From contig NC_088345.1 of the NCBI RefSeq assembly GCF_036884655.1, forward strand, positions 32,214,501 through 32,278,500: a stretch of 64,000 nucleotides of DNA, given 5' to 3'. The DNA is from Musa acuminata AAA Group. Lineage: Eukaryota; Streptophyta; Magnoliopsida; Zingiberales; Musaceae. This document shows, piece after piece, positions 1 to 64,000 of this stretch. The notes beneath the pieces are model-generated. The model was not told the origin of the DNA. It was given only the letters and a program-made list of their open reading frames with translations, and did not search any database. Every line of letters begins with the position of its first letter. Position 1 is the stretch's first letter. The position numbers were made by a program, and so were the translations under genes.

Positions 1-1
1 T

Positions 2-532
2 GAACTCGTTAACAAAGTTTTGCGCTCACTTTCTAAAACTTGGGATTCAAAAGTAACTGCTATTCAAGAATCGAAAAACTTGAACCATTTTCCACTTGAA
101 GAACTAATTGGTTCATTGATCACATATGAAATGACGTGCAATGCACGTGAAGAACTTGAGAACCACCTTCCAAAGAACAGGAAGGATTTGGAACTCTGGA
201 CAAATGAATGCCACTTGAGCGATGACTCAAGTGATGAGGACAATGATGAACAAACCAACCTTCCAAAGAACAGGAAGGATTTGGGACATAGAACATTTGA
301 AGACCACTCGAGCATAAGCTCAAGTGATGGTGAACTTAAAATGAAACGAAAATTAAAAAGCAAAAAGAATGGAACTACTTGCTTTAAACGCAAGAAGAAG
401 AACAAAAATTGGGATGAATCGAGCTCATCTGAAGACGAGAAAGTCAACAAAAGCGAGGCGACAAAATACGCCTTACCAGCCTACGATGTTGAGGTAATTA
501 AAATGCCTTTGGTTTATTTTGAAATTACTTGA
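2..532 (+). pseudogene. gag C-terminal part of element K
   Basis: The frame is open from the first bases of the window to 532. It carries the copia gag pattern ELVNKVLRSL...WDSKVTAI followed by LEELIGSLITYEMTC, an acidic/serine-rich linker and a basic KKKNKNW stretch. D carries the same order of motifs at 30245-30591, which confirms the family. The linker holds two near-copies of LPKNRKDL, an internal duplication of about 30 codons absent from D. The frame stops before any zinc knuckle. Gag would form the virus-like particle. The N-terminal part lies upstream of the window. Confidence 0.7.
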
Positions 533-2910
533 TGCTTTCATGATATATTTTCTTTTTTAGCTTAGAATTAATTTTCTTGAAAATTACATGTTTAAAAATA
601 AAAATACAAAAATTATGATCATGCTGATAATTTCGAAAATAATTGCATATTTTATGATAAACAAACAAAATGATTTTGATCATGGTTAAGAAGTAATAAT
701 GTGTATCATGTTTAATTAACATTGTTGAATGAAATCACGTTTGATTTAAAGTAATGCATAAAGATGTAATATGAAATGGTTATTAACAATTTTATGCATG
801 TGATTTTAAGTTATCCATGATCATGAGCTTGTTTGATCTTCTAGTCTTAATTTCAAGATCTATAGCAAAAATCATGTTTGAAGATATGAAAGTGTTAATT
901 TCATTTTCGGATTCACTTAACAATTGGTATCCTAACAATCAGATTTTCTCATACACTTATGAAAAATATTTTTCTAAAATGGATTTGATGAAATGATTCA
1001 TGCTTATAAACTCCATCTTGAAATATGAATGATAGTGTTTTTGCTTGCAAAGATTTGTTTCACATTCATATCTCCTATGATTCATGTGCAGAAAAAGAAT
1101 TTATAAATCATAATACAATGAGATTTCTTATGCAAAAATGAAGTGCTTTTGTGATTCTTTGCTAAAGAGAATAATCATAATCATGATCTTGATAATTATC
1201 ACATGAAGCTCTTTATAAATCAAGATCGTTCATTATGCTCCCTACATTTATCAAAAAGGGTTTCTTCAAATGAAATGCAATTCAATGAAGTGTCATATTG
1301 ATATCTTGAAACTTGGAATATTTTAAAATGTGATCTTTGATAAGAATGTTTCAAGTTGCTCTTTGTACTATATCTTTTCAAATGAATCATGAGCCTTGAA
1401 TACAAGATTTCTTTGCCTTATGCTTATCTCAATTTGGCATATAAAAACTAAGGCATGCTTAGATGAAAAGGAATCTCTTAAAAAATGCCTTTCCCATTTG
1501 ATCGAGATTAATGATTTCATGATATTTTATGAATCTCGAAATTAATGACTTGATTATGAACTTCAAGTTAATGATTTAATTTGAATAAGTTTTATCTAAA
1601 TCATAATCTTGATCTTGCAAAATTAAAGTCACAAATAATATCTTATGGTATTCATGAATTGATACTCACAATATGAAAGCATTGATATTCATGACTTGAA
1701 TTGGATTGAAACATTGTATGCTTAATTTAATCATTCTCCTATGTTTCAAAAATTCCTTAAATGCCTTATGTGATGATTGAAAACTAATCTGCTTTATGAT
1801 GAATTACGAATCATGACTTGATCTATGATATAAATGCCTTGAAATGATTGAAATATTTAACACTTTTATGCTCTACCCCCTACTTTCTTCTTGTTTTCAA
1901 TGATAAAATGGGGAGAAGTTTTGATCATGCATGGTAGGATATAATTTGACAAAATTGATACCATCATGATATGAAACATTAATGTAATTATGAATGATGA
2001 TATGATATCATGCATGTAATACTTCAACTTATGATAATGATGCATGCAATGATAAAATATTCATGATGAAAAATTGTCTTGACATTCATAACTTGATTAT
2101 CCATCATTTGTCATGATTTTGAAATCGTTCTAAAAGGAAAAGAGAACTACAAAACTGTATTCTCTCTTTCATTTTTACAATGACAAAGGGGGAGATAGCT
2201 AGCTTGTACAAGTCAAGAAGATGCAAAAACTTGATTGCGAGCTTACCTATTTTAAGAAGCAAAGATTGCTAACTTGCTTATTTCAAGAAGAAAAATTGTC
2301 TTCTTGAACATCACTATCTTGAATATCTCAAGAAGCAAAACTTGCAATTTGCACATTGCAATAGGAAGCAAGAATCATGAGCTTACACAAGAAATTTATC
2401 TTGCATCTGCTTTCGAAATTTTTGCTAGCTTGCATAATATAGAACTTGCTATCTTGAACATTACCAAAAGTGCTATCTTATATGCTATAAAACTTGCATA
2501 TCTAAAACTTGATAGCATGAATGTTCTAAGCATGATGTAACACTTGCTAAATCTTCTAGCTCCAAGATTGCATGATGATAAAACTTGATATTATGATTTT
2601 CATGCAAAGAGTTGAACCAATATCACACACAAACACTTGATTGTGATACTTCTCCTTTTTGTTGATGACAAAGGGGGAGAAGTATATTGATGAAAGTATG
2701 TTGATGACATGACATGTGATGCATAAAGTTTATGCATATGTTCATGTTGACGTGTTGCAAGTATTCATGATGAATATTGCAATGACTTGAATTCAGTTTG
2801 AATTCAAGGTTCTATCAATATGGCATATTGATAGGGGGAGTTTGTTTAAACTCCGGGAGTTAAGTTTAACTCCGTCATCAAGTGGTTGTCATCATCAAAA
2901 AGGGGGAGAT
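533..2910 (+). other. AT-rich non-coding interior of element K with polypurine tract
   Basis: No convincing gene. The stretch is rich in ATGAT/CATGAT words. At about 2190-2560 there are irregular repeats of AACTTGC / TTGCTAGCTTG words, also present in D at about 32190-32410. 'GACAAAGGGGGAGA' occurs near 2183 and 2671. The polypurine tract AAAAAGGGGGAGAT occupies 2897-2910 immediately before the LTR and would prime plus-strand DNA synthesis. Confidence 0.65.
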
Positions 2911-3769
2911 TGTTGAATCTCGTATTTTGATGATGAAACTACTTGATATATGTTTATGATTTAATCTGCGTTTTGAGTGACGCAGGATGCTTCGATCAGG
3001 ATGAGACAATTAAAGCAGGATAATCATGTTGTGCCGAAGGAACATGTCAGAAGATTGGACGTCGGGCCGGTGGATCGGTCGACGTATTGACAGAAGGCTT
3101 CGGGCCGTGGACTCGGGCATCGGGCCAAGAAGAGCGGGTATTGTGCCAAGGATATCGGAGTTGCGGAGTCAACTGGCTGATTGGGCAATAGGCTGCACGA
3201 GAGGACGATGCGCCGAAGAATCGGACGAAGCGTCGAGGGACCAATGACATGTCGGACAACTTGGTTAATTGCTTAGGATTAATTGTCTCGATTGAAGTTT
3301 TGTTTTAATTGTGCAGGATTAACTATGATAACGATGAAGACATAAAGCGAAACAAAGTGTCGGAGTCAAGCGCGATGGATTTGTTGCGAGTTCGAGAGTT
3401 CGACGGAAGTCCGAAGATTCGTTGGGAGTTCGCGGAGCTCGCCGAGAAAGATCGGAGCTTGCCGAAGAAGCTCGTTGGAACTCGCTAAGAACAAATCGTG
3501 AAGTCTAGGAGCTTGCCGGGAGTCCGCAGAATGGTTTCCGAGAGTTCATCGGAAGACCGCCGGAAGTTTGCCGGAAGCTCGCTAGAAGAAGTCTTGACTT
3601 GCGGACTTTGTAATAGCTTAGAAAATGTCTTTAAATTCATAGTTAGCACGTTAATTAGGGTTAGGATTAGGTGTTAATCCTATAACCCAAGTAGGGGCCA
3701 ATTAGGCCCAAGTTCGGACTGGTTTGGACCAAGTTTGGAGCCAAACCAAGTGAGCTGGAATAGTGAAGA

Positions 3770-4350
3770 GGTGCCACCGCCAGGGTTGGAGGTAGCACCG
3801 CCCAGGCTATGTCTTCCTGCGAGGTTGGGAGGTGCAACCGCCCCAGCCAGGAGGTGCAACCGCCAGGGCTGCGAGGCTGGGAGGTGCAACCGCCCCAGCC
3901 AAGAGGTGCAACCGCCCAGAGCTCAGTCTTCGAGCTAGATTGGGCGGTGCAACCTCCTCTGCCAAGAGGTAGCACCGCCAGAGCTCAAGTTTCGAGCTCT
4001 GCCAGGCGATGCAACCACCGAGCTCAGTCTTCGAGCTCTGGCAGAGAGGAGCATCAGCCTGAGCTCAGTCTCGAGCTCTGCTAGGTGATGCAATCACCGA
4101 GCTCAGTCTTCGAGCTCTGGCAGAGAGGTGCATCAGCCTGAGCTCAGTTTCGAGCTCTGGCAGGTGATGCAACCACCGAGCTCAGATTTCGAGCTCTGCC
4201 AGGTGATGCAACCACCGAGCTCAGTCTTCGAGCTCTGCCAGGTGATGCAACCATCGAGCTCAATCTTCGAGCTCAGGCAGAGAGGAGCAATCGCCTGAGC
4301 TCAGTCTTCGAGCTCTGCCAGGCGGTGCCACCTCTCCAGTCAAGAGGTGC
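3770..4350 (+). repeat. Tandem palindrome array in K LTR U3
   Basis: Units of roughly 39-45 bp alternate a GGCGGTGCAACCGCC-like perfect inverted repeat (arms GGCGGT/ACCGCC, 3-nt centre) with GAGCTC-N6/7-GAGCTC. At least ten GAGCTC pairs are visible between 3920 and 4320. Open frames here on both strands are products of the repetition, not genes. Confidence 0.75.
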
Positions 4351-4426
4351 AACCGCCTGATCCCAGAATTCTGGGATTTGATCGATTTGATCGTTTTGAG
4401 CTCGAATTTTGAATTGGGTTGGGGCC

Positions 4427-4434
4427 TATAAATA
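4427..4434 (+). promoter_or_regulatory. TATA box of K LTR
   Basis: TATAAATA in the context GGGGCCTATAAATACCCC, conserved at the same place in the sister LTRs (near 27956, 33770 and reversed near 57340). It marks the U3/R boundary; transcription should start about 30 bp downstream. Confidence 0.7.
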
Positions 4435-5149
4435 CCCCACCCATTCAGCACTGAAAAGGCACAGACCTACACCGAAATCTTGATCTTTTCTGTGATTCTA
4501 AGAGCTCAAAAGTGTTGTAAAGCCTTTAAGTCTCCTCCTTCTGTTCTTCAAGTTTTCAGTTGTAAAGTGAGGAGAGAAAGGTCTGTAAAGGTTGTCTCCT
4601 GAGCCTGTCAAAAGGAGAGAAATTGTAAAAGGGCAGTTTGGCCTTCGCCCATTGAAGGAAGGCACCTAGTTGACGTCGGTAACCTCATCGGTGGAGGAAG
4701 CCAAAAGTGGAGTAGGTCAAGGCTGACCGAACCACTCTAAATCTCTGGTTTGCGTTTATTTTCGAGCACTTTATCATTACTGCAAACCTCCCTCATTACT
4801 ACTGCTCTCTGCGCTTTCACGAACAAGTTCTAAGTGCTGTTCTTCCGAATCTGCATTCAGACGTAAATTCGTATTTTCATACATTACAGTTTACGTTTAC
4901 GTTTGATTCTGCAGAACTGTTTTCCGTGCTTTTACGAACGAGCTTCTTTGCAGTTTACACTTACATTTTAATCCTATTGATAACTGCAATCTATCCTCTA
5001 CGATTTTACGAACGAGTTTCAACATTTAGACGTAAAACTGCATTCAGACGTAAATCGGCTTTCCTCGCTCAATCATCAGATCTCAGTTCACGTTTATGTC
5101 TTGATTTCAACTGCATACTGCCTTCTGCGAGTATACAAACAAGTTTCAA

Positions 5150-5395
5150 AGTTTAGACGTAAATCTGCGTCTAGACGTAAAACTGCGTTTAGACGTAAAT
5201 ATGCGTTTGGACGTAAATCTGAGTTTAAGACGTAAATCTGAGTTTAGATGTAAATCTGCGTTCAGACGTAAATCTGCGTTTAGACGTAAATCTGCGTTTA
5301 GACGTAAAACTGTGTTTAGACGTAAATCTGAGTTTAGACGTAAACTGCGCTTAGACGCAATCTGCGCTTAGACGCAAACTGCACTTAGATACAAA
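5150..5395 (+). repeat. 18-bp tandem array (TTTAGACGTAAAACTGCG type)
   Basis: About a dozen degenerate copies of an 18-bp unit downstream of the TATA box of the K LTR. Homologous arrays of different length are found at 28481-28755, 34478-34790 and, reversed, at about 56315-56600. Confidence 0.75.
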
Positions 5396-5518
5396 CTGAG
5401 AATTTGCTTTTGCATCATAATAGTTTTTGAACGAACGCAGCTTTTGGTTTTTAATCGCTGTAAGATTTTCGCTGCACTAATTCACCCCCCCCCCCTCTTA
5501 GTGCTCTCGATCCTAACA

Positions 5519-5907
5519 CTCCTCTCTCCCTCTCATCCTCAATATGCAACCCCTATTTGGGGGTGTGTGGATAGCAAAAAGGGCGGGCCCCTTCTAGATT
5601 GCGTGGTGTGTGCAACGAGGAGTTTTAAGCAGCAATTTGAGGAGCATTTTCGTAGCCCTTGCAATGTGGATCACCGCTGGAGAGGAGAATAGTTGACCTC
5701 CTTCATCCTCTCTCATATATCTCAAGAATTCAAGGATATATGATCTCCTTAGGTAACATAATCTTCTTACACATGCTGCTTTCGATTTTGCAGGTTTTTA
5801 TGTACTAATCTTTGCACGACGATAAGAGACTAATTTTTCTATGAAAATCTGAGATTTTTATTTTGTTCGTCCACTACACATTTGATATCACCTCAAATTT
5901 CCCAACA
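5519..5907 (+). repeat. 3' portion of the 5' LTR of E
   Basis: Matches the last ~390 bp of the copia LTRs at 42270-42662 and 49200-49532, ending TTTCCCAACA. The first part of this LTR is missing because K was inserted into it and K's other side lies outside the window. Confidence 0.75.
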
Positions 5908-5925
5908 GTAGTATCAGAGCCAGGT
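5908..5925 (+). other. Primer binding site of E
   Basis: AGTATCAGAGCCAGG directly follows the LTR. It is complementary to the 3' end of plant initiator methionine tRNA with one change (TAG for TGG), and would prime minus-strand synthesis. Confidence 0.7.
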
Positions 5926-7429
5926 TGTTTGTGCAAAAGACTAGTTTTTAAACTGTATATATTGTGTTCAATCATGTAGAATTATTTTGCATGATTGCTA
6001 TGATTTTTTTGTCATACTTTTCAAATCTATGCTGCATATTTTCTTATTGTTAAGAGATGTTTTAGAGAGGACTTTTGATGTCAAAGTTATTGACACAAAA
6101 GGGGAAGAAAGGGCAGCAACTGTTGCTGCCCTTTGGATTGGCCGAAGGCTACTTGTAGCCTTGGCCGAGAGCACCACCTTACTGCTCTTGACCTAGCCAA
6201 AAGTTGCAAGGCTGAGAACTGCAAGGAGCTCTCAACCATGGGAGTGGTAGCCCCTGCTGTTAGGTTTCTTGGTTGTAAGGGGCACCCTTGGTGGCTAGGA
6301 CTCTTGGCCGCATGGGGCAAGTTGGTAGCCAAGGTTTCCTGGTCGCCCATGCTCACCCTACAACCATGGTTTCCTAGCTAGAAAGGTAACCTTGGGGGTC
6401 AGGGATCCCTAATCGCCCAAGATAGTCCTACGGCCAAGGTTTCCTAACCGTATAGGGCACCCTAGGGTAGGGTACCACAAAGGGCTATAGAATAATTAAT
6501 TAAATAATTTAATTAATAAATTATTATTATTATTATCTAGTAGTCCTACATAATAATGTACACATGTGATGTGGATGGATGATCATGAACCATATGATAT
6601 AATGTATGTGTGTATTGTGATTATTATTATGATTGAGGCCTATGAGCCTCTATTTTTTCCTCATGTATTGCTGGGCTCGCATGCTTGTGATTATGTTATA
6701 ATTATACGAGGAGGTGTAGCAAGAGTATGGAGGTGATAGCGGGACCCACGAGGTCGAGATGAACGATCGTGATACATAGAGATGCGCCGAGATGCCGACG
6801 TAACTAACGAGGACGAGATGGACGATCATAGGGCATGGAGATGCACCGAAGCATATATAGATCATGATATAAGTGATTAAGCCCACTTGCTTGAGCTTGA
6901 TCACATTAGGCTGTGGTCCATAATCATCTGGTGTGATTGCTTGTGTGATGTGTGATTGTTTGTACATATACTAGATATGTATATATATTTGTATGCGATG
7001 TAGATATATATTAAATATGTATGTGTGTGACACGTTATAGGAGACCGAATCAAAATCTCCTCTCTCAATAATATTAAGTCAGTAAATGTGAAGCAATTAG
7101 ATTGACTCACATGACCTTCCATCGTTATAGGTAGGAACCGATTCCCGACGTAGGTTGAGTCTCTCGAGGCTCACATATATCGTGATTCGATATCTTGCCT
7201 ACGACATAGAGATGTCACTAGTGACTTGAGGACATTGTATACTTGGTCGAGTCCCTCGAGGGTATATCATCGAATCAGACTTATCTTGTAACGATAGTGA
7301 TGACTTAATCGAATATCATGGTTGGTCGAGTCCCTCGAGGCCATGGTGGTTTGGAGGCCGAATAGTATGAGAATCATAAAGAATTGTGATTAGTAAGACT
7401 TGCCTACCTTTATAGGCTTAGTATGATTG
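5926..7429 (+). other. Long untranslated leader of E
   Basis: About 1.5 kb without a gene, alignable in parts with the leader of F (50793-52493). It contains a perfect palindrome at 6108-6134, an imperfectly repetitive stretch with 'AAGGTTTCCT' words (6270-6470), AT-rich stretches, and several copies of a GTCGAGTCCCTCGAG hairpin motif from about 7150. Short open frames at 5987-6381 are not conserved with F. Confidence 0.6.
6108..6134. other. 27-nt leader palindrome of E
   Basis: Arms AAAGGGCAGCAAC and GTTGCTGCCCTTT around a single central T. The same core, with central A, is at 50801-50823 in the leader of F. Possible RNA hairpin or dimerisation element (inference). Confidence 0.6.
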
Positions 7430-7434
7430 GTCGA

Positions 7435-9020
7435 TACTAGTCATAGGTGCCCTACAAGCTAATCACATGAGTGATGGCACGTGTGACATGGTACACATTC
7501 TTTTTATTTATTATATTTTAACATTTTATCACTTTATATTACTTATTGAATATATACATTTATATTGTGATGTTTATAGATCTGTGTAATGGGAATCAAA
7601 TTATAATGAGATTACAATAATGAGACCAATTCACCTTTAAACATAAACCCTAAATAATCCTGGTCATATATTACTTGAAAGGAACATCGAGATAACCAAA
7701 TAGACTAGTATGCTATATACCCATCCACATGATGGAGGCAACTAGTCTCATACCTGCTCGTGTGGGGACACTAGGGCTATAGTGCATATGCTCCTTGGAG
7801 AATGAGTTCACTAATTGATCTGCTCACGAAATGCTGGATGGTTAATGAATCCTTATTATCAGACAAAGATTACATTATCCCAATAGTGTACCTGGTCCTT
7901 AGACTTGAGATATCAAGGATGTCCTGTATGAATACTCCACTCTTTGATACCAAACTTCTAGGCCTGGAAGTTCCAAATATAGCACAATCGGTCATCGGGA
8001 GTGGTAGCCAACCTTACGAGGGCTATTGAGTGTCGATAGAGGATTATCCACTCTTAGTATTATGAGAGGAATATCCCATGTGTTCTTGCTCAAACAAATC
8101 CTTGGCCAAGGTCATTTGGATTGAGAGAGAAAGAGTTCTCCGGGAGAATCCGATTAGTGCGAGACTCGAGTAGAAATCATATGAGTCTGATAGCACCATG
8201 TCTGATATACGGTTTTGGAATATTAGATGGATAAGAGACTATAGGTATATGGTAACTAAGGATAGATAGGTCTAATAGATTGGATTCCCCTATATCGTTT
8301 AGGGGCTGCAGGCGTAGTGGCCTAGTACGTCTGTAGAGTCAAGTGAATTATTGTGAAGATAATAATTTACTGAGACTAAAGGAGTTCTAACAAGTATAAC
8401 TCATGGCTAGCTCAATATTGGGCCTAAATGATCACACATATATGATAGGCATTGCGACAAATAAATGTTCGAATATGAGATATCCGCTAGAGCCCCTATC
8501 TTATTGGATATCCAATAAGCCCTTGAATTATTGGATTCTATGAATGAGATAAGAGCCAAATTAAGAGACTTAGGTAGTTGGATGAAGATCCAATACCCAA
8601 TAGGGTATGATCCATTAGGGTTAAGTTGATAGGGCCCTCTATAAATAGGAGGGAACTAAACACCTATAGGCTAGAGGTTTTTAGTTGCCACCTCCTATTC
8701 CTCTCTCCCCTTCTCCTCCTCAGATAGCAAGTGTAGAGATTTGGGCAGCAATTGGAGGAGCATCGTAACGGCCCTATTGTGTGGATCACTACTAAAGAGG
8801 AGGATACTTGACCTCCTTCATCATCTCCTATAGATCTATAGGGATTTAAGGATATACGTTTTCCCTAGGTAAAATACAATCTTTCATATACGTAGTTTTT
8901 TATTTTCAAATTATATGCACCAATCTTCGCACAACGATAAACACATCATTGGGAAATTTAGGGACTTTTATTTTCTATTCTTTTATTGCGCATGTGATAT
9001 CGCCCCTAGATTTTCCTATA
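7435..9020 (+). repeat. Copia solo LTR in the leader of E (1586 bp)
   Basis: Starts TACTAGTCATAGGTGCCC and ends ATTTTCCTATA, a slightly decayed version of TGCTAGTC...TTTCCCAACA. Flanked by a perfect 5-bp duplication GTCGA (7430-7434 and 9021-9025). A CTATAAATAGG box lies near 8640. No internal region: a solo LTR left by LTR-LTR recombination. The open frame at 7802-8029 recurs in several LTR copies and is not a gene. Confidence 0.85.
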
Positions 9021-9234
9021 GTCGAGTCCCTTGAGGTTACGTTAAGATGTCGATTGGATCTCGATCCCAACTAGAGATCTACTAGGAGTCTTCGATTCAC
9101 ATATTGAAGGGAGTTGTGTGTTTTGCGAGAAAATAGTGAGAGTCGATTAAGATAGAAGTTCTTATCTTAATTATTTATTTTTACAAAATCTGAATGTTAT
9201 ATATTTCTGCTGCATCTTTATTTAAAAAAAAAAT

Positions 9235-9722
9235 ATATCGTTTTCAAATTCCTTATATGGTATATTTGATGTCAACCATCTCACTGGTCTAAATTATACG
9301 GATTGGCTATGCAACCTGAGAATTATTCTCATGACGAAGAAAATCATGTACGTCCTTGATACAAGAATGCCTATAACCGAGGCAGGGGCAAGCGAAGATG
9401 AGATTACTCACTACGTGAAGTACATAGATGACTCTACTCTTACTCAGTGTTACATGATGGATGCTAGATCCATTCTCCTACATCTTCGCAAATTGTTTGA
9501 GGAAAAAGGAAGTATTCAGCGATATGAGATATACAAGAGTCTCTTCCATGTTAGGATAATTGAGGGGACACCAGTTCAGAACCATGTCCGAAAGATGATA
9601 GAGTGGATAGAGAAACTTATAGTCTAGGAATGGTCCTAGAGGATGACTTGTGTGTGGATCTTGTGCTTTAGTCCCTACCAGATTCCTTTTCTCATTTCAT
9701 AATGAATTTTAATATGAACAAG
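9235..9722 (+). pseudogene. gag of E, first copy
   Basis: Homologous to the intact N-terminal gag of F (52494 on): motifs [38 protein letters not shown] and KMIEWIEKL are readable. The start codon is changed (ATA for ATG). About 15 codons after the YIDDSTLTQCYM motif are missing, and there is a stop after EKLIV. Homology ends abruptly at AACAAGCTTG, where leader sequence starts again. Confidence 0.75.
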
Positions 9723-10122
9723 CTTGGTCGAGTCTCTTAAGGGCATATAATCCAATTATGCTCATCTTGTAATGATAGTGATGACTTAACCAAACATTAT
9801 GTTGGTTGAGTCCCTTGAGACCATAATGGTTCAGAGGCTGAACAAGATGGGAATCACAAAGAGTTGTGATTGATAAGAGTTGCCTACCTTTTCGAGATTA
9901 GCGTGATTGGTTGGGTCCCTTGAGGTTACATTGAGATGCTAATTGGATCCCAATCCCCACTAGAGATCTGTCAGGGATCTTCAATTCACATATTGGAAGG
10001 AGTTATGTGATTCACGAGAAAATAGTGGGAGTAGATTAAGATAGAAGTCCTTATCTTGATTATTTACTTTTATACAAAATCTACATGTTATTTTTTTTTT
10101 ACTACATCTTGATTTTTAGAAA
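9723..10122 (+). repeat. Second copy of the leader end of E
   Basis: Repeats the leader segment of 7244-7429 plus 9021-9234 (the GTCGAGTC... motifs, 'GATAGTGATGACTTAA', 'AAAATAGTGGGAG', 'AAGATAGAAGTCC') without the solo LTR. The junction with gag copy 1 falls in AAGCTTGG, shared by gag and leader. Confidence 0.7.
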
Positions 10123-10831
10123 ATGTTACTTTTAAATCCCTTACGTGGCATACTTGATGTCAACCGCAGCGGAGAAAATTGCATACATCCTTAATATAGT
10201 GATTTCTATGCCCGAGGAAGGGGCAAGCAAGGATGAGATCATTCGCTATGTGAAGTACATAGATGACTCCACTCTTGCTTAGTACATAGATACCTCTATG
10301 ACTCTTGAGTTATAGAGACAACATGAAAAGATGGATGTCAGATCTATCCTCCTACATATCCGTAAATTATTTAAGGAATAGAAAAAAACTCAACGATATG
10401 AGATATCTAAGAGTCTCTTCCGCGCTAGGTTGATTGAGGGGACATTAGTTTAGAACCATGTTTTAAAGATGATTGAGTGGATAGAGAAACTCACAAGTCT
10501 AGGAATGGTCCTAGAGAATAACCGATGTGTGGATCTTGTGCTTCAGTGTCTATCAGATTTCTTTTCTCAGTTCATTATAAATTTTAATATGAACAAGCTT
10601 GAGGTGACTCTCCTTGAACTCTTCAATATGTTGAGGGCGGTTGAGAGCACTATCAAGAAAGAGAAGCCAGTTCTCTATGCTGGTGAGATCAGAAAGAAAA
10701 GGAAGATAAAAAAGTCTCTTAAGAAGGGCAAGGGTAAACTAGGTAAAGCAAAGATTGCTAAGAAGGACCCAATAAAAGACAAAGGCCAATTCTTCCACTA
10801 CAACAAACACAAGTATTAGAAGAGGAACTTC
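10123..10831 (+). pseudogene. gag of E, second copy
   Basis: Starts ATG at 10123 in the position of the F start. Several stops in the first half; the second half (10469-10819) is open and carries [26 protein letters not shown] and a lysine-rich tail. The zinc-knuckle region reads as a degraded [10 protein letters not shown] with the Trp codon changed to TAG at the end of the frame. Differs from copy 1 by many substitutions, so the duplication is not recent. Confidence 0.7.
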
Positions 10832-13045
10832 AAAGTGTACCTTGTAGAGAAGGTGAAACAAAAGCTTGGAGAATCTTCGGGTACATTCATGACCAGTCTC
10901 TATTTGTTAAATTCTTATAATAACAGATGGGTATTGGATACTGGCAATGTTTATCACATCTATAATTTGTTGCAGGTTCTAGCAAGACCTAGAAGATTGG
11001 TGAGAAGCGAGATGAACCTTAAGATGGGCAATGAAACAAAATTGCTGTAGTGGTTGTTGGCGAGGTCACCCTACATCTGCCTAGTAGAGCTACTATTACA
11101 TTGGATACATGCTACTTTATTCCTTCTATTATTAAAAATATTATTTTCATTTCATGTTTGACAACTAATGGATATAAATTAATTTTTGAGAATAATAGTT
11201 GTTCAATTATTAAGGATGATAAGATCGTCACGAGAAGAACATTGTATAATGGTTTATTTATACTAAGCATTTCTTCATATATCATGAATGTAAGTGTGTT
11301 CAAGATAAAACGAGATGAGATGAATAGTGCATACCTATGGCATTGTAGGCTAGATCATAACCATGAGGGAAAGATTCAAAAGTTGCTAAAGGATAGATAC
11401 CTAGATCCATTCGACTATGAGTCATATGCAACTTGTAAGCATTGCCTTCGTGGAAAACTGACCAACTCTCCATTTAGTGGAGTTAGAGAGAGCTATTGAG
11501 TTGTTGGAACTCATACATAGTGATGCATGTAGTCTCATGTCAACTCAGGTCATAGGTGATTACTCCTAATTTATTACTTTTATTGATGATTTCTCTAGGT
11601 ATGGATATATGTACTTGATGAAGTATAAGTCCAAAGCTTTCGAGAAATTCAGGGAGTATAAGAATGAAGTAGAGAAATAGACTGAAAAGAGTATCAAGAC
11701 TCTTCAATTAGATTGAGGAGGTGAGTACTTGAGTATAGAGTTCACCAAGTTTCTCAAGGACCATAAGATTCTATCCCAGTTGACGTCTCCTTATACACTC
11801 CAACTTAATGGTGTATCCAAAAGGAGAAATGATACACTATTAGACATGGTGTGGTCCATATGAGTTTCGCCAATCTACCCATCTTATTCTAGGGATACGC
11901 CCTAGAGTCCACAGCTTACCTTTTGAATAGAGTTCTAAGTCGATAGTATCTACACCATATGAGATATGGAAAGGGAAGAAACATGATCTTAAGGTTGTTA
12001 AGATTTAGGGCTACCTTGCCCACATTAAGAGACACAACCCCGACAAGTTGAAATATAGGATGGAGTAGTACAAGTTTGTGAGATACTATAAGGAAACTTA
12101 TGAGTATTATTTCTATCGCCCCTAGGATCAAGAGGTCTTTGTAGCTAAGAGGGCAGTGTTCCTAGAGAAGGAACACATTTTTGGTGGAGACAATGGGAGC
12201 ATGATGGAGTTGAGCAAAGTTGGAGAACCTAACTCAAGCACCATTCTATAGCTCGAGTCTATTTAGGTACCTAAAATATAAGTTTCAACTTTATATAGGT
12301 CTGATAGAGTACCCCATCCTCCTAATAGATATGTGAGACGTATCAGAGGAGAGAATGTTGAAGATATTGATCCTCAAACCTATGAGGAGACTTTTACGAA
12401 TATAGACTCTAGGAAGTGGCAAGAAGCTATGAATTCTAAGATTGATTCTATGTACTCCAACAAGGTTTGAAACCTAGTTGATGCACTTGAGGGTATTGTA
12501 CCCATTGGTTGCAAGTGGACCTTCAAGAAGAAGATCGGAGTGAAAAGGTGGAGACCTATAAAGCAAGGCTAGTGGCTAAAGAGTATCGTCAAGGGCAAGG
12601 TGTTGACTATGACGAAACCTTCTCACCCGTAGCCATGCTAAAATCCATCCGAATTCTATTGGCTATTACAATATACTATGATTATGAGATTTGACAAATG
12701 GATATGAAAACCACCTTCCTTAATCGTAATCTTGAGGAGAAGGTGTATATGATACAACCTAAGGGATTTGTGTCTAAAAAAAGTCTAGATAAGATATGCA
12801 GATTGCTTAGGTGTATTTATAGACTGAAGTAAGCTTTTTCAAGTTGGAACATAAGATTTGATGCGACGATAAGATCTTATGACTTCGTTAAGAACGAAGA
12901 TGAGCTATGTGTGTACAGAAAAGTAAGTGGGAGTACTATCACCTTCTTAGTGCTATATGTAAATGACAACCTGATCATTGGGTATGATATAGGAATATTA
13001 TCTATAGTAAAGGTTTTGCTATCTAGATATTTCTCTATGAAGGAC
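10832..13045 (+). pseudogene. Protease-integrase-RT part of E (copia pol)
   Basis: Protease motif WVLDTGN at about 10928-10948. GAG-pre-integrase 'YLWHCRLDHNHEGKIQKLL' is followed by CKHCLRGKL. Integrase and RT are recognisable (11500-13045: FSRYGYMYLMKYKSKAFEKF, KARLVAKEYRQGQGVDYDE TFSPVAMLKSIR, VYRKVSGSTITFLVLYV) but carry many stops and frameshifts. The YVDD motif is YVND here. Pol is cut at AGGAC (13041-13045) by gypsy C and continues, inverted, at 20392. Confidence 0.8.
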
Positions 13046-13386
13046 TGTTAGGACTCTAGCTAGGAGAGTCCTAATTAAGAGGGACATTCATGTAGGAGGT
13101 TTTTTCTTAGAGAAGAATTAGGAGTTGTAAGGGAATAGGAGTCTTGAGTAGGAGTCCTATTAGGAGTTGGTTAGAAGTAAGAGTCTTAAGTAGGAGTCCT
13201 ATTAGGAGTTAGGGTTTAGAAGCCCTATAAATAGCCATGTATTCCTTCTCTTTTCTTAAGCAATAGATGAATCTTTTCTGCAGCCTTTGAGTAGCAACTT
13301 GGAGGGAGGAACCCCTATAGAGTTTCAAGGAGGCCGATCCCCTAAAGAGATCAATCCCAAGTTTAGAATCTGCAAGGGTTCTAACA
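13046..13386 (+). repeat. 5' LTR of C (341 bp)
   Basis: TGTTAGGACTC...GGGTTCTAACA. TATA box TATAAATA at 13226-13233. Contains tandem 'AGGAGTCCTATTAGGAGTT' units. Nearly identical to 20393-20733 (reverse). Confidence 0.9.
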
Positions 13387-13388
13387 CC

Positions 13389-13404
13389 TGGTATTAGAGC
13401 AGCG
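13389..13404 (+). other. Primer binding site of C
   Basis: TGGTATTAGAGCAGCG two bases after the LTR, close to the initiator Met-tRNA complement TGGTATCAGAGC (one C to T). Confidence 0.7.
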
Positions 13405-13797
13405 TTCTTGGCATCTCACTGTCCTTCCATAGCCATCCATCAGCCCTCCACAACCGCCCAAAGCAATTCCCACAATTTCTTAAAAGATCGTCGCCAAATT
13501 CCGCCATCATCTCCACCATCGTGGATCATCCTTTGATCTCCACGTAAATTGCAACAGGTTCTGGTTTCCTACCTTACTACTGCTGTAATTTAGTTATCCC
13601 TATCCGAAAATCCAAAAAAAAAAAATTGTTCCTATATTACTGCATAAACTTTTCATCACAAAGTTTTCATCTCTACAACGAAAGATACATTGCAGAATTT
13701 CAGCCACATAGCACTATTTGTTTGATCTTGATACTATATTTTCTCTATCCAAACCAATCCCCCAACCCTTTCAACCATCACTTCTCTTAACCTATAC

Positions 13798-14730
13798 ATG
13801 CCTTTAACCCGTCAACAAAAGAGAGATCTTAACATCATAGATTTGGAGTCATATACTATGGCATCTGAGGAGGCAATCAATATAAAATTTGAAGCCTTCA
13901 AGGCATGAATGGAGGATAAGATTCGGACTCTCCTTACCGAATTCAGTTTGGGCCGACCATGAAGCCCGAAGAAATCACATCAAGGATAGAGCTCTAACCA
14001 ATCACATCATGCCCAAAGAGATGACTTCTAAGAGAGGGGAGGCTCTATAACCGACCCCAACTATTCGCGCATGAGAGTGGACTTCCCTAGATGGGAAGAA
14101 GGAGACCCAATTGGTTGGATCTCGCGCGCTGAGCGATATTTTCGGTACCATAAAACTGCGGATGCATCTATGGTGGAAATTACAGCTATACATCTTGAAG
14201 GGGATATCATACAGTGGTTTGAATGGTTTGAACACACATATGGAGTCCTTTCATGGCGATAATTCAAAGAAGGACTGCTGAACTGCTTTGGACCAACTTA
14301 TTACGAGAACATTGACGGACAACTAGCAAAGATCCGACAAACCTCCACCATTCAGGACTACCAAACTAGGTTTGAAAGGTTATCTAATCAAACTCGTGAT
14401 TGGTCTAAAAAATAGCTATTGGGAACCTTTATTGAGGGCTTAAAGTCGGAGATCCGGGAAGAAGTTAAGGCGCGACAACCATACACGCTTATGGCAGCCA
14501 TCTCTTTCGCACGACTTCAAGAGGAGCGATTGAACCATGAAGCCCAGAGGACTAGGATCACTCTTCAACCTACAATACTAAAGCCCTTAGCCCCCCCTAC
14601 TATCAACTGAGTCCTTGCACCAAAAAGGTTAACAAGAGAAGAACTTCGGGAGCGATATGCGAAGGGGTTATGTTGGCATTACGACGAGCCGTGGAGCCAC
14701 GAGCATCGCTGTAGAAAAGGGAGACTTCTT
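13798..14730 (+). pseudogene. gag of C
   Basis: ATG at 13798 (MPLTRQQKRDLN), broken by several stops. Retrotransposon gag domain at about 14071-14600: RVDFPRWEEGDPIGWISRAE, AIHLEGD, RQTSTIQDYQTRFERL, LLGTFIEGLKSEIREEV. A zinc knuckle near 14670 reads CWHYDEPWSHEHRC: the second Cys of the CCHC pattern is Tyr. Gag leads straight into the protease frame. Confidence 0.75.
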
Positions 14731-16188
14731 ATGATTGAACCAGTAGAAGAAGAGGTCATTGAACATCCAGAAGAGAGCCTTGAATATGAAATAGAAGATA
14801 TGGAAGAAGAGCCACAACCGACTGACATTACGGTACACGCACTAGCCGGCTACTCAAACCCGCAAACGATGAAAGTTGGAGGCCTTCTCAAACAACAGCC
14901 GATTACTGTTCTCATCGACACGGGCAACACTAATAACTTCCTGAATAGTAAGGTTGCTACTCGAATGACACTACATATTGAAGGTTGCAGCAAGTTCAAT
15001 GTAAAGGTGGTCGACGGCAGAATCCTAAAGTGCGACCAAAGATGCCCGCAGGTGAAACTATTACTGCAAGACCAAGAAATCATCACCGATTTCTTCCTCC
15101 TACCACTTGATGACTATGAGGCAGTGCTTGGTATAGAATGGCTGACTACACTAGGTGATGTCTCTTGGAACTTTTCTAAATTAATTATGAAATTCTACTG
15201 TAAGGGCAAACAGATCATCCTACACGGGAAGCGCGGAAGCAACGTTACCACTATTTCGACCCAACGAATGGAGAAAGTTTTACACAAGGTAAATGGTGGC
15301 TTTTTGATGCACCTCCAGCAGCAATCAGAGGGGAAGAAAATAGAAATTGAAGATCAAAATCTTACCCAATTGCTTACTGAATTTGCCAACATTTTTGCTG
15401 AACCATGCGGTCTTCCTCCTTCTCGAAAACATGACCATCGAATTCCAATCCTTCTGGGCAAGCCACCAGTGAACACTCGACCTTACCGATATCCTCACCT
15501 CCAAAAAGATGAAATTGAAAAGATCGTAAAGGAGATGCTTGAAACAGGGGTGATTCGGCCAAGTTGCAACCCCTATTCCTCACCAGTGCTACTTGTACGC
15601 AAGAAGGACAGAACTTGGCGGATGTGCATCAACTACCGAGCTTTAAATCGTATCACCATCAAGGACAAGTACCCAATACCAGTGGTGGATGAACTTCTTG
15701 ATGAATTAAAAGGAGCTCGAGTCTTCACGAAGTTGGACCTCCGATCCGGTTACCACCAAATTCAGGTATGTGAAGATGACATTCCAAAAACTGCATTCCA
15801 CACACATGATGATCATTATGAATTCTTGGTAATGCCTTTTGGACTCACTAATGCTCTTTCAACCTTTCAAAGTCTCATGAACGATATTTTTCAGAGCTTT
15901 CTTCGCAAATTTGTGCTGGTATTTTTCAATGATATTCTCATTTACAGCCCTTCTCTTGAGACTCACTTTCAGCATTTACGAATTGTTCTGACAATCCTTC
16001 GGGAGAATACTCTTTTTGTTAAGCAACCAAAGTGTAGCTTTCTCCAGCAAAACGTAGAGTACCTTGGGCACATAATATCAGAAGGAGTGGCGGTAGACCC
16101 AACAAAAATTGAGACAATGCAAGGCTGGTCGAAACCTACAAACGTGAAATTACTACGTGGGTTCCTTGGACTAACAGGCTACTACTGA
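14731..16188 (+). pseudogene. Protease and reverse transcriptase of C (485 codons)
   Basis: A long open frame with an aspartic protease (active-site DTG at residues 63-65, within LIDTGNTNNF) and a Ty3/gypsy RT: RPYRYPHLQKDEIEK, GVIRPSCNPYSSPVLLV, WRMCINYRALN, FTKLDLRSGYHQI, MPFGLTNA. The RT active site reads FND at residues 399-401 instead of FDD (AAT at 15928-15930); loss of this metal-binding Asp predicts a dead enzyme. The frame ends in TGA after GLTGYY where the family has Arg, consistent with CGA to TGA. Homologous sequence continues after the stop. Confidence 0.85.
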
Positions 16189-17590
16189 AAATTTGTTAAG
16201 GACTATGGGAAGATCAGTGCACCACTCACTTCTATACTAAAAAAATATGCTTTCCAATGGTCGGACAAAGCCTCTACTTCCTTCGACAAACTTAAGGTAG
16301 CCATGACAACGACGTTAGTGCTAGCACTACTAGATTTCAGCCGACCCTTCATCATTGAGACCGATGCATCTGGAGTCGGAATTGGAGCCGTTCTCATGCA
16401 AGATGGTCGACCACTTGCATACACTAGCAAGTCATTATCTCCCTCCCATCAAAGCATGTCAGTATATGATAAGGAGATGCTCGCCATTGTACACGTAGTA
16501 ATGAGGTGGAGACCCTACCTGATCAGCCGATGATTTCAAATTAAAACCGACCATAGAAGCCTCAAGTATTTTTTTGAGCAAAAGATATCACCCCTTGAGC
16601 AACAAAAATGGGTAACCAAACTTCTTGGATTCGATTATGAAATTATTTACAAAAAGGGGAAAGAAAATGTTGTTGTAGATGCACTCTCACAGCTACCTGA
16701 GCAAGCTAAGGTTTCAGCCATCTCCCTTCCTACCACTAGTCTCCTCGTGGACATTAGGGAAGAATGAAAGAAGGATCCAGAGATCAACAACATTATAAAA
16801 AAATTGGAGGAGGATCCAAGTGCAATAGCCCACTACACTTGGGATTCGAGGGATCTATGCTACAAGGGTCGTATTGTGCTTATACCTGACTCCCCTTGTA
16901 TCACAATCATCCTGCATGAAATGCACTCCATACCTTCAGCAAGGCACTCTGGATTCCTAAGAACCTACAAAAGAGTGAAGCAAAATTTTTATTGGAGAGG
17001 GATAAAAAAAATTATTGCTGAATATGTGGCACAATGTGATGTATGTCAACAGCACAAGGGTGAAACTGTGGCAAATCCAGGGAAACTACAACCACTACCT
17101 ATACCGGACTCGGTGTGGACTGACATCTCCATGGACTTCATTGAAGGGCTGCCACCTGCCAAAGGTAAAAGCACAATTCTCGTGGTGGTTGATCGACTTA
17201 CGAAATATGCTCATTTTTGTGCTGTGAGAAGTCCCTACACTGCTGCTAGTATTGCCCAAGTTTTCATAGAAAATATTGTCAAACTGCACAGGATGCCAAG
17301 GTCCATTGTAAGTGATCGTGATAGGATCTTCACTAGTAAATTTTGGACCGAGTTATTCCAGTTACAAGGCACCAAACTCAAGATGAGCACATCGTATCAT
17401 CCACAAAATGACGGCCAAACAGAGGTGGTAAATAAGTGTTTAGAGACATACCTTCGGTGTTTTGCTAGCGACTGACCAAAAGAGTGGGCAAAATGGCTTC
17501 CCTAGGCCGAATGGTGGTATAATACTACATATCATTCATCTACAAAATGTGCCCCTTATGAAGCATTGTATGGTCGACCAGCCCCTGTGA
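16189..17590 (+). pseudogene. RNase H and integrase of C
   Basis: RNase H: IETDASGVGIGAVL, YTSKSLSPSHQSMSVYDKE, then a stop and KTDHRSLKYF. Integrase zinc finger and core (16804-17475): HSGFLRTYKRVKQNFYW, CDVCQQHKGE, WTDISMDFIEGLP, VSDRDRIFTSKFW, TSYHPQNDGQTEVVN, so the catalytic D, D and E are all present. Four or more in-frame stops. The copy breaks at 17590, inside the stretch after YGRPAPV, and resumes in the same frame on the minus strand from 21361. Confidence 0.85.
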
Positions 17591-18161
17591 CCGCCTGACA
17601 CAATTTAGGATATTGTGTTTTGGTAGTACCACCGCCAGACCCTACTACATGATACTAAATGGGCCAAACAATAGGGCCAATTCAACCCTGATTTAGGCCC
17701 AATTGGCCTCGGATTGAGTTGACATTGTTTCACTCAAATACCGACTCAATTAGACCTAAACTAACTCGATCTAGATAGATTATTACAAAGCATGAATCAT
17801 TTGATCTCTAGTATGTCATTGGTTCTTCCGGCGCTTCATCCGATCCTTCGGCGTATTGTCCTCTCCTTCAGCATATTACCCAATCGGCATGTTGACTCCT
17901 ACAACTTCTGATCTCCTTGGCATAATGTTTGATCCTTTGGCCCGATGCCCAAACTCATAGCACAAAGTTCTTCTGCCAGCACGACAACCGATCCTTTGGC
18001 CCGGCGTCCAATCTCCTGATATGTTCAACTTCAACCCAACGTCTGATTCATCCTACTTCAATCAATTTGCATCTCCTTAATCGAATATCTTCTTGCATCA
18101 CTCAAAACGCAGATTAGATCATAAACTCATTATTTGATTTCATCATCAAAATTCAAGATTC
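17591..18161 (-). repeat. First part of the 5' LTR of D (inverted)
   Basis: On the minus strand it begins TGTTGAATCTTGAATTTTG at 18161 and matches D's 3' LTR start at 35141-35704, including the 'CATTGGTTCTTCCGGC' type stretch. The base flank (CGAGA at 18162-18166, i.e. TCTCG on the element strand) equals TCTCG after D's 3' LTR at 40717-40721. Confidence 0.8.
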
Positions 18162-19038
18162 AACACGAGACTCAGTAGAAACTGTATGAGTCTGTCAACA
18201 CAATATTTGATATACAATCTTTGGGATATTAGATATATGAGGGACTATAAGTACATGGTAACTGAGAAAATCTAGGTCCAAAGGTTTGGATTCCCTTTTA
18301 TCGTCTAGGGACTATGGCGTAGTGGCCTAGTACGTCCGTAGTCGATGAGTCGAGTGAATTATTATAGAGATAATAATTCATTGAGCCAGAAGGAGTTTTG
18401 ACAGGTATGACTCAAGGCCAGCTCGATATTGGACATAGAGGGTCACACAAATATGGTAAGCATTGTGACGAGTAAAGGTTCAGATATTAGATATCCATCA
18501 GAGCCCCTATCTTATTGGATCCTATGGATGAGATCCAATACAAGCCAATGAGATATTATTAGATAGAGATCTACTAATCTAAGAGGCTTAGGTAGTTAGA
18601 TGGAGATCCAATACCCAATAGGACAGGATCCATTAGGGTTATGTTAATAAGGGGTCTCTATAAATAAGAAGGAATCAAACACCCATAGGCTAGAGGTTTC
18701 TTAGTTGCCACCTCCTATTCTCCTCTCCCCTTCTCCTTATTAGATAACAAGTGTAGATATTTACGCAACGATTTGAGGAGTGTCCTCTTAGCCTTGCTAT
18801 GTGGATCACTGCTTGAGAGGAGGACGCTTGACCTCCTTCATCCTTTCCTATAGATTTGCAGAGATTCAGGAATATACGATCTCCCTAGGTAACACAACAA
18901 TCTCATGCATGGTTTTAAGTTTCACGGGTTTTGTGCACCAATCTTCGCACAACGATGAACACATTTTTGGGAAATTTGGGGTTTTTATTTTTCTATTCTT
19001 CTGCTGCGCATGTGATGTCGACCTTAGATTTCCTTACA
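18162..19038 (+). repeat. Part of copia LTR L (second half)
   Basis: Matches copia LTR positions ~725 to end, finishing TTTCCTTACA at 19038. Its first half is 40717-41419 on the minus strand. With the inversion undone, L is a single reverse-oriented LTR of about 1575 bp in E's 3' LTR, flanked by GTGTC (reverse of 19039-19043) and GTATC (41420-41424): a solo LTR with one mismatch in its target duplication. Confidence 0.75.
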
Positions 19039-19488
19039 GACACACCATTGAGATGACAGAATCATTATCTGGCAATGAGGTATTATGAACCATTCAGCAT
19101 TCCGAAAGTAGATCAATAAGTGAACTAATTCTCTAATGAGCACCTACACGGTATTCCTAGTATCCCCACATGAGCAGCTATGAGACCAGTTGCCTCCATC
19201 ATATGGATGGGTATACAGCACATCAGTCTATCCGGTCATCTCGATACCCATCTTGAGTGACCTATGATCAAGATTATTTATGGTTTAAGTTTAAAGGTGA
19301 ATTTGTCTCATTATCATGATATCATCACGATCTGATTCCTATTGCACAAATCTGTGGATATCATAATATATGTAGTATGCAAGATAAAGTGATAAAATAT
19401 CAAATAATATAATAAGCAAAATGAGTGCATATCATGTCACATGTGTCATTACTCACGTGAATGGCTTATAGGGCACCTATGACTAGCA
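19039..19488 (-). repeat. First part of the 3' LTR of E (inverted)
   Basis: On the minus strand it starts TGCTAGTCATAGG at 19488 right after the polypurine tract (AAGTGGGAGAT, 19489-19499 reversed). The LTR continues at 41425-42662. Confidence 0.75.
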
Positions 19489-20392
19489 ATCTCCCACTTG
19501 ATCTAAAGCCAATCACCTCGATGTTTGATCCCCATCAGATTCCTATGATGCTTAAAGACAATTTGAGACAATGGCTTTATCAATGGATCTACTATGATGT
19601 TATCTTCAGATGGAACTCTTTCTACTAATATATCTCCTTGGGCCATGATCTCTTTGATTAAGTGGAACCTCCTTAAAACGCTTGATGAGGCCTTGATTCC
19701 TACGCTTGAATAATCGCCCTATTGCTATCGTAATATAAGGGACTCAACTTCTTGCTGCTTGGCATGACTCCCAAATCTATGATGAACTTCTTCATCTAAA
19801 CTCCCTGCTTTGCTACCTCTGCTATAGCAATGTACTCCACCTCTATGGTCGAATCAGTAGTAGTATTTTGCTTGGAACTCTTCCAGCATACTAGTCCTCC
19901 ATTATGAGTGAACACATACCCTGAATTAAACTTGTTGTCATCGACATCAAATTGGAAACTCGAGTCCATGTAGCTATCAACCTTAAAACTACTACATCCA
20001 CATACTAGTAAAAGATCCTTAGATCTTCTCAAGTACTTAAGGATATACCTTATTGCTTTCTAGTGCTCCAAACCTAGATCCGCTTGATACCTACTTGTGA
20101 TAATTAGAGCATGTGCTATATCAGGCCTAGTACATAACACAACATACATGATAGACCATATCGCTGAGGCATAGGGTATTCATGTCTGCCCTTTCTTTAG
20201 GAGTCTTTAGGCACATACCCCTAGAAAGTGATATCCTGTATCTCATCGGTCTAGGACCTCTCTTGGAATTTTCTATGCAAAACCTTTTAACAATGGTGTC
20301 TATGTACTTGGATTGGGATAAGCCAAGCATCCTCTTGGATCTATCTTTATATATCTGAATCCCTAAGTTATAGGATGTTTTCCCTAAGTCCT
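19489..20392 (-). pseudogene. RT end and RNase H of E (inverted)
   Basis: Continues E pol from the AGGAC target copy at 20388-20392. Readable motifs: GIQIYKDRSKRMLGLSQSKY, NSKRGPRPMRYRISLSRGM, then RNase H with LLLVCGCSSFKVDSYMDSSF, SGYVFTHNGGLVCWKSSKQ and VEYIAIAEVAKQGV. Stops separate the pieces. It ends at the polypurine tract. Confidence 0.8.
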
Positions 20393-20733
20393 TGTTAGAA
20401 CCCTTGCAGATTCTAAACTTGGGATTGATCTTTTTAGGGGATCGGCCTCTTTGAAACTCTATAGGGGTTCCTCCCTCCAAGTTGCTGCTCAAAGGCTGTA
20501 GAAAAAATTCATCTATTGCTTAAGAAAAGAGAAGGAATACATGGCTATTTATAGGGCTTCTAAACCCTAACTCCTAATAGGACTCCTACTTAAGACTCTT
20601 ACTTCTAACCAACTCCTAATAGGACTCCTACTCAAGACTCCTATTCCCTTACAACTCCTAATTCTTCTCTAAGAAAAAACCTCCTACATGAATGTCCCTC
20701 TCAATTAGGACTCTCCTAGCTAGAGTCCTAACA
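20393..20733 (-). repeat. 3' LTR of C (341 bp, inverted)
   Basis: Reverse complement of the LTR at 13046-13386 with six transitions. Preceded on the minus strand by a purine-rich tract GAAGAGGGCGGATC (20734-20747 reversed). Confidence 0.9.
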
Positions 20734-20762
20734 GATCCGCCCTCTTCAAATCAGCCTTGTCC

Positions 20763-21361
20763 TCAAGGCTGAGATTCCATGAACTCAGGGAATCGGGTCT
20801 TCAGCTCCTCATATGGTTCCCATATGGTGTCTTCAAGTGGTAAATTATTCCAATGCACTAGTACTTCAGTAGAGGAACGTCGACGATGCATCACGATCCT
20901 GCGATCGAGGATGGCTTGTGGTTGAGCTTGAATAACTCCATCCTCAGTGGTGTTGGGCAATTTGATCTGGGGTGACTCGTGTTCTGCCAACTTGGGCTTC
21001 AGGCATGACACATGGAAGACAGGGTGAATTTTGGCATCCTCAGGTAATTTAAGTCTATACGTCATTGCTCCAATATGCTCTGTGATCTGATAGGGCCCAA
21101 AAAATCGTGGAGATAGCTTCATGAAGGCTCGAGTGTTGATGGAGAGTTGCATGTATGGTTGTAGGCGAAGATAAACCCAATCTCCTACTGAAAATTCTCT
21201 TTCGCTTCGTCATGTGTCGGCCTGCTGCTTCATTCTGGCTTGAGCTGTAGAGAGATTATCTTTTAACAATTGTAGGAGTTTGTCCCTATCAATCAATTAT
21301 TGTTCAACCTGATCTACCTTGGCCGAGCTAATTACATACTTTGAACCAGATTGGGTAGATG
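20763..21361 (-). pseudogene. Integrase end and chromodomain of C (inverted)
   Basis: The frame 21152-20763 carries the gypsy integrase C-terminal module (LSPRFFGPYQITEHIGAMTY, HPVFHVSCLKP) and a chromodomain at the end (EVLVHWNNLPLEDTIWEPYE, then ELKTRFPEF). Chromodomains guide integration to particular chromatin marks. The part before 21152 has two stops (TAA, TGA). It joins in frame to 17590 once the inversion is undone. Confidence 0.85.
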
Positions 21362-21366
21362 TACCA

Positions 21367-21743
21367 TGATAGAACCCTAACGGATTCTAAGCTTAGGGTT
21401 GATCTCTTTAGGGGATCGGCATCCTTGGAACTCTATAGGGGTTCCTTCCTTCAGGTTACTGCTCAAAAGCTACTAAAAAGATTCATCTATTCCTTGAGAA
21501 AAGAGGATGAATACATGACTATTTATAGGGCTTCTAAATCCCAACTCCTAATATGACTCCTACTCAAGACTCCTACTTCTAACCAACTCCTAATAGGACT
21601 CCTACTCTAAGAAGCAACCTCCGAACTAATCTTAACCTTAGCCGACCTCTTCACCTCTTTAATAGGGGTCGACTAGATAGGTTTTACATGAATGCTCCTT
21701 TCAATGAAACTCAATTAGGACTCTCCTAGCTAGAGTCCTAACA
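21367..21743 (-). repeat. 3' LTR of B (377 bp)
   Basis: On the minus strand TGTTAGGACTCTAGC...GGGTTCTATCA. Preceded by the purine tract GAAGAGGGCGGGTC (21744-21757 reversed). Confidence 0.85.
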
Positions 21744-21779
21744 GACCCGCCCTCTTCAAATAAGCCTTATCCTCGAGAC

Positions 21780-23142
21780 TAACAATCCATGAATTTTAGG
21801 AATTTGATCTTCAAGTCATCATAATTCTCCCAAGTGGCATATTCTACTGGTAGGTTCGCCCACTATATTAGCACTTCAGTAGTGGGTCGTCGTCGTCGAG
21901 TCACAATCCGTCGATCAATAATGACACTCGGTTGGGTCTGGAGTTCTCCTTGGGTAGTCATATTTGGTAGATGGTTTTGGGCTCCCTCGTTTTGTCCCAT
22001 CTTAAGCTTTAAACATGACACATGGAAGACTGGATGGATTCAGGAGCTAGCGGGTAAGTCCAATCTGTATGCTACTACTCCGATGTGCTCCAAAATTTAG
22101 TAGGGTCCATAGAACCAAGGTGAAAGCTTCATAGATGCTCTAGTCTGGATTGATGTTTGCTTGTATGGCTGGAGCCGTAGGAAGACCCAATCTCCTACTA
22201 AAAATTCTCTTTCGCCTTTGTGTTGATCATATTCTTGTTTCATCCTTGCTTGAGCTATAGTGAGATTATCTTTTAGCAACTTCAGCATTTTATCTCTGTC
22301 CTGTAGTTCCCTGTCTACTTGTTCTACTTTAGAGGTGTCCAACACATATTTTGGGATCACAAGGGGAGGTCGACCATATATAGCCTCATAGGGAGTATAT
22401 TTTATGGATGAATGATAAGTTGTATTATACCACCACTCAGTCCAGGGAAGCCACTTTGTCCACTCTTTTGGCTGGTCACTGGTGAAGCATATAAGGTATG
22501 TCTCCAAGCACCTGTTCACCAATTTAGTCTGGCCTTCGCTTTATAGGTGATATGTCATACTCATTTTCAATTTAGTGCCCTGCACCTGGAATAACTTTAT
22601 CCAAAATCTGCTCGTGAAGACCCTATCATGATAAGTTACAATAGATCTTGGCATCCCATGCAATTTTACAATATTCTCCACAAAGATTCAAGTAATGCAA
22701 GAAGCAGTATAGGGATTATGGACATCGCAAAAGTGAGCATACTTTGTAAGGCGATCAACCACGATAAGAATGTACCTTTTCTTTGTGATGAGGGAAGCAC
22801 TTCGATGAAGTCCATTGATATATTAGTCCATATTGAGTCCAAGATGGGTAGAGGTTGCAGCTTTCCGGGACTTGCCACTGTCTCGCCTTTATGTCATTGA
22901 CATATATCACATTGTGCCACAAATTTAGCAATAATATTTTTCATTCCTACCCAATAAAAATTTTGCTTAATTCTCTTATAGGTTCTAAGAAACCCGGAGT
23001 GCCCGGCTGTAGGTGTGGAATGCATCTCTTGAAGGATGGTGTTTATGCAAGTAGAATTTGGCACAAGAACAATGCGTCCTTTATAGCGCAATTCTTTTGA
23101 GTCCCAACTGTAATGAGCCACAGAGCTTGGTGCTTCCTCCAA
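21780..23142 (-). pseudogene. Integrase and chromodomain remnant of B
   Basis: Integrase zinc finger HSGFLRTYKRIKQNFYW, CDICQ, then WTNISMDFIEVLP, core pieces, and the C-terminal part VNRCLETYLICFTSDQPKEW, WWYNTTYHSS, YGRPPLVIPKYVLDTSKVEQ. The last ~300 bp (22090-21780) are a chromodomain with frameshifts. Stops and a frame change fall near 22500-22880. Confidence 0.8.
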
Positions 23143-24650
23143 TTTTTTTATGATCTTACTATTTTCTAGATCTTCCTACCATTCCATCTTAATATCCTCA
23201 AGGAAGTCATTGGTCGAAAGTGAAATGGTCAAAAATTCAACTTGCTCGGGTAGCCGCAAAAGAGCATTTGAAACAACATTCTCTTTCCCCTTTTTGTAAG
23301 TTATTTCATAATCATATCCAAAAAGCTTTGTTACCCATTTTTGCAACTCGGGGGAAGATATCTTCTGCTTTAAGAAATATTTTAGGCTTTTATGGTCAGT
23401 CTTGATTTGAAAGTGTCACCCAATCAAGTACGATCTCCATTTGGTCACAGCATGCACAATCGCAAGTATCTCCTTATCGTAAATAGTCATTTTGAGATGG
23501 GAAGGAGATAATGCCTTACTAGTATAAGTGAGGGGGCAGCCATCTTGCATTAGTACAACACCAATTCCGACTCCAGAGGCATCGGCTTTAATAACAAAAG
23601 TTTTACCGAAATCAGGTAGCGCTAGTATGGGCGTTGTCGTCATTATGGTTTTAAGTTCGTCGAAGGCGGTGGTGGCTTTGTCTGACCATTAGAAAGCATC
23701 TTTTTTCAGCAAGAAAGTAAGGGGTTCACTGATCTTTCCATAGTTTTTCACAAACTTACAGTAGTAGCCTGTTAAACCGAGAAAGCCGCGTAGCGATTTT
23801 ATTTTCCTTGGGGTCGACCAGTTTTTCATTACTTTAATTTTGGAGTGGTCTACCACCACACCTTCCTCTGATATGATATGCCCAAGATATTCTACCTTCT
23901 ATTGAAGAAAGCTGCACTTCGATTTTTTGACAAAAAGAATATGTTCTCGCAAAATTATCAAAACAAGTCGTAAGTGCTAAAAATGACTTTCAAGAGAAAA
24001 GCTGTAAATAAGGATATCGTCGAAGAAAACCAGCACAAACTTATGAAGATAATTTTGGAAAATATCATTCATAAGGCTCTAGAAGATGGAGGGAGAATTG
24101 GTGAGACCAAAGGGCATTACTAAAAATTCGTAGTGGTCGTTGTGTGTTCGAAAGATGGTTTTCGGTATGTCTTCTTCGTACACTCGTATTTGATGATACC
24201 TGGATCAAAGGTCCAGCTTTATGAAGACTCATGCTCCCTTTAATTCATTATGTAATTTATCTACTACTAGAATAGGGTATTTGTCCTTAACGGTTATGCT
24301 ATTGAGAGCTCGGTAATCAATGCACATTCGTCATGTTCCATCCTTCTTTCGTACGAGGAGCACCGATGAAGAGTAGGGGCTGCAACTTGGCCAAATAACT
24401 CCTGTTTCAAGCATCTATTTTACAATCCTTTCTACTTCATCCTTTTGGAGATGTGGATACCGATATGAGAGAGTATTTACTAGAGGTTTGCCCAAAAGAA
24501 TCGGTATATAATGATCATGCCAACGGGTAGAAGGTAGGTTGCGCGGTTCGTCAAATATATCTGAAAATTTAGCAAGTAAAGGAAGTAGGTTTGGATCTTC
24601 AAATTTTATTGGCTCTCCCTTAGTTTGCTGCTCAAGTTATACCAAAAACC
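23143..24650 (-). pseudogene. RT and RNase H of B
   Basis: RNase H is open at 23643-23416 (LPDFGKTFVIKADASGVGIG, then VVLMQDG, YTSKALSPSH, YDKEILAIVHA). The RT lies upstream with many stops; its active site still reads FFDDILIYS (about 24035-24009), unlike the mutated site of C. Confidence 0.75.
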
Positions 24651-26671
24651 CGCTGCATGCTTTGTGTAAAACCTTCTTCATTCGTTGTGTGTAAATCATC
24701 GTTATGTCACCCCCACGTTTCCTGTGCAGTATCACTTGTTTCCCCTTACTGTAAAATTTCATAATTAGTTTCACAAAGTTTCAGGAAACATCATCTAATG
24801 TCATCATCCATTCGATGTTGAGCACAGCCTCATAATCATCAAGAGGGTGGAGGAAGAAATCTACAATTATTTCTTGGTCCTATAGCAAAAGTTTCACCCG
24901 TGGTCACCTATGATCACACTTCAAAATTCATCCATCGGCGACCTTAACGTCAAACCTACTACAATTATCGATAGGTAAGGCCATCCGGACAGTAACCTTG
25001 CTCTTCATAAAATTATTAGTACTCCCAGTGCCAATAAGAACGGTGATAGGTTGTTGCTTCATAAGCCCTCCCACTTTCATCATTTGCGGGTTTGCGTAAC
25101 CGGCAAGGGCATGTATCTTAATATCAACCGGCTACTGTTCTTCATCCATGACCTCTTCCTCATGCTCATGGACCTCCTCCTCCATGTCTTCAAGAGGTTC
25201 AATTTGTAGGAGGCGACCCCTTTTACAGCGATGATCGTGGTTCCACGGCTCGTCACAATGCCAACAAAGACCCTTTGCTGATCGGTCATGTAGTTCTTCT
25301 CTTGCCAACTTTTTTGGTAGTGAAGGATGGTTGGGAGCAGAAGAAGGTTTATATGCTATAGGCCTAGGAGAGGTTCTTATCCTTCAAGCATCTTGGATGA
25401 GTCGTTCTTCTTGTATTCGGGTGAAAGAAATCACAGTTGTCATGGTACAGGGCTACCGCGCCTTAACCTCCCCTTTTATCTCTGGCTTAAGTCCTTCGAT
25501 GAATGTTCCTAATAATTGACGGTTAGTCCAATCACAAGCAAGGTAGGATAACTTCTCAAACTTGGTTTGGTGCTCTTGAATTGTAGAGGTTTGTCGAATA
25601 TTTATGAGTTGGCCATCGATATTTTCATACTCCGTAGGTTTGAAATGATTCAACAGTGTGTTCTTAAATTGATTCCACATTGGAGCCCCATGATTGTATT
25701 CCAGCCAATTGTACCATTGAATAGCATTTCCTTCAAGGTGGATGATAGCAATTTCCACCATAGCATTATCTGATGTTCGATAGTAGCGAAAGTAACATTC
25801 GACGTGCGAAATCCACCCCGCCGGGTCTCGTTCTTCCCATCACGGGAAGTCTACCCTCATGCGTGGCTGAAGCATGTCCAGGGCTGTCTCTCCTTCTCTG
25901 GAGGCATCTCTAAACTCTCTCTTTATTGAAATTTGGTAGGACTCGGCGGTTGTCTAATTCTGAATTTTACAAACAAAGCGTGTAATTTGTCCTCCAAGCG
26001 CGATTCAAGCCGCGATTCAATCCGAGATTCAATCCGAGATTCCAATGCTTCAAATTTGGCATCAATTGAATCTTGAGAAGCTATAGAATATACCTATAGA
26101 TTAGAGATGTCCCTGTATTTTTTTGTTGATGGGTTAATGGCATGGGGTGGTGGAAGATTCGAAAAAATTTAGGATCACAGAAAGGTACTGTAGCAGGTTT
26201 TTACGTCTAAAGTGTAGCAGTTTGAACATAAAAGGTCAGTAGTTTATATTGAGAATTTTTTAACAGAACCAAATGGAAATATGCTGTTAGGAAGTGTCAA
26301 ATTTGTCGTAAAAATTTTGTAGAGATTTGGACAGAAAAAATGCAGTAGCAATATCAAACAAACTATGCAATGTGATTGGAATTCTGCAGTGCATCTTTCG
26401 TCGTAGAGATAAAAGCTTTGTGATGAAAAGTTTATGTAGCAATATAGGAACTTTTTTTTTTTAATTTTTGAATAAGGATAACTAAATTGTAGCAGCAGTA
26501 AGGTAGAAAACTAGAACCTATTGCAATTCACGGGGAGATCAAAGGATGATCCGAGGTGGTGGAGATAACGATGGAATTCGATGATGATCTTTTAAGTAGT
26601 TGTGGGAATTGCTTTTGGCAGTTGTCGAGGGCTGATGGATGGCTATGGAAGGATAGTGAGACACCAAGAAT
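24651..26671 (-). pseudogene. gag and protease of B with leader
   Basis: gag fragment 25761-25453: MVEIAIIHLEGNAIQWYNWL, RQTSTIQEHQTKFEKLS, LLGTFIEGLKPEIKGEVKAR. A zinc-knuckle and acidic hinge region lie near 25290-25080. Protease near 25055-24990 reads IGTGSTNNF, so the active-site DTG is GTG. The stretch 26100-26671 is untranslated leader. Confidence 0.7.
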
Positions 26672-26688
26672 GCTGCTCTGATACCAAG
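26672..26688 (-). other. Primer binding site of B
   Basis: Minus strand CTTGGTATCAGAGCAGC directly after the LTR end TTCTATCA: initiator Met-tRNA complement. Confidence 0.8.
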
Positions 26689-26994
26689 TGATAGAACCCT
26701 AGCAGATTCTAAGCTCGGGGTTTATCTCTTTAGGGGATCGGCCTCCTTGGAACTTTATAAGAGGTTCCTTCCTCCAGGTTTCTGCTTAAAGGCTGCTAAA
26801 AAGATTTATCTATTCCTTGAGAAAAGAGGATGAATACATTACTATTTATATGGCTTCTAAACCCCAACTCCTAATAGGACTCCTACTTCTAACCAATCCC
26901 TAATAGGACTCCTACTCTAAGAAGCAACCTCCAAACTAAACACAACCTTAGCCGGCATCTTCACATCTTTAATAGGGGTCAGCTAGGTTGGTTT

Positions 26995-28879
26995 TGTTGA
27001 ATCTCGGATTTTGATGATGAAGTCAATTGTCATTTGTTATCTAATCTATGTGTTGAGATAAGTGTGCAGGATTAACTACGATGAGAGTAAGACAAGCAGC
27101 AGGTGTTGCGCCGGAGTCAAGATCATGATCATGTTGGGAGTTCGAGAGTTCGACGGAAGTTCGGACGGTCGTCGGAGGTTCAGCGAGAACAGATCCGAGA
27201 AGTCCAGAAGCTTGCCAAGCGAAGCTCGTCGGAACTCGCCAAGTGGATCGTCGCAAAGTCCAGGAGTATGCCGGATGTCCGCAGAAGGATCACCGAGGGA
27301 TTATCGGATGATCGACGGAAGTTCGCCGGAAGAAGCGATTGACGCATCGGAGCATAGCTGCAGAAGTTGTCTTAGAGTCAATCGTAGTTAGCACGATGAT
27401 TAAGCTTGAAAATGGGAGGTGATCCCATTAGCTTAATCTTGGGGCAATTGGGCCCCTGAAAAGATTCAAATTGGGCCGAATGGAGCGAACCATTCGGACC
27501 CTGATTGCACCAGGCGGTGCAACCGCCTAGGCCAAGAGGTGCAACCGCCCAGGCCATGTCTCCCAGCGAGACTGGGCGGTGCAACCGCCCCAGCCAAGAG
27601 GTGCAACCGCCCAGGGCTCAGTCTCCAAGCGAGACTGGGCGGTGCAACCTCCTCTGTCAAGAGGTAGCACCGCCAGAGCTCAAGTTTCGAGCTCTGGCAG
27701 AGAGGTGCATCAGCCTGAGCTCAGTTTCGAGCTCTGCCAGGTGATGCAACCACCGAGCTCGGTCTTCGAGCTCTACCAGGCGGTGCAACCACCGAGCTCA
27801 GTCTTCGAGCTCTGGCAGAGAGGTGCAATCGCCTGAGCTCAGTCTTCGAGCTCTGCTAGGCGGTGCCACCTCTCCAGTCAAGAGGTGCAACCGCCTGATC
27901 CCGGAATTCCGGGATTTGATCGTTTTGAGCTCCAAATTTGAATTGGGTTGGGGCCTATAAATACCCCACCCATTCAACACTGAAAAGATACAGATCCACA
28001 CCGAATTATTGATCTTTTCAGTGATTCTAAGAGCTCAAATTTGTGTAAAGTCCTAAAGTTCTCCTCCTTCTGTTCTTCAAGTCTTGAGTTGTAAAGAGAG
28101 GAGAGAAAGGATCTGTAAAGGTTGTCTCCTGAGCCTGTCAAAAGGAGAGAAACTGTAAAAGGGCAGTTAGCCTTCGCCCATTGAAGGAAGGCAGCTAGTT
28201 GACGTCGGTGACCTCGTCGGAGGAGGAAGCCAAAAGTGGAGTAGGTCAAGACTGACCGAACCACTCTAAATCTCTGGTTTGCTTTTACCTTGAGCACTTT
28301 ATCATTACTGCAAACCTCCTACATTGCTACTGCCCTCTGCGCCTTTACGAAAGAGTTCCTAAGCTCTGATCTTTCAGAATCTGCATTCAAACGTAAATCT
28401 TGTTTTCGTACGATATTCACACTACAGTTTTCGCTTACATTCGGATTCCATTTATAACTGCAAATTGCTTTCTACGTAAAACGCTTTTCAAGGTTCAAAA
28501 CTGCTTTTAGACGCAAAACTACATTTAGACGTAAAATTACGTTTAGACGTAAAACTGCGTTTAGACGCAAAACTGCGTTTAGACGTAAAACTGCGTTTAG
28601 ACGTAAAACTGCGTTTAGACGTAAAACTGCGTTTAGACGCAAAACTGCGTTTAGATGTAAAACTGCGTTTAGACGTAAAACTGCGTTTAGACGTAAAACT
28701 ACGTTTGAACGCAAACTGTGTTTAGACGCAAAACTGCGCTTAGACGCAAACTGCACTGTGATTCTGCTTTTATATCGAAATCGGTTTTTATCGGACGAAC
28801 GCAGCTTTCTTTTTTAAATCGCTGTAAAATTTCCGCTGCACTAATTCACCCCCCCCTCTTAGTGCTCTCGATCCTAACA
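26995..28879 (+). repeat. SIRE-like solo LTR inside B (1885 bp)
   Basis: TGTTGAATCTCGGATTTTG...CTCTCGATCCTAACA, flanked by GGTTT (26990-26994) and AGTTT (28880-28884), a target duplication with one change. It has the GGCGGTGCAACCGCC palindromes (27510-27900), a TATAAATA box near 27956, the 18-bp array at 28481-28755 and an 8-nt C run. Long open frames here only reflect the repeats. Confidence 0.85.
28481..28755 (+). repeat. 18-bp tandem array in the solo LTR
   Basis: About 14 copies of TTTAGACGTAAAACTGCG, the most regular array in the window. Because 18 is a multiple of three, the minus strand is open as a repeated LRLNAV peptide. Confidence 0.85.
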
Positions 28880-28948
28880 AGTTTTATATGAATACCTCTT
28901 TAAATGAAACTCAATTAGGACTCTCCTAGCTAGAGTCCTAACATACTA

Positions 28949-29717
28949 CCCAAACACAATCTTCCAAACTATGTCAAGTGGTGGTACTACCCAAACACAG
29001 TCTGCAAGCGGTGGTACCGCCTAGACAGAGTCTTTCAGACTATGTTAGGTGGTGGTACCATTAGACTAGGTGGTTATTTCACCTAGTGTCAGTGTGTCAG
29101 GCAGTGATACCGCTAGACTGGGCGGTGGTACCACCCAGTGTCAAAATTGATAAGCGATGGTACTACTAGTACCTCGAAATCCCAGGGATTCAAATTTTTG
29201 GCTCCAAATTTTAATTCATTTGGGGCCTATAAAAACCCCACTCATCCTTACTTAGTTAACACAAAAACTAAGAACAAAAATTAGGGAAAATACTATTGTA
29301 ATATTGTGAGAATTCCCCTCCTCTAGCTCTAATTATTTATTTCAGTTTAAGATAGGGGTGAGTGAATTGTAAAGGTTATCTCATAAACCTGTGAAAATGA
29401 GAAAATAGATATACAAGGGTAGTTGGTCTTCAACCATTGAAAGAAGACTGTTAGTGGATGTCGGTGGCCTCGAGTAAAGAGGAATCAGGAGTGGATGTAG
29501 GTCATGACGATCAAACCACTATAAATCTAGTTTGCATTTACTTGAAGCTCTTCATTTTTATTGCAAACTGACTTTTTACTTTCACTACGCTTACGAATGT
29601 GTTTTCAAGTTAACATCTTTCCAATATCGGTTTTTATCGAATAAGAATTTCCAAATTGACGTAATTTTATATAAGCACTAATTCACCTGCCCTCTTAGTA
29701 CCGACTTAATCCTAACA
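28949..29717 (+). repeat. Second part of the 5' LTR of D
   Basis: Contains GGTGGTACCACC-type palindromes, a GGGGCCTATAAAAACCCC box near 29222, and ends CCGACTTAATCCTAACA. Matches 40046-40716. Confidence 0.8.
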
Positions 29718-29719
29718 AT

Positions 29720-29733
29720 TGGTATCAAAGCCA
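29720..29733 (+). other. Primer binding site of D
   Basis: TGGTATCAAAGCCA two bases after the LTR; initiator Met-tRNA complement with one change. Confidence 0.75.
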
Positions 29734-29766
29734 CGTTTCTCTCCATTGGATTAACACCCAAGAGAG

Positions 29767-31277
29767 ATGGCTTTTTTCAGGTTTCAAGAGGGTCTTTCTA
29801 TCACTCGTCCTCCTATGTTCAATGAGACGGACTATACGTATTGGAGAACACGAATGAGAGTTTTCTTGCTTTCTTTAAACTTTAATTTATGGAATATTAT
29901 CGAATATGATTTTTAATAACCCTCTAAACCTATGAATGAATGAAATGATTTTAAGATAAAATCATTTTAGTTAAATGAAAAAGTTATGAATGCTTTACTT
30001 TATGTTTTGGATAAAAATAAGTTTAATCATATTTTGTCTTGTGAAACTGCACATGACATTTGGCACACTCTTGAAATCATACATAAAGGCACAAGTAGAG
30101 TTAAAGAATCAAAAATTAATCTTTTGATGTATAGTTTTGAATTGTTTCGAATGGAACCAAGTGAAACCATTGGAGACATGTACACCCGTTTTATGAATGT
30201 CGTCAATGGTTTGAAAGCACTTGGTAAAAGTTTTTCTAATTTTGAACTTGTTAACAAAATACTAAGATCCCTTCCAAAAAGTTGGGATTCGAAAGTGACA
30301 ATAATATAAGAGACAAAGGACTTGAATAATTTCCTTCTTGAAGAACTTATTGGGTCTTTAATGACCTATGAAATGACTTGTATAGAACATGATGAACTTG
30401 AGAATAGCCTTCCAAAAAATAGGAAGGATTTGACACTTAGAACAAATGAAGACAACTTGAGCGAAAGCTCAAGTGATGATGACTTTGAACTCTTAACAAT
30501 AAAGCTTAAAAGGTACTTAAAACAAGAATCAAAAAATAAAAATGAACTTAAAAAGAAGAAGTTGTCAAAGAAGAAGAAAGCATCAAGGTAACTTGGGACG
30601 AAACGAGTGCTTCCGAAAACGAGGAGCAAACCGATGAAGATGAAGGGGTGAACTTCTCGTTGATGGCTCTCGACAACGAGGTAAATGACTCAACTAAAAT
30701 GTCTTTACCTTACAATGAATTATTTGATATATTCAATGATTTGTATGATGAATTTAAACTAGTTAGTAGAAAATATAGGTTATTAAAAAATGATCATGCT
30801 TCTCTTGCTAGTGAATTTGAAAATTTAAAAAATAAGCATGATAATTGCATATTAACTCATTGCACTAAATATAAAGAGTTAGACTTAGTTAAGAATGAAA
30901 ATATATTACTAAAAAAATATTAAAAAATTTTAAAATTGGTAGCAAATCATTAAACATGATTCTTGTCAATAAGGGTCATGTATATAAAAAAGTAGAAATT
31001 GGTTTTGTAAGTGGCAACACTCAACAAAAACTGACTTTATTTGTTAAAAGATCCACATTACATGTTTACCATGAAAATAAATATAATTTTTATGGTAGGT
31101 GTGGATACTTTACACAAATTTCCATTCAAGAAGTATGGCTTGCATAAATTAGTTTGGGTTCCTAAAGGAACCATAAATGATCTTATGTCAAAAATCAAGA
31201 TAGATAGATCCAATCATGAGGGACCCAAAGCTAAATGGGTACCTAGAACAAACCCACCCTTCTTGTGGACATCTTAA
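29767..31277 (+). pseudogene. gag of D
   Basis: ATG at 29767 (MAFFRFQEG). Copia UBN2-type gag: DYTYWRTRMRVFL, ETAHDIWHTLEIIHKGT, LLMYSFELFRMEPSETIGDM, FELVNKILRSLPKSWDSKV, LEELIGSLMTYEMTC. Then an acidic/serine and lysine-rich part, a coiled-coil-like segment (NDLYDEFKLVSRKYRLLKND, 30715-30920), a degraded knuckle (RCGYFTQ), and LVWVPKGT / GPKAKWVPR, typical of SIRE gag C-termini. Several stops. Nothing resembling protease, integrase or RT follows. Confidence 0.8.
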
Positions 31278-34200
31278 AAATTGAAAGCTAAAAGCAAAAG
31301 TTGATTTTTTTATTATGGATGCTCAAGGCCTATAACCTAAGATCCAACACACTTTACAAAGCTCACTACCAGAAACAAAATAATTTTGAAAATGCTTTAT
31401 GTTTAAATCATGCTTGATGATTTAATGATTTAATTATGCATGATGATTTGAAGTAATGATGATTTTTATGATTTATGGTTTATTGATCTTGATGATTTCA
31501 ATGATGAAATTTTCTCTTTCGGCTTTAAACGATGATGCATATTTTGATTTAGCATAAAAAACTTAGGCATGCTTATATGAAATCAAATCACTTAAATTGA
31601 AATAAAAAGGGGAGAATGTAATTTTTCATGAAAATATCTCTAAAGCTTTTCGAATTTTCAACAAGTGATTCCTAATGATGAATCTATTTTATGTTATCTC
31701 TTTAATTAATAAATTGATTTTGATGATTTGATAATTTCAATTTGAATGAGTTTTATCTATATCATGATCTTGAATTCTTGGAATTATAACTTGAGATTTT
31801 CTTTTATAAATCAGGATCTTTGACTCTTTATTCTCGTTTGATTCTTGGATTTTATTTAAGAAGAGATTTTCTATATGAATCATGAAATTTCTTATGTATG
31901 AATCAAGATATTTTACCATTCTATTCTCCTATGTTTCTTTTTGCTATTTACATAAGAACAGATTTATCAAAATGAATTAGGTCTTTTGGTATTCAAATGA
32001 TCTTTATTATTATATCTTTTATATCATGATTTATTTATGATACTCCCATGTATTAATAAATTGTATACCATATCATATTTGATTTAAATTTATTTTTGTC
32101 ATGATGTGAAAATTGATGTAAAGGGAAAAGAATTACAAAATTGTATTCTTCCATTTTTTTTTTTTACAATGACAAAGGGAGAGATAAAATTGCTAGCTTG
32201 CATGTTCTAAAATAATGAAAAACTTGTTAGCTTATACATTTCAAGGAGAACTTGCTAGCTTACATATTTCAAGGAGAAGAATTTGCAAACTTGCACATCT
32301 CAAGGAAGCAAACATGCAAACTTGTACATCTCAAGAAGAAAAATTTATAAACTTGCACAACTCATAATTGTTGCTAGCTTGTATGCTGTAAAACTTATAT
32401 ATCTCAAAAACTTACTAGATGTGTTGAATCTCATATTTTGATGATGAAACTACTTGATATATGTTTATGATTTAATCTGCGTTTTGAGTGACGCAGGATG
32501 CTTCGATTAGGATGAGACAATTAAAGCAGGAAAATCATGTTGTGCCGAAGGAACATGTCAGAAGATTGGACGTCGGGCCGGTGGATCGGTCGACGCATCG
32601 ACAGAAGGCTTCGGGCCATGGACTCGGGCATCGGGCCAAAAAGAGAGGGTATTGTGCCAAGGATATCGGAGTTGCAGAGTCAACTGGCCGATTGGGAAAT
32701 AGGCTGCAGGAGAGGACGATGCGCCGAAGAATCGGACGAAGCGTCGAGGGACCAATGACATGCCGGACAACTTGGTTAATTGCTTAGGATTAATTGTCTC
32801 GATCGAAGTTATGTTTTAATTGTGCATGATTAACTATGATAACGATGAAGACATAAAGTGAAACAAAGTGTTGGAGTCAAGTGCGAAGGATTTGTTGCGA
32901 GTTCGAGAGTTCGACGAAAGTCTGAAGGTTCATCGGGAATGCTACCGGAACTAGCCGAGAATGAGTTGGGAGCTTGCCAAAGGGTTTTTCGGAAGCTCAC
33001 CGGAAGGTTCGTTGGAAGTTCACGGAGCTCGCCGAGAAAGATCGGAGCTTGCCGAAGAAGCTCGTTGGAACTCGCTAAGATCAAATCGTGAAGTCTAGGA
33101 GCTTACCGGGAGTCCGCAGAATGGTTTCCGAGAGTTCATCGGAAGACCGCCGGAAGTTTGCCGGAAGCTCGCCAGAAGAAGTCTTGACTTGCGGACTTTG
33201 TAATAGCTTAGAAAATGTCTTTAAATTCATAGTTAGGACGTTAATTAGGGTTAGGATTAGGTGTTAATCCTATAACCCAAGTAGGGGCCAATTAGGCCCA
33301 AGTTCGGACTGGTTTGGACCAAGTTTGGAGCCAAACCAAGTGAGCTGAAATAGTGAAAGAGGTGGCACCGCCAGGGTTGGAGGTGGCACCGCCCAGGAGA
33401 GGATCTCCCAGCGAAGCTGGGCGGTGCAACCGCCCCAAGCAGGAGGTGGCACCGCCTGGGCTCAGTCTCCGAGCGAGACTGGGCGGTGCAACCTCCCCTG
33501 ACAGAGGTAGCACAGCCTGAGCTCGGTCTTCGAGCTCTGGCAAGAGAGGTGCAACCGCCTCAGTCAGGAGGTGGCACCGCCTGGGGCTCAGTCACCGAGC
33601 CAGACTCAAGCGGTGCAATCGCCCCTGACAGAGAGGTGCAACCGCTTGGGCTCAGTCTCCGAGCTCTGCCAGGCGGTGCAACCTCTCCAGTCAGGAGGTG
33701 CAACCGCCTGATCCTGGAATTCCGGGATTTGATCGTTTTGAGCTCCAAATTTGAACTGGGTTGGGGCCTATAAATACCCCACCCATTCAGCACAGAAAGA
33801 GCAAGAGACCTACACCGAAATCTTGATCTTCTCTGTGATTCTTGAGCTCAAAATTGTTGAAAAGCCTTTAAGTTCTCCTCCTTCTGTTCTTCAAAGTCTT
33901 GAGTTGTAAAGAGAGGAGAGAAAGGTTCTGTAAGGGTTGTCTCCTGATCCCGTCAAAAGGAGTGAAACTGTAAAGGGGCAGTTGGCCTTCGCCTATTGAA
34001 GGAAGGCCTCTAGTTGACGTCGGTGACCTCGTCGGTGGAGGAAGCCAAAAGTGGAGTAGGTCAAGACTGACCGAACCACTCTAAATCTCTAGTTTGCTTT
34101 TACTTTGAGCACTTTATCATTACTGCAAACCTCCTACATAGCTACTGCCCTCTACGCTTTTACGAACAAGTCTCTAAGTTCTGATCTTTTCGAATCTACA

Positions 34201-35140
34201 TTCAAACGTAAATCGGTGTTTTCGTACAAACTTTACATTGTAGTTTACGTTTACTTTTTGATTCCATTTATAACTGCAAACTATCTTCTGCGCTTTTACG
34301 AACAAGTCTCTAAGTTCTGATCTTTCCGAATCTGCATTCAGACGTAAATCAGTGTTTTCATACAAACTTTACATTGCAGTTTACGTTTACGTTCTGATTC
34401 CATTTATAACTGCAAACTGTCTTCTGTGCTTTTACGAACGAGTTTCTAAGTCTAGATCTTTCTAAAACTGCGCAAATTGCATTTAGACGTAAAACTACGT
34501 TTAGACGTAAAACTGCGTTTAGACGTAAAACTACGTTTAGACGTAAACTGCGCAAACTGCGTTTAGACGCAAACTACGTTTAGACATAAACTGAGTTTAG
34601 ACGCAAACTGCGTTTAGGCGCAAACTGTGTTTAGACGCAAACTGCATTTAGACGTAAACTGCGTTTAGACGTAAACTGAGTTTAGACGTAAAACTGCGTT
34701 TAGGCGCAAACTACGTTTAGACGCAAACTGCGTTTAGACGCAAACTGAGTTTAGACGCAAACTGCGTTTAGACGCAAACTGCGTAAACTGCGCTTAATCT
34801 TAAGATCGGCTTTTACATCGAAATCGCTTTTATTGAACAAACACAACTTTCGTTTTTAATCGCTGAAAGATTTCCGCTACACTAATTCACCCCCCCCCCC
34901 CCCCCCTCTTAGTGCTCTCGATCCTAACAAGATGCACTTCTCTTTTTTGTTAATGACAAAGGGGGAGAAGATATGATGATGAATTGAATCATGCATGGTA
35001 GGATATACTTTTTGTTTTAAAGTTTTAAAACATTGCAGGATTTTCTGAATTCAAAGTTTTTATCAATATGCCAGATTGAAAGGAGGAGTTTAGTTTAAAC
35101 TCCATCATCAATTGATTGTCATCAACAAAAAGAGAGAGAT
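31278..35140 (+). other. AT-rich non-coding interior of D, with a solo LTR
   Basis: 31278-32421 and 34930-35140 are AT-rich with the same words as K's interior ('ACAATGACAAAGGG', 'TTGCTAGCTTG', 'TTAAACTCCATCATCA'). No gene seen. The polypurine tract AAAAAGAGAGAGAT (35127-35140) precedes the 3' LTR. Confidence 0.65.
32422..34929 (+). repeat. SIRE-like solo LTR in D (2508 bp)
   Basis: TGTTGAATCTCATATTTTG...CTCTCGATCCTAACA, flanked by a perfect AGATG (32417-32421 and 34930-34934). Very like K's LTR in its first ~700 bp. Has U3 palindromes (33360-33710), a TATAAATA box near 33770, an 18-bp array at 34478-34790 and a 17-nt C run at 34890-34906. Confidence 0.9.
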
Positions 35141-35704
35141 TGTTGAATATTAGATTTTGATGATGATATCAATTGATGAGTTTGTGATCTAATCTACGTT
35201 TTGAGTAATGCAAGACTAGCTTTGATCAAGGAGAGGCAAATTGATTAAAGTAGGATGAATCAGACGTTGGGCTGGAGTTGAATATGTCAGGAGATTGGAC
35301 GTCAGGCCAAAGGATCGATTGACGTGCCAGCATAAGGACTTCATGCTGTGAGTTCGAGCATCGGGCCGAAGGATCGAACATTGTGCCAAGAAGATCGGAA
35401 GTTGCAGGAGTCAATATGTCGATTGGGCAATACACCGAAGGAGATGATGATGCACTAAAGGATCAAACGAAGTGCCGAAAGAACCAATGACATGCCCGAC
35501 AACATATGATTTGTGCTTTGTAATAATTTATCTAGATAGAGTTAATTTAGGTTTAATTGAGTCGGTATTGGGGTGAAACAATATTGGCCAACTCAATTAG
35601 GGTCTAATTGGGATTGAATTAGGGTTGAATTGGACCTATTGTTTAGCATATTCAGTGTCTTGTAGCAGGGTCTGGCAGTGGTACCACCTAGACACGGTCT
35701 CCCA
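35141..35704 (+). repeat. First part of the 3' LTR of D
   Basis: TGTTGAATATTAGATTTTG after the polypurine tract; breaks at GGTCTCCCA where element I begins, and resumes near 40046. Confidence 0.8.
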
Positions 35705-37399
35705 TGTATCATCCATCGTTTCTAAATTTTCGTATAAGTTTCTAATTATAATGTAAGTATCCATTTTAAATTTTGTAGAAGAGACTAAATATAAATCTAA
35801 GAACCTATTTATTAAATCTGGGACCTATTTGAAAAATAAATCTGAGGACCTATTTATAAATCCTAAGGACCTAATAGTAAATATAAATAATACAAGGACT
35901 AAACTACAAAATGTACAAAATAACAAATCCCACCCCCTAAGCCTCTCTGCCTTTGTTATCAAGGAACTTGAGAAGGCAGCTCTTGCATTGGAGAAGAGAG
36001 GAAGAGAGAAAGAAGAAGAGAAAAATAAGAAGAGGAGAAATTTGGGGCTTTGGGTTTTTTTATTCAAATCTCCCATTTGGGGTCAAAATTTTCAAAGAAA
36101 AGTGTTCTAATCCCATCCTATAGAAATATTAGTCTCTTTTCTCATATTAATTCTGAATAATTTGAAAGATTTTAGCTTAGAACTTGATATTTCTCTTGTT
36201 AGATACAAAACCATGAATCTGAAATTTTTCGATAAATTGACCTCTATACATTGTTTCAGACAACTTTTAACACCAAACTTGGATTTAGGTGAATGAAAAT
36301 AGACTCTTTAGACCTTTCTTTTGACACTAAGTTGAAAGATTTGGACACCGAATATTTACCCTAACTTCTATTTTAATTAACCCTATAGATTCTGCAAAGC
36401 AAGGACCATAACTTCTGATCTTCGGATACTAAACTACTTATAAGTCCCGATTAGAAACTCTGATTTAAGAAAAACTTATTTTGTTGGAAACTAGACTCAT
36501 AGATATTTCTTTTAATACCTAGATTGAAAGATTTAAAGTCTAAATGTCTACTTAGTTATCTATTGAATCCGACCCTATGAATTCTATAAAATAGAGATTT
36601 TATTCCTTGACCTTTGGTTACCAAATTATTTGTAACTCTCTGTTCAAAACTTTAATTTAGATACAAATTATTTTATTTGAAAGTAGATTAAAATATATTT
36701 CTAATGATACCTTTTTTGAGTAAATTGGAGTATAATTGATAGTTTGAATTATTTATTCAATGTGCCTCTTAAATTCTGCCAGAATCAAACTTTGGTCGAT
36801 TTCGCTTATTCTTGTTTCATTCCCTTTGGAAATTGATTTTATATAGTATTTTTGTGATAATTGTGCTATCTTTGTTTTCTTAGAATCCTTGTATACTATT
36901 GTCCTTAATTTTTTTGCAATACTTGAAATCGATTATGTAAAGTTTATGTTGTATCGCATTATTTTGTATGGGCACATGTATGTTTCGTTATTCCGCATGT
37001 GCTTCCGATATGTGCCAAAATCCTTGTATGCTCTTGCCTTTATTTTCTTTTAAATTTAAATACAATTGTGAAAGATTATGTTTGCATTGTATTGACTCAT
37101 AAAGGCACATATACATTTTGTTGTTCCGCATATGCTTCCGATATGTGCTAATTTTATTGTTCACACTATCCTTTTGTACTCTGGTGTTTATGGGATACTG
37201 TGAATCTTTGCCGAAAATGATAAAGGGAGTTATGCATAGAGCCTACGATGCTCTGTCGTCCCCCTTTAACTTCACCTAGACGTGGGTAGATGGAGCTCCT
37301 AGACGTGGGAGACTTCTGTCTGGTGGTCATCTAGAAATTGATGAACCATATTCTGTCTGTGATCCCATTGCACCTTCTATATGTTTGATATGATATTCA

Positions 37400-38983
37400 T
37401 GTTAAGAACGAGTCGGCACTAAGAGGGGGGGTGAATTAGTGCAGCGGTAAATTACGTCGGTTTCATAAAACTCTTTTGTACGTTAAAAATCAAACTTAGA
37501 AAGATAGGTTAAAATCTCATTTATATATAAAGTGAATGCAGTTGGCAAGTAAAGATTTAGTTTACAGTAATGTAAATTACTCAAATATAGAAATGCAAAC
37601 CAGAGAAGAACACGCCAATTTTATAGTGGTTCGGTCGTCGTGACCTACATCCGTTCCACCGATTCCTCTTCCGTCGAGGCCATCGGCATCCACTATTGAT
37701 CTTCCTTTATAGGCGAAGATCAACCTCCTTCTTACAGCTCTTTCTCCTTTTACCGGGTTTAGGAGATGACCCTTACACCCCCACTCACTCCTCTCTCAAA
37801 CTATTCTAACACTTAGAACTTTGAGAGGAGTTTCACACAAGATTACAACATAGTTTCTTTCCTTTTTTTTCTCAATACTTGTGTAAGTTAACCAGGGATG
37901 AGAGGGATATTTATAGGCTTCAAGTTGGTTCAAACTTGAAACCTAAAAAGGTCTCATCCTAGGTTTCCTGGGTACTGGCGGTAGCACCACCGTTCCTAGG
38001 CGGTACTACCACTACAAGATCTGGTATTGGGCGGTACCATCATCGAACAGGGGCGGTACCACCACTGGCAGCATTGTTATAAGCAGTACCACCACCCAGG
38101 AATCCTGGAGTGTTGTTCCCCAGGCAATGCCACTGCCGACCCTAGCAGTGCCACCGTTGGCTAGGGTTTCAACACCCTGGTTGAGCCTTGAATCCGGCCC
38201 AAACCAGTCCAACTTCGGGACTAGTTGGCCCCTAACAGAGTTGATAGGATTACCTCCCGATACTAACTCTAATTATGTGCTAACTACGATTCCTAAGATA
38301 TATTCTAAGTAAGATAAGTCCGATTTCTTCCGGCGAATTTCCGACGATCTCTTGGCAATGTTCTAACAGACTTCCGGCAAGCTCCTGGACTTCACGATGA
38401 TCTTCTTGGTGAGTTCTGATGAGCTTCGTTGGCAAGCTCCAGGACTTCTCGGTCAATTCCGGTAGAACTTCCGACGAATGTCTGAACTTCCGACAAACTC
38501 TCGAACTCCCAACGAAATCATGTTCTTGACTCCAGGACTTCATTTTGCTTTATGCCTTACTATCATAGTTAATCCTGCCCACACAAAAACATACTTCAAT
38601 CTAGACAATTATTACTAGGCATGAATTATGTTGTCCGGCATGCCATTGGTCCATCGACGCTTCGTCCGATTCTTCGGCGCATCATCCTCTCTTGCGGCCT
38701 ATTGCCTAATCGGCCAATTGACCTCTGCAACTCCGATATCCTTAGTGAAATATCTGCTTTTCTTGGCCCGATACCCGAATCCATGGCCCGAAGCCTTCTA
38801 TCGATACGTCGACTAATCCTCCGGCTCGACGTCCAATCTTCTGACATGTTTTCCTCCGGCCTAACATGATTCTTTCTGCTTTAATTGTCTATCCTTGATT
38901 GAAGCATCCTGCGTCACTCAAAACATAGATTAAATCATAAACACTTATCAATTGGTTTCATCATCAAAATATGAGATTCAATA
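37400..38983 (-). repeat. SIRE-like solo LTR in element I (1584 bp)
   Basis: On the minus strand TGTTGAATCTCATATTTTG-like start (decayed to TATTGAATC) at 38983, and end GTGCCGACTCGTTCTTAACA at 37400. Flanks ATTCA (37395-37399) and ATCCA (38984-38988), one mismatch. The LTR end (GTGCCGACT) resembles the D subfamily rather than K's. Confidence 0.75.
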
Positions 38984-39094
38984 ATCCAAAGCTTTGGTTA
39001 TATGTTTTTGTATGTACTTTGGATAAGAATAAAATGAATGCAACGTCAAATATGACGTTTGAGCTTCTGTTTCATAATTGTTCTATGATATGCT

Positions 39095-39355
39095 CCGAAA
39101 TAGTTCATATGTTATTGATACGCATCAAAATATTTCGTATGTCATTGATATGTTCTGAAATGTTTCTTATGCCTCTGAAATGTTCATACGCCTTTGATAC
39201 GCTTTAAAATATTTCATATACCATTGATATATTCTGAAATATTTCATTTGTCATTGATATGCTCTGAAACACTTCATACGCGATTGATAAGCTCTGAAAT
39301 ATTTCATTCATTATTGATATGCTCCGGAACATTTCATACGTTATTGATACGCTCC
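39095..39355 (+). repeat. ~30-bp tandem repeat in element I
   Basis: About nine degenerate units of the form TTGATATGCTCTGAAATATTTCATA plus a few bases. The open frames over it are a by-product of the 30-bp period. Confidence 0.7.
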
Positions 39356-40045
39356 AATTACTCTTTATTCCATTCATTATGAACCAAATATGTTTGATTA
39401 AAATGACATTTATGATTTTGTATCTAATGAGATTATATCTATGAATTATTGTATTCTACCTTGCACTTTGATACCTTATTTATTTGAGAACTGTCCACTT
39501 TTACCATGGATATATTAGTCACTTGTTGAGCTTTATATGCTCATTTCGTTGCTATATAAATTTTTCAAGATAGCTTATCGCTCGCTTAAATGTTAAAATT
39601 GGGCCGAGGTAGTGGAAAGCTAGAAGATTTTGGGCACATCTTTATTAGTAGATATGTTTTTGTTGTATAAGTACACTCTATGTCTAATGAAATGTTGATG
39701 GTAAATCTAAACTTATGGGTTTTGTAAAAGTTTAAAGGACCTCTCATGTTTAGGATTCTAGAATGTTAAGTTTAATTCGTACAATGATATAAACTTGGGA
39801 TAATCATTAGTTTTGTGATTGTATAGATTCCCACACTTATGAATTTATGTTGCAGTTATTGTTTTGGTGAATTGGCTTCAGATTTTATGAATCATTGAAC
39901 GATATGTTGTATGATTATAAAATACACATGATTTATGGATCGTTAGATGTTTGAATATTTTTAGTATCCTCAAATGTTAGTTTAGATCTTGGATTGATTT
40001 GTGATAAAATTTTAATATTATCGATTTCTTGGTCATGACAACCCA

Positions 40046-40716
40046 AACTGTGTCAGGCGGTACTACCACTAGATTGGGCGGTGGTATCACCAGACTAAGC
40101 GGTGGTATCACCTAGTGTCAGAACTGATAAGTAGTGGTACCGTCCAATACTGGCAATAGTACCGCTAGTACCCCAAAATCCTAATGATTCAAATTTTTGT
40201 CTCCAAATTTGAATCCATTTGGGGCCTATAAAAACCTTACTCATCCCTGCTCAGTTAACACAAAAACTGAGAACAAAAATTAGGGAAAATGCTATTGTAA
40301 TCTTGTGAGAATTCCCCTCCTTTAGCTCTAAGTATTGATTTCAATTTAAAAGAGGGGTGAGTGGGTTGTAAAGGTTATCTCCTAAACCTATGAAAGGAGA
40401 AAAGAATTGTAAGAGGGCAGTTGGTCTTAGCCCATTGAAGGATAACCATTAGTGGATGTTGGTGGCCTCGAGTGAAGAGGAATCAGGAGTGGACGTAGGT
40501 CATTATGACCGAACCACTATAAATCTGGTTTGCATTTACATTAAGCTCTTCATTTTCATTGGAAATTGCTTTCTTACTTTCACTATGCTTATGAATGTGT
40601 TTTTAAGTTAACATTTTTCCGATATCGGTTTTCATTATACAAGAATTTCTAAATTGATGTAATTTTATGTAAGCACTAATTTACCCCCTCCTCTTAGTGC
40701 CGACTTGATCCTAACA
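40046..40716 (+). repeat. Second part of the 3' LTR of D
   Basis: Includes GTCAGGCGGTACTACC, the 'GGGGCCTATAAAAACC' box near 40221 and the end CCGACTTGATCCTAACA, then target copy TCTCG. Confidence 0.8.
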
Positions 40717-41419
40717 TCTCGCTCTAATCAGATTCTTCTAGAGAACTCTTTCTTTCTCAATCTGAATGACCCTAGCTAAGGATTTGTCCGAGCAAGAATA
40801 CATGTAATATTCCTCTCATGATACCGAGAGTTGATGATCCTTTATCGACACTCAATAGTCCTCATAAGGTTGGCTGTCACTCCCGATGAATGATTGTACT
40901 AGATCTAAAACTTTTAGGCCTATAAGTATGATATCAAAGAGTGGAATACTCATATAGGACATCCTTAGTGTCTCAAGTCTAAGGACTAGGTACACCACTA
41001 GGATAACGAAATCGTTGTCTAACAATGAGGTATCATTAACCATCCAGCATTCCATAAGCGAATCAATCAGTGAACTCATTCTCCAATGAGCACCTGCACT
41101 GTAGCCTTAGTGTCCCCACATGAGTAGCTATAAGACCAACTATCTCCATCATATGGATGGGCATATAGTATAACAGTCTGTCCAATTATCTCGATATCTC
41201 TTTCGAGTAACCTATGACTAGGATTATTTAAGGTTTGTGTTTAAAGATGAATCGGTCTTATTATCATGATCTCATCACGATCTGATTCTCATTGCACAGA
41301 TTCATGGACATCACAATATATATGCATATATGCAATAAGTAATATAAATTGATAAAATGCTAAAATATAATAAGCAAAAAGAATGTGTATCATGTCATAC
41401 GGGCTATCTATGACTAGTA
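40717..41419 (-). repeat. First half of copia solo LTR L
   Basis: Copia LTR in reverse orientation from position ~725 back to its start (TACTAGTCATAG at 41419). The other half is 18162-19038. Followed by target copy GTATC (41420-41424). Confidence 0.75.
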
Positions 41420-41424
41420 GTATC

Positions 41425-42662
41425 TGGTCCTTAGACTTGAGATACTAAGGATATCCTGTATGAGTACTCTACTCTAACACCAGACTTATAGACCTGGAAG
41501 TTCAAGATCTAGTATAACCAGTCATTGAGAGTGATAACGAACCTTACAATGACTATTGAGTGTCAATAGAGGATCATTCTCTCTCAATATCATGAGAGAA
41601 ATATCCTATGTGTTCTTGCTCAAGCAAATCCCTAGCCAAAGTCATTCGGATTAAGAGAGAAAGAGTTCTATGAGAGAATCCAATTAGAGTGAGACTTTGG
41701 TAGAAACCATATGAGCCTGAGAACACCATGCTTAGTATACGATCTTTAGGATATCAAATGGATGAGATATTATAGATATATGGTAATTAAGGACAAACAG
41801 GTCCAATGGATTGGATTCCCTTGTATCGTCTAGGGACTACGACATAGTGGCCTAGTACATCCGTAGTCGATGAGTCGAGTGAATTATTTTGGAGATAATA
41901 ATTCACTAAGCTAGAAGGAGTTCTGACAGGTATGACTTATGTCCAGCTTAATATTGGGTCAAGAGGGTCATACACATATGGTAGGTGTTGCGACGTGTAG
42001 AGGTTCAGATGTGAGATATCCGTTGGAGCCCCTATCTTACTGATATCCAATAATCCCCTAAATTATTGGATCCTATGAATGAGATCTAATAAGAACCAAT
42101 AAGAGATTATTAAGTAGAGACCCACTAATCTAAGAAGCTTGGGTAGTTGGATAGAGATCTAATACCCAATAGGGTAGGATCTATTAGGGTTAAGTTGATA
42201 AGAGGCCTCTACAAATAGGAGGGAACCTAAGAGCCATAGGCTAAACCCCTTTTTTGGTTGTCACCTCCTATTCTCCTCTCTCCCTCTCCTCCTCAACCTA
42301 CAGCCCCTTTTTTGGGCGTGTGGAAAGCAAGAAGGGCTGGTCCCTTCTAGATTGTGTGGTGCGCACAATGAGGAGATTTAAGCAGCTATTTGAGGAGCAT
42401 ATTTGTAGCCTCTATTGTGTAGATCACTACTAGAGAGGAGGATAGTTGACCTCCTTTATCCTCTCCCATAGATATGTAGGAATTCAAGGATATACGATCT
42501 TCCTAGGTAACACAATCTTCTTACACGCGTAGTTTTTGATTTCGTGAGTTTTTACGTACCAATCTTTGCACGACGACAAGAGAGTAATTTTTCTATAGAA
42601 ATTTAGGGTTTTTGTTTCTATTCTTCCACTATACATATGATATCATCTCATATTTCCCAACA
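41425..42662 (+). repeat. Second part of the 3' LTR of E
   Basis: Copia LTR from about position 450 to the end (TATTTCCCAACA). Shares with 5519-5907 the segment 'TTTTTTGGGCGTGTGG' and 'AGGGCTGGTCCCTTCTAGAT', specific to E's LTRs. Confidence 0.75.
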
Positions 42663-43393
42663 CTCAATACACTAGTAAAAGATCTTTAATCATTTTCAAG
42701 TACTTAATGTTATACTTGACAGCCTTATAATGTTCCAAACCTAGATCCGCTTGATACCTGCTCGTAACACTTAGAGCATGTACTAAATTAGGCTTGGTAT
42801 ATAATATATTATATATGATAGTCCCTATAGTAGAGGCATAGGATATTCTATCCATGTCTGTCCTTTTTTTCGGGAGTCTTTAAGAACATAGTCCTAGAAA
42901 ATGATATTCCGTGTCTCATCGGTATGAGATCTCTCTTGAAATTTTTCATACCAAGCCTTTTGACAATGTTGTCTATGTACCTAGACTAGGACAAGCTAAG
43001 CATCCTCTTGGATCTATCTCTATAGATCTGAATCCCTAAAATGTAGAATATTTCTCTTAAGTCCTTTAAGTGTCTGGATAACTAAGCCTTAACTATAGAG
43101 AGCATTCCTACATCATTCCCAATAATCAAGATGTCATCCATATATAACACCAAAAAGGTGATAGTGCTCCCACTTCTCTTCCTATATATACAAGACTTAT
43201 CCATGTTCTTAACGAAGTTATAAGATCTGATTGCCTCATCAAATCTTAGGTTCTAATTTCTAGAAGCATGCTTTAGTCTATAGATGCACTTAAGTAATAT
43301 ACATATCTTATCTGTACTTTTCTTGTATATGGATCTCTTATGTTGTATCGCATACATCTCCTCCTCGATATTGCCATTGAGAAATGCAGATTT
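42663..43393 (-). pseudogene. Element H: copia RT/RNase H remnant
   Basis: Minus-strand copia pol: 'AFLNGN' type RT sequence near 43393, through a decayed RT to RNase H (ISYASTIGTIIYNILYTKP, LSVTSRYQADLGLEHYKAVK, LLLVY). E is inserted at its left end and the LTR of G at its right end. The rest of H is not in the window or was lost. Confidence 0.7.
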
Positions 43394-45016
43394 TGTAGGG
43401 AAATCTAGGGGCGACATCACATGCACAACAGAAAAACAGAAAAAAAAAAAATACTAAATTTTTTAAAAAGGTGTTTGTCGTCAGGTGAAGATTGGTGCGT
43501 AAAAAATGCAAAACTTGAATCCATATGTGAAATATTTGTTTTACACAGGGAGATCATATATCCCTAAAATCCTACAGATTTGTAGGAGAGGATAAAGGAG
43601 GTCAAGTGTCATCCTCTTTAACGGTGATCCATATGACAGGGGTTGCGAAGACACTCCACAAATTACTGCCTAAATCTACACACCTACTATCTAAGGAGGA
43701 AAATAGAAGATGAGAGAATATGAGATGACATCCAAGAAGCCTATAGCCTATGGGCCTTTGGTTCCCTCATATTTATAAAGGTCCCTTGTCAAATTAGCCA
43801 TAATGGATCCTGCCCTATTGGGTACTGGATCTCCATCCAACTACCCAAGCCACTTATATTAGTGTGTCTCTATCAAATAATCTCTCATTGGTTTTTATTA
43901 GATCTCATCCATAGAATCTAATAATTTAGGGGCTTATTAGATATTCAATAAGATAGGGGCTCCGATTGATATCTCATATCCGAACCTCTACTTGTCATAA
44001 CACCTACCATATGTGTGTGACCATCTAGGCCCAATATCGAGCTGACTATGAGTCATACCTTTTAGAACTCCTTTTGACTTAGTGAATATTATCTCTATAA
44101 TAATTCACTTGACTCATCGACTACGGATGTTCTAGGCCACTACGCTACAATCCTTAGATGATATAAGGGAATCCAATCCTTTGGACCTATTTATCCTCGG
44201 TTACCATATACCTATATTCTCTTATTCATCTAATATTATAGAGACTATATACCGGGCATGGTGTTGTCAGACCCAGACAGTTTCTCCTCGAGTCTCGCTC
44301 TAATCGAATTCTCCTAGAGAACTCTTTCTCTCTCAATCCGAATGACTTTGGCCAAGGATTTATCTGAGCAAGAACATATGAGATATTTCTCTAATAATAG
44401 TGAGAGCGGATGATCCTCTATCGACACTCAATAGCCATCGTAAGATTGGCTGCCACTCCCGATTATCAACTGTACTAGATTTGAAACTTCTAAACCTCTA
44501 AGTCTGGTATCAAAAAGTGGAGTACTTATACAAGATATCCTTGGTGTCTCAAGTCTAAGGATGAGGTACACCATTGAGATGACGGAATCACTATTTCAGA
44601 ATGAGATATCATCAACCATCCAGCATTCCATGAGCGAATCAATTAATAAACTCATTCTCTAATGAGCATTTGCACTATAGCCATAGTATTTCCACACGAG
44701 CAGCTATTAGACCAACTGCATCCATCATATGGATAGGTATATAGCACACCAGTATGTCTGGTTATCTCGAGGTCCCTCTTGAGTAACCTATAATCAGGAT
44801 TATTTATGGTCTATATTTAAAAATAAATCGGTCGTATTATCGTGATCTCATCACGATCCGATTCCCATTGCACGGATCCATAGACATCATAATATAATCA
44901 TGCAATAAGCAATATAAATGAGAAAATATCATAATAATAATAAGCAAAAAAACTACATATCATAATACACGTGCCATCACTCATGTGATTGGCTTGTAGG
45001 GCACCTATGACTAGCA
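43394..45016 (-). repeat. 3' LTR of copia element G (1623 bp)
   Basis: Minus strand TGCTAGTCATAGGTGCCC at 45016 to TAGATTTCCCTACA at 43394, preceded by the polypurine tract AGCGGGAGAT (45017-45026 reversed). It lies in the RT of H. Confidence 0.8.
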
Positions 45017-48000
45017 ATCTCCCGCTTGACCTAAAACCAATCACCTATGTGTTTGATCCCCATCATAGCCTTATGATGCTTAAATATAATTTAAGAGAAC
45101 AACTTTGTTAATGGATCTATGATGTTATCTTCGGATGGAACTCTTTCCACTACTACATCTTCTAGGGCCGCGATCTCTCTGATAAGCTAGAACCTCCTCA
45201 GAACACTTCTGATAAGACCCGAGTTCCCTTATTTGAGCAATCACCACGTAGTTGTCGTAATACAAGAGAATCAACTCCTCGTTGCTCGGCACGACTCCCA
45301 GATCTGTGATGAACTTCTTTATCCAAACTCTCTTTTGCTGCCTCTATTATAGCAATGTACTCCACCTCTCTGGTCAAGTCAATAGTAGTATCTTAGTTGG
45401 AACTCTTCTAGTATACTACTCCTCCATTCAGGGTATACACATACTCTAAATTCGACTTACTATCATCGACATCGGACTGGAAACTCAAGTTCGTGTAGTC
45501 CTCAACCTTGAGGCTATTACCTCCATATACCAGTAAAAAATCCTTAGTCCTTCTCTAGTACTTATGGATATACTTTACTAATTTCCAGTGCTCCAAGCAT
45601 GGATCCCTTGATACTTGTTCGTGAAACTTAGTGAATATATTATATCAGGCCTAGTACATAGCATGACATACATGATAGACCCTATCACTAAGGCATAGGG
45701 TATCCTATCCATGTTCACCCTTTCTTTAGGAGTCCTTAGGGACATACTCCTAGAAAGCAATATCTCATGTCTCATCGGTATGAGACATCTCTTGAAATTT
45801 TTCATGTTAAACCTTTTGATAATGGTGTCTATATACCTGGACTAAGATAAGCCAAGCATCCTCTTGGATCTATCTATATAGATCTGAATCCCTAATATAT
45901 AGGATGTTTCCCCTAAGTCCTTCATGGAGAAGTGTCTAGATAACTAAGTCATTACTACGGAGAGTATTCTTACATCATTCCTAATGATCAGGATGTCATT
46001 TATATATAACACCAAGAAGGTGATAGTACTCCCACTTACCTTCCTGTACACACAAGGCTCATCTTCATTCGTAACGAAGTCATAAGATCTGATTGCCTTA
46101 TTAAATATTATGTTCCATCTTTGAAAAGTTTGCTTTAATCTATAAATGAACCTAAGCAACTTACGCATCTTATCTGGCATGTCCCTGGATACGTATCTGG
46201 CATGTCCTTGGATACGAATCCCTTATGTTGTATCATATGCACCTCTTGCTTTATAGGTCTCTACCTTTCCATCTACTCTAATCTTCTTCTTGAAGATCTG
46301 CTTACAACCAATGGGTACAATACCCTCAGGTGCATCAATTAGGTTTCAAACCTTATTAGAGTGCATGGAATCCATATCAGAATTCATGGCTTCTTGTCAC
46401 TTCTCGGAGTCTATGTTCGTAATAGCCTCCTCATAGGTCTGAGGATCAATATCCTCAACATCCTCTTCTTTAATATGTACTACATATCTCTTAAGAGAAT
46501 GAAATATTCTATTAAACCTACGTAATGTTGGAACTTGTGTACTAGGTACCTGAATAGACTCGGGCTATGGAGTGGTGCTTGAGCTAGGTTTTTCAACCTC
46601 ACTCAATTCTTTCATGCTCCCACTATCTCGACCAAGAATATGTTCCTTCACAAGGAACACTACTCTATTGGCTATAAAGACCTTTTAGTCCTTAGGGTGA
46701 TAGAAATAATACCCACTAGTTTCCTTGGGGTATCTCATGAACTTGCACTACTCCATCCTGGATTCTAACTTATCATGGTTGTGTCTTTTAACGTAGGCAG
46801 GGTAGCCCCAAATCTTAACAACCTTAAGATCAGGCTTCTTCCTTTTCCATATCTCATATGGAGTAAATACTATTGGCTTAGTTGGAATTCTATTCAAAAG
46901 GTAAGCTACAGTCTCTAGGGCGTATCTCCGGAATGAAATGGGAAGGTCGGCGAAACTCATCAAAGACCGCACCATGTCTAATAGTGTGTGATTCTTCCTC
47001 TCGGATACACCATTGAGCTAAGGTATATAGGGAGGTGTCCATTGAGATAGAATCCCATGGTCCTTGAGGAACTGGATGAACGTTGTACTCAAGTACTCAC
47101 CTCCTCGATCTGATCGAAGAATCTTGATACTTTTTCCAATCTTATTCTCCACTTCATTCTTATACTCCCTGAATTTCTCGAAGGCCTTGGACATGTACTT
47201 CATCAAGTACACATGTTCATACCTAGAGAAATCATTAGTAAAAGTAATGAAGTAATAGTAACCACCTATGACATGAGTTGACATTAGACCACATACATCA
47301 CTATATATGAGTTCCAATAGCTTAGTGGCTCTCTCTCCAGTTCCACTAAATGGAGAGTTGGTCAGTTTTCTACGAAGGCAAGGTTCACAAGTTGCATGTG
47401 ACTTATAGTCGAATGGATCTAGGTATCCATCCTTTAGCAACGTTTGAATCATTCCCTCGTGGATATAACCTAGCCTATAATGTCATAGGTATGCATTGTT
47501 CATTTCATCTTATTTCCTCTTAGACTCACTTACATTCATGATATGTGGAATAGTATTTAGCATAAACAAACCATTATGTAATATTCCTTTCATGATGATT
47601 TTATTTTCTAATAATATTGAACAACCATTATTCTCAAAAACTAATTTATAATCATTAACTATCATACATGAAATGAAAATAATATTTTTGATAATAGAAG
47701 GAACAAAATAGAATGCATCCAATATAATAATAGCTCCACCAAGTATATGTAGAATGACCTCGCCAATAGTAATTGTAGCAACTTTTGCTCCATTGCCCAT
47801 CTTTAGGTTTATCTCATCTCTCGTCAATCTCATAAGCCTTGCTAGAACCTACAACGAATTACAAATATGATAAGTACTACCGGTATTCAATACCCATGCA
47901 TTATCACAAAAATCTAAAAATTGGAGACTTATCATGAATGTACTTGAAGCTTCTCCAAGCTTCTATTTTTCCCTCTCTGCAGTAGTTCATTTTCCATTGT

Positions 48001-48040
48001 CCATCTTTGTCGCAATGGAAGCACTAGCCTTTGTTCTTTG
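45017..48040 (-). pseudogene. pol of copia element G (protease to RNase H)
   Basis: From high to low coordinates: protease area with the DTG-type site near 47900; end of protease and GAG-pre-integrase (47833-47510); integrase core (47452-47018: DVCGLMSTHVIGGYYYFITF, TNDFSRYEHVYLMKY, LRSDRGGEY, SQWTPPYIP; 46975-46748: MVRSLMSFADLPISFRRYAL, LNRIPTKPI); RT (46400-45800, with LVLYINDILIIRNDV, so YIND for YVDD); RNase H remnants (45560-45300). Multiple stops and frameshifts. Solo LTR J separates it from gag. Confidence 0.8.
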
Positions 48041-49532
48041 TGCTAGTCATAGGTGCCCAGCAAGCCAATCACGTGAGTGATGGCAGGTGTGACTTGATAC
48101 AGAATCTTTTTGCTTATTATATTTTGGCGTATATCACTTTATAACTATTGCATAAATGCATATATATATTGTGATGTCCTTGGATTTGTGCAATGGGAAT
48201 CGGATCGTGATGAGATCACGATAATGAGATTGATTCACCTTTAAACACATATCCTAAATAATCCCGGTCATAGGTTACTCGAGAGGGACATCGTGATAAA
48301 CGGATAGACTGGTGTGCTGTATACCCATCCATATGATAGATGCAGCTGGTCTCATAGCTGCTCGTGTAGGGACACTAGAGATACAGTACAGGTGCTCAAT
48401 GGAGAATGAGTTCACTGATTGATCCGCTTACGGAATGCTGGATGGTTGATGATGCCTTATTGTCAGACAGCGATTCCGTAGTCCTAGTGGTGTATCTGGT
48501 CCTTAGACTTGAGACACCAAGGATGTCCTGTATGAGTGCTCCACTCTTTGATACCAGACTTATAGGTTTGGTTGTCCCAGATCTAGTATAGCTGGTCATT
48601 GGGAGTGGTAGTAGACCTTACGAGGGCTATTGAGTGTCGACAGAGGATCATCCACTCTCGGCGTCATGAGAGGAATATCCCATGTGTTCTTGCTCAGACA
48701 AATCCCTGGCCAAGGTCACTCGGGCTGAGAGAGAAAGAGTTCTCCGGGAGAATCCGATTAGAGCGAGACTCGAGTAGAAACCGTATGGGTCTGACAACAC
48801 CATGCTCGATATACGGTCTCTGAGATATTAGATGGATGAGGGACTATAGGTACATGGTAACTGAGGACAAACAGGTCCAATGGATTGGATTCCCCTGTAT
48901 CGTCTGGGGACTACGGCGTAGTGGCCTAGTACGTCCGTAGTCGATGAGTCGAGTGAATTATTACAAAGATAATAATTCACTGAGTTAGAAGGAGTTCTGA
49001 CAAGTATAACTCACGGCCAGCTCGATATTGGGCCTAGAGGGTCACACACATATGGTAGGCATTGCGATGAGTAGAGGTTCGGATATGAGATATCCGATAG
49101 ATCCCTTGTCTTATTGGATGCAGATCCAATACCCACTAGGGAAGGACCCATTAGGGTTTGACACGGGATCTCTATAAATAGGAGGGATTCACAGCCTCAA
49201 AGGCTAGAGTCTTTGCTTGCCTTTCCTATTCTCCTCTCCCTCTCCACCTCAGAGTAGGCCTAGAGTTTTGAGGAGGGTCGTCGCAACACTGTTGTGTGGA
49301 TCACCGCTAGAGAGGAGGACGCTTGACCTCCTTCACCCTCTCCTAAGGATCTGCAAGGAAACAGGGATATACGATCTCCCTAGGTAACACAATCTCTATA
49401 CGCAGTTTTGTGTTTTGCGGATTTTTGTGCACCAATCTTCGCACGACGATGAATATTTTTTTGGGAATCGGGGATTTTTGTTTTCTTGTTCTTCCGCTGC
49501 GCATATGATGTCGCCCCCATGATTTCCCAACA
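48041..49532 (+). repeat. Copia solo LTR J inside G (1492 bp)
   Basis: TGCTAGTCATAGG...GATTTCCCAACA, perfect flanking CTTTG (48036-48040, 49533-49537). TATAAATA at 49173-49180. The open frame 48406-48591 recurs in all copies of this LTR and is not a gene. Almost identical to 58385-59774. Confidence 0.9.
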
Positions 49533-50317
49533 CTTTGTCGGGTCTTTCTTAGCAACCTTTGCTTTACTCAGTCTACCCTTGCCCTTGCCCTTCTTAAGGG
49601 ACTTTCTGTCTTCCTTTTCTTTTTAGTCTCACCAGCATAGAGAACTAGCTTCTCCTTCTTGAAAGTGCTCTCTGCCTCCCTCAACATATTGAGGAGTTCG
49701 AGAGTCACCTTAAGTTAAGAAAATGAATCTGATAGGGCCTGAAGCATAAGATCTACATATAGGCTATCCTCTAGGGCCATTCCTATACTTGTGAGTTTCT
49801 CCATCCACTCAATCATCTTAAAGACATGATTATGAACTGGTGTCCCCTCAGTTATCCTTGCACAGAAGATACTCTTGGATATCTCATATTGCTGAGTTAT
49901 TCCTTGTTCCTCAAATAATTTATGGAGATGCAGGAGAATGGATCTGGCATCCATCTTTTTATGTTGTCTCTATAACTCAGGAGTCATGGAGCCCAATATG
50001 TAATACTAAGCAAGAGTGGAATCATCTATGTACTTCACGTAGCGAGTGATCTCATCCTTGATTACCCCTTCCTCAAGCGTAGGCATCATTGTATCAAGGA
50101 CATACATAATTTTTTTCGTTGTGAGAATGATTCTCAAGTTGCGGAGCCAATGCGTATAATTTGGACCAGTGAGGCGGTTGACATCAAGTATGTCGCATAA
50201 GGGTTTTGAAAGTGATATATTTCTAACAAATAAGAGATGTAGCATAAATAAATAATATGTAGAATTGTAGAAAAATAAACAATCAAGATATGGACTTTTA
50301 TCTTGACGTGCTCCCAC
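49533..50317 (-). pseudogene. gag of G (copy 1)
   Basis: Minus strand: [40 protein letters not shown], then [60 protein letters not shown]; then stops and a lysine-rich tail. Parallel to F gag at 52494. 50318-50544 is leader, antisense, with GTCGAGTC motifs. Confidence 0.75.
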
Positions 50318-50544
50318 TATTTTTCTAGCAAGTCACGTGACACACCTAGCACATGAAACAAAAGACTCCGGTAGACTTCTAGTGAGGATCGAGATCCAAT
50401 TAGCATCTTAGTGTAACCTCGAGGGACTCGACCAATCACACTAAGCCCAAAAGGTAGGCAACTCTTGCCGATCACAACTCCTTGTGATTCCCATCCTGTT
50501 CGGCCTCTGAACCACCATGGCCTCAAGGGACTCAATCAACCATG

Positions 50545-50792
50545 TGTTAGAACCCTTGCAGATTCTAAACTTAGGGTTGATCTCTTTAGGGGATCGGCCT
50601 CCTTGGAACTCTATAGGAGTTCCTCCCTCCAAGTTGATGCTCAAATGCTGCAGAAAAGATTCATTTATTGCTTATTAAAAGAGGATAAATACATGGTTAT
50701 TTATAGGGTTTCTAAACCCTAACTCCTAATAGGACTCATACTCAAGACTCATACTCAATTAAGACTCATACTCAATACTCAATACTCCTAAA
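50545..50792 (-). repeat. Truncated gypsy LTR (copy 1)
   Basis: Reads like the complete LTR at 60785-61191 for its first ~245 bp (plus-strand view), then changes abruptly into the leader of F. The bases CCATG precede it in both copies. Confidence 0.75.
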
Positions 50793-52493
50793 AGCGAGGA
50801 AGGGCAGCAACAGTTGCTGCCCTCGATCTGCATGCCTGCAGCCACCTACAGCGGTAGCCGCAACCGCAGCCAGGCAGCACAGCGCCAGCGCATGCGCAAG
50901 CGTTGTGCCTGCAGCAGTCGGCCGACGGTCTGCTTGCAACAGGCTTGTTGTTGGCGGGGCTGGCAGCCCACGGGCAGAGGCGCCGCAGGGTAGCGATGCT
51001 TGCCGCCGCTGCTCCCGCGGGCGAACCCCCCCACAAGGGCGGCCGCCCGATGGTACAGCACCGTCTGCAGATTTAGCGACGCCCGAAGGGGGCACCCACC
51101 CGCAGCGGCATCGCCGCCAGCGGGCGTGCCGCCTGCAGGCGAGGGTAGTGCCCTCGCCCCGCCGCACAGGCCGCCGCCGGCAGGGTGGCAGCGGCGACAG
51201 TAGCGAAAAGGGGAAAGGGTATTAGGGTTTTCTGGGCAAAAGACAGTTTTGCCCCTCGGAATTTGAGAAATTCCAGTTTCTGTCTTTGGCAAAATTACGA
51301 AAATACCCTTAGGAATTGAGAAATTCCCTACATGTCCCTGATTTCAGAAAAATATTAATTAATTAAAAGGTTTAGTTGATTATTATTTTTATTATTATCT
51401 AGTAGTCCTACATGATGATGATTATTTATACATGTGATTTATGATGTGTGGACGGATGATCATAGACCGTGTGATGTGTGTACTTGTGATTATTATTATT
51501 GAGGTCTGCGAACCTCCATTATATTTCTCGTTTATTGTCGGGCCTGCATGCCTATGATCAAGTTGTAATCACATGAAGAGGCGCAGCGGGAGCGTGGATG
51601 CGATAGCGGGACCCATGAGACGGACGATCGTGATGCATGAATATGCATCAAGATGTCGACGGAACCGACGAGGACGAGATGGACGATCACAGGGCATGGA
51701 GATGCACCGTTGCACACATAGATCTTGATGTGAGTGATTAGGCCTACTGGCTCGGGCCTAATCATATTAGGTTGTGGTCCATGATCATCTGATGTGATTG
51801 CTTATACACATACTAGATATGTATATATATTTGCATGCGATGTAGATATATATTAAATATGTATATGTGTGACATGTCATATTAGGAGACCAAATTATAG
51901 AAACATCTCTCGATAATATTAAGTCGGTAAACATGAGGCAATTAGATTGACCCACGTGGCCTTCCATTGTTATGAGTAGGAACCGATTCCCGGTGTAGGT
52001 TGAGTTGGTCGAGTCCCTCGAGACTCACCTATGTCGCGATTCGCTATCTTGCTTACGACATAGAGATGTCACCGGTGACCTGAGGGCATGGTATGCTTGG
52101 TTGAGTCTCTCGAGGGTATATCATCAAATCAAACTCATCTTGTAACGAAGGTGTTGACTTAATCGAGCTTCATGATTGGTCGAGTCCCTCGAGGCCATGG
52201 TGATTCGGAGGCCGAACAGGACGGGAATCACAAGGAGTTGTGATCGGCAAGAGTTGCCTACCTTTTAGGCTTAGTGTGATTGGTCGAGTCCCTCGAGGTT
52301 ACACTAAGACGCTGATTGGATCCTGATCCCCACTAGAAGTCTGCCGGAGACTTCCGTTTCACGTGCTGAGGGTGTCGCGTGACTCGTTAGTAAAATAGTG
52401 GGAGCATATTAAGATAGAAGTCCATATCTTGATAGTTTATTTCTTGCAAAATCTGCATGTTATTCATTTCTGCTACATCTTTATTTTCAGAAA
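50793..52493 (+). other. Leader of F with GC-rich patch
   Basis: Holds the leader palindrome (50801-50823), an unusually GC-rich stretch (about 50830-51200) with overlapping open frames on both strands, then AT-rich sequence and four copies of GGTCGAGTCCCTCGAG-like hairpins (near 52007, 52099, 52178 and 52282). I see no gene in it. Confidence 0.6.
50801..50823. other. Leader palindrome of F
   Basis: Arms AGGGCAGCAAC and GTTGCTGCCCT around a central A; equivalent of 6108-6134 in E. Confidence 0.6.
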
Positions 52494-53174
52494 ATGTCGT
52501 TTTCAAATCCCTTACGTGGCATACTTAATGTCAACCGCCTCACTGGTCCAAATTATACGGATTGGCTCTGTAACATGAGAATTATTCTCACAGTGGAGAA
52601 AATCGTGTACGTCCTTGATATAGTGATGCCTACGCCCGAAGAAGGGGCAAGCGAGGATGAGATCGCTCGTTATGTGAAGTACATTGATGACTCCACTCTT
52701 GCTCAGTGCTATATGTTGGGCTCTATGACTCCAGAGTTACAGAGACAACATGAAAAGATGGATGCCAGATCCATTCTCCTACATGTCCGCAAATTGTTTG
52801 AGGAACAGGGAAGGACTCAACGATATGAGATATCCAAGAGCCTTTTCCGCGCTAGGATGACTGAGGGGACACCGGTTCAGAACCATGTCCTAAAGATGAT
52901 TGAGTGGATAGAGAAACTCACAGGTCTAGGAATGGTCCTAGAGGATAACTTGTGTGTGGACATTGTGCTTCAGTCCCTACCAGATTCCTTTTCACAGTTC
53001 ATAATGAATTTTAATATGAACAAGCTTGAGGTGACTCTCCCAGAGCTCCTCAATATGTTGAGGGAGGCAGAGAGTACTATTAAGAAAGAGAAGCCAGTTC
53101 TCTACACTGGTGAGACCAGAAAGAAAAGGAAACCAGAAAGGTCCCTTAAGAAGGGAAAGGGCAAGGGCAAATAA
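52494..53174 (+). CDS. gag of F (226 codons)
   Basis: ATG at 52494 in the context AGAAAATGTCG. Copia gag: [113 protein letters not shown], then a lysine-rich tail. The frame ends at a TAA at 53172-53174, where E has a sense codon. The same frame continues after the stop into a degenerate zinc knuckle ([13 protein letters not shown]; the second and last Cys are Tyr). So this is the N-terminal part of an originally longer gag-pol. Confidence 0.8.
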
Positions 53175-53674
53175 GGTAAAGCAAAGGTTGCTAAGAAAGA
53201 CCCAACAAAGGACAAAGGCCAGTGCTTCCACTATGGTAAAGATGGGCACTGGAAGAGAAACTACAAAGAGTACCTTGCAGAAAGGGCGAAACAAAAGCTT
53301 AATGAAGCTTCAGGTACATTCATGATCAGTCTCCATTTGTTAGAATCTTATGATAACACATGGGTATTGGATACTGGTAGTGCTTATCATATATGCAATT
53401 CGTTGCAGGTTCTGGCAAGGCCTAGGAGACTTGAAAGAGGCGAGATGGACCTCAAGATGGGTAATGGAGCAAAAGTTGTTGTATTAGCTGTTGGCAGGTC
53501 GCCCTACATCTGCCTAGTGGAGCTTTTATTGCATTAGATGCATGTTATTTTGTTCCTTCTATTATCAAAAATATTATCTCCATTTCATGTTTAACAGTTA
53601 GTAGATATAAATTTATTTTTGAGAACAATGGTTGTTCGATATTATTAGATGATAAGATCATCACGAAAGGAACA
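53175..53674 (+). pseudogene. Zinc knuckle and protease of F
   Basis: Knuckle near 53220-53260; protease motif [14 protein letters not shown] near 53357-53400, with intact DTG. Compared with E (GGCGAGGTC), F reads GGCAGGTC near 53495: a 1-nt deletion that shifts the frame. After the shift the sequence flows into the 653-codon frame below. Confidence 0.75.
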
Positions 53675-55636
53675 TTGCATAATGGTTTATTTATGTTAGA
53701 CACCACTCCACATATCATGAATGTAAATATGTCCAAAAGGAAACGAGATGAGTTGAATAGTGTATACCTGTGGCATTGTAGGCTAGGTCACATCCATGAA
53801 AGAAGGATTCATAAGTTGCTAAATGATGGATATCTAGATCCATTCGACTATGTGTCATATGCAACTTGTGAGCCTTGCATTCGTGGAAAACTGACCAAAT
53901 CTCTATTTAGTAGAACTGGAGAGAGAGCCAATGAGTTGTTAGAACTCATACATAGTGATGTATGTAGACCCATGTCAACTCATGCCATTGGAGGTTACTC
54001 CTACTTTATTACATTTACTGATGATTTCTCAAGGTATGGATATGTGTACTTAATGAAGTACAAGTCCGAGGCCTTTGAGAAATTCAGAGAGTATAAGAAT
54101 GAGGTGGAGAACCAGACTGGAAAGAGTATCAAAACTCTTCGATCAGATCGAGGAGGTGAGTACTTAAGTACAGAGTTTACTCAGTTCCTCAAGGACCATG
54201 GGATATTATCCCAATGGACACCTCCTTACACACCTCACCTCAATGGTGTCTCTGAAAGGAGAAATCGTACATTATTAGATATGGTACGGTCCATGATGAG
54301 TTTCGCTGACCTACCCATCTCATTCTGGGTATATGCCTTAGAAACCGCAGCTTACCTTCTGAACAGAGTTCCAACTAAGTCGGTAATGTCTACACCATAT
54401 GAGATATGGAAAGGGAAGAAGCCTGATCTTAAGGTTGTTAAGATTTGGGGCTGCCCATCCCACGTTAAAAGACACAACCCTGATAAGTTAGAATCAAGGA
54501 CAGAGCGATGCATATTTGTGGGGTACCCCAAGGAAACTTGTGGGTATTACTTCTATCATCCCGAGGACCAAAAGGTCTTTGTAGCTAAGAGAGCAGTGTT
54601 TCTTGAGAAGGAACACATTCTTGGCGGAGATAGTGGGAGAATGATAGAGTTGAGCGAAGTTAGAGAACCAAGCTCAAGCACCACTCTACAGCCCGAGTCT
54701 GTTCAGGTACCTAATACACAAGTTTCAACTTTACGCAGGTCTGATAGAGTATCTCATCCTCCTGAGAGATATGTGGGACATATTAGAGGAGAGGATGCTG
54801 AGGATATTGATCCTCAGACCTACGAGGAGGCTATTATGAGTATAGACTCCGGGAAGTGGCAAGAAGCCATGAATTCTAAGATGGATTCTATGTACTCCAA
54901 TAAGGTTTGGAACCTAGTTGATGCACCCGAAGGTATTGTACCCATCGGTTGCAAGTGGATCTTTAAGAAAAAGATCGGAGTAGATGGAAAGGTAGAGACC
55001 TATAAAGCAAGGCTAGTGGCTAAGGGGTATCGTCAAAGGCAAGGTGTTGACTACGATGAAACTTTCTCACCCGTAGCAATGCTAAAATCCATCAGAATTC
55101 TATTGGCTATTGCAGCACACTATGATTATGAGATCTGGCAGATGGATGTGAAAACCGCATTCCTCAACGGGAACCTCGAGGAGGAGGTGTATATGATGCA
55201 ACCTGAGGGATTCGTGTCCAAGAACTGCCCAGATAAGGTGTGTAGGTTGCTTAGATCCATTTATGGACTAAAGCAAGCTTCCCGAAGTTGGAACATAAGA
55301 TTTGATGAGTCAATCAGATCTTATGACTTCGTTAAGAACGAAGATGAGCCTTGTGTATACAGGAAGGTAAGTGGGAGCGCTATCACCTTTTTGGTGTTAT
55401 ATGTGGATGACATCCTCATCATTGAGAATGACGTAGGAATGCTATCCACAATAAAGACTTGGTTATCTAGACACTTCTCCATAAAGGACTTAGGGGAAGC
55501 ATCCTATATCTTGGGGATTAGAATCTATAGAGATAGATCCAAGAGGATGCTTGGCTTGTCCCAGTCCAGGTACATAGAAACCATTGTCAAAAGGTTTGGC
55601 ATTGAAAATTCTAAGAAAGGGCGAACATGGATATGA
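53675..55636 (+). CDS. Integrase and reverse transcriptase of F (653 codons)
   Basis: The start at 53675 is only the first Met in the frame; the frame belongs to a gag-pol polyprotein. Order: GAG-pre-integrase with the HHCC finger (H34, H39, C65, C68); integrase core with D95, D158 (in LRSDRGGEY) and E194 (in NGVSERRN); copia RT from about residue 430 (KARLVAKGYRQRQGVDYDE, QMDVKTAFLNG, YGLKQASRSW), active site YVDD at 576-579, then GIRIYRDRSKRMLGLSQSRY. All catalytic residues I can check are present. The end is artificial: a deletion between two AAGA(A/G)AGG repeats near 55612-55622, compared with E and G, removes roughly 75-80 bp and shifts the frame into RNase H. Confidence 0.85.
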   Translation: MHNGLFMLDTTPHIMNVNMSKRKRDELNSVYLWHCRLGHIHERRIHKLLNDGYLDPFDYVSYATCEPCIRGKLTKSLFSRTGERANELLELIHSDVCRPMSTHAIGGYSYFITFTDDFSRYGYVYLMKYKSEAFEKFREYKNEVENQTGKSIKTLRSDRGGEYLSTEFTQFLKDHGILSQWTPPYTPHLNGVSERRNRTLLDMVRSMMSFADLPISFWVYALETAAYLLNRVPTKSVMSTPYEIWKGKKPDLKVVKIWGCPSHVKRHNPDKLESRTERCIFVGYPKETCGYYFYHPEDQKVFVAKRAVFLEKEHILGGDSGRMIELSEVREPSSSTTLQPESVQVPNTQVSTLRRSDRVSHPPERYVGHIRGEDAEDIDPQTYEEAIMSIDSGKWQEAMNSKMDSMYSNKVWNLVDAPEGIVPIGCKWIFKKKIGVDGKVETYKARLVAKGYRQRQGVDYDETFSPVAMLKSIRILLAIAAHYDYEIWQMDVKTAFLNGNLEEEVYMMQPEGFVSKNCPDKVCRLLRSIYGLKQASRSWNIRFDESIRSYDFVKNEDEPCVYRKVSGSAITFLVLYVDDILIIENDVGMLSTIKTWLSRHFSIKDLGEASYILGIRIYRDRSKRMLGLSQSRYIETIVKRFGIENSKKGRTWI

Positions 55637-56175
55637 TGCCTTATGCCTCAGCAATATGGTATATCATGTATGTCATGCTATGTACTAGGCCTGATATAGC
55701 GCATGCTCTGAGTGTCACGAGCAGGTATCAGGCGGATCCAGGCTTGGAGCACTGGAAAGTAGTAAAGTGTATCCTTAAGTACTTGAGAAGGACTAAGGAT
55801 CTTTTACTAGTATATGGAGGTAATAGCCTTAAGGTTGAAGGCTTCACTGACTCAAGTTTTCAGTCTGATGTCGATGATAGCAAGTCAAATTCAGGGTATG
55901 TGTACACCTTGAATGGAGGAGCAGTGTGCTGGAAGAGTTCCAAGCAAGATACCACTGCTGACTCGACCACAGAGGCGGAGTACATTGCTGCATCAGATGC
56001 AACAAAGGAGGAAGTCTGGTTGAAGAAGTTCATCATAGATTTGGGAGTTGTGCTAGGAAGCGAGGAGCCGATCTCCCTATATTGCGACAACAACGGGGCA
56101 ATTGCTCAAGTGAAGGAACCTCGGTCTCATCAGAAATCTAAGCATGTTCTGAGGAGGTTCCACCTTATAAGAGAG
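55637..56175 (+). pseudogene. RNase H of F, part 1
   Basis: The frame 55627-56181 reads PYASAIW, RPDIAHALSVTSRYQADPGL, LLLVYGGNSLKVEGFTDSSF, SGYVYTLNGGAVCWKSSKQ, TTEAEYIAASDATKEEVWL and YCDNNGAIAQ, followed by HQKSKHVLRRFHLIRE, giving the acidic residues of the copia RNase H fold. Interrupted at 56175 by a solo LTR; the tail is at 58227-58370. Confidence 0.8.
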
Positions 56176-58221
56176 TGTTAGGATCGAGAGCACTAAGAGG
56201 GGGGGGTGAATTAGTGCAGCGGAAATCTTTCAGCGATTAAAAACGAAAGCTGCATTCGTTCGATAAACACTATGCAAAAGCCGATTCTAAGTTTACTTAT
56301 TATTAAGTGCAGTTTACGTTTAAACACAGTTAGCGTCTAAACGCAGTTTGCGTCTAAATGCATATTGCGTTTAAACTCAGATTGCGTCTAAACTCAGATT
56401 GCGTCTAAGCGCAGTTTGCGTCTAAACATAGTTTGCGTCTAAGCGTAGTTTAAGCAGAAGTATAAAGACAATCTGCTGCTATTGTACAGCTCAAAAATTA
56501 ATCTACAAAAAGCAAATTTACGTCTAAACGTAGATTTACGTCTAAACGCATATTTACGTTTAAACGCAGATTTACGTCTTAAACGCAGATTTACGTCTGA
56601 ACTTTGAAACTCGTTTGTATACTCGCAGAAGGCAGTATGCAGTTGAAATTAAGACGTAAACGTAAGCTGAAATCTGATGATTGTGCGAGGAAAGCCGATT
56701 TACGTCTGAATGCAGTTTTACGTCTAAATGTTGAAACTCGTTCATAAAGTTGTAGAAGACAGTTTGCAGTTATAAATAGAATCAAAATGTAAATGTAAAC
56801 TGCAAGGAAACTCGTTCATAAAAGCGCAGTAGACAGTTCGCAGTTATAAACAGATTCAAGACGTAAATGTAAGCTGCAAAGTAAAGATCGTACGAAAACA
56901 CGTATTGACGTCTGAATCTAGATTCGGAAAGATTAGAGCTTAAAAACTTGTTCGTAAAAGCGCAGAGAGCAGTAGCTATGTAGGAGGTTTGCAGTAATGA
57001 TAAAGTGCTCAAAATAAACGCAAACCAGAGATTTAGAGTGGTTCGGTCAGTCTTGACCTACTCCACTTTTGGCTTCCTCCACCGGCGAGGTTACCGACGT
57101 CAACTAGGGGCCTTCCTTCAATAGGCGAAGGCCAACTGCCCTTTTACAGTTTCTCTCCTTTTGACGGGCTCAGGAGACAACCCTTACAGATCCTTTCTCT
57201 CCTCTCTTTACAACTCAAGACTTGAATAACAGAAAAGAGGAGAACTTTTGGACTTTACACAAATTTGAGCTCTTAGAATCACTGAAAAGATCAAGAATTC
57301 GGTGTGGATCTGTATCCCTTCAGTGCTGAATGGGTGGGGTATTTATAGGCCCCAACCCAATTCAAATTTGGAGCTCAAAACGATCAAATCCCGGAATTTC
57401 GGGATCAGGCGGTTGCACCTCTTGACTGGAGAGGTTGCACCGCCTGGCAGAGCTCGAAGACCGAGCTCAGGCGGTGCCACCTCTCTGTCAGGGAGGTTGC
57501 ACCGCCCAGTCTTGCTCGAAGACTGAGCTCAGGCGGTGCCACCTCTCTATCAGGGAGGTTGCACCGCCCAGTCTAGCTCGAAGACTGAGCTCAAGCGATG
57601 CCACCTCCTGGCTGGGGAGTTTGCACTGCCTAGTCTCGCTGGGAGGCTTAGCTCAGGCGGTGCCACCTCCTGGCCTAGGCGGTTGCACCTCCTGGTGCAA
57701 TCAGGGTCCGAATGGTTTGCTCCATTCGGCCCAATTTCATTCTTTTTAGGGGCCCAATTGCCCCAAGATTAAGCTAATGGGATCACCTCCCATTTTCCAA
57801 CTTAATCAACGTGCTAACTACGATTAAATCTAAGATAATTTCTGCAGCTTTGCTCCGATGCATCAATCGCTTCTTCCGGCGAGTTTCCGGCGAACTTCCG
57901 TTGATCAACCGATGTACCCTCGGTGATTCTTCTGCGGACTTCCGGCAAACTCCTGGACTTTGCGACGATCCACTTGGCGAGTTCCGACGAGCTTCGCTTG
58001 GCAAGCTTCTGGACTTTTCGGATCTGTTCTCGCAGAACCTCCGACGACCGTCCGAACTTCCGTTGAACTCTCGAACTCCCAACGTGATCATGAACTTGAC
58101 TCCGGCGCAACTCCTGCTGCTTGTCTAACTTTCATCGTAGTTAATCCTGCACACTTATCTCAACACATAGATTAGACAACAAATGACAATTGACTTCATC
58201 ATCAAAATTCGAGATTCAATA
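56176..58221 (-). repeat. SIRE-like solo LTR in F (2046 bp)
   Basis: On the minus strand starts TATTGAATCTCGAATTTTG at 58221 and ends CTCTCGATCCTAACA at 56176. Perfect flanking GAGAG (56171-56175, 58222-58226). Contains the reversed 18-bp array (about 56315-56600), TATA box near 57340 and GGCGGTTGCACC palindromes (57410-57700). Confidence 0.9.
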
Positions 58222-58384
58222 GAGAGATCGTAACCCGAGGAGATGTAATAGTGGAAAGAGTTCCATCCGAAGATAACATTGCAGATCCACTGACAAAGCC
58301 GTTGTCTCAGATTGTCTTGGAGCGTCATAGGGGTCTGATGGGGATCAAACACATAGGTGATTGGCTTTAGGTCAAGTGGGAGAT
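58222..58384 (+). pseudogene. RNase H tail and polypurine tract of F
   Basis: Continues RNase H: VIVERVPSEDNIADPLTKPL, ERHRGLMGIKHIGDWL and a stop near 58370; then AAGTGGGAGAT, the polypurine tract, just before the LTR. Confidence 0.75.
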
Positions 58385-59774
58385 TACTAGTCATAGGTGC
58401 CCAGCAAGCCAATCACGTGAGTGATGGCACGTGTGACTTGATACAGAATCTTTTTGCTTATTATATTTTGGCGTATATCACTTTATAACTATTGCATAAA
58501 TGCATATATATATTGTGATATCCTTGGATTTGTGCAATGGGAATCGGATCGTGATGAGATCACGATAATGAGATCGATTCACCTTTAAACACATATCCTA
58601 AATAATCCCGGTCATAGGTTACTCGAGAGGGACATCGTGATAACCGGATAGACTGGTGTGCTGTATACCCGTCCATATGATGGATGCAGCTGGTCTCATA
58701 GCTGCTCGTGTAGGGACAATAGGGATACAGTATAGGTGCTCATTGGAGAATGAGTTCACTGATTGATCCGCTTACGGAATGCTGGATGGTTGATGATGCC
58801 TTATTATCAGACAGCGATTCCGTAGTCCTAGTGGTGTATCTGATCCTTAGACTTGAGACACCAAGGATGTCCTGTACGAGTGCTCCACTCTTTGATACCA
58901 GACTTATAGGTTTGGCTGTCCCAGATCTAGTACAGCTGGTCATTGGGAGTGGTAGTCGACCTTACGAGGGCTATTGAGTCTCGACAAAGGATCATCTACT
59001 CTCGGCGTCATGAGAGGAATATCCCATGTGTTCTTGCTCAGACAAATCCCTAGCCAGGGTCATTCGGGTTGAGAGAGAAAGAGTTCTCCGGGAGAATCCG
59101 ATTAGAGCGAGACTCGAGTAGAAACCGTATGGGTCTGACAACACCGTGCTCGATATACGGTCTCTGGGATATTAGATGGATGAGGGACTATAGGTACATG
59201 GTAACTGAGGACAAACAGGTCCAATGGATTGGATTCCCCTGTATCGTCTGGGGACTATGGCGTAGTGGCCTAGTACGTCCGTAGTCGATGAGTCGAGTGA
59301 ATTATTACAGAGATAATAATTCACTGAGTTAGAAGGAGTTCTGACAGGTATGACTCACGGCCAGCTCGATATTGGGCCTAGAGGGTCACACACATATGGT
59401 AGGCACGGGATCTCTATAAATAGGAGGGATTCACAGCCTCATAGGCTAGAGTCTTTGCTTGCCTTTCCTATTCTCCTCTCCCTCTCCACCTCAGAGTTGG
59501 CCTGGAGTTTTGAGGAGGGTCGTCGCAACCCTACTGTGTGGATCACCGCTAGAGAGGAGGACGCTTGACCTCCTTCACCCTCTCCTAAGGATCTGCAAGG
59601 AAACAGGGATATACGATCTCCCTAGGTAACACAATCTCTATACGCAGTTTTATGTTTTGCGGATTTTTGCGCACCAATCTTCGCACGACGACGAACATTT
59701 TTTTGGGAATCGGGGATTTTTGTTTTCTTGTTCTTCCGCTGCGCATATGATGTCGCCCCCATGATTTTCCAACA
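58385..59774 (+). repeat. 3' LTR of F, hybrid with J (1390 bp)
   Basis: TACTAGTCATAGG...ATTTTCCAACA. Nearly identical to J, except for a deletion of about 105 bp at 59416 (J has extra sequence 49064-49164 approximately). On the left it has F's polypurine tract; on the right it has J's right flank (CTTTG then antisense G gag). The two ends thus derive from two insertions. Confidence 0.8.
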
Positions 59775-60784
59775 CTTTGCCGGGTCTTTCTTAGCAACCT
59801 TTGCTTTACTCAGTCTACCCTTGCCCTTGCCCTTCTTAAGGGACTTTCTGTCTTCCTTTTCTTTTTAGTCTCACCAGCATAGAGAACTAGCTTCTCCTTC
59901 TTGATAGTGCTCTCTGCCTCCCTCAACATATTGAGGAGTTCGAGAGTCACCTTAAGTTAAGAAAATGAATCTGATAGGGATTGAAGCATAAGATCTACAT
60001 ATAAGCTATCCTCTAGGGCCATTCCTATACTTGTGAGTTTCTCCATCCACTCAATCATCTTAAAGACATAATTATGAACTGGTGTTCCCTCAGTTATCCT
60101 TGCACAGAAGATACTCTTGGATATCTCATATTGCTGAGTTATTCCTTGTTCCTCAAATAATTTATGGAGATGCAGGAGAATGGATCTGGCATCCATCTTT
60201 TTATGTTGTCTCTATAACTCAAGAGTCATGGAGCCCAATATGTAACACTAAGCAAGAGTGGAATCATCTATGTACTTCACGTAGCGAGTGATCTCATCCT
60301 TGATTACCCCTTCCTCAAGCGTAGGCATCATTGTATCAAGGACATACATTTTTTTTCGTTTTGAGAATGATTCTCAAGTTGCAGAGCCAATGCGTATAAT
60401 TTGGACCAGTGAGGCGGTTGACATCAAGTATGCCGTATAAGGGTTTTGAAAGTGATATATTTCTAACAAATAAGAGATGTAGCATAAATAAATAATATGT
60501 AGAATTGTAGAAAAATAAACAATCAAGATATGGACTTTTATCTTGACGTGCTCCCACTATTTTTCTAGCAAGTCACGTGACACACCTAGCACATGAAACA
60601 AAAGACTCCGGTAGACTTCTAGTGAGGATCGAGATCCAATTAGCATCTTAGTGTAACCTCGAGGGACTCGACCAATCACACTAAGCCCAAAAGGTAGGCA
60701 ACTCTTGCCGATCACAACTCCTTGTGATTCCCATCCTGTTCGGCCTCTGAACCACCATGGCCTCAAGGGACTCAATCAACCATG
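59775..60784 (-). pseudogene. gag and leader of G (copy 2)
   Basis: Near-identical to 49533-50544: same motifs; in the 79-codon stretch 60196-59957 I see two amino acid differences from copy 1. A short indel lies near 60348. Confidence 0.8.
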
Positions 60785-61191
60785 TGTTAAAACCCTTGCA
60801 GATTCTAAACTTAGGGTTGATCTCTTTAGGGGATCGGCCTCCTTGGAACTCTATAGGAGTTCCTCCCTCCAAGTTGATGCTCAAATGCTGCAGAAAAGAT
60901 TCATTTATTGCTTATTAAAAGAGGATAAATACATGGTTATTTATAGGGTTTCTAAACCCTAACTCCTAATAGGACTCATACTCAAGACTCCTACTCAATT
61001 AAGACTCATACTCAATACTCCTAATAGGACTCCTACTCAAAACTCCTATTCCTTTACTAACTCCAAATTCTTCTCTAAGAAATAACCTCCAAACCCTAGC
61101 CGGCCTCTTCACCTCTTTAATAGGGTCGGCTTAGGTAGGTTTTACATGAATGCCCCTCTCAATTATGACTCTCCTAACTAGAGTCCTTACA
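60785..61191 (-). repeat. Gypsy solo LTR in the leader of G (407 bp)
   Basis: On the minus strand TGTAAGGACTCTAG...GGGTTTTAACA. Same family as C and B LTRs. Flanks CCATG (60780-60784) and CCTTG (61192-61196), one mismatch. TATTTATAG (reverse TATA box) near 60939. Confidence 0.8.
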
Positions 61192-61497
61192 CCTTGATGT
61201 TCGGTTAAGTCAACATCATCGTTAGAAGATGAGTTTGATTCGATAATATACCATCGGGGGACTCGACCAAGCATACCATATCCTTAGGTTATCGATGACA
61301 TCTCTATGTCGTAAACAAGATAACGAATCATGATATAAGTGAGCCTCAAGGGACTCGATAAACTCAACCTATGTTAGGAGTCAGTTCCTACCTATAATGA
61401 TGGAAGACCACTTGGGTCAATTTAATTGCCTCACGTTTACGGACTTAATATTATCGAGGGAGGGGATTTTGATTTTATCTCCTATAACGTGTCACAC
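61192..61497 (-). other. Leader remnant of G (copy 2)
   Basis: Antisense copia leader ('GGGACTCGACCAAGCATACC', 'ACATCTCTATGTCGTA', 'TTAATATTATCGAGGGAG') comparable to 51880-52160 of F. It stops in the TA tract. Confidence 0.6.
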
Positions 61498-61505
61498 ATA
61501 TATAT

Positions 61506-61576
<71 letters not shown>
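61498..61576. repeat. (TA)n microsatellite
   Basis: About 79 bp of nearly pure TA. The leader of F is TATA-rich at the same place (51820-51860), so the tract probably expanded from leader sequence. It marks the boundary between transposon and gene-flanking DNA. Confidence 0.9.
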
Positions 61577-61577
<1 letters not shown>

Positions 61578-61916
61578 GAATAATAGGATGTTAAATAATA
61601 AGAAAATATGAATAATAATAATCCCTCAAAATTTATCGAAATACTTATAATGGTATGTGAAATATATAATATAATAAGATAACAATTATCCTGTAGATAT
61701 TTATATATATTACATGATGTCGTAGCCGACAGCGGTTGAGGGACCCATACACCCCTTGGGGTGGGTGATTTGCTGTGTCGCGTGAATCGAGTGCAGCTGC
61801 ATTCTCCACTCGTAAACAATGAACGCCGAGGCACTGTAAAGACGAGTTGGAGAGCATGAATGGACCCGCACTGGTTATAGACAGCTGAGCGACCTTCACG
61901 TCGTCCTAATAGGATC
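61577..61916. other. Gene-flanking sequence without recognised gene
   Basis: AT-rich to about 61715, then mixed composition; no transposon family of this window recognised. Probably promoter-proximal DNA of the gene downstream. An ACGT element (TTCACGTCGTC) lies near 61896. Confidence 0.5.
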
Positions 61917-61926
61917 GTCACGTGAC
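61917..61926. promoter_or_regulatory. G-box GTCACGTGAC
   Basis: A perfect 10-bp palindrome with the CACGTG core (61919-61924), the classic plant bZIP/bHLH site, a short way upstream of the presumed 5' UTR. Function is inferred from position only. Confidence 0.5.
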
Positions 61927-62007
61927 TCAGATCTGACCTGTGTCGGCAGCGAAAGGAAGAAACCGGCGAAGAAGAATTCGTCTAGATTCTACCCAGATTC
62001 TTCGCTA

Positions 62008-62028
62008 ATGGCAGAGGATCCATCTTAG
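62008..62028 (+). other. Six-codon upstream ORF
   Basis: ATG with a purine at -3, six codons, TAG, in the presumed 5' UTR (GA-rich sequence 61950-62060). It could lower translation of the main frame if it is in the mature transcript. Confidence 0.35.
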
Positions 62029-63489
62029 TCTTCTTTCAGGTGGTGGTGGTGATGATAAGCTCCTTCTTTGGTTAGTTTCTCCCTCATGCTTAATAATCAG
62101 TTCATTCTAGGTGTAACAAAATAAACCTTCCTCCTGCGGTGGGTATGAGGTTTGTAGTCTTCCAGATACGCCAATCAAGGTGGAGTTTCGATGTCTGTAT
62201 ACTGACGAATCCCGATCGGATTTCTTTTGGATATAATCGCAGTGAATCGACTGGCTAGCCTCCTTGGTGTGCACTAGGGTTTCTGGATTGATGGAAACCA
62301 TAGGGCGAGGCCAGGAAGCTGATGCCGATGACCTCTGAATGTTTGCTTGGACTAGGGAATCCTTTTGACTAATAGACTCCTTTTTTGCGTGTAACTTGAG
62401 TTTGCTGTTCCTCTGGCCCTAATTCTGTTCGTGCGTTTTATTCTCTCCGTCTCTGCTTGTGTGGACTCCATTGCTTGCCCCATGAGCACGAAGAATTGTC
62501 GTGCCAAGCATTTTTTGCTGCTTGGTCTTTTGAACCTTCAGTGTTTGGCTTTTCGACTCCCCTTTCTATTCTTTATATCAGCTTGTAATTTTGTCAGACT
62601 TCTTGAAGGTTCTGTGCTACTTGTCAAAGCAGTAGAACCACCTGTTTATTACTATCTCCCAATTTAATGGTTTTGAGCTCTTACTATCTCATCTTTGTAT
62701 GACAACATCGACACAATGAGTACTCGTGCCTTATCCAACTAGTGCGACTTTTATAAGATTGATAATTAGAGTCAGATGTGTTGTTTTGTGAAAGAATCTC
62801 TAGGCCCATAAAAAATGGAATTTGCACCTTCGGAAATTAGCGAATGATTGAAATTGAAAAAAAGACCTGAAATTTTGTAAACGGAATTTGTTGATTCTCA
62901 GATATGAATATATCAAATGGTTATGCTGTGAATTTTTTAGTTAAAACTCCATGAAAATATAAAAGGGTTAATATTCTACAATGAATTGATAAAGCATTTT
63001 GTTTTACAGATTAGGACTGAGAAACTGTCACGAAATTCAATCTGATGAGATGCTTCTGGTTCTATCGTTTTTGGGAGCACTAGAAGTAACATAAAACTCA
63101 AATTTGTAGGTGTGTTCAATACTTCAAAATGAAAGGTAAATTGATCAACAGTTGATTTCATGTAGTAGGAAGGTCGGCGAAGGAAACTAGCACAATGATC
63201 AAAATGGGACATGTTTTTCTCTTCTAAATGCCCCTTTAGGGCCACAAAATGTTAAGGAGCATGCCATTGATTCTCAATAGTTGTTAATACAAGCACTGAG
63301 GATTTTTTCCTAGTGCTTGAAGTCAACTCTTCTTTTCCCCAAAGTGGGGTTTAGCCATTTGTTTTTAACTGCCCATAATTAATTCTTTAGCCATATCAAG
63401 CAAGGATTTGTGAAGTGTTATAATGCTGCTAGTATTTTCAGTAACTTTTGCTGGTGGAAATTGATATCTTTCTTTTTCTCGAAATGAAG
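62029..63489 (+). other. Probable 5' UTR intron of the host gene
   Basis: T-rich, no transposon homology and no conserved reading frame. The 3' end has a polypyrimidine stretch TCTTTCTTTTTCTC and an AG at 63489. Candidate donors include GGTGATGATAAGC near 62050 and TAG|GTGTAAC near 62110; I cannot choose between them. Confidence 0.4.
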
Positions 63490-63520
63490 GTGAAGTCAAA
63501 CTGATAAAAATAATCTGCAT

Positions 63521-64000
63521 ATGGAGCAAGAGGTCAAGAATGATGGTCATGTCATACATATGTCATGGGGTAACGTTGCTTCCTCATCATCATCTCAGGA
63601 TGATGAACATGATGACTCAGATGGTCTGCATTATGACAATAGGCCTTCAACAAGGATACGAGCTCCTACATTTCAATCTTCAATGTCAATGCCTGCTTCT
63701 AACTCTAGAAATGCTTCTTTAATAAGAGGAGGTGGTAGTTCTGTCCGTCCTTCTCATAGAAGCTCTCTAAATTCTGGTTTTTGGATTTCATTGGAGCTTC
63801 TTCTCAATGTGGTTCAAATCATAGCAGCTGTAACTATTCTATCTTCATCAAGACATGAACACCCACAATCTCCATTATTTGCCTGGGTGATTGGTTATGT
63901 TATTGGATGTGGTGCTACTCTCCCTCATCTTTATTGGCGTTTTATTCATCGTAATAATCACTTGTCTCAGCATGAAGTGGAACATTTTCACCTGGGCCCA
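63521..64000 (+). CDS. Probable membrane RING-type E3 ubiquitin ligase, N-terminal part
   Basis: ATG at 63521 is the first Met after an in-frame TGA (63491), and 160 codons are open to the window end. The product starts acidic and Ser-rich, then has RPSTRIRAPTFQSSMSMPAS (about 41-60), a basic stretch, and two predicted membrane spans (about 87-108, FWISLELLLNVVQ..., and 118-140, PLFAWVIGYVIGCGATLPHL). The pattern SGFWISLEL ... RHEHPQSPLFAWVIGY ... LYWRF is that of the plant At4g11680/At1g63170-like E3 ligases, which carry a RING-H2 finger in the cytosolic C-terminal half. That finger would lie beyond the window, so ligase activity is inferred from family resemblance. No frame damage: apparently an intact gene. 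Confidence 0.75.
   Translation, partial: MEQEVKNDGHVIHMSWGNVASSSSSQDDEHDDSDGLHYDNRPSTRIRAPTFQSSMSMPASNSRNASLIRGGGSSVRPSHRSSLNSGFWISLELLLNVVQIIAAVTILSSSRHEHPQSPLFAWVIGYVIGCGATLPHLYWRFIHRNNHLSQHEVEHFHLGP

What the first reader, a model, noticed from the sequence alone, without database searches (positions are those of the whole stretch)
17591..21361. Base-exact 3771-bp inversion cutting through four nested retrotransposons
Gypsy C is on the plus strand to 17590 and on the minus strand from 21361, yet its outer target copies (AGGAC at 13041; GTCCT at 20388) show one insertion. The same flip explains split copies of copia E, LTR L and the 5' LTR of D (TCTCG on both sides only after flipping). Undoing it restores C in frame and restores the D LTR with no base lost or gained. 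Such clean rejoining of two breaks is unusual for end-joining in plants; the right break lies exactly beside B's target copy.
Basis: seen in the sequence. Interest (0 to 1): 0.8.

Follow-up and report, generated by a model that had tools for sequence, protein, structure and literature searches.

The report
Small inversion inside nested retrotransposons
A 3.8-kb piece of a plant's stacked jumping genes has been flipped, probably after two DNA breaks; the flip is clear and can be placed to the base, but it looks like ordinary break repair rather than anything exotic.

Summary
Bases 17591-21361 are inverted relative to their surroundings. Three insertions split by the flip (gypsy C, copia-type D, solo LTR E2) regain their 5-bp target duplications only if it is undone, and related copies in the window run across the split points. 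D's LTR is restored apparently without loss: its 3' LTR has GGCGG|TACTA unbroken. The title's "base-exact" fails for C: 18 bases beside the right break (21344-21361) are absent from C's relatives, and about three of C's own bases are missing. None of 190 fetched related proteins spanning the site has the net five extra residues. The break sites show no homology. The likeliest cause is two double-strand breaks rejoined in inverted order, one joint nearly blunt, the other with an 18-bp filler. Published plant inversions also lose few bases, though most show microhomology, which is at most 1 bp here. The right break beside B's target copy is probably coincidence: B's LTRs diverge about 0.10, C's 0.018, and the inversion is younger than C. 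A random break would hit some element edge exactly with a chance of about 0.1%, counted after the fact. No reads were available, so an assembly error is unlikely but not excluded.

The parts
17591..21361 (.). Inverted segment, 3771 bp (3753 bp of older sequence plus the 18-bp insert)
13046..17590 (+). Gypsy C, 5' part (5' LTR 13046-13386; protease, reverse transcriptase and integrase pieces)
20393..21343 (-). Gypsy C, 3' part (integrase tail and chromodomain piece; 3' LTR 20393-20733)
13041..13045 (+). Target copy of C, AGGAC
20388..20392 (-). Other target copy of C, AGGAC on the minus strand
21344..21361 (.). 18-bp insert (filler) at the right joint, absent from C's fetched relatives
17591..18165 (-). 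Start of D's 5' LTR, inside the inversion
18166..18170 (-). D's left target copy (TCTCG on the minus strand)
28949..40716 (+). Remainder of D (5' LTR resumes after B's right target copy and ends at 29717; 3' LTR ends at 40716), with younger insertions inside
40717..40721 (+). D's right target copy, TCTCG
18166..19038 (-). Part of solo LTR E2 (copia E family), inside the inversion; given as minus because the flip reversed it
40717..41419 (+). Other part of solo LTR E2, outside the inversion
19039..20392 (-). 3' end of copia E1 (end of the internal part and start of the 3' LTR), inside the inversion
41420..41424 (+). E2's right target copy GTATC; its partner is 19039-19043 (GTGTC on the minus strand)
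21362..21366 (+). Left target copy of B (TACCA), flush with the right break
21367..28943 (-). Gypsy B (3' LTR 21367-21743), with element F (26995-28879) inserted in its 5' LTR
28944..28948 (+). Right target copy of B (TACTA)

Best explanation
Two double-strand breaks, one in gypsy C and one in D's 5' LTR just outside B's target copy, were rejoined with the 3.75-kb piece between them turned round. The left joint shows no detectable loss from D and at most one base of microhomology. The right joint has an 18-bp insert, and about three bases of C were lost. The inversion is younger than C's insertion, and by LTR divergence younger than D and B too. The inverted order is shown by the sequence; the break-and-rejoin pathway is inferred.
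For: Three split insertions and the paralogue alignments at their split points are made whole by one flip. The two break sites show no homology: the best inverted score is 10 against a shuffled mean of 8.9 (48 of 200 shuffles as high), the best direct score 9 (114 of 200). The 18 bases occur nowhere else in the window within three mismatches. Of 208 fetched proteins besides the reference P0002, 190 span the site: 186 have the reference length, one is a residue shorter, one a residue longer, two are ten shorter, none is five longer. Joints with 0-1 bp microhomology and joints with fillers are both described for plant break repair (PMC10923293, passages), as are plant inversions with few bases lost (PMC8581144, passages).
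Against: No template for the insert could be shown: the best match within 60 bp, 17537-17551, agrees at 12 of 15 bases and 19 of 300 shuffles score as high. In PMC8581144, 20 of 23 plant inversions had microhomology of 2-23 bp at a joint; here it is 0-1 bp. D's apparent zero loss and the exact fit to B's target edge are tidier than average.
Confidence: 0.77

Rival explanations
1. Assembly or cloning artefact: a segment was flipped when the sequence was put together.
For: No reads and no second assembly could be examined; the region is highly repetitive.
Against: There are no Ns in the window, no homology between the two break sites, and the right joint holds an 18-bp string found nowhere else in the window, which an assembler would be unlikely to invent.
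Confidence: 0.12
2. The integration of B caused the inversion: a gap or break left at the edge of its target site was joined to a break in C.
For: The D break is flush with the outer edge of B's target copy, where one strand is cut during integration (recalled). Two random breaks meet one of 24 assumed element edges exactly with a chance of 0.0014, within 2 bp 0.0068, counted after the fact.
Against: B's LTRs differ at 33 of 360 sites and C's at 6 of 341, so B came well before C, while the inversion came after C. This rests on a clock and on no gene conversion between C's LTRs.
Confidence: 0.04
3. Recombination between inverted repeats: C and B are inverted relatives (73% over 3 kb) lying close together.
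For: C 14619-17590 pairs with B 25318-22357 in inverted orientation.
Against: The breaks are not at matching positions of the two elements, and the break sites show no homology.
Confidence: 0.03
4. Replication-based template switching made the inversion.
For: An insert at one joint fits such models in general (recalled).
Against: No duplication and almost no deletion was seen at the joints, which fits cut-and-rejoin better.
Confidence: 0.04

Closest known systems
End-joining inversions in irradiated Arabidopsis (PMC8581144, passages)
   Same: Two-break inversions in which few bases are lost
   Different: 20 of 23 of those had microhomology of 2-23 bp at a joint; here it is 0-1 bp, with an 18-bp insert at one joint
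Filler DNA at plant break repair, polymerase theta-type joining (PMC10923293, passages)
   Same: A short insert at a repair joint
   Different: No template could be shown here
Transposon-induced inversions by alternative transposition in maize (PMC8225341, seen only as title and start of abstract)
   Same: An inversion with a break beside a mobile element
   Different: Those involve ends of cut-and-paste transposons (recalled); here the neighbour is an LTR retrotransposon that seems older than the event

Membership tests
Inversion by end joining of two breaks | Segment flipped in place, flanks otherwise collinear | tested here: met
Inversion by end joining of two breaks | No extended homology between the break sites | tested here: met
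   48 of 200 shuffles reach the inverted score, 114 of 200 the direct one
Inversion by end joining of two breaks | Small losses, inserts or microhomology at the joints | tested here: met
   18-bp insert and about 3 bases lost in C; 0-1 bp microhomology at the left joint
Polymerase theta-type joining | Insert copied from nearby sequence | tested here: inconclusive
   shuffles scoring as high as the best match are 19, 53 and 135 of 300 for flanks of 60, 150 and 400 bp
Recombination between inverted repeats | Breaks at matching positions of inverted repeats | tested here: not met
Integration-coupled inversion by B | Inversion of the same age as B's insertion | tested here: not met
   LTR divergence of B far above that of C, which the inversion cuts; rests on a clock
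Alternative transposition by DNA transposons | Terminal inverted repeats of a cut-and-paste element at the break | not tested
   No search for such ends was made
Ty3/gypsy chromovirus (C) | Reverse transcriptase before integrase, chromodomain at the C-terminal end | tested here: met
   RVT_1, Integrase_H2C2 and rve on the left pieces; SH3_Tf2-1 and Chromo on the right piece

The most novel reading that the evidence does not exclude
The outer edge of an old retrotransposon's target duplication is a preferred break site, for example because the inverted pair C and B folds into a hairpin whose stem ends there, so that retrotransposon edges steer where plant inversions form.
Probability: 0.05. Interest if true: 0.55.

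Novelty: new member of a known kind. Interest (0 to 1): 0.22.

Why it matters
It is a clear worked example: nested insertions with target duplications act as markers that place both breaks of a small inversion to the base and order it after a young insertion. Such cases are useful for studying how plant genomes repair breaks in repeats. It does not call for a new mechanism.

Tried and rejected
An early reading of mine put the left break two bases off, which made C look out of frame; one search corrected this, and C is formally in frame. One search used that wrong position and is superseded. One row of the alignment (window 17477-17590) was in the wrong frame and is disregarded. One search used a pattern that was too narrow (it recognised 7 of 95 proteins) and was replaced. 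A search for the left-joint string in prokaryote genomes and for an LTR-end string in viral contigs found nothing, as expected for a plant. Recombination between the inverted repeats and integration-coupled inversion were considered and set aside as stated. Four paper searches listed 7, 2, 3 and 8 papers; by title none is about this locus, and only passages of two were seen. Nothing wider is claimed about the literature.

Full report
What is there. The window holds a stack of nested LTR retrotransposons. Self-comparison and the element ends give this nesting: copia E1, whose 3' LTR holds the reversed solo LTR E2; D inserted in E2; gypsy B in D's 5' LTR; element F in B's 5' LTR; and gypsy C in the internal part of E1. 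Pfam finds protease, reverse transcriptase and integrase domains on left pieces of C (14611-16185, 16768-17472) and the integrase tail plus chromodomain on its right piece (20763-21206). It also finds copia-type domains in E1's left part (11035-11496) and in the related element at 53465-55633, and a copia-type gag in D (29971-30306).

The inversion. C is on the plus strand to 17590 and on the minus strand from 21343 down to its LTR end at 20393. Its target copies AGGAC are inverted to each other (13041-13045; 20388-20392). E2 and D each have one target copy inside the segment, reversed, and one outside (19039-19043 with 41420-41424; 18166-18170 with 40717-40721). Related copies in the window run through the split points of C, E2 and D with overlaps of 7, 7 and 5 bases, about what a target duplication requires (coordinates in the observation check). 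Agreement at three insertions makes chance very unlikely.

The joints. With the flip undone, D's GGCGG (17591-17595 on the minus strand) is followed by TACCA (21362). D's own 3' LTR has GGCGGTACTA at 40056-40065, after a similar left context, so nothing seems to be lost there. A caution: this part of D's LTR consists of diverged short repeats, so the match could be to a neighbouring unit, and a loss of a few bases cannot be ruled out. At the left joint the last base of C also fits D, so microhomology is 0-1 bp. At the right joint the C sequence agrees with its family up to 21343, while bases 21344-21361 have no counterpart in B. The six fetched proteins closest to P0002 (P0005, P0096, P0001, P0006, P0019, P0008; 93-99% identical) all have the same length at the site. 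Of 208 proteins besides P0002, 190 span it: 186 of equal length, one -1, one +1, two -10 residues. These 208 are the other 94 hits and the further proteins among the 120 listed's 2078 hits; the rest were not looked at. C has a net five residues more. The simplest reading is an 18-bp filler with about three bases of C lost; the three are inferred from B's DNA and the family's protein. That the total stays in frame has a one-in-three chance and means little, since C's frame already has stops.

Where the insert came from. No match within three mismatches exists elsewhere in the window. The best local resemblance (17537-17551, 12 of 15) is not significant: 19 of 300 shuffles for 60-bp flanks, 53 of 300 for 150 bp, and for 400 bp another match with 135 of 300.

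Order in time. LTR divergence (K2P): C 0.018 +/- 0.007 (6 of 341); B 0.10 +/- 0.017 (28 of 297), with 5 of 63 in the distal part; D 0.15 and 0.20 for its two parts. B and C differ clearly (Fisher P about 1e-5). The inversion cuts C, so it is younger than C. This assumes a clock and no gene conversion. It argues against B's integration as the cause, although the D break is flush with B's target copy. With 24 assumed edges over 35 kb, two random breaks would hit an edge exactly with probability 0.0014, and within 2 bp with 0.0068. This was computed after seeing the coincidence, so I treat it as a curiosity, kept alive as the novel reading.

How it fits what is known. Irradiated Arabidopsis gave 23 inversions among 41 rearrangements. 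Of the 23, 20 had a joint with microhomology of 2-23 bp, 11 had deletions of 1-61 bp, and 6 had only very small indels; in three the overlapping bases were kept (PMC8581144, passages). At Cas9 breaks in Arabidopsis, classical end joining mostly gives 1-5 bp deletions with 0-1 bp microhomology, while fillers mark polymerase theta-type joining (PMC10923293, passages). The left joint resembles the first and the right joint the second. Nearly clean rejoining is therefore not surprising in plants.

Host. One relative is named Musa textilis (P0006: 77% identical to B, 95.5% to P0002), so a banana relative is likely. This is inference: the window's own genome could not be searched.

Verdict.

Noticed in passing
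48043-50780 and 58385-61020: Two direct copies about 10.3 kb apart, 97-98% identical, each an E-type LTR followed by the same reversed piece of copia; the second copy lacks about 100 bp that the first has near 49062-49161. They share one rearranged junction, so this may be a recent duplication of an already rearranged piece.
   Followed up: partly
28497-28754 and 34551-34784: Tandem arrays of 18- and 17-bp units (14.4 and 13.7 copies), the first inside element F; similar arrays appear near 5151-5400 and 56309-56603 in the self-comparison.
   Followed up: partly
7435-9020: An E-type solo LTR with target copies GTCGA at 7430-7434 and 9021-9025, inserted in another retrotransposon.
   Followed up: partly
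26995-28879: Element F nested in B's 5' LTR, target GGTTT on the left and AGTTT on the right, matching GGTTT at the same place in B's 3' LTR.
   Followed up: partly
28949-29175 and 40056-40110: D's LTR holds several diverged short repeats built on GGTGGTACTACC.
   Followed up: no
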